NCBI GenBank assembly: GCA_030648205.1
Contig: JAUSIH010000033.1
Span: 1 to 41,501, forward strand
Length of the DNA stretch: 41,501 bases
Origin: Dehalococcoidia bacterium
GTDB taxonomy: Bacteria > Chloroflexota > Dehalococcoidia > JAUSIH01
Direction of reading: 5' to 3'
The translations under genes were made by a program, and so were the position numbers. How positions within the stretch are numbered: the stretch's first letter is position 1; each line of letters begins with the position of its first letter. Under the pieces are notes generated by a model that made no database searches, was not told the DNA's origin, and was given only the letters and a program-made list of their open reading frames with translations. Positions 1-41,501 of this stretch are shown piece by piece.

Positions 1-51
1 CATCCACTGGCAGTTCACTGCAAAGGATGCACGCCACCGACTTCGCCATCT

Positions 52-252
52 TTACCCTTCAATTTCAGCGTGACTGAGTACTAGCGCGGGTTCCAGTATT
101 CTCCCCGTAGTCTCCAGCTTATCCATCGTATCGCCCCATACAGTCTCAAACGTGCTGTTGTAGGGTCGAACGATTACACCTTTGGGAAGAGGATGGAGAG
201 CAATTCGACTCAATAGGTGATCGTAACGGTCTTTGCGTTCCTCAATGAGGTA
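52..252 (-). pseudogene. 3' end of an unidentified gene cut by the IS256 element
   Basis: Read on the minus strand, an open frame runs from the left end of the IS256 element to a TAA at 52-54 and encodes about 66 residues containing ERKDRYDHLLSRIALHPLPK and GVIVRPYNSTFETVWGDTMD. The peptide is compositionally protein-like, has no start codon of its own near the IS junction, and meets an in-frame TGA exactly where the element begins (253-255). I read it as the C-terminal part of a gene whose 5' part lay on the other side of the insertion; that part is not recognisable downstream of the IS. I do not recognise the family. Alternative: an intact short gene with an unusual start. Confidence 0.5.
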
Positions 253-262
253 TCATCAAAAA

Positions 263-1606
263 GTGTGTAAATGAGTGAAGGCGGCGAGTATCCTTCCTGC
301 TAGCAAGCAACACGAGGAAGGAGGAACTCACCGCTGTGGGAAAGCTAAGCACGGAAAGCCAAGGCGCGTCAAGGGTCACCTGGGACCACTTGGAGGAATG
401 GGTGCGTGAGAAGGTACAGGAGTTGATGCAAGCCCTGCTGGAGGAGGAGGTCACCGAGCTGTTGGGACGCGGCAAATCAGCGCGGCGCCAGGCAGTGGAT
501 CCCGACGAGTCGGGCCCAGGCTACCGCAATAGCTATGGCAAAGAGCGGAGGCTGACCTTGAGCTGCGGCGCCATCAAGGTGCGCCGGCCCAGAGTCAGGG
601 GCCTGGAACAGCGCTTTGAGAGCCGGGTGCTGCTCCTCTCCGCCCGGCGCACCCGGGAAGTGGACCAGCTTATCCCGGAGCTTTACCTGCACGGTCTGGC
701 CGCCGGGGACTTCGACCTGGCGCTGCGGGGCCTCCTTGGGGAAGATGCCCCGATATCCGCCAGTACGGTGGCCCGCCTCAAGGAGAAGTGGCAGGGGGAA
801 TTGAAGGAGTGGAAGGGAAGGAGCCTGGCTGAGCTGGAGGTGGCCTATCTGTGGGTGGACGGGGTGTACGTGAAGGCCGGGCTGGAAAAGGAGAAGGCAG
901 TCCTGCTGGTGGTGCTGGGGGGACTGAGCGATGGGCGGAAGGTGCTCCTTGCCCTGGAGTCCGGCTATCGGGAGTCCACCGAGAGTTGGCTGGGGGTGCT
1001 CAGAGACCTGAAAGGCCGGGGGATGGACCGCCCCAAGTTGGTGGTAGGTGATGGGAACTTAGGGCTGTGGGGGGCCTTGGGGCAAGTATTCCCAGAAGCT
1101 TGTGAGCAACGGTGCTGGAACCACAAGATGGTCAATGTGCTGGATAAGCTGCCCAAGAAGGTGCAGTGGGAAGCTAAAGGACAGCTCCAGAAGGTCGCCT
1201 ATGCTCCAACCCTGGCCCAGGCAGAACAGGGGCGGAAGCAGTTTGTCCAGTGGTGTGCTAAGGGGGACTATAAAGGGGCGGCCGCAACCCTGGAGCGGGA
1301 CTGGGGGAAAATGGTCAGCTTCTACCAGTTCCCCAAAGACCACTGGAGGCGCCTGAGGACCACCAACCCCATCGAGTCGCCCTTTGCCACCCTGCGGCTA
1401 AGGACGGATGCCGCCAAGTGGTTCAAGAAGGTGGAGAACGCTACGGCAGTGATCTTCAAGATGCTGTTGCTGGCGGAGGGCCGGTTCCGCAGGCTTAATG
1501 CCCCGGAGCGGATGAAGCAGGTCTACTTGGGGGCCCAGTTCCAGGGCGGGATCGAGGTCAAACAGGAAGTGCTACAGGAGCTCGCTGCCTGAACACGTTT
1601 ACACAC
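263..1606 (+). mobile_element. IS256-family insertion sequence
   Basis: A single transposase gene is framed by imperfect terminal inverted repeats: 263-285 matches the reverse complement of 1584-1606 at 18 of 23 positions, both beginning with GTGTGTAAA. The right repeat overlaps the transposase stop codon. The true ends may lie a few bases further out (about 255-263 and 1606-1610). I could not identify a convincing 8-9 bp target duplication, so precise ends are uncertain. The length, about 1.34 kb, is normal for IS256 elements. Confidence 0.85.
336..1592 (+). CDS. IS256-family (mutator-type) DDE transposase
   Basis: A 418-residue protein of the transposase_mut family. The catalytic triad is visible as D175 (YLWVDGVYVK), D239 (LVVGDGNLGL) and E347 (RTTNPIESPF). 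The family C-x2-H signature between the second D and the E is present as CWNHK at 260-264. Length is full and the frame is intact, so the enzyme may be active. It starts with GTG at 336, preceded by AAGGAGG at 318-324. It acts on the element's own terminal repeats for cut-and-paste or circle-type transposition. The gene is alone in the element; neighbouring genes are unrelated. Confidence 0.95.
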   Translation: MGKLSTESQGASRVTWDHLEEWVREKVQELMQALLEEEVTELLGRGKSARRQAVDPDESGPGYRNSYGKERRLTLSCGAIKVRRPRVRGLEQRFESRVLLLSARRTREVDQLIPELYLHGLAAGDFDLALRGLLGEDAPISASTVARLKEKWQGELKEWKGRSLAELEVAYLWVDGVYVKAGLEKEKAVLLVVLGGLSDGRKVLLALESGYRESTESWLGVLRDLKGRGMDRPKLVVGDGNLGLWGALGQVFPEACEQRCWNHKMVNVLDKLPKKVQWEAKGQLQKVAYAPTLAQAEQGRKQFVQWCAKGDYKGAAATLERDWGKMVSFYQFPKDHWRRLRTTNPIESPFATLRLRTDAAKWFKKVENATAVIFKMLLLAEGRFRRLNAPERMKQVYLGAQFQGGIEVKQEVLQELAA

Positions 1607-1607
1607 C

Positions 1608-1641
1608 TACTGACGGAACCTCAAAAATAGTTCCGTCAGTA
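1608..1641. repeat. 12-bp perfect inverted repeat just outside the IS256 right end
   Basis: The arm TACTGACGGAAC (1608-1619) is exactly repeated in inverse at 1630-1641, with a 10-base AT-rich loop. It begins two bases after the IS right terminal repeat. There is no T-run, so a classical terminator is unlikely. It may be a target-site structure chosen by the element, or part of the element's outer end. Confidence 0.6.
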
Positions 1642-1832
1642 CAAAGCCTTGACATCAACGGATGGCAGTGGTAGTTTTGCGTACGCACCGTATTATGGCA
1701 TGCAAAATGTTCGATGGTGTCCTTTGCCGCACTCTTGCGCTACCGAAGACTGAATCAGCCTGGCTGCGGTTCTCAGTACCACGGTGCCAGGACGCGGCAA
1801 ATGTACTCGTCGAAACGACCATCATGGGATAG

Positions 1833-1937
1833 GGCAAGGCGTGGCGGAATGACTATAATGGCGGCAGACCCCACAGCCCATTGGGCGGCCTGACACCCCA
1901 GGAATTCGCGGAAGGTATCGGCCTTGACGCGCCGTAA
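1833..1937 (+). pseudogene. Remnant of an IS3-family transposase (OrfB C-terminus)
   Basis: The plus-strand frame ending with TAA at 1935-1937 reads GKAWRNDYNGGRPHSPLGGL followed by TPQEFAEG. This is the conserved C-terminal signature of IS3-family OrfB integrases (W-R-x-DYN-x2-RPHSxLG-x-LTPxEFA). An in-frame TAG at 1830-1832 separates it from a weakly similar upstream stretch (about 1755-1829), so the gene is decayed. No catalytic DDE core is left. The region between 1642 and 1832 otherwise shows no gene. Confidence 0.75.
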
Positions 1938-1984
1938 GGCAGGTTGATAGTATGATGCCGACACACGATCCGCACAAAAGATAC

Positions 1985-2047
1985 TGTTCGCCCGACCGCT
2001 TGCGGCGGTCGAACACGCGGATGCAGCAGCCGCCCCGTTAAGGGGCG
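1985..2047. repeat. Two adjacent hairpins upstream of the AT-rich operon
   Basis: First hairpin: TGTT (1985-1988), a four-base bulge, CGACCGC (1993-1999), loop, then GCGGTCG (2005-2011) and AACA (2012-2015). Second hairpin: CGCCCC (2031-2036), loop GTTAA, then GGGGCG (2042-2047). Neither has a T-tract. The bulged GC-rich stem and the following GGGGCGTTAC resemble the 3' half of integron attC sites, but the required pairing partner for the last box is not found upstream. They may equally be leader or terminator structures of the following operon. Confidence 0.4.
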
Positions 2048-2080
2048 TTACGTCTCATCGCATAACAGGGAATTCAGAAG

Positions 2081-2770
2081 ATGGATACCAGAAAAGCAAT
2101 ATCGCGAATCGCTGCGTATAGTTTTACCGGTGCTCTACTCTTTTATGTGCTCGTTCACGACCAGCTACTAGCACAGGTTACTACAAATCCATGGTGGGCC
2201 AAACTAATTGTTGAGTTCCTTGCCGCCCTAAGCGTTTACTCCATTGCCTTTTCGGTCCTTTTTTCGCTCTATGCAAGATACTTTTTTAGGATATTTGACC
2301 GGCGCCTCATGATGGACGGAGATTGGTACCAAATTTTCGCGATAAATGAATGCGATTCCTCGCTTGAAGCTATCAGGCACGGCCCTTGTAGGGTTGTTTC
2401 GTCTTACGAAGGGGTGACGATATCAGGAGAAAGCTATCGGGCAAACCAAGAGTTTAGTTCAAGCTGGCAATCACAGGTCTCCATAATCATTGGAGACAGA
2501 TTAACCCTCATGTATGTAACAAACGGTATTAGGAGGAAAAACTCCATTACAAGGGGAACAATGTCCTATCACATCTCCGGTTCGCCTCCGACTAGATTGG
2601 TTGGAAGTTTTGCAGATTCGACACCGGCAACACATTCGGGTCCTATTACTCTTTTCAGAGTCAAATCGGAGTATGAAGCACAACTAGTATCTCTGATCAA
2701 GTTGGCTAAAGAGAGAAAAAATACGACCTTACTTGCAGAGGCATTGAAAGATGAAAGCTCTTCTATTTAA
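2081..2770 (+). CDS. Membrane protein: 2 TM helices plus beta-rich domain (Cap15/S-2TMbeta-like)
   Basis: A 229-residue protein with two predicted transmembrane helices (about residues 8-28 and 41-66). These are followed by a cytosolic beta-rich domain that begins at GDW (80-82), has alternating hydrophobic strands, and closes with a G-x-F-x-D...G-P-I-T-L-F-R-V stretch (175-194). This order and spacing is that of the S-2TMbeta/Cap15 family, whose characterised members are membrane-disrupting effectors of CBASS anti-phage defence with a beta-barrel that binds a cyclic nucleotide. No CD-NTase is seen here, so any defence role is inference. The gene is clearly more AT-rich than the surrounding chromosome, indicating transfer. 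It overlaps the next gene by 20 bases. The Shine-Dalgarno is weak (AGAAG). Assignment rests on architecture only. Confidence 0.6.
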   Translation: MDTRKAISRIAAYSFTGALLFYVLVHDQLLAQVTTNPWWAKLIVEFLAALSVYSIAFSVLFSLYARYFFRIFDRRLMMDGDWYQIFAINECDSSLEAIRHGPCRVVSSYEGVTISGESYRANQEFSSSWQSQVSIIIGDRLTLMYVTNGIRRKNSITRGTMSYHISGSPPTRLVGSFADSTPATHSGPITLFRVKSEYEAQLVSLIKLAKERKNTTLLAEALKDESSSI

Positions 2771-3332
2771 ACTTTCGAAGCGCATTTACCAAACAAGAAT
2801 ACCCTTATCAGTCACACTCATAGGTGTTTCCAACATCCATGTTGGGAATAATTGCTGGATTGATCCCCTCTGCTATCTCAAGAGTGAAGGACCCGACGGA
2901 GTATTACGAATTGGGAATAATGTAGCTGTTAAGAGATATTCGCATATTAGCGCAAAAGGCTCCAAGGTTGAAATAAAGGACTTTAGTTATGTGGGATACA
3001 ACAACTGGATTGGTGGTCAGGGAAATATCACTATTGGAAGAAACTTCATGTCGGGAATGAACGTTGTTATCATCTCATCCAATCATGATTATTACAACAT
3101 AAACGTACCTTATCATATGGGAGACGAAATCAAAGGAGATATTCTCATTGGAGCAAACGTTTGGATAGGCGCAAATTCAGTAGTTTTGCCTGGCACTTCG
3201 ATAGGTGATGGAGCAGTTATCGGAGCTGGCTCTATTGTGACACAGGATATTCCACAATATGTGCTCGTAACTGGCAACCCAGCGATGGTGATAAAGCAAA
3301 TTCACCGAAAGTCGGGAGAGAGTGCCACCTAA
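2751..3332 (+). CDS. Left-handed beta-helix (hexapeptide repeat) O-acetyltransferase
   Basis: A 193-residue acyltransferase of the WbbJ/LacA/NodL type. Imperfect hexapeptide repeats run through most of the protein (for example ITIGRNFMSG and ILIGANVWIGANSVVLPGTS). The probable catalytic histidine lies in SSNHDYYN (about residues 110-117). The C-terminus GNPAMVIKQI is typical of the family. It would move an acetyl group from acetyl-CoA to a sugar or related hydroxyl in the cytoplasm. Its ATG lies inside the end of the upstream 2TM gene, suggesting translational coupling. It shares that gene's AT-rich composition, so the pair was probably acquired together. The substrate is unknown. Confidence 0.88.
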   Translation: MKALLFKLSKRIYQTRIPLSVTLIGVSNIHVGNNCWIDPLCYLKSEGPDGVLRIGNNVAVKRYSHISAKGSKVEIKDFSYVGYNNWIGGQGNITIGRNFMSGMNVVIISSNHDYYNINVPYHMGDEIKGDILIGANVWIGANSVVLPGTSIGDGAVIGAGSIVTQDIPQYVLVTGNPAMVIKQIHRKSGESAT

Positions 3333-3339
3333 CCAGCAT

Positions 3340-3447
3340 GTGCACAGACAATACCTGCACGCCGCTCGTCCCGCTGTGAAGAACTACGCGGGGCCGGGGA
3401 CCCTCTACTCCAATTTGAAGTGGACCAACGTCTGGTTGGACAAATAA
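3340..3447 (+). pseudogene. GC-rich gene 3' remnant downstream of the AT-rich pair
   Basis: A plus-strand frame ending with TAA at 3445-3447 encodes ...RPAVKNYAGPGTLYSNLKWT followed by NVWLDK. Codons here favour G/C at the third position like the chromosome and unlike the AT-rich gene immediately upstream. There is no credible ribosome-binding site, and a possible GTG lies at 3340. I read it as the tail of a chromosomal gene truncated when the AT-rich DNA entered. I do not recognise the family. The rest of 3448-3600 shows nothing I can name. Confidence 0.35.
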
Positions 3448-3625
3448 GCCGAAGCCATACACCAGGCTACCAGTGTTGCACGAGTAAAGCACACAATAGC
3501 CACCCGTGGCGGAACGGTGGCATGGGAAGAAGGAGTTGGTGTCCACCCGTGCTATGGTGCGGGTGATTCACGGGTTTCCTGTCACGCGGCACGCCCATAA
3601 ACTGCTTACGGAGGATTGATCCCGC

Positions 3626-5044
3626 ATGGAGTACGCGTCTGTCAGCCGCCAGCTAGCCCGTTTCGTTGACAAGCTCTCGTACAAGGACCTTTCCGTTGGC
3701 GTCATGGACCGCGTCAAAGGACGCATTCTTCATGGCGTTTGCACTGCGTTCGCCGGTTATGAACACCCTATGGTGCAGGCGGGCAAGCGTCTTATCCTCA
3801 ACGAAGAGAAAGGTACGCCTGGCAACACCACCATATTAGGAGCGAACGCGAAGGCGTCCAAGCTCGGCGCTGCCTTCGTCAACAGCATGATGTTTTCCTG
3901 TCGAAATCAGCACGACTCTTACCGCATGCTCATCCACCCGAGCGCACAGGTGCTCCCTTCCACTTTCGCCGTGGCGGAGAACAATGGCGTGGCGGGTAAG
4001 GACGTGCTCGTGGCGCTGGCCGCCGGCTATGAGGTCCTGACGCGTCTCGCCAGCAACGAAGAGTACGTCCTGGACGCCCATGCCCACGGCTTTCGCGCAA
4101 GTCCGCTCTTCGGCGTTTTCGGCGCGGCCGCTGCGACGGGGAAGCTCATGGGCCTGAACGAGGACCAACTGCGGGACGCTCTGGGCTTCGCCGCGACGTT
4201 CGCCGCGGGCACGGCGGAGGGACCGCGCAGCGGCTCGGGAGAGAGCATGTTCCAGGACGCGCACGCGACGCGCAGCGGCATCATGGCGAGCCTGATGGCC
4301 CGGGAGGGCTTCACGACGACCGAACAGGCGATTGAAGGGGAGGCCGGTTTTTACAACGCGTTCACCGGCAAGTACCAATGGGACTATGGCACGGTCGTGG
4401 GGGACTTGGGCAAGCGCTTTGAGCTTCTGAACATTACCTCGAAGAGATATCCCTGCGCTGGTTTCAACCAGCTTCCCATTATGCTGATGGCCCGCCTCGT
4501 GAAGGAGCACAAGTTCACCCCAGACCAGATCACGCGGATTGACATCGAGATGAGTCCCTATGAGACTCGCTATCCGCACCCGCAGTTCGCCCGCCGCTGG
4601 ACGGTCGTGGGCTTGATAGAGTACTTCGTCTCCATCGCCGCCGTCGCCGGAGACTTTCCCCAGGCGCGGCCCTGGCAAAACTATATCATTGGCTCCGTGG
4701 TCGCCGGAGGGGGCACGGACGCCGCCGCGTCGCAGGACCTGGCGGTATTCAACACCCTCAAGAAAGTGCAGCTTCACTCCAACATCCATCGCCCTATCTA
4801 TCATCCCAAGATTACCGTCCGGCTCAAGAACGGCAAGGTCATCGAAGGAGAGAGCGATAAGAAGGAGCTCTTCTGGGGAGTCAAGGAGGAGGAGGAACTC
4901 GCCATACGGCTCAAGCCGTTGATGGGCATGAGCGAGAAGCAGTTGGGCAGCGTTCAGGGCGCAGTCCGCGGATTTGAAAAACTGAAGGGCGCCGGAGACT
5001 TCCTGGGACTGGTCGCAAGGCGGGAAGCTGCCCGGAAGACATAA
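3626..5044 (+). CDS. MmgE/PrpD family protein
   Basis: A 472-residue protein with the all-alpha MmgE/PrpD N-terminal domain (about 5-270) and the smaller alpha/beta C-terminal domain (about 275-460). Family hallmarks include the GYEV segment near 138, AAAATGKLMGLNEDQLRDAL (about 171-190) and RYPCAGFNQLP. The family includes 2-methylcitrate dehydratase, cis-aconitate decarboxylase and other dehydratases/isomerases of small carboxylates, so the exact reaction is open. The ATG has GGAGG at 3610-3614. It is 15 bp upstream of the nitrilase-family gene, suggesting co-transcription. There is no propionate-cycle partner (PrpB/PrpC) nearby, which argues against a methylcitrate role. Confidence 0.9.
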   Translation: MEYASVSRQLARFVDKLSYKDLSVGVMDRVKGRILHGVCTAFAGYEHPMVQAGKRLILNEEKGTPGNTTILGANAKASKLGAAFVNSMMFSCRNQHDSYRMLIHPSAQVLPSTFAVAENNGVAGKDVLVALAAGYEVLTRLASNEEYVLDAHAHGFRASPLFGVFGAAAATGKLMGLNEDQLRDALGFAATFAAGTAEGPRSGSGESMFQDAHATRSGIMASLMAREGFTTTEQAIEGEAGFYNAFTGKYQWDYGTVVGDLGKRFELLNITSKRYPCAGFNQLPIMLMARLVKEHKFTPDQITRIDIEMSPYETRYPHPQFARRWTVVGLIEYFVSIAAVAGDFPQARPWQNYIIGSVVAGGGTDAAASQDLAVFNTLKKVQLHSNIHRPIYHPKITVRLKNGKVIEGESDKKELFWGVKEEEELAIRLKPLMGMSEKQLGSVQGAVRGFEKLKGAGDFLGLVARREAARKT

Positions 5045-5059
5045 CCTGGGAGCACATCC

Positions 5060-6037
5060 GTGAAAGCCGTAGTGCACGCTTCCCTCGTCCAGTTCAACCC
5101 CCGATGGCTCGACCGGGAGCGCAACGCTGACCGGATGCGCGCCTTCGCGGAGGACGAAGCGCGCGAGGGCGCCGACCTTATCCTGTTCCCGGAGCTTGCC
5201 AACATTGGCTACATTCCGCCGCGCCCTCGCGCCTCCGGAGCGACCGCGGAGGAGGTGGACGCCGCCGTCCAGTACGTCCGCGCCGCGGAGACCATACCTG
5301 GCCCGACCACCCTGGCTCTGTCCGACGTGGCGGCTCGTTTCCATACCCACATAGTAGTGGGCATAGCGGAGCGCCATCCGACTATTCCGGGCACGCTGTA
5401 CAACTCGGCGGCGTTGATAGGCCCGTCGGGTATCGTGGGCGTCCATCGCAAGGTGCACCTCGGCAGGGACGAGAAGCAGTACTTTTACGCGGGCAACAGC
5501 GCACAGGTCTTTGATACGGATATCGGTCGGCTTGGCCTGCTCATCTGCTATGACAGTCGCTTTCCCGAGATCGTCCGCGCCCAGGCGCTCAAAGGGGCGG
5601 AGATCGTCTGCTCTGTCTGGGCCAATCCGCGCATAGGCAACAGCAAGGGGCCGCACCGCTTGCACATGTTCTCCTATGTGCGCGCCCTGGAGAACGCCAA
5701 CTTCTTCCTCTCTTGCGGACGCGTGGGAGAGGAAGGCGGCGTCCATTTCAGCGGGCACAGCGCGGCCGGATCACCGGGCGGCGAGTTGCTGGCGGCGTCT
5801 GATACGGAAGACGAGGAAGTCGTGCGGGTGACGCTTCAGGAGAAAGACTTACTGAAGGCGCGGACCATCTTTCCGTACTTTCGGGACCGCAGGCCGGATG
5901 TCTATGGCATCCTGGTGGAGCCTCTCGCGCCCGAAGAGCCTCGACGGGCTGCGGCGGAAGGCGCTGTGTTCCGCCCGCCTACGCGCGGCGAAGGCGTGGG
6001 TCCAGGACGTCCCGCAGGGCATCCCCCAGCAGGCTGA
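5060..6037 (+). CDS. Carbon-nitrogen hydrolase (nitrilase superfamily amidase)
   Basis: A 325-residue cytosolic amidohydrolase. The Glu-Lys-Cys triad is seen as E45 (LILFPELANIG), K131 (GVHRKVHLG) and C163 (LGLLICYDSRFPE). The family hydrolyses amide bonds, for example in omega-amides or N-carbamoyl compounds; I cannot choose a substrate. The start is GTG at 5060 with TGGGAG upstream. The Pro/Arg-rich last 35 residues lie beyond the usual fold, and the reading frame overlaps the 3' end of the converging permease gene by 59 bases, so the tail may be a run-on. Likely in an operon with the PrpD-like gene upstream. Confidence 0.9.
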   Translation: MKAVVHASLVQFNPRWLDRERNADRMRAFAEDEAREGADLILFPELANIGYIPPRPRASGATAEEVDAAVQYVRAAETIPGPTTLALSDVAARFHTHIVVGIAERHPTIPGTLYNSAALIGPSGIVGVHRKVHLGRDEKQYFYAGNSAQVFDTDIGRLGLLICYDSRFPEIVRAQALKGAEIVCSVWANPRIGNSKGPHRLHMFSYVRALENANFFLSCGRVGEEGGVHFSGHSAAGSPGGELLAASDTEDEEVVRVTLQEKDLLKARTIFPYFRDRRPDVYGILVEPLAPEEPRRAAAEGAVFRPPTRGEGVGPGRPAGHPPAG

Positions 6038-6881
6038 ACCCAAATACGGTGAGGCTCAGCGCGACGCCGGGAGAGATGGCAATCCACGGTGACGTCTCCA
6101 GATGCTGGCGTCCGGCGCCGGAGAGCATGGCCCCCCAGGACGGGGTCGGCGGCGGCGCGCCCACTCCCAGGAAGTTGAGAGTGGCCTCCACCGTAATCGC
6201 CCAGCCAATGGCCGCCGTCGCCACGATGATGTAAGGCGCCATGCACTGGGGCAGCACATGGCGGAGCAGGACGCGCGTATTGCTGCACCCGATGGCGCGC
6301 GCCGCCTCGATGTACGGGTTCTCCTTCACCGACAGCGCCGCGGAGCGGAGCACCCGTGCGCCACGTGGGATGAGCACCACGGATACAGCGATCACGACGT
6401 TGTTCAGGGACGGTCCCAGGACGGCCACTATGGCCAGCGCCAGAATGAGCGTGGGGAACGCCATCACCGTATCAATAATGCGCTGCAGCAAGATGTCAAC
6501 TTTCTTGCCCATGTAGCCGCTGACAACTCCCACACCTGCCCCAATCGTGGTGCCCAGTAACACCGACACAAGCCCCACGTAGAGGGAGAGGCGGGTTCCG
6601 TAGAGGACGCGACTGAGCACGTCGCGGCCCAGCTCGTCGGCGCCCAGCCAGAACCGCAGGCTGGGCGGAGCGAAAGACACGCCTCGATGGGTCTCCAGCG
6701 GACTGTACGGCGCAATGACCTCCGCGAACACCGCGACCAGGACCATGAGCAGCACGAGCGCGGCGCCAATGACGCCCAGCGGCTGGTCGCGCCAGAACTT
6801 GGACGCCATGCCCCAGAAGCCGCGACGCCCTTGCCGGACGGTCGCCGTTCCCCGCGCTAATGCCGACCCTTGCGCGCTCAT
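5979..6881 (-). CDS. ABC transporter permease, DppC/OppC type
   Basis: A 300-residue inner-membrane permease with an N-terminal cytosolic tail, a first helix near residues 36-58, and a five-helix BPD_transp_1 domain. The DppC signature FWLGADELGRDVLSRVLYGT is present (about 82-101). The cytoplasmic EAA-type loop is ENPYIEAARAIGCSNTRVLL (about 187-206). The C-terminus ends LGDALRDVLDPRLRRA, as in the family. It pairs with the DppB-like permease encoded 21 bp upstream and with the binding protein before it. The 3' end overlaps the converging amidase gene by 59 bases. No ATPase gene follows. Confidence 0.93.
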   Translation of the reverse strand: MSAQGSALARGTATVRQGRRGFWGMASKFWRDQPLGVIGAALVLLMVLVAVFAEVIAPYSPLETHRGVSFAPPSLRFWLGADELGRDVLSRVLYGTRLSLYVGLVSVLLGTTIGAGVGVVSGYMGKKVDILLQRIIDTVMAFPTLILALAIVAVLGPSLNNVVIAVSVVLIPRGARVLRSAALSVKENPYIEAARAIGCSNTRVLLRHVLPQCMAPYIIVATAAIGWAITVEATLNFLGVGAPPPTPSWGAMLSGAGRQHLETSPWIAISPGVALSLTVFGFSLLGDALRDVLDPRLRRA

Positions 6882-6902
6882 TTTGGTCCCTGGTCTCCCC
6901 GG

Positions 6903-7868
6903 TCACGCATACCGGATTCGAGGGTCAAGCCATGCATAGCACAGGTCAACAACAAGGTTGATAACCAGGTACGAGAGGGCCATCATCAGGATGATGGCCT
7001 GCAGCACGGGATAGTCGCGGGCGCGAATGGACTCCACGATGTAGCTGCCGACGCCCGGCAACACGAAAATCGTCTCCATCACAACGGTGCCCCCCAACAG
7101 CACGCCGAACTCAAGCCCCGCAATGGTCACTACCGGCAACAGAGCGTTCTGCAGCGCGTGGCGGACTACTACAAGGCGCTCTTCCAGGCCCTTGGCCCAT
7201 GCCGTCCTTACGTAGTCCTGACGCAGTACCTCAAGCATCTGAGACCGGGTCATGCGGCTGATGACCGCCCCGTGGTAGAAGGCCAGCATCACGGCGGGCC
7301 AGATAAGTTGTGTCAGGTTCTCGACAGGGTTGTTGAACAGTCCCACCAGCTCAATGGGCGGCAGCCAGCGGAAAGAGGTGACCAGCCAGAGGATAAGCAG
7401 CGTGGCGGTGAAGAACGTCGGGATGGTCAACCCCGCCACGCTGACGACGCGCAAGAGATAGTCCAGCCATGTATTCTGACGAATGGCGGACACGACGCCC
7501 GCGGGCACGGCGATCAGCATCGTCATGATAATAGCGAGGAACGCAAGCTCGACGGTGATGGGCAGGCGCTGGGAAAGCTCCGTAACGACTGTCCGGCTGC
7601 TGGCGTACGAAGTCCCCAGATTCAGTTGGACGACGTCCTTCAGCCACGCGACGTACTGGACAAAGAGAGGCTGGTCAAGGCCCAGGTCCGCGCGCAGTTT
7701 GGCGAGGGCCTCCGGCGACGCCTGGCCCTCACCGCCCGGGCCCACCAGAATCATGACGGCTACGTCGCCGGGAAGCACCCGCATCAGCGCGAAGATGAGC
7801 ACCGACGCCGCCATGAGCACGGGAACGAACATCAGGAGCCGGCGGAGGATGTACGCGCGCACGAGCAC
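6903..7868 (-). CDS. ABC transporter permease, DppB/OppB type
   Basis: A 321-residue integral membrane protein. Hallmarks are the N-terminal YILRRLLMFVPVLMAASVLI helix, the RVLPGD motif, the EAA loop LEVLRQDYVRTAWAKGLEER (about 213-232), the GGTVVMETIFVLPGVGSYIV stretch, and the terminal LDPRIRYA. It forms the translocation pore with the DppC-like protein downstream for uptake of peptides or other solutes. The start is GTG at 7868, or GTG at 7862, which is better spaced from GGAGG. It lies 50 bp after the solute-binding protein gene, in the same operon. Confidence 0.93.
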   Translation of the reverse strand: MLVRAYILRRLLMFVPVLMAASVLIFALMRVLPGDVAVMILVGPGGEGQASPEALAKLRADLGLDQPLFVQYVAWLKDVVQLNLGTSYASSRTVVTELSQRLPITVELAFLAIIMTMLIAVPAGVVSAIRQNTWLDYLLRVVSVAGLTIPTFFTATLLILWLVTSFRWLPPIELVGLFNNPVENLTQLIWPAVMLAFYHGAVISRMTRSQMLEVLRQDYVRTAWAKGLEERLVVVRHALQNALLPVVTIAGLEFGVLLGGTVVMETIFVLPGVGSYIVESIRARDYPVLQAIILMMALSYLVINLVVDLCYAWLDPRIRYA

Positions 7869-7918
7869 CTACCTCCAGTCCGGCGGCACAGGCCTGTCCC
7901 CGCGGGCGTACCGGCGCC

Positions 7919-9661
7919 TTACTGGTCCAGCCATGCCCAGTCAAGACGGTGGGAGTTGTACACGTCGTGCGGGAAGTAGCCCTGGACTTCTTTCCACATC
8001 CCGACAATGTATTTGCCCGGAGAGACCTCGAATCCCGCCACCTTGTCTATAAGAATGCGTTCGGCTTTCTGCACCAACTCAAGCCGCTTCGGCTGGGACA
8101 ACTCAGCGGACTGGGCGTCCAGCAGCTTGTCCACCTCTGGGTCGCTGAACTTGCCATAGTTGCGGGAGCCGTTTGTCTTCCAGTAGGGCAGGAGCAGCAT
8201 GTTGGGGTCGCCAACAGCCTCGGAGATGGAGAGGAAGCCCAGGCCCCAGTCGCGGCGCTCCATGGAATCGTAAAAGGCGGCGTCGTCCATGGGTCGGAGC
8301 TGCGCGTCCACACCGATGCGCGCTAGCTGCTGCTGGAGCACCTGGCTTATCTTGATCTCTATTTCAAAGGAGCGCAGGGGCATGACGGTCTTGATGCCGT
8401 CCTTGTACCCCGCCTCGGCCAGAAGCCTCTTCGCTTCTGTCAGGTCCGCCGGGGATGGCTTGCGGTAACCGGGCAGCTTCATCAGCTCAGCGCGGGGCAT
8501 GCCCCATTCGTCCACTGACATGACGCCAATGACCTTGCCCTGTCCTTCCACAGCGGTGTCTATGACTTCCTGGGGGTCCATCGCCAGCGCCAGCGCCTTG
8601 CGGACCCGCAGGTCATTGAAGGGAGGTTGCGTGTGATTAATGACAACGCCTTGCCCCCGCGTGGAGAAATAGTAGAAAAGTTTAATGGGGAGTTTCTCTC
8701 GATTGATCACTTGCTCTTCGGCGGGCGACAGGCCGCGGCTCCCCTGGCCGGTGATTAAGACGCGCTTGGTCCGGAGCGCCGCGAACTGCGTCGCCGAGTC
8801 TCGAATGGTCAGGAACTTCGCCCCGTCCAGGTAAGGCAAGCCCTTGACGAAATAGTCGGGGTTCTTCACCGACTCGGTCACGACGCCGGGCTCGTACTTG
8901 ATGACCTTGAAAGGTCCTGTGCCAACAGCCTTTGTCTTCAGAGCGCCCGGGTCCTTCTCCAGGATATGCTTGGGCATCAGCTTGAAGAAGCCGCTTGCGA
9001 TGATGGGGATGAAGGCGGCGTTCACGGACGAGAGGGTGACCTTCAGGGTGTTCGGGTCGGGCGTGTCCATCTTCTGGATGCCTTCGATGGAGCTGGCGCG
9101 CGGGCTGGCGATGCCCTTCGGCGGGTTGGCAATGCGGTCCAGCGTGAACTTGGCGTCCTCGGCTGTGAAGGGAACGCCGTCATGCCACTTGACGCCCTTG
9201 GCGAAGGTGAAGGTGAACGTCTTGCCGTCCGGAGTGACCTCCCACTTCTCCGCCATGTCCGGCACGATTTGCCAGCTCCCCTGGTAGTCGTACTGCAGCA
9301 TCTGGTTGTAGGAGCTGCCCGCGATGGAAAGCACCTGCAGGGACGACGCCGAGTGCATGTCTATGTTCTGGATAACGGTCTGGTGATAGCCGGTAAGGAC
9401 GCCGCCGCGCTTGATCTGCTGGGCCTGCGGCGTCGGCGTGGGCGCCGTCCCTGGCGCCAGGACAGGTGGCGCAACTGGCGCTCTGCCGGGAAGGGGCGTC
9501 GGACGCGCCTGCTCTGGGGTGGGTGACGCGGGTGGGGAGGTGACGCCCGCGGCAGGCGCGGGCGCGGAAGGTGGTGGGGGAGCCGCTGGCGCGCACGCTG
9601 CCGCAATCAACACGAAGGCTGCTGAGACCGAGATGAGCAGGCGACCAATCGAACGGATCAT
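7919..9661 (-). CDS. ABC transporter solute-binding lipoprotein (SBP_bac_5)
   Basis: A 580-residue extracytoplasmic binding protein. The first 22 residues are a lipoprotein signal peptide with lipobox LIAAAC (acyl-Cys at 23). A low-complexity Pro/Ala linker follows (about 24-80), then the SBP_bac_5 fold with GVLTGYHQTV, MAEKWEVTPDGKTFTFTFAK, GVKWHDGVPFTAEDAKFTLD and the VRKALALAMD segment. The start at 9661 has AAGGAGAG just upstream; the frame is open further upstream but that is not coding. The family binds peptides, nickel, sugars or other compounds, and the ligand here is unknown. It sits between the SDR gene and the permeases. Confidence 0.93.
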   Translation of the reverse strand: MIRSIGRLLISVSAAFVLIAAACAPAAPPPPSAPAPAAGVTSPPASPTPEQARPTPLPGRAPVAPPVLAPGTAPTPTPQAQQIKRGGVLTGYHQTVIQNIDMHSASSLQVLSIAGSSYNQMLQYDYQGSWQIVPDMAEKWEVTPDGKTFTFTFAKGVKWHDGVPFTAEDAKFTLDRIANPPKGIASPRASSIEGIQKMDTPDPNTLKVTLSSVNAAFIPIIASGFFKLMPKHILEKDPGALKTKAVGTGPFKVIKYEPGVVTESVKNPDYFVKGLPYLDGAKFLTIRDSATQFAALRTKRVLITGQGSRGLSPAEEQVINREKLPIKLFYYFSTRGQGVVINHTQPPFNDLRVRKALALAMDPQEVIDTAVEGQGKVIGVMSVDEWGMPRAELMKLPGYRKPSPADLTEAKRLLAEAGYKDGIKTVMPLRSFEIEIKISQVLQQQLARIGVDAQLRPMDDAAFYDSMERRDWGLGFLSISEAVGDPNMLLLPYWKTNGSRNYGKFSDPEVDKLLDAQSAELSQPKRLELVQKAERILIDKVAGFEVSPGKYIVGMWKEVQGYFPHDVYNSHRLDWAWLDQ

Positions 9662-9690
9662 GGCACTCTCCTTCGGCTCCTTTGGCCAGC

Positions 9691-10491
9691 TTAGTAATAG
9701 GCGCAGGGCACGGCCCCTCCGTCGACAGCGATGGTCTGTCCGGTTATGGCGGACGCTTGCCGGGACGCCAGGAAGACGACCAGCGCCGCTATATCCTCCG
9801 GCTGAATAAACCGCCCGATGGGTATGTCTTCCAGCATATGTTTTCGGATGGCGTCCTCGCTTGTCTTCGCCGCCCGCGCTCGCGCTGCAATGTTCAAGCC
9901 GAGGCGCTTGGTTGCGGTAGCCCCTGGATGGATTGCGTTGACCGTGACTCCGTATGGCGCGGCTGTTGTGGACAGCACCTTCGTAAAGTTGACCAGCGCA
10001 GCGTTGAACGCGCCATTCAATAAAGAGGTGGCCCTGGGCAGGCGCGCCGCCACGCCCGCGATATTGACAATGCGACCCCATCCCTGGGCCTGCATCAGCG
10101 GCAGAACAAGGCGGCAGCACCGGACGTAGCCCATGACCTTCACGTCGAAGTATCGACACCAGTCGTCGTCATGCAAGGTCTCAAACGTACCGTACAGAGG
10201 GATGGTCGCGTTGTTCACCAGCACAGCCGGAGGGCCAAGCTGGTCCCGAGCGGCCTGTACGTAACGCTCCACATCCTCTGGCTTCGTCACGTCGGCCACC
10301 CAGGGCAAGACCTTCGCGCCGGTGCTTTTCGCAATAGCGTCAGCGGCTTCTTCGAGCTTTGACAGAGTGCGTCCACAGATTGCGACCTTCGCGCCCTCCG
10401 CAGCGAGAGCGTGCGCCACCGCTCTGCCGATGCCCTCGCCGGCGCCTGTCACCAGGGCAACCTTCCCGTCTAACGCTAGATTCATGCTCAT
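9691..10491 (-). CDS. Short-chain dehydrogenase/reductase with atypical active site
   Basis: A 266-residue Rossmann-fold SDR. The cofactor motif TGAGEGIG is at 15-22, and R41 after the second strand (AICGRT) suggests NADP(H). NNA is at 93-95. The usual YxxxK position reads NGAFN (N159...N163) and the catalytic Ser region reads NIAG instead of NISS, so the classical Ser-Tyr-Lys set is missing. Activity as an oxidoreductase is therefore doubtful, although such sequences recur among SDRs. It is the first gene of the minus-strand operon with the ABC importer, 29 bp before the binding-protein gene. No clear Shine-Dalgarno is seen. Confidence 0.85.
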   Translation of the reverse strand: MSMNLALDGKVALVTGAGEGIGRAVAHALAAEGAKVAICGRTLSKLEEAADAIAKSTGAKVLPWVADVTKPEDVERYVQAARDQLGPPAVLVNNATIPLYGTFETLHDDDWCRYFDVKVMGYVRCCRLVLPLMQAQGWGRIVNIAGVAARLPRATSLLNGAFNAALVNFTKVLSTTAAPYGVTVNAIHPGATATKRLGLNIAARARAAKTSEDAIRKHMLEDIPIGRFIQPEDIAALVVFLASRQASAITGQTIAVDGGAVPCAYY

Positions 10492-10617
10492 AGTATTTTA
10501 GGCTGTTGTTGCACTTTGACTCCGCACTGAAATGGCCGTGGAGAGCGCGCGACCACATGACCCTTGATGCCAAGCCAAGAACGACGCCAGCCAGACGCCC
10601 GTACTTGTAGTGACGCC

Positions 10618-10646
10618 ACTATACCCTGCATGTTCGCGGTCGTCAA
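10618..10646 (-). promoter_or_regulatory. Sigma70-type promoter of the SDR-ABC operon
   Basis: On the minus strand TTGACG (10646-10641) is followed after exactly 17 bases by TATAGT (10623-10618). Both boxes are close to consensus. Transcription would begin near 10611, leaving a leader of about 120 bases before the SDR start at 10491. Confidence 0.7.
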
Positions 10647-10932
10647 GGCAGCGGATATCGCTCCCAGACTCCGAATAATGATGGCAAAAGGATTGCTGCT
10701 GTCGTTAGCAGTGTATCCGCGTCGCCCAGCCACGCCTCCAGGCCCTGGTTGCAACTTGTTCAGCCGCGCCTGGTCACTGTCAGGGGTTCTCTTGCCCTTG
10801 GGTTGATCGTCCGCCATATGCGTAGGGGAAAGGATGACCATTCAACCAGAACGCAAGCCGCTTCGTCCCATGCGACGGCACGGGAACGCCGAGACGTACG
10901 AGCCTCAGGAAAGCAGCCGTGCCCGCCCGTGG

Positions 10933-10986
10933 TTGACAAACGCTTAGATGCCTGCTAAAAGTAACGCAGTAGAGCAGGCATCTAAG
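10933..10986 (+). promoter_or_regulatory. Promoter overlapped by a 14-bp-arm palindrome (putative operator)
   Basis: TTGACA at 10933-10938 is followed 17 bases on by a weak -10 (TAAAAG, 10956-10961). A perfect inverted repeat has arms CTTAGATGCCTGCT (10943-10956) and its complement (10973-10986), separated by 16 bases. It covers the spacer, the -10 and the start of transcription. This is the geometry of a repressor operator or a leader hairpin. GGAGG at 11000-11003 and ATG at 11010 follow. It probably controls the LLM oxidoreductase gene; the regulator is not in the window. Confidence 0.65.
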
Positions 10987-11009
10987 AAGAAAGACCGCGG
11001 AGGTGCGCC

Positions 11010-12035
11010 ATGGCTTTGCGGGTGGACGTGCGGATTCCTGCGTGTCGGCCAATACCTCAGGTAGTGGATTTCGTACGTCAGTGCGACAGCGCTGGGCTGG
11101 ACGGCATCGGCCTGCTTGACTCTCAACTGATTGTCCGCGACACCTTTGTCACTATGGGCGTCCTGGCTCGTGAGACTCACCGCATCAAGCTCACCGCGTC
11201 CGTCACCAACCCGGTGACCCGCCATCCGTCCGTCCTCGCGTCGGCGATGGCCACCGTCGCGGAACTGGCCCCGGGCCGCGTGGAGTTCGTCCTGGGAACG
11301 GGGTACAGCGCGGTACGCACCATAGGACTTCCCCTCGCTACCAGCGCCCATATGCGTGAGACCGTGCTCACTATCCGCCGCCTCTTGCGTGGCGAAAAAG
11401 TGCAATGGGGCGGCTCCACAAGCCATCTCGCCTTTGCCCCCTCATTCCCTGTCCCGGTGTACATAGCGGCTACAAGCCCTCGCATGATTGAAGTCGCTGC
11501 GGAAGTGGCCGACGGCGTGCTCTTGCATATTGGGATGAGTCCCGGCATCCTGGCCACGGCGTACCACCATATCGAGGAGGGCGCGCGCCGTGCCAAACGC
11601 AACCCTGCTGACCTGCACGTGGCGGTCTGTCTGCGCACGGCCCTGGCGACAGACGAAAAAGTTGCCCTGGAGCAAAGCCGTCCTGTCTGCGCCAACTGGG
11701 TGCTGGAGAAGCATCGGGCGCGCTGGCTCAAGGCCGGAGGTCTCCGTATACCGGAGTTCGCCGAAATCCCGCCAGAGGTGCGCGCCATTTATCCCGACCT
11801 GTCGCATCCCGAGGACCCCGTGGCTGCCCGCAAGGCTACATCCTTTCTCAGCGACGACTTGCTGCGGTCTGTCTGCAACGTTCTGGGCGTGCTGGGCCCT
11901 CATGAGGCCCTGTTCCGTAAACTTAAGGAGGCCGAAGAGTGGGGTGTCCGCCATGCTTATCTGATGACGTCAGCCACCTACGACTTTCCTCACGAGGTGC
12001 TGGAGGCGTTCAAACGCCGGGCCCCGGCAACGTAG
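11010..12035 (+). CDS. LLM-class (luciferase-like, probably F420-dependent) oxidoreductase
   Basis: A 341-residue TIM-barrel protein of the bacterial luciferase-like superfamily. Typical features are the N-terminal barrel strand VDVRIPA, the LTASVTNPVTRHPSVLASAM segment (about 61-80), the LAPGRVEFVLGTGYSAVRTI stretch (about 85-105) and PVYIAATSPRMIEVAAEVAD (about 147-166). The pattern is nearest to Mer-like and F420-dependent members rather than FMN monooxygenases, but cofactor choice is inference. It follows a well-formed promoter/palindrome and has a GGAGG ribosome-binding site. A downstream SDR gene lies about 50 bp away and may be co-transcribed. Confidence 0.88.
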   Translation: MALRVDVRIPACRPIPQVVDFVRQCDSAGLDGIGLLDSQLIVRDTFVTMGVLARETHRIKLTASVTNPVTRHPSVLASAMATVAELAPGRVEFVLGTGYSAVRTIGLPLATSAHMRETVLTIRRLLRGEKVQWGGSTSHLAFAPSFPVPVYIAATSPRMIEVAAEVADGVLLHIGMSPGILATAYHHIEEGARRAKRNPADLHVAVCLRTALATDEKVALEQSRPVCANWVLEKHRARWLKAGGLRIPEFAEIPPEVRAIYPDLSHPEDPVAARKATSFLSDDLLRSVCNVLGVLGPHEALFRKLKEAEEWGVRHAYLMTSATYDFPHEVLEAFKRRAPAT

Positions 12036-12086
12036 CCTCCGTCGTCTCCTGTGAGTCGCATGGCTAAGCGCGAGGAAAACAAGCGT

Positions 12087-12815
12087 ATGGGTTTAGACGG
12101 GCTGAAAGAGAAGGTAGCTATCGTCACCGGCGGTGGCCGGGGCATAGGCCGGGAGATAGCGCTGCGCCTCGCGGCGGAAAAGGCGTGCGTGGTCCTTTCC
12201 GCGCGCACACGCAAGGAGATTGAATCAGTAGCAGGCGAGATACGCGCTGCCGGCGGCGTGGCCCTGGCGGCGCCCGCGGACGTGGGCTATGGCAAAGAGG
12301 TGGATGCGCTGTTTCGGCAGGCCGTCTCCACATTCGGTAAGGTGGACATCCTGGTCAACAATGCAGGAGCCTACCCTATTGGTCCGGTCGCGGACTTCCT
12401 GGAAGACGCATGGGACGCGGCAATGCGGGTGAACCTGAAGTCCTTTTATCTCTGCTCCCGGGCCGCCCTCACCATCGGGAAGATGCTAGAGCGTCGGAGC
12501 GGACATATCATCAACATAGCGTCCATCATGGTCCGCCGCGAGGCCCCCAATCTGGCCGTCCACGCTTCCTTTAAGCACGGCGTCCTCGGCTTCTCGGAAT
12601 CTCTGCGCCGCGAGGTGTCGCCCGCCGGCGTTCGCGTGTCGCTCGTGTGCCCCGGCCCCGTAGACACGGCGCTATTGCGCTCCGCGGAGGCCCGGGAGAT
12701 GGTGCAGCGGCGCGAGCGCTGGATTATGCCCGGAGACGTGGCCGACCTGGTCTTGCACGTTGCCACGCTGCCGGAAAACATCAATATCAGCGAGGTCCAT
12801 GTCATGGGGACGTGA
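12087..12815 (+). CDS. Short-chain dehydrogenase/reductase with His in place of catalytic Tyr
   Basis: About 242 residues from the preferred ATG at 12087 (GAGGA upstream); in-frame starts at 12051 (GTG) and 12060 (ATG) would add 9-12 residues. The cofactor motif TGGGRGIG (14-21) and NNAG (91-94) are canonical. The active-site Ser is present in NIAS (S146) and Lys in SFK (K163), but the expected Tyr is H159 (HASFK). The substrate is unknown. It follows the LLM oxidoreductase, which suggests a shared redox step. The C-terminus VHVMGT is short compared with typical SDRs. Confidence 0.85.
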   Translation: MGLDGLKEKVAIVTGGGRGIGREIALRLAAEKACVVLSARTRKEIESVAGEIRAAGGVALAAPADVGYGKEVDALFRQAVSTFGKVDILVNNAGAYPIGPVADFLEDAWDAAMRVNLKSFYLCSRAALTIGKMLERRSGHIINIASIMVRREAPNLAVHASFKHGVLGFSESLRREVSPAGVRVSLVCPGPVDTALLRSAEAREMVQRRERWIMPGDVADLVLHVATLPENINISEVHVMGT

Positions 12816-12854
12816 GCCGCATTTCCGGAGAGGCGCCGAGAAAACCTCCCCGCC

Positions 12855-12884
12855 TTGACGGGCATCGTTTTCCGGCGCTAGACT
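12855..12884 (+). promoter_or_regulatory. Promoter of the crotonase-thiolase-CoA-transferase operon
   Basis: TTGACG (12855-12860) is separated by 18 bases from TAGACT (12879-12884), about 70 bases before the crotonase ATG at 12966. It matches the TTGAC-N17/18-TA form seen at other operon starts in this window. Confidence 0.5.
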
Positions 12885-12965
12885 GATGCTGGTTTCGTCG
12901 AGATAACCCCCCGGCGGTTTTCAGAGCGACCTCCACCACCCTTCGACGAGCACCAGGAAGGCGAC

Positions 12966-13796
12966 ATGACGTACGAAACGCTCCTCTATGCCAGGGACAA
13001 AGGCGTCGGCCTCGTCACCCTGAGCCGCCCCAAGGCCCTGAACGCCCTCTCATCCCAGCTTCTTGCCGAGTTGGACAATCTGCTTACCGCCGTCGAGTCC
13101 GACGAGGAGACGCGCGTCCTGGTGATTACCGGCGCGCGCCGGCCCGACAACCGGCCCTGCTTCTCCGCGGGTGCCGACCTCAAGGAAATCGCGGAGAAGG
13201 GTCCGCTCACCCTCAAGCGGAAAGGCATGGTCGCGGCGGTGGAGGCGATGGCGACGCTGGACCCGGTGGAGAATCAGGTCCAGTCCCTCTGCGACCGCGT
13301 GGAGAGCTTCGGCAAGCCCGTCATCGCCGCCATTGACGGCGTGTGCACGGCGGGCGGCCTTGAGCTGGCGCTCTCCTGCGATATCCTCATCGCCGCGGAG
13401 ACCGCCCAGATAAGCGACCTGCACATCAAGAACCTGGGCGTCCTGGGCGGCGCCGGCGTCACCACGCGCCTGGCGCGGGCCGTGGGTCCCGCCAAGGCGA
13501 AGGAGATCGTTTTCACCGGCGACCCCATAGACGGCCGGGAGGCGTGGCGTATCGGCTTGGTCAACCGCGTCGTGCCGCAGGCGCAACTCCTGCCGGAGGC
13601 TACGGCCCTGGGCCAGAAGCTGGCGACCATGCGCGCGGACGCCCTGCGGCTGGCGAAGGCGTCCATCAACGCGACCATGGACATGGACTTCCGCCAGGCG
13701 CTGCGCTATTCTTACCTTTGCTGGACCGCTCTGGGCGACACGTCGGCGGGGGCGAAGGCTTTCGCCGAGCGAAGCGGAAAGGGCCCCAGCCGGTAG
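12966..13796 (+). CDS. Enoyl-CoA hydratase/isomerase family protein
   Basis: A 276-residue crotonase-fold protein. The acyl-CoA/oxyanion loops are present as FSAGADLKE (about 66-74) and GVCTAGGLELAL (125-136). The first hydratase Glu is kept (E133), but the second, normally in a PE motif, is replaced (SDLHIKNLG, H153). A plain hydratase reaction is therefore uncertain; isomerase, hydrolase or lyase activities exist in the family. An AGGAAG site precedes the ATG. It is the first gene of an operon with DUF35, thiolase and CoA-transferase genes. Confidence 0.9.
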   Translation: MTYETLLYARDKGVGLVTLSRPKALNALSSQLLAELDNLLTAVESDEETRVLVITGARRPDNRPCFSAGADLKEIAEKGPLTLKRKGMVAAVEAMATLDPVENQVQSLCDRVESFGKPVIAAIDGVCTAGGLELALSCDILIAAETAQISDLHIKNLGVLGGAGVTTRLARAVGPAKAKEIVFTGDPIDGREAWRIGLVNRVVPQAQLLPEATALGQKLATMRADALRLAKASINATMDMDFRQALRYSYLCWTALGDTSAGAKAFAERSGKGPSR

Positions 13797-13833
13797 GCTT
13801 CGGCGCCCGTCAGACAACACTTTGCGAATTGCT

Positions 13834-13857
13834 CCGCCGCCTCAGTCGAGGCGGCGG
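13834..13857 (+). repeat. Intra-operon hairpin between crotonase and DUF35 genes
   Basis: A perfect 10-bp stem, CCGCCGCCTC (13834-13843) with its complement (13848-13857), has the tetraloop AGTC and lies 38 bases after the crotonase stop. It has no T-tract, so it may slow or process mRNA rather than terminate. AGGAGG for the next gene follows nine bases after its 3' arm. Confidence 0.6.
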
Positions 13858-13880
13858 CACGACACAGGAGGTCGCAACCG

Positions 13881-14348
13881 ATGGCGAACGGCATGGGCAA
13901 AAGCCCGACCCCCCCGGCGACCAACGAGGTCCTTGTCCTGGAAGGTCTCTTCCACCGCTCCTCCGGGCCCGGCGACAAGGCCTATCTCATAGGGAGCACG
14001 TGCAGCGCGTGCGGGTACGTGGCATTCCCGAAGCGAGTCGTGTGTCCCGCGTGCGTCCGCGAGAATACCATGAAGGAGACCCCTCTCAGCACCCGCGCCA
14101 GGGTATTCAGCTTCACCGTCGCGCGCGTCGCGCCTCCCGGCTTCACCGCCCCTTATCTTCAGGCGTGGGTGGATGTGGAGAAGGGGCCTCGCATCTTCTC
14201 ACTCATCGCGGGCGTGGAGCCGAAGGACGACGCTCTGGTTGAAGGACAAGATGTCGAGCTGGTCATCGAGAAGATACGCACAGACGAGGGCGGGAACGAC
14301 GTCATCGGGTACAAGTTCCGGCCCGTCAGCAAGGGAGGCAAGCCATGA
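13881..14348 (+). CDS. DUF35 zinc-ribbon/OB-fold protein (thiolase partner)
   Basis: A 155-residue protein with an N-terminal rubredoxin-like zinc ribbon (C41, C44, C55, C58 in CSAC and CPAC) and a C-terminal OB-fold (about 68-150) with the LQAWVDVEKGPRIFSLIAGV pattern. DUF35 proteins bind thiolase-like enzymes (for example in archaeal acetoacetyl-CoA thiolase/HMG-CoA synthase complexes, BbsA/BbsB and ChsH2/Ltp2) and channel acyl-CoA intermediates. The stop overlaps the thiolase start by four bases (ATGA), consistent with stoichiometric co-expression. AGGAGG at 13866-13871. Confidence 0.9.
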   Translation: MANGMGKSPTPPATNEVLVLEGLFHRSSGPGDKAYLIGSTCSACGYVAFPKRVVCPACVRENTMKETPLSTRARVFSFTVARVAPPGFTAPYLQAWVDVEKGPRIFSLIAGVEPKDDALVEGQDVELVIEKIRTDEGGNDVIGYKFRPVSKGGKP

Positions 14349-15523
14349 GAGACGTGGTTGTCGTCGGCGTCGGCATGCATCCTTTCGGCAAGTTCCTGGA
14401 CAAGAGTCTCAAGGAGCTTGCTCGCACCGCCATTTGGAACGCACTGAAGGACGCGGGCATGGGGCCCAAAGACATCCAGGTGGCCTATATTGGTAACTCG
14501 CTGGCTGGCCTGATCACCGGTCAGGAGGGCGTGCGGGGCCAGACGGTCATGCGGGACGCAGGATTCAGCGGCATCCCGGTCATCAACGTAGAGAACGCCT
14601 GCGCCAGCGCCACCACGGCCTTCCGTGGCGCCTGGCTGGAGGTGGCGTCCGGCAACGCGGACGTGGCCCTGGCCGTGGGCATGGAAAAGATGTTCCTGAA
14701 CGACACCTCCAAGTCCCTCCAGGCCCTCATCGCGGACTCGGAGGTCGAGCTCGCCAAGATGGGCATCCAGTTCACGGCCTACTATGCCATCTCTCCGGAA
14801 TATAATCTGAAAAAATATATGAAGGACTATGATGTGACCGCCGAACATTTCGCCAAGGTGACGGTCAAGAACAGCCACAACGGCTCATTGAATCCCTACG
14901 CCCAGCACCGGAAGCCCCTGACCGTGCAGGACGTGCTGAATTCCAGGATGATCGCCTATCCGCTCACGCTCTACATGTGCTCGTCCATGGGAGACGGCGC
15001 CGCCGCCGCCATCCTCTGCACCCCAGAGGTGGCGCGGCGCTTTTCCTCCAAGCCGCAGGTCCACGTGGCCGCCTGCGCCCTGCGCTCCGGGATGTTCCGG
15101 CGCCCCGACGACGTGGAGACGCCCAGCTCGGTGTCGCTGGTATCCCGCCAGGCGTACGAGAAGGCGGGCATCGGGCCGGAAGACGTGGACGTGGCGGAGG
15201 TCCACGACGCCATGGCCCCCGCCGAGCTTCTTATCTACGAGGAGCTGGGCTTCTGCAAGAAGGGCGAAGCCAAACACCTGATTGATACAGGCGTCACCGC
15301 TCTGCATGGTTCGAAGCCGGTGAACCCGAGCGGCGGCCTCGCCGCCAAGGGCCATCCCGTCGGCGCGACCGGCCTCGCCCAGATCAGCGAGATCGTCTGG
15401 CAACTGCGCGGAGAAGCAGGCCCCCGGCAGGTGGCGAACCCCAAGGTCGGGTTGACGGAGAACGTGGGGGGCGTTGTTGACAATGAGTCGGCGGCCTTCA
15501 CGACTACCATCCTCAAGCGATAG
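14345..15523 (+). CDS. Thiolase (SCP2-type, canonical Cys/His)
   Basis: A 392-residue thiolase-fold enzyme. The nucleophilic Cys is C86 in NACASATTAF, the histidines are H287 (EVHDAMAP) and H337 (GGLAAKGHPVGATG). The second Cys of classical thiolases near the C-terminus is absent (ENVGGVVDN), as in many SCP2/archaeal-type members. It should cleave or form 3-oxoacyl-CoA in complex with the adjacent DUF35 protein. It lies in the operon crotonase-DUF35-thiolase-CoA-transferase, with a 4-bp overlap upstream and 13 bases to the next start. Confidence 0.93.
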   Translation: MRDVVVVGVGMHPFGKFLDKSLKELARTAIWNALKDAGMGPKDIQVAYIGNSLAGLITGQEGVRGQTVMRDAGFSGIPVINVENACASATTAFRGAWLEVASGNADVALAVGMEKMFLNDTSKSLQALIADSEVELAKMGIQFTAYYAISPEYNLKKYMKDYDVTAEHFAKVTVKNSHNGSLNPYAQHRKPLTVQDVLNSRMIAYPLTLYMCSSMGDGAAAAILCTPEVARRFSSKPQVHVAACALRSGMFRRPDDVETPSSVSLVSRQAYEKAGIGPEDVDVAEVHDAMAPAELLIYEELGFCKKGEAKHLIDTGVTALHGSKPVNPSGGLAAKGHPVGATGLAQISEIVWQLRGEAGPRQVANPKVGLTENVGGVVDNESAAFTTTILKR

Positions 15524-15536
15524 AACTTCAGAGCGT

Positions 15537-16859
15537 ATGGACTGGAGGGAAGAGTACCGCCGCAAGACGGTCACTCCGGAGCAGGCGGTCGGCCACGTCA
15601 AGTCGGGTGACCGCGTGGTCTTTCCCGTGGGCCGCGAGCCGCTGGCGCTTGGCATGGCTCTCATGGCCCGCAAGGACGACCTGCGCGACGTCCGCGTCTT
15701 CCTCCAGACGCCGCACCGCGACTTCCCCTGGTACGAGCCCGGATGGGAGGACTCCTTCCTCATCTCCATCGGCTTCGTGATGCCCGTCGTGAGCCAGATG
15801 ATGCAGGAGCGGCGCTGCGACTTCACCGTGGGCTTCCTGGACTTCTCCTTCGGCCCCGGCGCCCAGGAGATTGACGTGCTCATGATGGAGGTCTCCCCTC
15901 CCGACGAGCATGGCTTCTGCAGCCTGGGCGTCTCCATCTGGAACAAGAAGCAGCAGGCGGAGCGGGCCAAGCTCGTGCTCGCTGAGGTCAACAAGAACGT
16001 CATCCGCACGTTCGGCGACAACTTCATCCATGTCTCCCAGATAGACTATTTCGTCGAGCACACGCCCTCCGGCAGGCAGGTGCAGAGCCATGACCTGCTG
16101 GGCCGGGGCGAAGAGGGCAACGCCGTTGACGACAGGATGAAGCGCATGGCCGGCTACGTGAACGCCTTCGTGCGCGACGGCGACACGGTGCAGGTGGGAG
16201 CGGGGCGCTTCTCGGAAGGCCTGGTCATGGGCGGCGTCTTCGACGGCAAGAGCGACCTGGGCTGGCACTCGGAAGCGACGCCGCGCGGGGTCATTCCCCT
16301 CATCCGCCAGGGAGTCATCAACGGCTCCCGCAAGACGCTGCACCGGGGCAAGGCCGTCGCCACCGCCTTCGGCGGAGGCTCGCCGGAGGACATCCAGTTC
16401 ATTCACATGAACCCCATCTTCGAGCTTTACAGCGTGGAGTACGTGGACAGCGTCCTCACCATCGCCGCTCACGACAACATGCTGGCGATGAACCAGGCGC
16501 TCATGGTGGACCTGACGGGGCAGGTGAACTCGGAGTCGTTCGGCCCCGCCATGTACAGTGGGGCTGGCGGCCAGACCGCCTTCGCCATCGGCGCGGTGCT
16601 CGCGAAGGGCGGGCGCAACGTGACGGTGCTGCCGTCCACGGCCAAGGGGGACAAGGTGTCCCGCATCGTCCCCATGCTGCCGGAAGGCTCCATCGTCACG
16701 GTCCCGCGCAATGCCGTGGACATCGTGGTCACGGAGTGGGGCGCCGTCCAGTTGCGCGGCAAGACCCAGCGCCAGCGCGCCGAGGAGCTGATAGCCGTCG
16801 CGCACCCGGACTTCCGCGCGGAGCTTCGCAAGGCGGCGCGAAAGCTCTACTGGCCGTAG
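15537..16859 (+). CDS. Acetyl-CoA hydrolase/4-hydroxybutyrate CoA-transferase family protein
   Basis: About 440 residues from ATG 15537; an open frame extends to 15474 but overlaps the thiolase gene. This is a class I CoA-transferase of the Cat1/Cat2/AbfT type. The catalytic Glu is E246 in LGWHSEATPRG, and the DLTGQVNSES, YSGAGGQTAFAIGA and VTEWGAVQLRGKTQRQRAEE motifs are conserved. It moves CoA between acyl-CoA (often acetyl-CoA) and a carboxylate. It is the last gene of the operon and converges with an acyl-CoA dehydrogenase gene 115 bases away; no clear terminator is seen between them. Confidence 0.92.
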   Translation: MDWREEYRRKTVTPEQAVGHVKSGDRVVFPVGREPLALGMALMARKDDLRDVRVFLQTPHRDFPWYEPGWEDSFLISIGFVMPVVSQMMQERRCDFTVGFLDFSFGPGAQEIDVLMMEVSPPDEHGFCSLGVSIWNKKQQAERAKLVLAEVNKNVIRTFGDNFIHVSQIDYFVEHTPSGRQVQSHDLLGRGEEGNAVDDRMKRMAGYVNAFVRDGDTVQVGAGRFSEGLVMGGVFDGKSDLGWHSEATPRGVIPLIRQGVINGSRKTLHRGKAVATAFGGGSPEDIQFIHMNPIFELYSVEYVDSVLTIAAHDNMLAMNQALMVDLTGQVNSESFGPAMYSGAGGQTAFAIGAVLAKGGRNVTVLPSTAKGDKVSRIVPMLPEGSIVTVPRNAVDIVVTEWGAVQLRGKTQRQRAEELIAVAHPDFRAELRKAARKLYWP

Positions 16860-16974
16860 CGCGGAGCGCCCGCTCCGCCATTCTGTGCGAACGAGAACGA
16901 GGCAGACATGAAGATTCCCCACGTTGGCACGCGCACCCGCGCGGAGCGTCGCGCGCCCGCCGCGAGAGCCGGGG

Positions 16975-18138
16975 CTACTTTCCCAGGAGGTGCCTGCTGA
17001 TCACCATCCGCAGCACCTCGTTGGGGCCCTCGCCAATCCTCCGGATTCGGGACTCCCTGTACCAGCGCTCCAGGGGAAGCTCCCTGCTCACCCCGTAGGC
17101 GCCGTATATCTGAATAGCCCTGTCCACCACGCGGCCCAACATTTCCGAAGAGTAGATTTTGGCCACCGCCGCCGCGTGGGTGAAGTCCTCCCCCCTGTCG
17201 AACACCCAGGCCGCATCCCACACCAGCCAGCGGCACGCGCGCATCTCAATGTCCGAGTCCACCAGCATCCATTGGATGGCCTGGCGTTGAGACAAAGGCA
17301 GCCCGAACGTGTTCCGCTGAGGGGCGTAGGCCAGGGCCAGCTTCTGGGCGGCGACGGACACGCCGAGGCTCGCCGCCGAGTAGGGGATGCGCTCGCGGGC
17401 CAGAAACTTGTTCGCCAGGATGCTCCAGCCGCCGTTGACCTCTCCCAGAACGTTGCGGGCGGGCACACGCACGTCCTGGAGCAAAAGGTGGGCCGGATAA
17501 AAGGGGCGCAGGACGGGCATCGGCTGGACTGACACCCCCTTCGAGGACTTCTCCACGATGAAGCACGTCAGGCCCTGGCGGCCCCGCGCCGGGTCCGTCC
17601 GCGCGAAGACGAGGCCGTAGTCGGCCTGCAGCCCGCTCGTCACGAACACCTTCTCGCCGTTCAACACCCAGTCGTCCCCGTCGCGGCGCGCCGACGTCTG
17701 GATGGCGCGAGCGGGGTCCGAGCCGCCCGAAGGCTCCGTGATGGCGATGAAGGAGCGGCGAGTCCCCGCGACGGTCGGTCTCGCATAGCGCTCAATCTGG
17801 TCGGGAGTCCCCTCGTAGAGAACGGGAGGCGGCGGCAGGCCGAACGTGCCGTAGCCAGAGCCGTACAGCCCGCTCCGGTGCTGGACCATCTCCTCGTGCG
17901 CCACGGTGTAGCTGAAACAGTCCAGTCCGCCCCCGCCAAGCTCACGGGGGGAATCCATGCACCAGAGGCCGTTCTTGCGCGTGAACGCGCTGAGACGCTC
18001 GTAGTGCGCGCGGGGCAACTCGAAGGCGTCCGTCTCGAGCTCCCGCTCCAGCGGGACGATATGCTGCTGAACGTAGTCGCGCACCGTGGCCTGAAGCAGA
18101 CGCAGGTGGTCGGGAATCTGGTAACCGGAGGGAAGCAT
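16975..18138 (-). CDS. Acyl-CoA dehydrogenase
   Basis: A 387-residue flavoprotein of the ACAD family, taking ATG 18138, which has GGAGG upstream (the frame is open to 18216). N-terminal alpha domain about 5-118, middle beta domain 119-220 with ITEPSGGSDPARAI and WVLNGEKVFVTSGLQADYG, and C-terminal alpha domain after. The IGEGPNEVLRMVISR segment keeps a Glu (E370) at the usual catalytic-base place. It oxidises an acyl-CoA alpha-beta bond and passes electrons to ETF. It diverges from a second ACAD gene; a possible minus-strand -10 (TAGAAT, 18173-18168) lies about 30 bases upstream. Confidence 0.93.
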   Translation of the reverse strand: MLPSGYQIPDHLRLLQATVRDYVQQHIVPLERELETDAFELPRAHYERLSAFTRKNGLWCMDSPRELGGGGLDCFSYTVAHEEMVQHRSGLYGSGYGTFGLPPPPVLYEGTPDQIERYARPTVAGTRRSFIAITEPSGGSDPARAIQTSARRDGDDWVLNGEKVFVTSGLQADYGLVFARTDPARGRQGLTCFIVEKSSKGVSVQPMPVLRPFYPAHLLLQDVRVPARNVLGEVNGGWSILANKFLARERIPYSAASLGVSVAAQKLALAYAPQRNTFGLPLSQRQAIQWMLVDSDIEMRACRWLVWDAAWVFDRGEDFTHAAAVAKIYSSEMLGRVVDRAIQIYGAYGVSRELPLERWYRESRIRRIGEGPNEVLRMVISRHLLGK

Positions 18139-18209
18139 GCCGCACCTCCAGCACGAAAGTCGCCGCCATTCTAGCGCGGGGGACGACGTTGCGCCACTCC
18201 CCGCGGTGT

Positions 18210-18238
18210 TTGACATGCGCTTCTTTCGCTCCTACACT
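18210..18238 (+). promoter_or_regulatory. Sigma70-type promoter of the second acyl-CoA dehydrogenase
   Basis: TTGACA (18210-18215), a 17-base spacer, then TACACT (18233-18238), about 28 bases before the ATG at 18267. The same TTGACA-N17-TACACT arrangement occurs on the minus strand at 34104-34076. Confidence 0.75.
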
Positions 18239-18266
18239 GGGGCCATCTCGGGTTGGGAGCGTCCGC

Positions 18267-19421
18267 ATGGACAGCGCCGCCACAGCGGAGTTGGGCCAGC
18301 TTGTGGCGCGCGTGCGCCGGTTTGTCGCCGAAGAGGTGTTGCCCGTAGCCAGCGCCTTTGAGAAGCGGGATGAATATCCCACCCACCTCGTCCAGCGCAT
18401 GCGCGAGCTAGGCCTCTTCGCCATGACCATTCCCCGTGAATACGGCGGGCTGGGCATCAACACGACGACATACGCAACGGTCGTGGAAGAGCTTTGCCGC
18501 GGCTGGATGAGCCTGAGCGGCATGCTCCACTCGCCGGGATGCACTCACCTCCTGATTCACTACGGCACGGAGGACCAGAAGCGGCGTTGGCTTCCCCGCA
18601 TGGCCGCCGGGGAGATTATCGGTGTGCTGGCGCTTACAGAGCCCAACGCGGGGAGCGATGTCCAGGCCCTGCAGGCCACCGCCGTTCGACACGGTGATTC
18701 CTACACCATGAACGGCACCAAGCAATTCATAACTAACGCCGTTCATGGAGGACTCTTCGCCACGCTGGTCAAGACGGATACCGCGGCTCGACCTCCGTAC
18801 AGGGGGATCAGTTGCTTCATGCTGGAAAAGGACACGCCCGGTTTCACGGTGGGGCGCAGCCTTCAGAAGCTGGGGTACAAGGGAGTGAGCACGTGCGAGC
18901 TCCACTTCCAGGACGCGCAGGTTGCAGTCAAAAACCTCCTGGGCGACAAGGAGGGTGAGGGCTTCCTGCAACTCATGAGCGGCCTTGAGCTGTCGCGCAT
19001 CCACGTCTCGGCGCGGGCGCTTGGCGAGGCGCAGGCGGCGCTGGAGGCGGCGCTCCGGTTTGCGTCCCAGCGTCAGGCGTTCGGGAAACCCATCGCTCAG
19101 CATCAGGCAATTCTGGTCAAACTAGCGGACATGGCGACTCGACTGCAGGCGGCGCGCTATCTGGTCTCCGCCGCGGCGGCCAAAAAGGACATGGGAGAGC
19201 GGTGCGACCTGGAGGCGGGAATGGCCAAGCTGTTCGCCACCGAGGCCTGCGCGGAGATCGCCATCGAGTCCATGCGCATCCACGGGGGCCGTGGCTATCT
19301 CACGGAGTATCCCGTTGAGCGCTTCTACAGGGACGCCCCCTTCATGGTGATCGCCGATGGAACAAGCGATGTCCTGAAGCTAGTCATTGCACGCAACCTG
19401 TATAAGAAGTATCCTGTCTGA
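18267..19421 (+). CDS. Acyl-CoA dehydrogenase (catalytic Glu position is Asp)
   Basis: About 384 residues starting at ATG 18267 (TGGGAG upstream; an extended frame from 18189 would run through the promoter). Complete ACAD fold with LTEPNAGSDVQALQ and YTMNGTKQFITNAVHGG in the FAD domain, RQAFGKPIAQHQAI and MRIHGGRGYLTEYPVERFYR in the C-terminal domain. The usual catalytic-base motif (Y-E-G-T) reads ADGT, so the Glu is Asp (D364). Electrons would go to ETF, which is not encoded in the window. Closest by pattern to the short/branched-chain type; substrate unknown. Confidence 0.93.
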   Translation: MDSAATAELGQLVARVRRFVAEEVLPVASAFEKRDEYPTHLVQRMRELGLFAMTIPREYGGLGINTTTYATVVEELCRGWMSLSGMLHSPGCTHLLIHYGTEDQKRRWLPRMAAGEIIGVLALTEPNAGSDVQALQATAVRHGDSYTMNGTKQFITNAVHGGLFATLVKTDTAARPPYRGISCFMLEKDTPGFTVGRSLQKLGYKGVSTCELHFQDAQVAVKNLLGDKEGEGFLQLMSGLELSRIHVSARALGEAQAALEAALRFASQRQAFGKPIAQHQAILVKLADMATRLQAARYLVSAAAAKKDMGERCDLEAGMAKLFATEACAEIAIESMRIHGGRGYLTEYPVERFYRDAPFMVIADGTSDVLKLVIARNLYKKYPV

Positions 19422-19501
19422 CCAATGGTTCCAGGGTTCGCCCCAAGCTCGCGCACGCAGTAGGCACAGTACAACTTTCGACTTCGACAAGGAGGAGCCG
19501 C

Positions 19502-20446
19502 ATGATCCTGGGGACTGCTTCAACATTGACTCCGGTGGACTATCACCTTCCTTCCAAACAGTGGCGCGCTGCTTTCCGCTGGGACTGGAACGAGCAGTGG
19601 GAGCAGAACATGCATCGCGACTACGCCAAGCAGTTCGGTTACAAGGGCGGGTTGGTTGAGGGCGACGTCGTCTTCGAGCACATCATTGACATCCTCATCC
19701 AGTTCTTCGGCGAGCCCTGGTACGGAGAAGGCGAGATTGAGGTCAAGGTGCTGCCTATCTACGAGGGCGAACTCCTGACCACGGGGGCCGTCGTCAAAGA
19801 GCGCACGGAGGAAGAACGCGGCGTGCGCCTCGGCCTCGAAGTATGGATGGCGAAGGAGGACGGAAAGCCTGGCGTCATCGGCAAGGCGAGCTGCCTCGTC
19901 CCACGGCCGTCCGCGCCCGCGCACAAGGTCCCGTCCGTGAAGTTGAGTCACGACGGCATCTGGACGCGCAAGGAGCCCAAGTACGGTCCCGGCCGGCTGC
20001 CGGAGGAATACACGCCTATCACCTATGACGCCGCGGTCGTGGGCGAGATCATGGGGCCCATTGACTTCACCATCAGCGAGGCGAGCCACAAGAAGCACAC
20101 AGCGTTCCAGGGGATATACCACCGCTGGTTCACCGAGGAATCACCCTGGGGAGGGCCACTGCTGTACCCCTTCGAGACGTGGTGCCAGGCCCGTGTCCAC
20201 TCGCGATGGAAGTATGGCCGCATCAATGAGGCCCTTTACGCCTTCGCCAAATGGAAGTTCTACAAACCCATTGAACTCGGCCAACCTCTCTCCGGCTGGA
20301 TGCGCGTGGTGGACAAGTACATGAAGCGCGGCAAGCCCTATATCCTGACCGATAGCTGGACGGAGGACGCGGAAGGAAACGTCATCATGCACGCGCGGGA
20401 GGAGCTTGTGCTGATGCATGAAATCAAGGGGATGAAGATTCGATAG
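19502..20446 (+). CDS. Double-hotdog protein, MaoC-like dehydratase/hydratase
   Basis: A 314-residue protein. The N-terminal half (about 15-140) fits a hotdog domain with the hydratase-type helix segment NMHRDYAKQFGYKGGLVEGD, containing the Asn/His pair of MaoC-like enzymes, and ends GVIGKASCLV. The second half ends with YILTDSWTEDAEGNVIMHAR, like a second hotdog strand set. This resembles FAS1-like/HTD2-like double-hotdog dehydratases acting on acyl-CoA or acyl-ACP. A strong AAGGAGGAG site precedes the ATG. It follows an acyl-CoA dehydrogenase gene by 80 bases, so hydration of its enoyl-CoA product is plausible. Confidence 0.7.
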   Translation: MILGTASTLTPVDYHLPSKQWRAAFRWDWNEQWEQNMHRDYAKQFGYKGGLVEGDVVFEHIIDILIQFFGEPWYGEGEIEVKVLPIYEGELLTTGAVVKERTEEERGVRLGLEVWMAKEDGKPGVIGKASCLVPRPSAPAHKVPSVKLSHDGIWTRKEPKYGPGRLPEEYTPITYDAAVVGEIMGPIDFTISEASHKKHTAFQGIYHRWFTEESPWGGPLLYPFETWCQARVHSRWKYGRINEALYAFAKWKFYKPIELGQPLSGWMRVVDKYMKRGKPYILTDSWTEDAEGNVIMHAREELVLMHEIKGMKIR

Positions 20447-20502
20447 TCCGGCGCGCCTTGCGCCGCGCTACCCCCACGAGAGGAGGCCTGACGAAACAAC
20501 CT

Positions 20503-21195
20503 ATGATTGTTCGCATGCCGGAACGCTTCTACTTCGCGCTCGCCAACTGCACGGACCCCGCGCGGGAGGCCGAGTTCAACGCGTGGTACGACAGGACGCT
20601 GATCCCCACAATCATGGCCGTCCCCGGCGTCCGCGCCGCCTGGCGCTATGCCAGCGCCCACCAGCGTCCCGGGGAGCCCAAGTACGTCGCCATGTACGAC
20701 ATTGACCAGGACATCCGCCAGGTCGTTCTCAACCTTCGGGCCAACAGGGAGCGCGTCGGGCGGGAAGGGAAGTGGATTGACTGCATTGACATCCCCTTCA
20801 CCAGCACGTTCCGGCGCATCCGCACAGACGTGCCTGCCGGGCAGCAGGCGCCGGCCCAGTCCGGCCCCGCTATGATGCCCCACGCCATCCTGCTCGTCCT
20901 GTCGCGGTGCACCGACCCCGCGCGGGAGGCCGAATTCAACCAGTGGTACAACGACACGCACATTCCAGATATCTTGCAGGCGCCGGGTATTCTCTCGTGC
21001 TTTCGCTATGAGAACACCCACCGTAAAGAGGGGGAGCCCGACTACATGGCGCTGTATGAGTTCGCATCGGACGATACCAGGACAATCATGAGGGGCCTCA
21101 ATGGAATAATGGAGGCAAAGCGCCGTGAAGGGCGGATCAGCGGCTGCTATGAGCGATGGCTGAATAATACGTTCGCGCGCATCTATCCCCGGTGA
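20503..21195 (+). CDS. Tandem dimeric alpha/beta-barrel (DABB/EthD-like) protein
   Basis: A 230-residue protein made of two similar halves (about 9-105 and 127-227) joined by a Pro/Gln/Ala linker. Both halves start with CTDPAREAEFNxWY and share the PxI...PG(V/I)...RY(A/E)...PxYxAxY(D/E) pattern of ferredoxin-like DABB domains. A duplicated domain can form the barrel within one chain. Function is unknown; relatives include EthD-like and monooxygenase-like proteins. ATG 20503 is chosen; the AGGAGG at 20481-20486 is rather far (16 bases). It lies 56 bases after the hotdog gene, probably in the same operon. Confidence 0.75.
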   Translation: MIVRMPERFYFALANCTDPAREAEFNAWYDRTLIPTIMAVPGVRAAWRYASAHQRPGEPKYVAMYDIDQDIRQVVLNLRANRERVGREGKWIDCIDIPFTSTFRRIRTDVPAGQQAPAQSGPAMMPHAILLVLSRCTDPAREAEFNQWYNDTHIPDILQAPGILSCFRYENTHRKEGEPDYMALYEFASDDTRTIMRGLNGIMEAKRREGRISGCYERWLNNTFARIYPR

Positions 21196-21200
21196 GGGCC

Positions 21201-21229
21201 TTGACGGGGGGTAGGAAATCTGGCATTAT
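21201..21229 (+). promoter_or_regulatory. Promoter of the second ABC importer operon
   Basis: TTGACG (21201-21206), 17 bases, CATTAT (21224-21229), six bases after the preceding stop codon. The leader to the lipoprotein start at 21400 is about 165 bases and contains a small inverted repeat CGGGT-N5-ACCCG near 21242-21256. The -10 is only a fair match. Confidence 0.45.
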
Positions 21230-21399
21230 CAGGCCACCTCGCGGGTATGCGACCCGTATATGACTTGACGGCTTTCGTCCCAAGAAAGGGCACATTAGCA
21301 GGACGGCGCTATAGCACGCTCTTTTGATTCGGGGATTGGCTTCAGGCGGTGGAAGTAGTGAGGACACGCGGTTTCAGGCACAACGCGAAGGAGGAAGCT

Positions 21400-23148
21400 A
21401 TGGTCATCACACGACCCCGGTATTTCCTGGCCCTGCCGCTTGCAGCAATCCTGGTGCTGGCGAGTTGCGCGCCCGCGGCGGCGCCGGCGCCCGCGCCCCA
21501 GGCTCCAGCCGTGGCACAACCCACCGCGCCCGCTCCTCGAGCTCCAGCGCCGGCGCAACCCACCGCGGCGCCCGCCCGTCCGGCGGCGACGCCCGCCCCC
21601 GCGCCCGCAGCAGCCGCGCCTGCGCAGCCCGCAGAGCAGCCGCAGGCAGGCGGGACGCTCGTCTCCTGGATATCTGGAGAGCCCAGCACATTGGACCCTC
21701 ATCAGGAGACCTCTTTTATCGGCATTCAGATGGCCACGCCTCCCCGCAGCACGCTGATGCAGTGGGACTCCAATGAACCGGCCGACCAGAAGATCATCCC
21801 GGACCTGGCGGAGAAATGGGACTCCTCCGGAGATGGGCTGACGTGGACGTTCACCCTGCGGAAGGGAGTCAAGTTCCACGACGGCCAGCCCGTGACGTCC
21901 GCGGACGTCAAATTCAGCTTTGAGCGGATCATGAGTCCCCCTGAGGGCATCACGACCCCGTGGAAGATCCTGTGGACGGGCGTCAAGAGCGTAGAGGCGC
22001 CGGACCCCAACACGGTGCGCGTCACCCTGTCCCAGCCAAAGCCGCTCTTTGCCAAGCTGGTGACCTGGTACTACAGCGGGATTCTACCAAAACACATCGT
22101 GGAGAAAGACCCCCAGTCCGCGACTTCCAAGCCCGTCGGAAGCGGCCCGTGGGTCTTCGGCGAATGGCGCAAGGGCGTGTCCATTGAGTTCAAAAAGAAC
22201 AAGGACTACTACCGGCAGGGCCGGCCCTACATGGACAGCATGAAGTTCCTCGTCATCAGGGACGCCACCACGGCTTTTGCGGCTATGCGGACGCATCAGG
22301 TCACCATCGCGGGCCTGGGTACCCTGGGCATCACCAAGAGCCAGGCGGATACCCTCAAGCAGCAGGAACCGAAGATGCAGGTCTGGCGGTACGATTGCGG
22401 CTGCATGGGGCGGCTCGTCTTCAACACCCAGAGAAAGCCTTTTGACGATGAGCGCGTGCGGCGCGCCGCGGCCCTGGTAGTGGACACCCAGAAGGTCATT
22501 GACCTGGGCTACGAGGGCGTGGGGCGTAAGGGCGGGTTCATGGCTCCCGGCCCGTGGAGCGTCCCGGACGCCGAGCTTACGGAGAAGTGGCCGCCCTTCC
22601 GGGGCCCCACTGATAAAGATATTGAAGCGGCCAAGAAGATCCTGGCGGACGCGGGGTATGGCGGCGGTATCAAGGCTACCTTCCTCCAGGCCACCCTCGC
22701 CCGCTACGAGGAGCAGCAGATCGCCATCACGTCTCAGTTGCGCAAGATTGGCATTGAGTCAACGATACGCGTCCTCAATTACCCGGCTACCTTCTTCGAC
22801 GCTGGCCGCCGCGGTGATTTCGACCTGATGGACATGCCCACGGTCTCCCCTATCGACGACCCGGATGTGTATCTGTCCTTCTACGTGACCGGGAACTCGG
22901 AAAACTACGGCAAGTTCAGCGACAAGCAGGTAGACGATCTGTATGCCCGGCAGTCGCGGGAAGTGGACACTGTCAAGCGCAAGGATTTGGCCTTCCAGCT
23001 CCAGCGAAGACTTATGGAATTGGCGCCCGCAGTGGTGCATTTGCACCGCCAATACCCGGGCGCGGCATGGCCCGAGTTGCGCGGTTACAAAGGGCCAGGC
23101 AAGCTGTATGACAACTACAAGTACGAGGATGTCTGGCTGGCTCGCTAG
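21400..23148 (+). CDS. ABC transporter solute-binding lipoprotein (SBP_bac_5)
   Basis: A 582-residue binding lipoprotein. The signal peptide ends in lipobox VLASC (acyl-Cys 23), then a long Ala/Pro-rich linker (about 24-85), then the SBP_bac_5 fold: GGTLVSWISGEPSTLDPHQE, LAEKWDSSGDGLTWTFTLRK, GVKFHDGQPVTSADVKFSFE. ATG 21400 follows AAGGAGG; the open frame from 21349 is not needed. Same architecture and nearly the same length as the protein encoded at 7919-9661, so the two importers are paralogous modules with probably different ligands. Its gene is followed by a strong hairpin. Confidence 0.94.
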   Translation: MVITRPRYFLALPLAAILVLASCAPAAAPAPAPQAPAVAQPTAPAPRAPAPAQPTAAPARPAATPAPAPAAAAPAQPAEQPQAGGTLVSWISGEPSTLDPHQETSFIGIQMATPPRSTLMQWDSNEPADQKIIPDLAEKWDSSGDGLTWTFTLRKGVKFHDGQPVTSADVKFSFERIMSPPEGITTPWKILWTGVKSVEAPDPNTVRVTLSQPKPLFAKLVTWYYSGILPKHIVEKDPQSATSKPVGSGPWVFGEWRKGVSIEFKKNKDYYRQGRPYMDSMKFLVIRDATTAFAAMRTHQVTIAGLGTLGITKSQADTLKQQEPKMQVWRYDCGCMGRLVFNTQRKPFDDERVRRAAALVVDTQKVIDLGYEGVGRKGGFMAPGPWSVPDAELTEKWPPFRGPTDKDIEAAKKILADAGYGGGIKATFLQATLARYEEQQIAITSQLRKIGIESTIRVLNYPATFFDAGRRGDFDLMDMPTVSPIDDPDVYLSFYVTGNSENYGKFSDKQVDDLYARQSREVDTVKRKDLAFQLQRRLMELAPAVVHLHRQYPGAAWPELRGYKGPGKLYDNYKYEDVWLAR

Positions 23149-23159
23149 ACCATGTGTGT

Positions 23160-23206
23160 AGTCCCGTCCTCACGCGCGGCGCCACGCGTGAGGACGGGAC
23201 TTTCTT
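23160..23206 (+). terminator. Strong hairpin terminator/attenuator between binding protein and permeases
   Basis: A perfect 17-bp stem (23160-23176 with 23185-23201), an 8-base loop and a short T-rich tail (TTTCTTA). It lies 11 bases after the lipoprotein stop and about 15 bases before the next ATG. Partial termination, or protection of the upstream mRNA end, would give more binding protein than permease, a common need of ABC importers. Confidence 0.85.
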
Positions 23207-23220
23207 ACTGAGGGCACGTT

Positions 23221-24183
23221 ATGCGGCTGTACGTCATTCGACGGCTCCTCCAGTTCGTCCCCGTCATGATCGCCGTCTCGATTATCATCTTCGCCATCAT
23301 GCGGGTGCTTCCTGGAGACGTGGCCTCGCTGGTCATCTCGGGACCGGGTGGAACTGCCGCGGGCGCTACGCCAGCGGACATTGAGCGGGTCCGAAAGGAG
23401 TTGGGGCTGGACAGACCCTTGCCGGAGCAATACTTGACCTGGATTTCCGGCTTCGTGCGGCTGGACGCGGGGAACTCGATATGGACACACAGCCCCGTCT
23501 TCGATGAAATCAGCCGCCGGTTGCCGCTGACCCTGGAGTTGGCGGTCCTCACCCTTTTGTTCTCCCTTCTATTCGCATTGCCCGCGGGTATTCTTTCCGC
23601 CATGCGCCAGGATACATGGGTGGACTACTTCTTCCGCTTTTTCAGCGTGGGGGGGCTTACCTTACCCACCTTCTGGACGGGCACTCTGGTGATTCTGGCG
23701 CTGGTGCTCGTGTTTCGGTGGATACCTCCCATTGGCTTTGTGAATTTCTGGGAGGACCCTTTCAAGAACCTGCAGCAGATGGTCTGGCCAGCGGCGGTAT
23801 TGGGATACTACTTCTCCGCGGTGGTCAGTCGGATGACCCGCTCCAGCATGCTGGAAGTACTCCGCCAGGACTACGTCCGGACGGCGTGGGCCAAGGGGCT
23901 CAAAGAAAAAGTCGTCGTCATGCGCCACGCCATGGCCAACGCCCTGTTGCCCGTCATCACCATCAGCGGCATGCAGTTTGGGCAGCTCCTGGGGGGTACT
24001 GTCGTAACCGAGACGATCTTCTCTCTGCCAGGTATGGGCAGCCAGCTTATTGATGCCCTCGTCTTCAGGGACTACCCTATTGTCCAAACGGTGATCCTGA
24101 TAATGTCTTTGTGGTTTCTTGTTGTGAACCTCGTGGTGGATCTCCTCTATGGATTGCTGGACCCTCGAATTCGCTATAGCTAA
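23221..24183 (+). CDS. ABC transporter permease, DppB/OppB type
   Basis: A 320-residue membrane protein with the N-terminal VIRRLLQFVPVMIAVSIIIF helix, RVLPGD, the EAA loop LEVLRQDYVRTAWAKGLKEK, the GGTVVTETIFSLPGMGSQLI segment and terminal LDPRIRYS. Its layout is collinear with the permease at 6903-7868, including an identical LEVLRQDYVRTAWAKGL. It sits directly behind the hairpin and shares the operon with the DppC-like gene 45 bases further on. Confidence 0.94.
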   Translation: MRLYVIRRLLQFVPVMIAVSIIIFAIMRVLPGDVASLVISGPGGTAAGATPADIERVRKELGLDRPLPEQYLTWISGFVRLDAGNSIWTHSPVFDEISRRLPLTLELAVLTLLFSLLFALPAGILSAMRQDTWVDYFFRFFSVGGLTLPTFWTGTLVILALVLVFRWIPPIGFVNFWEDPFKNLQQMVWPAAVLGYYFSAVVSRMTRSSMLEVLRQDYVRTAWAKGLKEKVVVMRHAMANALLPVITISGMQFGQLLGGTVVTETIFSLPGMGSQLIDALVFRDYPIVQTVILIMSLWFLVVNLVVDLLYGLLDPRIRYS

Positions 24184-24228
24184 AGAGGTCCCCGTGGCAA
24201 AGAGGTTTCCGCATCCAGGATGCACCCG

Positions 24229-25134
24229 ATGAGCGCGTCTCAGGCGCACGTCGCGGAAGAGCAGGCTCTTCGCCCTCTCCATCGGAGGGGACTCCCCATC
24301 ATGGCGCTCGTCCGCTTCGCTCAGCGCAAGCCTCTGGGCGCCCTCGGCGCCTTGCTGCTGCTGATGATGGTGTTCATTGCGGTGGCCGCACCGGTTATCT
24401 CACCCTACGACCCTATTGACGTCTTTGCGGACAAGCGTTTCACCCCCCCTGGACGAGAGTTTCTCTTGGGAACGGACCACGTGGGGAGAGACATCTTGAG
24501 CCGCATTTTCTACGGGGCGCAGGTCTCGCTTTACGTGGGTGTTCTCTCAGTCGCTATAGGCACCACCGCGGGATGCATCACTGGCCTGATCAGCGGCTAC
24601 TTTGGTAAGCACGTGGACGCGATTATCCAGCGCGCCGTGGATACTATCATGGCCTTCCCCATTCTGGTTCTCGCTCTCCTGGTCGTCACAGTGCTGGGAT
24701 CCTCCGCCGAAAACGTCGTCATAGCGGTGAGCGTCGTGCTCTTTCCTCAAGGCGCACGAGTAGTGCGTTCCGCGGTGCTGGCTGTCAAGGGAAGTGAGTA
24801 CGTAACAGCCGCGCGAGCCGTAGGGGCCACGGACACGCGCATCATGTTCCTGCACATTCTGCCTCAGTGCGTGGCGCCTTACATCGTGCTGGCCACAGCC
24901 CAACTCGGCTGGGCCATTGTCGTGGAAGCCACGCTGAGTTTCCTGGGGGTGGGTACGCCGCCGCCCTGGCCGTCCTGGGGGAACATGCTCTCAGGCCTGG
25001 CCCGCACGTATATCGAACAGACCCCCTGGCTCGCCGTTTTTCCCGGTGTGGCCCTGAGCCTGAGCGTGTTCGGCGTGAACCTCCTGGGCGACGCCCTGCG
25101 CGACGTTCTGGACCCGCGTCTCAAGCGCGCGTGA
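24229..25134 (+). CDS. ABC transporter permease, DppC/OppC type
   Basis: About 301 residues from ATG 24229, which has AGGA eight bases upstream (ATG 24220 would add three residues). Signature FLLGTDHVGRDILSRIFYGA, EAA loop SEYVTAARAVGATDTRIMFL and terminal LGDALRDVLDPRLKRA. Partner of the DppB-like permease upstream. No ATPase genes (DppD/DppF type) follow; the next gene is thiolase-like, so the energising subunits must be encoded elsewhere. Confidence 0.93.
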   Translation: MSASQAHVAEEQALRPLHRRGLPIMALVRFAQRKPLGALGALLLLMMVFIAVAAPVISPYDPIDVFADKRFTPPGREFLLGTDHVGRDILSRIFYGAQVSLYVGVLSVAIGTTAGCITGLISGYFGKHVDAIIQRAVDTIMAFPILVLALLVVTVLGSSAENVVIAVSVVLFPQGARVVRSAVLAVKGSEYVTAARAVGATDTRIMFLHILPQCVAPYIVLATAQLGWAIVVEATLSFLGVGTPPPWPSWGNMLSGLARTYIEQTPWLAVFPGVALSLSVFGVNLLGDALRDVLDPRLKRA

Positions 25135-25180
25135 TCCCATCCGGGCGACTCACTTCACCGGCGTGGACCGCGGAATAGAC

Positions 25181-26350
25181 ATGCGTGTGCAGCACCTGCG
25201 CGCCATGGCGGCGGTGGTGGGGGTGGGCAAAAGCGTCATCGGACGCAACTTGGAAGTGGACGCCCTGACCCTGATGTCGCACGCCTTCAAGGCCGCGCTG
25301 GAGGACAGCGGGCTGAAGAAGGAAGAAGTGGACGGACTCATCGTCAACACGGGCGGCGCGGAGTGCGACCGTCTCCCGCAGCTCCTGGGCATTGACGTCC
25401 AGTGGAGCAGCCAGACCTGGTCGCACGGCCGGATGTCGGGTATCATTCTTGAGTGGGCGGCCATGGTAGTGCACGCGGGACTGGCCCGCAACGTCCTGTG
25501 CATCGCGGGCTACAGCTCGCACGCCGTCAGGACCCGCACCGTGCGCGGCGGCAGCGGCGAGGCCTACCGCGCCGGAGGAGGGCCACACTGGGAGGCCCCG
25601 GAGTACGGCATCATCCACCCGGGGACGCTGCCCGCACTGGCTTTCCAGCGCTATTGCCATCTCTACGGCTACAAACCGGAGCTGCTGGGCGCCGTGCCGG
25701 TGGCGCAGCGCAAGCATGCCTCTCTGAACCCGGACGCCGTTTATCGCCAGCGCATCACCCTGGACGACTACAAGAAGGCGCGCTTCGTGGTCGAGCCTCT
25801 GCGGCTCTACGACTTCGCGGTGGTGAACGACGGCGCGGTAGCCCTCATCGTGAGCTCGGCGGACCGGGCGGGCGCCTGCCGCAAGCCGCCGGTGTACCTC
25901 TCCGGCATGCAGGGCATGCAGGGGGGCAAGGAATGGGTGATATTCTCGCGCAGCAACATGGGCGTCGCGCAACAGTCGCTGTCCCGCGACGCGCGGCGCG
26001 TGAATCGGGCTGTCTACGAGATGGCGGGAGTTGAACCCAAAGACATAGACGTGGTGGAGATCTATGACAGCTTCTCGCCGGAAGTCATATTCGACCTCGA
26101 AGACTTCGGCTTCTGCCCGCCGGGCGAGGCGCTGGGCTGGATTCAAGGCGGGCGCATCGAGCCGGGCGGCGACCTGCCGGTGAACACGCATGGAGGTCAT
26201 CTCTCCGAAGGGATGCTCGGCGGGTTCAACCACCTGGCCGAGGCGGTCAGGCAGGCGCGGGGCGAGTGTGGAGAACGCCAGGCCCCCAACGCCCGTCTGG
26301 TCCAGTACACATTGGGTCCCGGCGTATCCATCATCTTTCGCGGCGGATGA
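25181..26350 (+). CDS. Thiolase-like protein lacking catalytic Cys (putative aldolase-type, Ltp2-like)
   Basis: About 389 residues from ATG 25181 (GTG 25163 is an alternative). Thiolase fold by pattern (MAAVVGVGKS..., NDGAVALIVSSADRA), but the Cys loop reads WSSQTWSHGRMSGIILEW with no Cys, and the EVHD His is Tyr (VVEIYDSFSPEV). The last His loop is NTHGGHLSEGMLGG. Thiolase-like proteins without the Cys and paired with DUF35 include the retro-aldolases of steroid side-chain breakdown (Ltp2/ChsH2) and the BbsAB type. The adjacent DUF35 gene supports a two-subunit carbon-carbon lyase. Substrate unknown. Confidence 0.85.
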   Translation: MRVQHLRAMAAVVGVGKSVIGRNLEVDALTLMSHAFKAALEDSGLKKEEVDGLIVNTGGAECDRLPQLLGIDVQWSSQTWSHGRMSGIILEWAAMVVHAGLARNVLCIAGYSSHAVRTRTVRGGSGEAYRAGGGPHWEAPEYGIIHPGTLPALAFQRYCHLYGYKPELLGAVPVAQRKHASLNPDAVYRQRITLDDYKKARFVVEPLRLYDFAVVNDGAVALIVSSADRAGACRKPPVYLSGMQGMQGGKEWVIFSRSNMGVAQQSLSRDARRVNRAVYEMAGVEPKDIDVVEIYDSFSPEVIFDLEDFGFCPPGEALGWIQGGRIEPGGDLPVNTHGGHLSEGMLGGFNHLAEAVRQARGECGERQAPNARLVQYTLGPGVSIIFRGG

Positions 26351-26369
26351 GCCAGCCGGAGAATAGCCT

Positions 26370-26810
26370 GTGACGAACGAACAGCCGCCACTGCCATCCA
26401 TCACGCCTCTCTACGAGCCGTACTATCGCTATACACGGCAGCATGAGCTGCGGATGCAGCGTTGCCGGGACTGCGGCCACGTGCGCTATCCGTTTGCGGC
26501 GCTATGTCCCGTCTGCCACTCGGAAGGCGCCGAGTGGTCCCGCATGAGCGGCCGCGGCGCCGTCGCCTCGTTCGCCATCTGCCATCAGGCGTTCCATCCC
26601 TGGTTCCAGAGCCGCCTGCCGTACAACGTGGCGCTGGTGGACCTGGAGGAGGGGCCGCGCGTCCCCACGAACATCGTAGGCGTGCGCAACGAGGACATCC
26701 GCATCGGGATGTCGGTGGAGGCGGAGTTCGAGGACGTGACCGACGAGATCACACTGGTGAAGTTCAGACCGAGGGGGCCTGGCGGGAAACAAGATAACCC
26801 AGCGCACTAA
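26370..26810 (+). CDS. DUF35 zinc-ribbon/OB-fold protein (partner of the Cys-less thiolase)
   Basis: A 146-residue protein with zinc-ribbon cysteines in CRDCGHVRYPFAALCPVC and an OB-fold (about 60-135) containing VALVDLEEGPRVPTNIVGV. It starts with GTG 26370 behind GGAG and lies 19 bases after the thiolase-like gene, so the two are almost certainly co-expressed as subunits. In characterised pairs the DUF35 chain is needed for activity and stability of the thiolase-fold chain. Confidence 0.9.
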   Translation: MTNEQPPLPSITPLYEPYYRYTRQHELRMQRCRDCGHVRYPFAALCPVCHSEGAEWSRMSGRGAVASFAICHQAFHPWFQSRLPYNVALVDLEEGPRVPTNIVGVRNEDIRIGMSVEAEFEDVTDEITLVKFRPRGPGGKQDNPAH

Positions 26811-26831
26811 GAATCATCCCGAAAGTGCGTC

Positions 26832-26890
26832 CTCACCCTTCGACAAGCTCAGGGTGAGCGGGAAATCCCGCTCGTGGTGAGCTTGTCGAA
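26832..26890. repeat. REP-like nested palindrome
   Basis: Arms TTCGACAAGCTCA (26839-26851) and its perfect complement (26878-26890) enclose a second stem, GAGCGGGA (26856-26863) with TCCCGCTC (26866-26873). An alternative stem pairs 26832-26839 with 26851-26858. It sits in the 135-base gap between DUF35 and the alcohol dehydrogenase. Motifs of this type are common interspersed extragenic repeats in GC-rich bacterial genomes. It could act as a terminator-like or mRNA-stabilising structure. Confidence 0.75.
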
Positions 26891-26945
26891 CCATGAGCGG
26901 ATACCAGCCGCGGGTTTTCGGGATAGCTTGTAGAAAGGGCAGCAC

Positions 26946-27989
26946 ATGAACAAGGGCACAATGAAGGCCGCGGTGCTTCGGCAGAAGGGCGGCCCCGAGA
27001 TACTCCGCGTCGAGGAGTGGCCCATTCCGAAGCCGGGATTCGGCCAGGCGCTGGTGCGTGTGCGGGCATGCGGCGTCTGCAATCACGAGGTCGTCGTCCG
27101 CAGCCCGGACCTCACCCACAAGTCCTACCATCCCCCCCAGGTGCTGGGGCACGAGATAGCGGGCGAGGTGGTGGAGCTGGGCGAAAGGGCGCATGAACTG
27201 AAGGTCGGCGACCGGGTGACCTGCACGAACAAATCTAGCTGCCGCGTCTGCGAGCGCTGCCGCCGCGACGACGAGATTCACTGCCCGAACGGCGACATGA
27301 ACGAGGGCGGCTACGGCGAGTTCGCCGCCATCAACGAGGAGAGCCTGGTCAAAATCCCGGAGGGGATGCCCTTCGAGCACGCCGCCATCTGCGGGTGCGC
27401 GGTGGGCATCGCGCTGCGCGGCGTCCGGTGGGCCGCCCGCGTGGCCGTCGGGGAGACGGCGCTGGTGACGGGCCCCAGCGGCGGGATAGGCGCGCACTCG
27501 GTGCAACTCGCGCGGCTGGCGGGCGCGCGCGTCATCGCCGCGACGACGTCCGAGGATAAAGCGGAGGCGCTGCGGCAACTGGGCGCCGACGAGGTGGTGG
27601 TGACCGGCGGCAAGCCCTACCACAAGCAGGTGATGGCGCTGACGGGCGGCCACGGGGTGGACGTCGTCATTGACACCGTCGGGTCGGCGGTGTTCGAGTC
27701 GGCCTTCCGCTCGATGGGCTACCATGCGCGCTATGTGCTCATCGGCGAGTTCTACGGCGACACTCTGCCCGTGAGCGCGGCGTGGATGTTCCGCAAGGAG
27801 ACGACGCTTCAGGGGTCGGGGGCTGCGCACCGGTCTGAGCTGGAGGACTGCCTGTGCCTGCTCCACGAGGGCAAGATCAAGCCCGTCATCGCGAAGACAT
27901 ACCCGCTCGCGCAGATCGCGGACGTCCACCGGGAGATGGAGCGCAAGAAGCACGTTGGGCGGCTGGTGATTACGTACAACCAAGCCTAG
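26946..27989 (+). CDS. Zinc-binding alcohol dehydrogenase (MDR superfamily)
   Basis: A 347-residue medium-chain dehydrogenase. Catalytic zinc ligands are C45 (CGVCNHE) and H69-E70 (VLGHEIAGEV). The structural zinc loop is C99, C102, C105 and C113. The Rossmann motif is GPSGGIGAHSVQLA (about 155-168). It oxidises an alcohol or reduces an aldehyde/enone with NAD(P). In position 46-48 it has NHE rather than the usual H-T-D/R-S-D, so the proton relay is not typical. It stands alone between a REP-like palindrome and an AT-rich gene. Confidence 0.92.
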   Translation: MNKGTMKAAVLRQKGGPEILRVEEWPIPKPGFGQALVRVRACGVCNHEVVVRSPDLTHKSYHPPQVLGHEIAGEVVELGERAHELKVGDRVTCTNKSSCRVCERCRRDDEIHCPNGDMNEGGYGEFAAINEESLVKIPEGMPFEHAAICGCAVGIALRGVRWAARVAVGETALVTGPSGGIGAHSVQLARLAGARVIAATTSEDKAEALRQLGADEVVVTGGKPYHKQVMALTGGHGVDVVIDTVGSAVFESAFRSMGYHARYVLIGEFYGDTLPVSAAWMFRKETTLQGSGAAHRSELEDCLCLLHEGKIKPVIAKTYPLAQIADVHREMERKKHVGRLVITYNQA

Positions 27990-28113
27990 TTGCGAAACCA
28001 GCCAACACATGCAAGGAAGTGTGCCCGTTGTCACTCGGAGCGTACTATGATTGGATCGAAAGGAGAACGGTCTTCTTGTACGACGGCCTCATCATGCAAT
28101 AGGAGGCGGCAAA

Positions 28114-28998
28114 ATGGCGAGCAAATGCAGCGCATGTGGTAAACCTTTGGGTTTCATCGAAGGCCGCATCTTTGCCCGTATTCTCTGTAACCAATGCGCA
28201 GCCCAAAAAGCAGCACGAGAACAAGCTCAAAAAGAACAAGAAAAGCGCCTTGTTCAAATTGCAAAAGAGAAATACAGTGCGATCCCGAAGCAACTTTGGA
28301 CTGGTGAGATAGGCCGAGAGGAGGCTGCAAGCCTGCTGCGCACGTGGGCTACGGAAGCCAAACTCACTGATGGAGAGCAACGATTAATCTGCGACAGCGC
28401 CTTCCATGACTTTACCCTGCAATTATTGGCAGACGATGTTCTTACACAGGATGAGGAAAACAAGCTCTCGACTATAGCTCCTATTCTTGGAGTAACTCAG
28501 GAACGCATTGAGAAGGACTTCCGTGATCTGTTGTTTCGGTTAACGATAGGACGAATGAACGATGGGAGAATGCCCATTCTGAATAAGGCTTCGCTTCTCT
28601 TGAAAAAAGGCGAGGTCGGCCACATAGAAATGGTTGCTGCACTTTTGAAGCAAGTTGCAATCCGAGAGTATCAGGGAAGCTACTCTGGTTTTTCCTTTAG
28701 AATCGTCAAAGGCGTTCGTTACCACGTCGGTGGAACAAAGGGCAGGAGCGTCGTTGTGGGGACGGAGTGGCAGACACAAGACCAGGGCACATTGTCTGTT
28801 ACTTCCCATCGCGTTGTGTTCTTAGGTTCGAAGCGCAGTGTTGAAATGCCCTACAAGAGGTTGCTCCAAGTCGAGGTCTTCTCCGATGGAATTCGGTTGC
28901 ATCTGGCGAACCGCGTTAGTACGCCGACCTTCGTAGTGGAGAACGGAGACGTGGTTGCGTGCGCCATCAATACTGCAATTCAAAGGTTCTCTGAGTAG
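28114..28998 (+). CDS. Zinc-ribbon protein with C-terminal PH-like domain, function unknown
   Basis: A 294-residue protein. The N-terminal zinc ribbon has C5, C8, C25 and C28. A Lys/Gln/Glu-rich helix (about 29-55) and a helical middle (60-150) follow, then a C-terminal beta-rich segment (about 215-290) with GTLSVTSHRVVFLGSKRSVE and MPYKRLLQVEVFSDGIRLHL, the pattern of bacterial PH (bPH/DUF4429-like) domains. ATG 28114 has AGGAGG. Codon use is more AT-rich than in both neighbours, so it was probably acquired recently. A terminator follows. It has no metabolic link to the surrounding genes. Confidence 0.65.
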   Translation: MASKCSACGKPLGFIEGRIFARILCNQCAAQKAAREQAQKEQEKRLVQIAKEKYSAIPKQLWTGEIGREEAASLLRTWATEAKLTDGEQRLICDSAFHDFTLQLLADDVLTQDEENKLSTIAPILGVTQERIEKDFRDLLFRLTIGRMNDGRMPILNKASLLLKKGEVGHIEMVAALLKQVAIREYQGSYSGFSFRIVKGVRYHVGGTKGRSVVVGTEWQTQDQGTLSVTSHRVVFLGSKRSVEMPYKRLLQVEVFSDGIRLHLANRVSTPTFVVENGDVVACAINTAIQRFSE

Positions 28999-29107
28999 CC
29001 TTTTGCTCCAGAAGACACGCATGGACAAATAGGCCAACACTTTGCATGAGTCGCTGTTGTCCCCTTGCAATCGCATCGGGGAGCGCGAGTTCGGGCGCAT
29101 CGTGGTG

Positions 29108-29141
29108 GGCCCGCCGCTTCGTGCGGCGGGCCTTTCCCTTT
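29108..29141 (+). terminator. Rho-independent terminator
   Basis: A 10-bp GC stem (29108-29117 with 29123-29132), loop TTCGT, then TTTCCCTTT. The T-tract is on the plus strand, so it ends transcripts from the zinc-ribbon gene; it lies close to the converging DUF35 stop. Confidence 0.75.
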
Positions 29142-29155
29142 AGCGCGAAAGTCGG

Positions 29156-29629
29156 CTACTTGCCCTTGAGCGGCACGAAGTAGAAATCGGTCAGGCGGCC
29201 CTCGCGCTTCTCGCGGAAGACGGCGCGCACGCGCAGCCCCGGCTTCACCGCGCCGATGCGGACCGGCCCGACAAAGACGGTGTTGTAGATGCACGTATCC
29301 GCGCCGTCAAGCTGAATCAACGCCAGGACGTAGGGCATGTCCACGTGCTGGTGCAAGGAATAGTTCGAGGGCACGTAGAAGACCTCGATGGCGCCCCGCA
29401 CGGTGCCCGTGCCCGGCAGGTCCACCCAGGCGGTCTTGCTGTAGCAATCGCTGCAATCAATACGCGGAGGGCACCACACCTTGCCGCACGTGGCGCAGCG
29501 CGTGCCTGTCAGCTTGGCGTCATCCTTGAGCGTTCGGAAGAAGGGAGAGATGCCCCCATAGCTATAGAGGTAGTCGTTATAGATGCGGTCCCGGACTTCA
29601 AACGGTTCCATGTTCATGGCGGGTATCAC
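29156..29629 (-). CDS. DUF35 zinc-ribbon/OB-fold protein (third copy)
   Basis: A 157-residue protein with an N-terminal helical segment, zinc-ribbon cysteines C45, C48, C59 and C62 (CATCGK and CSDC, with an extra C53), and an OB-fold with VLALIQLDGADTCIYNTVFV. The start overlaps the thiolase stop by four bases (29626-29629), the sign of a coupled partner. Last gene of the long minus-strand run. Confidence 0.9.
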   Translation of the reverse strand: MIPAMNMEPFEVRDRIYNDYLYSYGGISPFFRTLKDDAKLTGTRCATCGKVWCPPRIDCSDCYSKTAWVDLPGTGTVRGAIEVFYVPSNYSLHQHVDMPYVLALIQLDGADTCIYNTVFVGPVRIGAVKPGLRVRAVFREKREGRLTDFYFVPLKGK

Positions 29630-30822
29630 CTTTCCAGAACGATGACCGCGCCCAAAGAGGCGGATGGGCCGCCCACGCTCTCCACGACGCCCCGGCCCTT
29701 GCGTAAGCGCACCTGCCGCTTTCCCGCGTCCTCGCGCAACTGGAGCGCCACTTCGCCGACGCTGTACACCTCGGACGGCCCCGCGATGTGCCCGCAGGCC
29801 ACCCGTCCGCCGCTGGGGTTCACGGGCAGCGGCCCCGTCATCTCGGTGAACCCTTCGTCCACCAGTCGCCCGCCCTCGCCCACCTTGCAGAAGCCCAATT
29901 CCTCGTACGCCAGAATCTCCAGGCCGCTGTAGAGGTCGTGGACCTCCGCCACGTCGAACTCCTGCGCCGGCTTGCGGACGCGCGCCATCCTGTACGCCTG
30001 GCGGGCGGCGCCGCTGATGGCGAGGGTGCGTCCCAAGTTGCGCGCGCTCATGTCAGGCGTGGATGCCTCATGGCTGGTGCCGACGCCCGTTATCCAGACC
30101 GGCTTCTTGGTGAGGGCGCGCGCCCTGTCCTCGCTGGCTATGACAAGAGCAGCCGCGCCTTCGCTGAACAGACAGCACATGTACATGGTGCTGGGCCAGG
30201 CGATGATGCGGGAGTTCAGCACGTCATCCACGGTCATGTGGAGCCGGAGCTGGGCGTTCGGATTGTTGAAGGCGTTCTCGTGGTTCTTGACCGAGACTTT
30301 CGCCATCTGTTCGGGCGTAGGGCCGCCGTAGCGCTTCATGTGCGCCGTCAGGATGATTCCCCACGCCGCGGGCGGCATGGGCGTATAGGGGTGCTGCCAC
30401 ACCACGTCGTGGGTGATGGACTCGGACATCATCACGCCCTCGCCGCGATGCATGTTCGCGGGATTGACCAGGTCCGCGGACTTCTGGACGCCCACCACCA
30501 CCACCACGTCAGACAGGCCCGACGCGACCTCCGCGAAGGCCGCTCGGACGGCATAGCAGCCGGTGGAGGCGCCCGCAGTCACCCGCAGGCCCGGCTTTCC
30601 CCGCAGGCCCAGGTAGTCATGCACCATGTTGTCGCTGGTCATCTGGTGCATGAGCATGTCGCTGTAGATGCCGTAGACGGCGCTATCTATGTCCTTGGTG
30701 GTGAGCCTGGCGTCCTCCAGGGCATTCTTGGTGGCGGCGAACGCCAGCTCCTGGTAGTTGAGGTCCGGATAGCGGGCCTTGAATGGTATCTGCCCCACGC
30801 CGACAATAGCAACACGTCGCAC
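29626..30822 (-). CDS. Thiolase family protein with displaced active-site Cys
   Basis: A 398-residue thiolase-fold protein. Histidines H295 (EVHDLYSG) and H345 (CGHIAGPS) are kept. The Cys loop reads TAGASTGCYAVRAAF: by alignment to the thiolase at 14345, the nucleophile position is Ala (A85) and a Cys (C89) lies about one helical turn later. It could still be a thiolase, or a variant lyase/synthase. GTG start with GGAGGT. Two bases separate it from the SCP2-domain gene upstream and it overlaps its DUF35 partner downstream. Confidence 0.88.
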   Translation of the reverse strand: MRRVAIVGVGQIPFKARYPDLNYQELAFAATKNALEDARLTTKDIDSAVYGIYSDMLMHQMTSDNMVHDYLGLRGKPGLRVTAGASTGCYAVRAAFAEVASGLSDVVVVVGVQKSADLVNPANMHRGEGVMMSESITHDVVWQHPYTPMPPAAWGIILTAHMKRYGGPTPEQMAKVSVKNHENAFNNPNAQLRLHMTVDDVLNSRIIAWPSTMYMCCLFSEGAAALVIASEDRARALTKKPVWITGVGTSHEASTPDMSARNLGRTLAISGAARQAYRMARVRKPAQEFDVAEVHDLYSGLEILAYEELGFCKVGEGGRLVDEGFTEMTGPLPVNPSGGRVACGHIAGPSEVYSVGEVALQLREDAGKRQVRLRKGRGVVESVGGPSASLGAVIVLER

Positions 30823-30824
30823 GG

Positions 30825-31175
30825 CTACCTCCGGGCACGAGCCGCGAGGGCGATGCGGCTCAGGTTGATGAGTTCGATGTAGCTGCCCCGAACGACGCGC
30901 AGGTCGCCCTGCGCGATGGGATGCGTGATGTCCACCTCGCCGGAGAGCACACGAATGAGGGCGGTCCCCTGACCCGCCACGACAAAGTCAGGCTTCACAT
31001 GCTGTCCCTCTCCGGCGGTCAGCTTGCCCTGGCTAACGATCAGATGCAGAGGCTGTCGCTCCCCGGCGACCTCGAACTGCACGACGGCGGACCACGTCTC
31101 GGCGGCGCGCTGCGCACGCGGGTTTGCGGCCACGGCAGCCGCCAGACCGCTAAGGGCTTGTGCGACTTTCCCCAT
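30825..31175 (-). CDS. SCP2 sterol-carrier-type domain protein
   Basis: A 116-residue stand-alone SCP2-like domain. It shows the beta-sheet/hydrophobic tunnel pattern with VQFEVAGERQPLHLIVSQGK and PDFVVAGQGTALIRVLSGEV. Such domains bind lipids or fatty acyl-CoA and are often fused to or encoded with thiolases; here the thiolase gene starts two bases downstream, so it probably presents acyl-CoA to that enzyme. AGGAGG upstream of the ATG. Confidence 0.82.
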   Translation of the reverse strand: MGKVAQALSGLAAAVAANPRAQRAAETWSAVVQFEVAGERQPLHLIVSQGKLTAGEGQHVKPDFVVAGQGTALIRVLSGEVDITHPIAQGDLRVVRGSYIELINLSRIALAARARR

Positions 31176-31214
31176 GTGCTGGTGACCTCCTGAGAGGGCT
31201 TGCTGCTTCCGCGG

Positions 31215-31529
31215 CTAAGAGTGCAGGTCCTCACAAACGAATTGGGTCAGATTGTCGATCATATCGTAGAACCGGGTGTCCGCCTCTATCTCTTTCTCCT
31301 GAGGGGAGGCGAAGGCCGCCCGCAACGCATCCATGTTGTCGAACCACATCTCGCTTACGCGGTAGTAGGGGAGGGGTTTCTTCTTGGAGGGCCGTATGCG
31401 TCCGCTCTCGAACTTCCGCAGGCCGGGCAGCTTCCGCACCAGGGGGAAATGGGCCTCGTTCAGGTACTTCTCCACTTCCTCCACGGTACGGCCCTCTTTG
31501 ACGTTGTACAGGGCGACAAACTTGAGCAT
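31215..31529 (-). CDS. EthD-like dimeric alpha/beta-barrel protein
   Basis: About 104 residues from ATG 31529, which has GGAGG six bases upstream (TTG 31535 is adjacent to the Shine-Dalgarno and unlikely). Ferredoxin-like DABB fold with MLKFVALYNVKEGRTVEEVE, an H-F-P-L-V segment, PYYRVSEMWFDNMDALRAAF and SPQEKEIEADTRFY, all as in EthD family proteins. Members assist or carry out oxidative/isomerase steps in degradation clusters; the role here is unknown. It lies between a CaiB gene and the SCP2 gene in the same run. Confidence 0.8.
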   Translation of the reverse strand: MLKFVALYNVKEGRTVEEVEKYLNEAHFPLVRKLPGLRKFESGRIRPSKKKPLPYYRVSEMWFDNMDALRAAFASPQEKEIEADTRFYDMIDNLTQFVCEDLHS

Positions 31530-31568
31530 GAACAACCTCCGTAAAATGTCGCTGGAGACGGCGCGCTG

Positions 31569-32771
31569 CTATTTGATTACACTGGCCTTGCGCAGCCGGG
31601 CCACCCGCGTGGGACTGAGCCCGGCCCACTCCAGGATGCTATCCGTGTGCTGGCCCAGCAGGGGCGGCGGCAGACGGATGGAACCGGGCGTGGCGTCCAT
31701 ATGCCACGGGATTTTGGGCATCTTGACCGCGCCGGCCTTCGGGTGCTGGACCTCCACAAAAGGATCGAGCGCCTGAATATGGGGATGGCGCATGAGGGAT
31801 TCGTAGGTGTTCACCGGCACGGCCTCGCCGTTGTGGCCTCGGATAAGCGCGATCAACTCATCGTTGGTCTTGTCCTTGAAACCCCGCTCCCAGATGTGCT
31901 TCACGAGATAGGCCCACTTTCCTGTCCCCGTCGCGTTGCGCCCCGCCTGCTGGAAGCGCGGGTCCGTGAACGCCTCCTCCACGCCCAGGTCCAGCGCCAG
32001 CTTGTCGAAGTCCTCCTGGGAGCCGCGCCGGAGCATGAAGTAGATGCGACCGTCCTTGGTCTTGTAGCCCTGCTCCGGCGGCTTGATATACGTGTCGCAG
32101 TGGAAGCCGATCCACTCGTCCGGGTCGCTGATGGCGGCCCAGATGATACCGCGCATGTGCAGCAGCGCCCCCAGCATGCTGACGGAGACGCGCTGGCCCT
32201 CTCCGGTCATCTCGCGATGGTACAGGGCTGCGAGGATGGCCTCGAAGGCGAAGGTGCCGGCGTTGACGCTGGCGATGTCCGCGCCGACGCGGATGGGCGG
32301 CTGGCCGATGACCCCCAGCGATCCCCAGTAGTCGGACATGGCTTGCACGGGCAACTCGGCGCCAGCCATGCCCGCCAGGGGGCCTTCGTCGCCGAACGCC
32401 GTAATCTCGCAATAGATGACTCCCGGCTTCTTGCGCCGGAGTGACCGGTAGCTGACGCCCAGGTCCTTCGCGCTGCCCGCGCCGATGTCCTCCACCACAA
32501 CGACGTCGGCCTTCTGCGCCAGGGCCTGAAGGACGCGCCGTCCCTGAGCCGCGGCGATGTCCAGGGCAATGCTCTCCTTGTTGCGGTTGAGTGAAAGGAA
32601 CGCAGGGCTTTCGCCGTTCACGAACGGCGGGCCGTAGCCGCGGGCGCAGTCTCCAGAGAGAGGCTCCACCTTGATGATTTTGGCGCCCGCGTCGCCCATC
32701 TGCATCGTGCAGGAAGGGCCGCAAAGGCCCTGCGTCAGGTCAAGGACTACGAACCCGTCCAGCGCTCCCAT
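31569..32771 (-). CDS. CaiB/BaiF class III CoA-transferase
   Basis: A 400-residue family III CoA-transferase. N-terminal GALDGFVVLDLTQGLCGPSC with MGDAGAKIIKVEP is diagnostic. The catalytic Asp is D165 (RVGADIASVN). The family moves CoA between carboxylic acids (formyl-, carnitine-, succinyl-, bile-acid- and similar donors). AAGGAAGG precedes the ATG. It is the second of two consecutive CaiB genes (52 bases apart), which suggests either heterodimers or two successive acids. Confidence 0.93.
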   Translation of the reverse strand: MGALDGFVVLDLTQGLCGPSCTMQMGDAGAKIIKVEPLSGDCARGYGPPFVNGESPAFLSLNRNKESIALDIAAAQGRRVLQALAQKADVVVVEDIGAGSAKDLGVSYRSLRRKKPGVIYCEITAFGDEGPLAGMAGAELPVQAMSDYWGSLGVIGQPPIRVGADIASVNAGTFAFEAILAALYHREMTGEGQRVSVSMLGALLHMRGIIWAAISDPDEWIGFHCDTYIKPPEQGYKTKDGRIYFMLRRGSQEDFDKLALDLGVEEAFTDPRFQQAGRNATGTGKWAYLVKHIWERGFKDKTNDELIALIRGHNGEAVPVNTYESLMRHPHIQALDPFVEVQHPKAGAVKMPKIPWHMDATPGSIRLPPPLLGQHTDSILEWAGLSPTRVARLRKASVIK

Positions 32772-32823
32772 GTAGCCTTCCTTGCTCCGGAGGATGAAGG
32801 ATTCACGGTCAGGCGAGAGGCCC

Positions 32824-34032
32824 CTATTTGGCGGAGGTCACCCGCACCGGCTCAGCGGTAGGCGACGAGAGGTCAAATCCCAGGCTGCGCGCTACCTCTT
32901 CCGTGGCCCCGCCGGGCGTCGTGCCCTTGAAAAAGGACGCGGGCGTCTTCCCGAAGCTCCACGGAACGCCGCCCATGTACATAGTGCCCCAGGGTGTGTC
33001 CATAGGGACGATCAGCCCGTTCCGCAGCACCTGCCGATGCTCCAGCAGGGCCTGATAGTCCAGGAACTGTCCATGAGGGACTCTGGCCTCGGTGAGGCGA
33101 TAGACCCACCAGGCGGTTGGCTTTGTGGCGAAGGTCTCGGCGAGCTGCGGGACCAGGACGTCGCGGTTCTGCACGCGCTGTGGATTGGTGGCGAAGCGCG
33201 GGTCCCCGGCCAGGTCCTCTCGGCCTATCGCCCGGCACAGGCGCGGCCACTGGCTGTCCTCCACCACCGCGACTGCCAGATACTTGCCCTCCTGACACCG
33301 AAAGGCCTCGCTGGGAACAATGGTCGGGCAGGCGGTGCCCATCGGCGGCGGCTGCTTGCCCGTCGCGAAGTACTCCGCCAGGCGCGTCCCCTGGAGGGCA
33401 AGGGAGCACTCCGCCATCGAAAGATGGAGACGCTGGCCCTGGCCGGTGCGCGCGCGGTGGATGAGCGCCTGGAGGATGCCGGCCACTATATGAGAACTGG
33501 TGTTGATGTCCTTATGGGCGTAGTAGCGGAGGATTTCGCCAGGCCCACCGGGAGGGCCTTGCGTAGAGGCCCAGCCTGTGAACGCTTGAGTGGTGGGATC
33601 GTTCCCTCCCCACTTCGTCATGGGGCCGATATAACCGTACGCGTTGGACGAACAGTAGATGATGCGCGGGTTCAGGCGGGATACTACCTCATAGCTGAAA
33701 CCCAGTTCCGCCGCCGTGCCTTGCGTCATGTTCTCAACGAGGATGTCGCACGTCTTGACGAGCTCCAGTGCGACGGCTCGCTGGTCTTCCCGCTTGAGGT
33801 TCAGGACGACGCCCTTCTTGTTGATGTTGCATTGGGCATAGACAACACTCATCTTTTTCTTGTTCGGGAGGACGCTGCGAATCATGTCCCCCGGCTCTGG
33901 CGCCTCGATCTTGATGACCTCCGCGCCGAGAGCGCCCAAAAGCATGGTCGCCCAGGGGCCGGCCGCGGCAATGGTCATATCGAAGACGCGGACGCCTTTG
34001 AGGGGGCCGGTCGGAGTCGTTTTGCGGGCCAT
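32824..34032 (-). CDS. CaiB/BaiF class III CoA-transferase
   Basis: A 402-residue family III CoA-transferase with LKGVRVFDMTIAAAGPWATM and LGALGAEVIKIEAPEPGD at the N-terminus. The catalytic Asp is D175 (YYAHKDINTSSHIVAGILQA). It is the first gene of the long minus-strand run (CaiB, CaiB, EthD, SCP2, thiolase, DUF35) and lies about 45 bases downstream of a strong promoter. Donor and acceptor acids cannot be deduced. Confidence 0.93.
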   Translation of the reverse strand: MARKTTPTGPLKGVRVFDMTIAAAGPWATMLLGALGAEVIKIEAPEPGDMIRSVLPNKKKMSVVYAQCNINKKGVVLNLKREDQRAVALELVKTCDILVENMTQGTAAELGFSYEVVSRLNPRIIYCSSNAYGYIGPMTKWGGNDPTTQAFTGWASTQGPPGGPGEILRYYAHKDINTSSHIVAGILQALIHRARTGQGQRLHLSMAECSLALQGTRLAEYFATGKQPPPMGTACPTIVPSEAFRCQEGKYLAVAVVEDSQWPRLCRAIGREDLAGDPRFATNPQRVQNRDVLVPQLAETFATKPTAWWVYRLTEARVPHGQFLDYQALLEHRQVLRNGLIVPMDTPWGTMYMGGVPWSFGKTPASFFKGTTPGGATEEVARSLGFDLSSPTAEPVRVTSAK

Positions 34033-34075
34033 ATCGCTTTGCCTTTACGAAACGGAATGGGCGAACGCCACGGCA

Positions 34076-34104
34076 AGTGTAGCTACGGGGCTGGGGATTG
34101 TCAA
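34076..34104 (-). promoter_or_regulatory. Sigma70-type promoter of the CaiB-thiolase operon
   Basis: On the minus strand TTGACA (34104-34099), 17 bases, TACACT (34081-34076). Boxes and spacing are the same as at 18210-18238 in front of an acyl-CoA dehydrogenase gene. Confidence 0.72.
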
Positions 34105-34188
34105 GACCAAGTCGAAACGTGCGCTCGTTAACGAATGGAGTGCGCTCAGGTGAGCTACGAGCTTCGTCCGCCCACGCAGAATGCCGCA

Positions 34189-34216
34189 TTGCAATATCAG
34201 GCGCTTGGGCTATAAT
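34189..34216 (+). promoter_or_regulatory. Promoter of the crotonase at 34253
   Basis: TTGCAA (34189-34194), 16 bases, consensus TATAAT (34211-34216). The ATG follows 37 bases after the -10 box, giving a short leader with GGGAGG at 34231-34236. Confidence 0.65.
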
Positions 34217-34252
34217 GTACGCGGTCTGAAGGGAGGGCGAAAGCGAGCCGGC

Positions 34253-35005
34253 ATGTCCCTCGTTAAATACGAATCCCAAGGGCGCATGGTGCTGGTCACC
34301 CTCAACCGGCCGGACAAGCTCAACGCCATCAACCTGGCGATGCTGGAGGAGATGGCCGCCACGTGGACGCGGCTTGACCAGGACATGGAGGCGCGGGTCG
34401 CGGTGCTCACCGGCGCCGGGCGCGCATTCTGCGTGGGCCTGGATATGAAGGAGATGGTGGAGGGAAAGATAGCCCCCACGACCCTCCAGACCATGGTCCC
34501 CAACCGCTTCTCTCCGCGTGCGCAGTCGAAGCCTGTGGTAGCCGCCATCAACGGCCCAGCCGTGGGCGCGGGCCTCGACTTTGTCGCGATGGACTGTGAC
34601 ATTCTCGTAGCGGCGGAGAGCGCCACCTTCGGGATGCCGGAGGTGATCGTAGGCATGGCGTCGCTGGGTTCGCCTTTCGCCGCGGCCAATGTCCCCCGCG
34701 CCATAGCGATGGAGATGTTTCTCACCGGCGACCCGATCACGGCGCGGCGGGCGTACGAGACCGGTTTTGTCAACCGCGTCGTGCCGGACGACCAGGTGCT
34801 GGAGGCAGCGATGGAAATCGCAGGTCGGATTGCCCAGAACGCGCCCAACGCCGTACAACAGTCGCGGAGGAACCTCCTTGACGCCTGCCAGGCCAGCGAG
34901 GCATCCCGCATCAGCGAGACCTTCGCCGCCCACCGTTCTGACATGCGCCAGTCCGCCGCTCGTGGGGTGGACGCCTTCTCCAAGAAGCAGCGTCCCTCCT
35001 GGTAG
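34253..35005 (+). CDS. Enoyl-CoA hydratase/isomerase family protein
   Basis: About 250 residues from ATG 34253, chosen because the extended frame (from 34181) would overlap the promoter. Crotonase motifs: VTLNRPDKLNAINLAMLEEM, FCVGLDMKE (oxyanion loop) and GPAVGAGLDFVAM. The second catalytic Glu is kept (E130, FGMPEVIVG) while the first is Asp (D109). Probably acts on an unsaturated acyl-CoA; hydratase or isomerase. It is transcribed alone, divergently from the CaiB operon. Confidence 0.9.
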   Translation: MSLVKYESQGRMVLVTLNRPDKLNAINLAMLEEMAATWTRLDQDMEARVAVLTGAGRAFCVGLDMKEMVEGKIAPTTLQTMVPNRFSPRAQSKPVVAAINGPAVGAGLDFVAMDCDILVAAESATFGMPEVIVGMASLGSPFAAANVPRAIAMEMFLTGDPITARRAYETGFVNRVVPDDQVLEAAMEIAGRIAQNAPNAVQQSRRNLLDACQASEASRISETFAAHRSDMRQSAARGVDAFSKKQRPSW

Positions 35006-35093
35006 CTTTGACGCTCTACCGCTGGTGTAGTGCTTCCTAACGCTTCGTTACGGAAGAGGTTCGTCTGGAATCTCCAGCACGAGGGAGCCCAGT

Positions 35094-35164
35094 CCTTCCC
35101 TGGAAGGATTGACGGGGGCACTGGGGGTCACCCCCAGCATCCCTTATTCCCCTTCCAGGAAAGG
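35094..35164. repeat. Palindrome-rich intergenic repeat
   Basis: CCTTCCCTGGAAGG (35094-35107) recurs inverted at 35151-35164 (13 of 14), and each arm is itself nearly palindromic. Between them CTGGGGG (35121-35127) pairs with CCCCCAG (35131-35137). The region 35006-35311 holds no gene that I can support; it looks like an interspersed non-coding repeat. Confidence 0.55.
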
Positions 35165-35311
35165 AAGGGGGACCGAGGGGGATAGTCGTAAGTCTCAGTA
35201 GCGCGTCTCACCTTTTGCGGCTATACTCTGCCGCAGTCCCACCGCAGGAGGCGCTCCATGCCTGACGCCTGTCCCCATCTCTGCACTTGCGCGGCACGTC
35301 GTCGCGACGCG

Positions 35312-35479
35312 CTACGACGCCATCCCGCGCGCCGCCCGGTTCGCCCAGCCGATCTCCACTGCCTCCCGGCCCGATATGATCGTCCCGGTGCGATAGCATA
35401 GCTCGGCAGCCTTTTTCGGCCCGACACGCCACGCCCACGCCGCTTCCGTTAGCGGTTTATCCGCGAGCGGCCCTCCGGG
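35312..35479 (-). pseudogene. Crotonase (enoyl-CoA hydratase) gene remnant
   Basis: The minus-strand frame encodes PLTEAAWAWRVGPKKAAELC followed by YRTGTIISGREAVEIGWANR, the region of enoyl-CoA hydratases normally found at about two thirds of the protein (G-P-x-x-A-x-E-L...T-G...I...E-A...I-G-x-x-N-R). It ends at a TAG (35312-35314) and lacks both the N-terminal two thirds and the C-terminus. It lies directly after the stop codon of the divergent crotonase gene and in the same frame, so it may be the residue of a deleted paralogue. A short open frame with a good ribosome-binding site on the opposite strand (35258-35401) is rejected in its favour. Confidence 0.6.
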
Positions 35480-36367
35480 CTATTTTCTCGTATCCTCGAA
35501 CGCCTTCCAGAGCTGGTCCTTCTTATGGAAGGCGTCTCGGGCGCCCGTCTCGCGCCGGGACTTGAAGTAGTTCCACTCGCCCTCTTCGAAACGGAGGTTT
35601 GTGAACATGGTGTGCATGATGTACCCCTGGGACAGTCCGCTGGTCACGCCCAGGCTGTCATAGATCATATGGAGATGCGCTTTGCCGATGGCGATGCCGT
35701 CTTTGGGCAGTGTGCAGAGGGCGTTTACAACGGTGTCCACACGCTCCTGCAGCTTGTCTCGCTTGACGACCTCCTGCACCAGGCCCATCTGCAGTGCCTC
35801 GTCGGCGCCGAAACGGTAGCCCGTCAGCATCATGTAGCGCATGCGCTTCAACCCTATCGTGAGCGCCAGGAATTGTATGTCCGGCTCGCCGCTGCCCGCG
35901 AAGCCGAGCCGCTGGCCCGGAAAACCGAAGATGGAATCATCCGCCGCGATAGTGACGTCGCAGAACATGGCGAGGACGAGGCCGGCCTCCAGACAATACC
36001 CGTGCACCTGGGCCACGGTCAGCTTGGGGTGCAGCAGGATGCGGAACAGCCCCTCAAATCCCTTGCGGTCCAGCCGCAGCCGCGCCCTTTGGCTGGGCCG
36101 CCGCTCCCCCGCCTTGCCCGTGCCGAAGCCGTACACGAAGCCCACCTGCGAGAGGTCCTGACCCGAGCAGAACGCGCGGCCCGCGCCCTTGAGGACCACA
36201 ACCTTTACGTCGTCGTCCTCCGCCGCCTCGTCCAGGGCCCGCATCAGGTCCTGATAGTCCTCGCCGTAGCCAAGCATCACGATGGCGTTGAGCTTTTCCG
36301 GACGGTTCAACGTGATGGTGGCGACGTTCCCTTCCTTCTCGTAGATGACGTACTTGTACTTGCCCAT
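35480..36367 (-). CDS. Divergent crotonase-family protein lacking both catalytic Glu
   Basis: A 295-residue protein with the crotonase N-terminus (VATITLNRPEKLNAI, FCSGQDLSQ). The GGLEL loop reads GYCLEAGLVLAM (V131 in place of Glu) and the PE motif reads FGFPGQRLG (G151). It has an insertion after the oxyanion loop (about 75-100) and a long C-terminus rich in charged residues. A hydratase reaction is unlikely; hydrolase, decarboxylase or ring-opening members of the fold use other residues. AAGGAGG upstream. It is the last gene of the amidohydrolase-CaiB-CaiB run. Confidence 0.85.
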   Translation of the reverse strand: MGKYKYVIYEKEGNVATITLNRPEKLNAIVMLGYGEDYQDLMRALDEAAEDDDVKVVVLKGAGRAFCSGQDLSQVGFVYGFGTGKAGERRPSQRARLRLDRKGFEGLFRILLHPKLTVAQVHGYCLEAGLVLAMFCDVTIAADDSIFGFPGQRLGFAGSGEPDIQFLALTIGLKRMRYMMLTGYRFGADEALQMGLVQEVVKRDKLQERVDTVVNALCTLPKDGIAIGKAHLHMIYDSLGVTSGLSQGYIMHTMFTNLRFEEGEWNYFKSRRETGARDAFHKKDQLWKAFEDTRK

Positions 36368-36457
36368 GAGTCCTCCTTCACATTGTCCTGTATCCGCAGC
36401 GTTCGCTGAGCAGTTTACACGTGTCTACCGGTGCGCGCCTCCACGGGCGTCATGACG

Positions 36458-37672
36458 CTACGTCAGCACCTTTTGCTCCGCCAATTGTTGGACCGCGTCG
36501 CCGCCCATGCCCAGGATTTCTCCGAACACATACCCGTTGTGCTGACCCAGCAATGGCGCGGGTGTCCGGACGTCCGTCGGCGCGCCGCTCATTTTCCAGG
36601 GGATGCCGTAGATGATATCCGTGCCCGTGGCGGGGTGCTCAACCTCCACGTGGACGCCCCGCGCCTGGAGCTGAGGGTCGAAGTAGCGCTCGCCGGTATC
36701 CAGCACGGGACTCGCGGCCACGCCGGCGCGCTGGAGTATTTCCGTCACTTCGTACGGTTCCCTGTCGCGCGTCCACGCGGCGATTATGGCGTCGAGTTCA
36801 CCGCGGTGGCGCAGTCGCTGGAAGGGGTCCGCAAAGCGCTTGTCCGCCGCCAGGTCAGGCTGGCCGATGGTCTCGCACAGTCGCCGCCATTCGTGGTCAG
36901 ATGCTACCACAATGGCGACCCACTTGTCATCGCCCTTGCACCGGTACGTGTTGTGCGGCGCCATACGGGGATGGAGGTTCCCCAGCGCCGTCGGGCTGCG
37001 GCCCGTCATCGTGTATTCCATGATGGCCTCGCCAGTCACGCTTATCGACGTCTCCCACTGCGCCAGGTCAATGTACTGGCCCTGGCCGGTGCGGTTGCGG
37101 TGCCGGAGCGCCGCGAGGACCGCGAAGGCCGCGTGAGCGGCTGCGCTGGGGTCGCAGTAGACGCCCTGGGTGCCGAGCGCCCGCTCGCCTGGATAGCCCG
37201 CCAGAGCGTCCAGCCCCGCAAGCGCGCCCACGGTCGGCCCATACGTCGGCAGGTCGCGCAGCGGACCGTATTGGCCTGCGCCGGACAGGGAGATCATGAC
37301 AAGGTCTGGCCGGTAGCGCCGCAGAGCCAGGTAGTCCAGGCCGAGCCTGGACAGGACTCGAGGCGAGAAGTTCTCGATGACGACGTCGCTCACAGCCACG
37401 AGGTGACGAAGGATGTCCTGTCCCCTTGGATTCGCCATGTCCACCGTGACGCACATCTTGTTGCGGTTGATGGTGTGGTACATGGGGTCTTTTTCCGGAT
37501 CTTTCGCGACGTTGTCCGCGCTCATCCGGAGGGCGTCCAGACGGCTGGAGGTCTCCACTTTGACGACCTCCGCGCCCATGTCTCCGAGGATGCGCGCGGC
37601 CAGAGGCCCGGCGATGACCGTGCCGAAGTCTATGACCCGGAATCGCTTCAAGGGGTACTTATCCGCGGACAA
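36458..37672 (-). CDS. CaiB/BaiF class III CoA-transferase
   Basis: A 404-residue protein with the family N-terminus FRVIDFGTVIAGPLAARILG and MGAEVVKVE. Catalytic Asp D174 lies in GVYCDPSAAAHAAFAV. It begins with TTG at 37672 with AAGGAG about 11 bases upstream; no better start is visible. Twenty bases separate it from the next CaiB gene upstream, so the two form a tandem pair like the one at 31569-34032. Confidence 0.92.
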   Translation of the reverse strand: MSADKYPLKRFRVIDFGTVIAGPLAARILGDMGAEVVKVETSSRLDALRMSADNVAKDPEKDPMYHTINRNKMCVTVDMANPRGQDILRHLVAVSDVVIENFSPRVLSRLGLDYLALRRYRPDLVMISLSGAGQYGPLRDLPTYGPTVGALAGLDALAGYPGERALGTQGVYCDPSAAAHAAFAVLAALRHRNRTGQGQYIDLAQWETSISVTGEAIMEYTMTGRSPTALGNLHPRMAPHNTYRCKGDDKWVAIVVASDHEWRRLCETIGQPDLAADKRFADPFQRLRHRGELDAIIAAWTRDREPYEVTEILQRAGVAASPVLDTGERYFDPQLQARGVHVEVEHPATGTDIIYGIPWKMSGAPTDVRTPAPLLGQHNGYVFGEILGMGGDAVQQLAEQKVLT

Positions 37673-37692
37673 CCTTCTGGTCTCTCCTTTTG

Positions 37693-38910
37693 CTAGATGA
37701 CACCGGCGCGACGGAGTCCCACCAGGTCTGGCGGGGACAGGCCGATTTCGCCGAATACCTCGGCGTTGTGCTCGCCGAGCTGGGGGGCAGGGCGCGTGTA
37801 CGCGCAGGGAGTTTCCGACAGCTTGTACGGCGCGCCCGGGTAGATGAGAGGGCCTGTATCTTCCCTCGACATCTTAACAAAATAGCGACGGGCTTGCAGA
37901 TGGGAGTGGTTGACTACCTCATCAACGGTGTACAACGGAGCGAACGGGATGCGGCGCTCAAGACACATCTGAAAGAGCTCTTCCTTGGTGTGCTCCATGA
38001 GAAATGGCGCCTGTAGCTGATCCATCTCGTCGGCGTACTTTCGGCTGATTTCCAGGCGGTCCTGGAAGCGCGGGTCACGGGCGTACCAGTCCGGCACGCT
38101 CCCGCCGCCCATGAGCTCCAGAAAACGCTTCCACTGGTAGCCCTGGACGGCGATCTCGCTGATGAAGCCGTCTTTGCACGGGAGGACGCACCAGGGATAG
38201 AAGCCCATTGTGCGGTGGCCGGTGCGCATCTTGACGCGGCCCTCGTACAGGAAAGCCATGAGGCCGCCGCCGCCGTGATAGCTGGCCCATACGTCAGCCT
38301 CAGCGATGTCAACGTGCTGGCCGCCGCCTTCGAAGTCGCGCTGCAGCACAGCGACCAGCGTCGCCGCCGCCGCGTGGACCGCGGCCTGATAGTGTCCTTG
38401 AAACAGCGGATAGGCGAGAGGCTCCCGGTCCGGCTCGCCGACGGTGCAGACACCGCCCACCGCGGAGGCGTTGAGGTGGTAGGCCACATAGCCGCTGTAA
38501 GGACCGGTCTGGCCGAAGGGGCTGATGGAGGTCATGATGAGTTCGGGGTTGAGCTTCCGCAGCCGCTCATAGTCCAGGCCACGCCCCACAAGGAACCCGG
38601 GCCGCCAGTTCTCCACCAGGATATCGGCTTTGCCGACCAACTCACCCAGGAGCGTCCGGCCTGTGGGCGTCGCGGTGTCGAGGGTCACGCTCCGCTTGTT
38701 CAGATTGAGGTACAGGAAGAGGCCGCTGCGCTCCGGGTGCGGCTGGTCCTGAAGAAAGGGGCCATGTCGCCGCGCCTCGTCGCCACCGTCGGGGTGCTCA
38801 ATCTTGACGACGTCAGCGCCCAGGTCCGCCATCAGCTTGCAGCAATATGCCGCGGATATGAAGGAACCGTATTCGATAACGCGGAGTCCTTCCAGGGCTT
38901 TTCTCGTCAT
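37693..38910 (-). CDS. CaiB/BaiF-like protein, catalytic Asp position is His
   Basis: A 405-residue family III CoA-transferase-like protein (LRVIEYGSFISAAYCCKLMA, LGADVVKIEHPDGGDEARRH). At the place of the catalytic Asp the sequence is LFQGHYQAAVHAAAATL, with H173 by alignment to family members reading D-Y-Q-A-G. It may be a non-catalytic subunit paired with the adjacent CaiB protein, or use another residue. Weak ribosome-binding site. Preceded by an inverted-repeat element and the amidohydrolase gene. Confidence 0.88.
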   Translation of the reverse strand: MTRKALEGLRVIEYGSFISAAYCCKLMADLGADVVKIEHPDGGDEARRHGPFLQDQPHPERSGLFLYLNLNKRSVTLDTATPTGRTLLGELVGKADILVENWRPGFLVGRGLDYERLRKLNPELIMTSISPFGQTGPYSGYVAYHLNASAVGGVCTVGEPDREPLAYPLFQGHYQAAVHAAAATLVAVLQRDFEGGGQHVDIAEADVWASYHGGGGLMAFLYEGRVKMRTGHRTMGFYPWCVLPCKDGFISEIAVQGYQWKRFLELMGGGSVPDWYARDPRFQDRLEISRKYADEMDQLQAPFLMEHTKEELFQMCLERRIPFAPLYTVDEVVNHSHLQARRYFVKMSREDTGPLIYPGAPYKLSETPCAYTRPAPQLGEHNAEVFGEIGLSPPDLVGLRRAGVI

Positions 38911-38970
38911 CTTTCTCTGTCGCTGCGCGCGGGCACGCTAGTGTCCCGTTTCTGAAATACGCTTATGATT

Positions 38971-39077
38971 TGTCATTGCGAGGACTCCGGCAAGCCGGAG
39001 GACGAAGCAATCTGGAGGAAGGGTGTGCCCCGCAGCCAGATTGCCACGGCCCTCCTTCGTCGGGCCTCGCAATGACA
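38971..39077. repeat. 107-bp inverted-repeat element (REP/MITE-like)
   Basis: Outer arms TGTCATTGCGAGG (38971-38983) and perfect complement (39065-39077). Inner arms GCAATCTGG (39007-39015) and complement (39036-39044). A further hairpin CTCCGGC-AA-GCCGGAG lies at 38985-39000. No coding capacity. It resembles the short extragenic palindromic elements that begin TCATTGCGAGG in several bacterial lineages. It separates the amidohydrolase and CaiB genes. Confidence 0.8.
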
Positions 39078-39127
39078 TTGACGGCGAATTTTGGGAACAC
39101 CACACCAGGGGCCAGAACTCCGCCGCT

Positions 39128-39952
39128 TCACAGGCCCAGAAAGCGCCGGGGGTTGTCCTCCCTGATTTTCTTCTTGACCTCCGGTTTCAGCGGCAGCTCC
39201 TCGAACTCCTTGACCATCTTGGCGGTAGGGAACACGGGATAGTCGTGGGCGAAGAGGACTTTGTCCTGAATCACCGTGTTCATCATGGTGACCACCGCCG
39301 GCGACAGGTACTTGAGGCGGATGGCGTTGATGTCCAGATACACGTTGGGCTTGTTCCAGGCGATGGCGGCGGCGACATCGGCCCAGGGCCAGCCCATGTG
39401 GGCTATGCAGAGGCGGAGCTTGGGGAAGTTGTAGGCGATGCGGTCAATATGCACCGGGTTCGCCTGATCAATGGGGTAACCGGGGGAGTTGCCCGTATGG
39501 AATACCACCGGGATGTCCAACTCCTGACATCGGTCATACAGAGGGAAGTATTTCGCGTCGGAGGGGATGAAGTCCTGTTTGGTGCCGTCCATTTCGCCCA
39601 GCCCCTTCAGGCCAAGCACCTTGATGCTGCGCTCCAGCTCGCGGATGGCCTCCTGGCCCATGTGGGGGTCAACGCAGCAGAAGCCAATCAGGCGATCGGG
39701 GTGCTTGCGGACTAACGCGGCAATGTGGTCGTTGGGAACGTAGCCGTCACCGGTGGAGCGCATGTCCAGGGGCAGGAGCACCGACTTCTCGATGTCAAAG
39801 GCGTCCATGTCCGCGATAACGTCTTCAATGACAATAGGCTTGAGGTAATGTGACTCGGCCCGCAGGCCGCCCGCCATCTTGTGCAACGACTTGGCGATTC
39901 CCTCAATGAACTCCTTGGTGCTCGCATGCAGGTGCGTAGTGATCGTGCCCAT
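39128..39952 (-). CDS. Amidohydrolase-2 family metal-dependent hydrolase/decarboxylase
   Basis: A 274-residue TIM-barrel protein of the ACMSD-like amidohydrolase-2 family. The N-terminal metal motif is THLHAS (H7, H9) rather than DxHxH. Other ligands fit VVFHTGNSPG, CIAHMGWPW and the terminal Asp FAHDYPVFP; the C-terminus is DNPRRFLGL, typical of the family. Members decarboxylate or hydrolyse cyclic acids. AGGAGG is four bases from the ATG. First gene of the run with two CaiB genes and a divergent crotonase; a weak -10 (TACACT) lies at 39983-39978 on the minus strand. Confidence 0.9.
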   Translation of the reverse strand: MGTITTHLHASTKEFIEGIAKSLHKMAGGLRAESHYLKPIVIEDVIADMDAFDIEKSVLLPLDMRSTGDGYVPNDHIAALVRKHPDRLIGFCCVDPHMGQEAIRELERSIKVLGLKGLGEMDGTKQDFIPSDAKYFPLYDRCQELDIPVVFHTGNSPGYPIDQANPVHIDRIAYNFPKLRLCIAHMGWPWADVAAAIAWNKPNVYLDINAIRLKYLSPAVVTMMNTVIQDKVLFAHDYPVFPTAKMVKEFEELPLKPEVKKKIREDNPRRFLGL

Positions 39953-40035
39953 GGCGCCTCCTGAAGGTCTTGGTTCCAGTGTAGTGGTTTCGACATCTCG
40001 TTACCTGCGAGACTCTGCAACGCCGAGCGCTCGCC

Positions 40036-40353
40036 GTGCCGTGCACCGGCGCTGCGGTGCGCTGCGGCGGGGAACCCTATGACCCCGTCAAGCGGGACGT
40101 CCACGTCTCAGAGCGCCCCGACTTCTATGTCATGGGCTATTCCTACGACGCGCTCAGGAATACGACGGTGCTCACCGTTCGTATCTCCGGCTCCTACATG
40201 AGACTGCACATCGACGTGGGGGCGCCCTTCTCTCGCCTGTCCAAGAACAAGCGGAGAAAGGTATGCCGCTATGGAGCGGGTGTCCCCGTTCCTGCCCAGA
40301 AGCTGATTGGCGAGAAGGTGAAGCAAGCAGTCCAGTTGTACCGGAAAGTCTAG
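40036..40353 (+). CDS. Small hypothetical protein
   Basis: An open frame of up to 105 residues. The stretch from about residue 15 on (YDPVKRDVHVSERPDFYVMG, SYMRLHIDVGAPFSRLSKNK) has coding-like codon use and a Lys/Arg-rich C-terminus. It is followed after 14 bases by a strong terminator, which supports real expression. The start is uncertain: GTG 40036, GTG 40057 and internal starts all lack a clear Shine-Dalgarno, so it could also be a 5'-truncated gene. I do not recognise the family. Confidence 0.5.
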   Translation: MPCTGAAVRCGGEPYDPVKRDVHVSERPDFYVMGYSYDALRNTTVLTVRISGSYMRLHIDVGAPFSRLSKNKRRKVCRYGAGVPVPAQKLIGEKVKQAVQLYRKV

Positions 40354-40367
40354 TTGGAGTTCATCTT

Positions 40368-40410
40368 CCCCCAGCTCACCCCCGCGGGTGGGCTGGGGGC
40401 TTTTCGTTTC
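40368..40410 (+). terminator. Rho-independent terminator
   Basis: A 14-bp stem with one G-U pair, CCCCCAGCTCACCC (40368-40381) with 40386-40399, tetraloop CCGC, then CTTTTCGTTTC. It ends the small gene at 40353. The following 40411-40604 shows no gene. Confidence 0.85.
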
Positions 40411-40604
40411 CCTCTTGCGCTGTCGTCTTCTCCTAAGGTGCGGAGTCTCGTATGTGAGGTTTTTCTAGGGCACTCTTATAGCGGCTGCGGGGCTCCGACC
40501 TCCACAAAGCCCGTCGGCATCGGGTGGAGAGTATAGCACTTTCCCCCACGATTACCAATACTCACGCACCGGCCCACGCACCGGCCCCCGAACAAAAAAC
40601 CAAT

Positions 40605-41500
40605 GTGATTGAGTACGGTCTGGCACCAGGAGTAGGATGGTGCCATGGACCTGCAAAGCTATGAACAGCTTGTGAAGAGCGAGTCAACAGCGAAAAAGTA
40701 TGTGTTGGGATTTTGCTGGAAAAACCATCAGCGGTTTTGCCCCCGATGTACGTCCAGGAGGCTGTACAGCCTCCTGGACGCGCGGCGACGCTGCGCCCGC
40801 TGTGGCTATACGTTTCACGACCGTACCGGCCGATGGATCAACACGGGGAGCCTCACCCATGGCCAATGGCTGCGCTTAGTGAAGCTCTTTGAGTTGGAGG
40901 TTTCCACCCGCAAGGCGGCCACTCAACTGGGGCTGACCTACAAGACCGTCTACAAAGCTATTGCTACCCTGCGCTTGGCCATCCTGGCCCATGCCCCTGA
41001 TGGCGGCCAGTTCCTGAGTGGTGAGATAGAGTTGGACGAGGCCTATTTTGGCGGAAGGCGCAAAGGCAAGCGCGGCAGGGGCGCAGCAGGCAAAGTACCG
41101 GTCTTTGGTATCCTGGAACGGGACGGGCAGGTCTCGGTGAGTGTGGTACCCAACGTCCGCGCGGAAACCCTCCTGGACTTGACGGTCAAGAAGGTCCGCC
41201 GGGGGAGCATCGTGTACACGGACAAATACCAGGTCTATGATGCCCTCATGTTTTGTGGCTACCGGCATCTGAAGATTGACCATGGTACGCACTTCGCCCA
41301 AGGGCGGGTCTCCATCAATGGCTTGGAGGGATTCTGGAGCTACGCCAAAGAGAGGCTGGCCAAGCATCATGGGGTGTCTCCCCAACGCTTCCCTTTGTAC
41401 CTCAAGGAACTGGAGTTCCGCTACAATCATCGCCAGGAGGACATCTTCCCTCGGTTAGTTCAGTACCTCTGCGATTTTGTGCCAAACCTTACCTAATCAC
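40605..41500 (+). mobile_element. IS1595-family insertion sequence, complete
   Basis: Terminal inverted repeats are visible: 40605-40626 matches the reverse complement of 41479-41500 at 18 of 22 positions, each beginning GTGATT and ending TGGCAC. They frame one transposase gene whose stop lies inside the right repeat. The right flank is outside the window, so the target duplication cannot be checked. Total about 0.9 kb, a usual size for the family. Confidence 0.88.
40645..41496 (+). CDS. IS1595-family (ISXO2-like) transposase
   Basis: A 283-residue transposase with an N-terminal zinc ribbon (C32, C35, C50, C53), a helix-turn-helix stretch (about 85-110) and the DDE_Tnp_IS1595 core: D131 (IELDEAYFGG), D193 (IVYTDKYQVY), and the N/E position in INGLEGFWSYAKERL (N225, E228). 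The GRRKGKRGRG basic segment after the first Asp is typical. The frame is intact and of full length. Confidence 0.95.
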   Translation: MDLQSYEQLVKSESTAKKYVLGFCWKNHQRFCPRCTSRRLYSLLDARRRCARCGYTFHDRTGRWINTGSLTHGQWLRLVKLFELEVSTRKAATQLGLTYKTVYKAIATLRLAILAHAPDGGQFLSGEIELDEAYFGGRRKGKRGRGAAGKVPVFGILERDGQVSVSVVPNVRAETLLDLTVKKVRRGSIVYTDKYQVYDALMFCGYRHLKIDHGTHFAQGRVSINGLEGFWSYAKERLAKHHGVSPQRFPLYLKELEFRYNHRQEDIFPRLVQYLCDFVPNLT

Positions 41501-41501
41501 C

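Follow-up and report, generated by a model that had tools for sequence, protein, structure and literature searches.

The question raised by the locus at positions 25163 to 26810 is which reaction would be carried out by a thiolase-like protein that lacks the nucleophilic cysteine of thiolases and is encoded next to a DUF35 protein. The window, that is, the whole stretch of DNA analysed here (41,501 nucleotides), is one complete contig of a draft genome (2.69 Mb, 120 contigs, 95% complete) from an uncultured member of the Chloroflexota. To our knowledge, and also according to the papers searched, only two members of the family of DUF35-linked thiolase-fold proteins without the Cys have a proven activity, both of them steroid enzymes; none of the open-access papers searched dealt with a non-steroid family member. 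The family, fold, clade, residue identities, gene order and the fold of a neighbouring hydratase were computed in this work. It is proposed, with a probability of about 0.58, that the two proteins form a two-subunit retro-aldolase. In the breakdown of a non-steroid acid taken up from outside, this enzyme would split a 3-hydroxyacyl-CoA to yield a shorter acyl-CoA together with an aldehyde or ketone.

The Cys-less thiolase-like catalytic subunit, T1, was assigned to an open reading frame on the + strand (25163..26350, GTG start, 395 aa) that matched Pfam Thiolase_C_1 with an E-value of 8.5e-35. An alternative ATG start at 25181 (389 aa) had been used in the preliminary description of the locus; residues are numbered here from the GTG, and the ATG-based numbers are lower by 6. 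In a sequence search of the PDB, Ltp2 (6ok1_A) was the first match of T1 (E 1.5e-53), and 4u4e and Sal (9myr_A) came next. An AlphaFold2 model of T1 was built from 35 relatives (pLDDT 88.9, pTM 0.91). The best Foldseek match of this model was again 6ok1 (E 1.8e-37, TM 0.86), followed by 4u4e (the third match) and 9myr, and then by BbsB and thiolases. By sequence and by its modelled fold, T1 is a thiolase-fold protein.

The DUF35 partner, D1, is encoded 19 bp downstream of T1 on the same strand (26370..26810), so that the adjacency of the two genes noted before was borne out. The open reading frame matched Pfam OB_ChsH2_C (1.1e-20) and zf-ChsH2 (7.5e-10). All four cysteines of a C4 zinc ribbon (C-x2-C-x10-C-x2-C, residues 32-49) are present and are followed by an OB fold. 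DUF35 chains ranked first in the PDB search with D1, namely 9myr_B (E 8.6e-25) and ChsH2 of 6ok1_B (E 2.2e-21). Two D1 chains would flank a T1 dimer.

The active-site positions of T1 were located in an alignment with eight PDB references, which were entered as the aligned stretches printed by phmmer. The thiolase Cys column was occupied by Gly89 within the stretch WSHGRMS (the former nucleophile loop H88-G89-R90), the His of the thiolase HDxF motif was replaced by Tyr301 of a YDSF motif (Y301-D302-S303-F304), and the His of the GHP motif was replaced by Met351. Two further key residues were His346 and Arg207, the latter at the CoA pyrophosphate position and equivalent to the CoA-binding Arg216 of Sal. 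The loss of the Cys and the change of the first His to Tyr, both claimed in the preliminary description, were confirmed, and the search for an active-site Cys that it had called for found none in the alignment. Residues were counted over 119 family members among the matches listed: Gly was found at the Cys column in 115/119, the catalytic Tyr was kept in 116/119, and Asp302 was present in 119/119. The Gly and Tyr substitutions are neither chance nor sequencing errors, because nearly all of the 119 relatives have both.

A maximum-likelihood tree of 101 rows placed T1, Ltp2, Sal and 4u4e in a 91-row family, designated YDxF, with a support of 100/99. BbsB, the SCP2 thiolase and acetoacetyl-CoA thiolases fell outside it, so the phylogeny that had been suggested put T1 with Ltp2 and Sal and not inside the true thiolases. 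The features of YDxF membership, namely grouping with Ltp2 and Sal, absence of the nucleophilic Cys, Tyr for the HDxF His and a DUF35 gene, were all found in T1/D1. Within the family, T1 belonged to a 12-row clade (100/99) distinct from both the Ltp2 (TcLtp2) clade and the Sal clade. When the catalytic columns were removed, the placement of T1 inside its own clade was not resolved, which leaves the number of independent His swaps uncertain. T1 scored 259.9 bits against the curated lipid-transfer protein family NF005892, below its cut-off of 469. The claim that T1 matches the Ltp2/ChsH2 subclass therefore stood for the class, as the closest solved structures are Ltp2-ChsH2, Sal-Shy and 4u4e, and failed for a simple Ltp2 type, given the separate clade, the sub-threshold score, the lack of both the second Tyr of Ltp2 and the Cys of Sal, and one close relative without even the first Tyr. 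An Ltp2 or Sal orthologue was ruled out by residues, clade and family cut-off. The YDxF family is large and extends over Chloroflexota, Proteobacteria, Actinomycetota, Myxococcota and others, often with several copies per genome; the contig search matched at least 502 relatives, of which the best 80 were kept.

The two characterized enzymes were compared with T1 at the catalytic positions. In Ltp2, Tyr294 and Tyr344 serve as base and acid, while Sal has Gly at the old Cys position and uses Tyr302, which is essential, and Cys304; Gln347 and Gln352 adjoin Cys304, the C304S variant was inactive, and both enzymes are proven aldolases (PMC12329534). The alignment related Met351 of T1 to Tyr344 of Ltp2 and Gln352 of Sal, Ser303 to Cys304 of Sal, and His346 to Gln347 of Sal. 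Position 351 was occupied by Tyr in 72, His in 35, Gln in 5, Met in 3 and other residues in 4 of the 119 members. The T1 clade carried a signature W86-x-H88-G89-R90 on the former nucleophile loop, which was invariant in the first 16 members and, once more genomes were added, was found in 26 distinct sequences from several phyla among the matches listed. The residue pairs at positions 346 and 351 in these 26 were (Leu,His) in 17, (His,Met) in 3, (Gln,Gln) in 3, (His,Gln) in 2 and (Gln,Tyr) in 1. The two closest relatives of T1 among the matches listed also had Met351 with His346, and the three Met351 proteins (T1, L052 and L098) had His346, His152 and Ser303 in common.

The His apparently moved by five residues, since His346 is paired with Met351 in the kin of T1 and Leu346 with His351 elsewhere. 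In the alignment this looks like a shift of His between two positions, both of which lie beside the catalytic dyad in Sal. It was tentatively proposed that T1/D1 represent a functionally distinct clade of non-steroid aldolases, marked by W-x-H-G-R, in which the proton donor moved within the loop to give a Tyr-His pair; we regard this as possible rather than probable. The donor would be His351 (with Leu346) in most members; in T1 and the proteins nearest to it, which have Met351 or Gln351, it would be His346. A merely shifted second catalytic Tyr was rejected, as the alignment contained no Tyr near Met351. His88 was retained as a secondary idea for a replacement acid only; it also occurs in members whose residue 351 is still His or Tyr.

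Two variations were recorded among the relatives. In L098 (5986-7158, a Betaproteobacteria MAG; found again as L149), one of the two closest relatives of T1, the catalytic Tyr is replaced by Leu (CLDSFSP), and the remaining clade signature is intact. Relatives with Gln351, the residue found in Sal, are accompanied by DUF35 proteins whose zinc ribbons score poorly or not at all (L054, 5453-5881; L067, 7168-7569), which recalls the altered C3H1 site in Shy. Most T1 relatives among the matches listed had a DUF35 gene beside them, and none was found beside the relative L053.

The genome contained seven thiolase-like and seven DUF35 matches, and the window itself held two additional thiolase/DUF35 pairs, absent from the preliminary description. 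The D2/T2 pair (13881-15523, +; T2 at 14345-15523) adjoins an enoyl-CoA hydratase and an SDR. T2 retains the Cys (NACASATT) together with HDAM and GHPVGATG, and its sequence suggests that T2/D2 is probably a true DUF35-type thiolase. The T3/D3 pair (29156-30822, -) lies beside SCP2, EthD and two CaiB genes. T3 is also Cys-less, with TAGASTG at the Cys loop and with HDLY and GHIAG retained, and its branch, weakly supported (94/50), was basal in the YDxF family; it is a different kind of Cys-less thiolase-like protein. A further YDxF protein with its own DUF35 is encoded elsewhere in the same genome (L048:4389-5549, G000:C109). It has YDPF and SEVYLQG, with the Tyr retained, and in the tree it was nearer to Ltp2 than T1 was.

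T1 is preceded by an ABC importer of the SBP_bac_5 type (21349..25134, +; a binding protein, 21349-23148, and two DppB/C-type permeases), which ends 46 bp before the T1 ATG. The three open reading frames were assigned to an importer from their sequences and their similarity to importer genes beside the relatives. A Zn-dependent medium-chain alcohol/aldehyde dehydrogenase (26946..27989, +; Pfam ADH_N / ADH_zinc_N, NCBIfam and PDB matches) follows 135 bp after D1. Both neighbours were as described previously. The importer, T1, D1 and dehydrogenase genes are co-stranded with gaps of 72, 36, 46, 19 and 135 bp; the importer is preceded by a promoter-like site and its binding-protein gene is followed by a strong hairpin, each identified only by its agreement with a consensus.

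Further upstream, an acyl-CoA dehydrogenase (18189..19421, +; Pfam Acyl-CoA_dh_1/M/N) is located 80 bp before a gene at 19502..20446 (+), the product of which had no Pfam match. The two halves of this product resembled separate MaoC and FAS1_DH proteins, as in a fusion of subunits that are encoded singly in relatives. Its AlphaFold2 model (pLDDT 79.4) was a double hotdog, and the Foldseek matches were the mesaconyl-CoA hydratase MeaC as the best (E 7.2e-13, 14% identity) and a Chloroflexus MaoC protein. It was assigned as a double-hotdog MaoC-type enoyl-CoA hydratase because of these half-by-half matches and the modelled fold. Between the hydratase and the importer, a gene at 20458-21195 (+) encodes 245 aa with two EthD/ABM-like halves, of which the second alone scored in Pfam and NCBIfam. 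On the other side of T1, further enoyl-CoA hydratases and four CaiB-type transferases were found: two CaiB/BaiF class III CoA-transferases at 31569..34032 (-) and two more at 36458-37672 and 37693-38910 (-), all with Pfam CoA_transf_3. The hydratase and CaiB genes are not part of the transcription unit immediately around T1. Both contig ends have transposase genes nearby (Mutator type and IS1595 type; 336-1592 and 40645-41496).

The neighbourhoods of 81 relatives in named loci were surveyed, of which 24 belonged to a superclade that includes T1 (designated GR) and 57 to other branches. Importer genes (SBP_bac_5/Dpp or TctC) were found within 6 kb in 11/24 of the GR superclade vs 6/57 of the others (Fisher p 8e-4, a statistic that ignores kinship), and alcohol dehydrogenase genes in 7/24 vs 4/57 (p 0.013). 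Relatives from the W-x-H-G-R clade had CaiB genes nearby in 7/13 cases and AMP-forming ligases in 5/13, and MaoC was a neighbour in 0/13 of the T1-clade relatives elsewhere. In a Brevundimonas MAG (L063:3512-9181), a T1-clade gene is clustered with an AMP ligase, an alcohol dehydrogenase, a FAS1_DH-type hydratase, a CitE-type lyase and a PEP-mutase-like gene; this cluster could help to find the substrate of the clade. The steroid marker HsaA gave no match above the cut-off in the 95% complete genome, a result that bears on the aerobic 9,10-seco route only. The set of importer, alcohol dehydrogenase, MaoC, acyl-CoA dehydrogenase and CaiB genes fits the CoA-thioester catabolism of an imported acid, not that of steroids. 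The earlier suggestion of a non-steroid substrate was thus upheld, with less weight, by the importer and CaiB context and the HsaA result, and such a substrate is probable for T1/D1.

For T1/D1 we infer complex formation, activity, proton donor, substrate and the following pathway order. The acid would be taken up by the SBP_bac_5 importer and activated by a CaiB-type transferase, the candidate acid activator. The acyl-CoA dehydrogenase would perform the first oxidation, the MaoC protein would hydrate the product to a 3-hydroxyacyl-CoA, T1/D1 would cleave it by a retro-aldol reaction, and the candidate for handling the aldehyde product is the Zn-alcohol dehydrogenase. Tyr301, because of its conservation, would act as the base that deprotonates the 3-hydroxyl. 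The enolate would be reprotonated most likely by His346, or by Tyr301 itself, and not by a second Tyr as in Ltp2 or a Cys as in Sal; the role of His346 is a hypothesis drawn from the alignment. It may be speculated that the conserved Arg90 beside the active-site loop, together with CaiB and TctC neighbours, would be in keeping with a substrate that bears a second carboxylate. A role resembling mesaconyl/malyl-CoA lyases, prompted by the hydratase fold match and the Brevundimonas cluster, was not supported: CitE-type lyases are already encoded by the genome itself, the fold match has only 14% identity, and the Brevundimonas locus has CitE in addition to the T1 relative.

The membership of T1 in a family that contains both proven retro-aldolases is well supported by the tree and the modelled fold. 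The retro-aldol activity itself is suggested by phylogenetic bracketing, not by a conserved full catalytic set: an aldolase ancestor would be the simplest reading, because Sal and Ltp2 share the ancestral node of T1. Counting against it, Tyr301 alone in T1 matches a residue proven catalytic in Ltp2 or Sal, the MaoC and CaiB genes belong to other transcription units than that of T1, MaoC does not recur beside the T1-clade relatives (0/13), and L098 has no catalytic Tyr. The replacement of both proven second catalytic residues, along with His88, Arg90, His152 and His346, which are specific to the clade or to the Met351 trio, would also suit another enolate reaction of a CoA thioester (decarboxylation, retro-Claisen cleavage or Cys-free acyl transfer) in a fold whose members catalyse a variety of reactions. 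TbSLP, which has a YDCF motif, slowly decarboxylates malonyl-CoA, whereas Sal does not (PMC12329534). As the ancestral node spans both proven aldolases, and as both the hydratase and the alcohol dehydrogenase next to D1 agree with an aldehyde made from a 3-hydroxyacyl-CoA, we consider such a reaction unlikely. Less likely still is a weakened or dead paralogue retained as a scaffold or CoA-binding partner. Ser303 and Met351 eliminate both known proton donors, L098 has lost the Tyr too, and the genome holds seven thiolase/DUF35-type paralogues; yet the T1 frame is intact, D1 is intact with its four zinc cysteines, the CoA-binding Arg is conserved, and the presence of W-x-H-G-R in 26 sequences across phyla argues for selection on the site.

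In favour of an aldolase acting on steroid or bile-acid side chains, as a Chloroflexota counterpart of Ltp2 or Sal, the nearest characterized relatives are steroid aldolases, and the acyl-CoA dehydrogenase, MaoC hydratase and DUF35/aldolase of the window make up the set known from the igr steroid module (PMC12502768). Given the separate clade, the score below the Ltp2 family cut-off, the oligopeptide type of the importer and the HsaA result with its limits of route and completeness, this reading is very improbable. The idea of a true thiolase or an HMG-CoA-synthase-like Claisen enzyme with a Cys misplaced by the alignment draws on the thiolase fold, on family names in annotation libraries and on the presence of such a protein, T2, in the window. 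It is largely refuted and scarcely credible: no Cys lies at or beside the column in the alignment, the His residues of HDxF and GHP are replaced by Tyr and Met, the tree puts T1 outside the thiolases (100/99), and a shifted Cys was ruled out by alignment and tree alike.

The T1 clade is unstudied and its active site is altered, and the proven activities of the family are steroid-specific. If the T1 clade is indeed an aldolase that applies a Tyr-His pair to a small substrate taken up from outside, the fold evolved at least three different active sites to perform one and the same C-C cleavage, and a catabolic step so far hidden in uncultured Chloroflexota can be put to the test. Enzymes of this kind are also wanted as biocatalysts that form C-C bonds.

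Among known systems, the best structural and sequence match of T1 is Ltp2-ChsH2(DUF35) from Thermomonospora curvata (PDB 6OK1), which likewise has a thiolase fold without the nucleophilic Cys, a Tyr-Asp-x-Phe motif and a DUF35 partner with a C4 zinc ribbon. The identity between T1 and this Ltp2 is ~35%, the clades differ, and T1 has no steroid context; T1 has YDSF instead of YDHF, Met351 instead of the catalytic acid Tyr344, and W-x-H-G-R instead of GYGGGAA. The bile-acid aldolase Sal-Shy(DUF35) from Comamonas testosteroni (PDB 9MYR, ~33% identity) shares with T1 the Gly at the Cys position, the Tyr, a non-Tyr residue at the Tyr344 position and the Arg (Arg216, Arg207). It differs in Cys304 (YDCY) vs Ser303 and in Gln347/Gln352 vs His346/Met351, and the DUF35 of Shy is fused to MaoC and has a C3H1 zinc site, whereas D1 is free-standing with a C4 site. 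The Sphaerobacter thermophilus 'putative thiolase' (PDB 4U4E), for which no reported function was found, resembles T1 in YDSF and the lack of the Cys; unlike T1, it has His (GGLSYTHPG) at the Met position and branches near Sal. Benzoylsuccinyl-CoA thiolase BbsAB (PDB 7PXP) is also composed of thiolase-fold and DUF35 subunits, but its catalytic Cys and His are retained and it falls outside the YDxF family; bbs operons also hold CaiB-type transferases, an acyl-CoA dehydrogenase and a hydratase. The Tyr-His pair proposed for the T1 clade would thus stand beside the Tyr-Tyr pair of Ltp2 and the Tyr-Cys pair of Sal.
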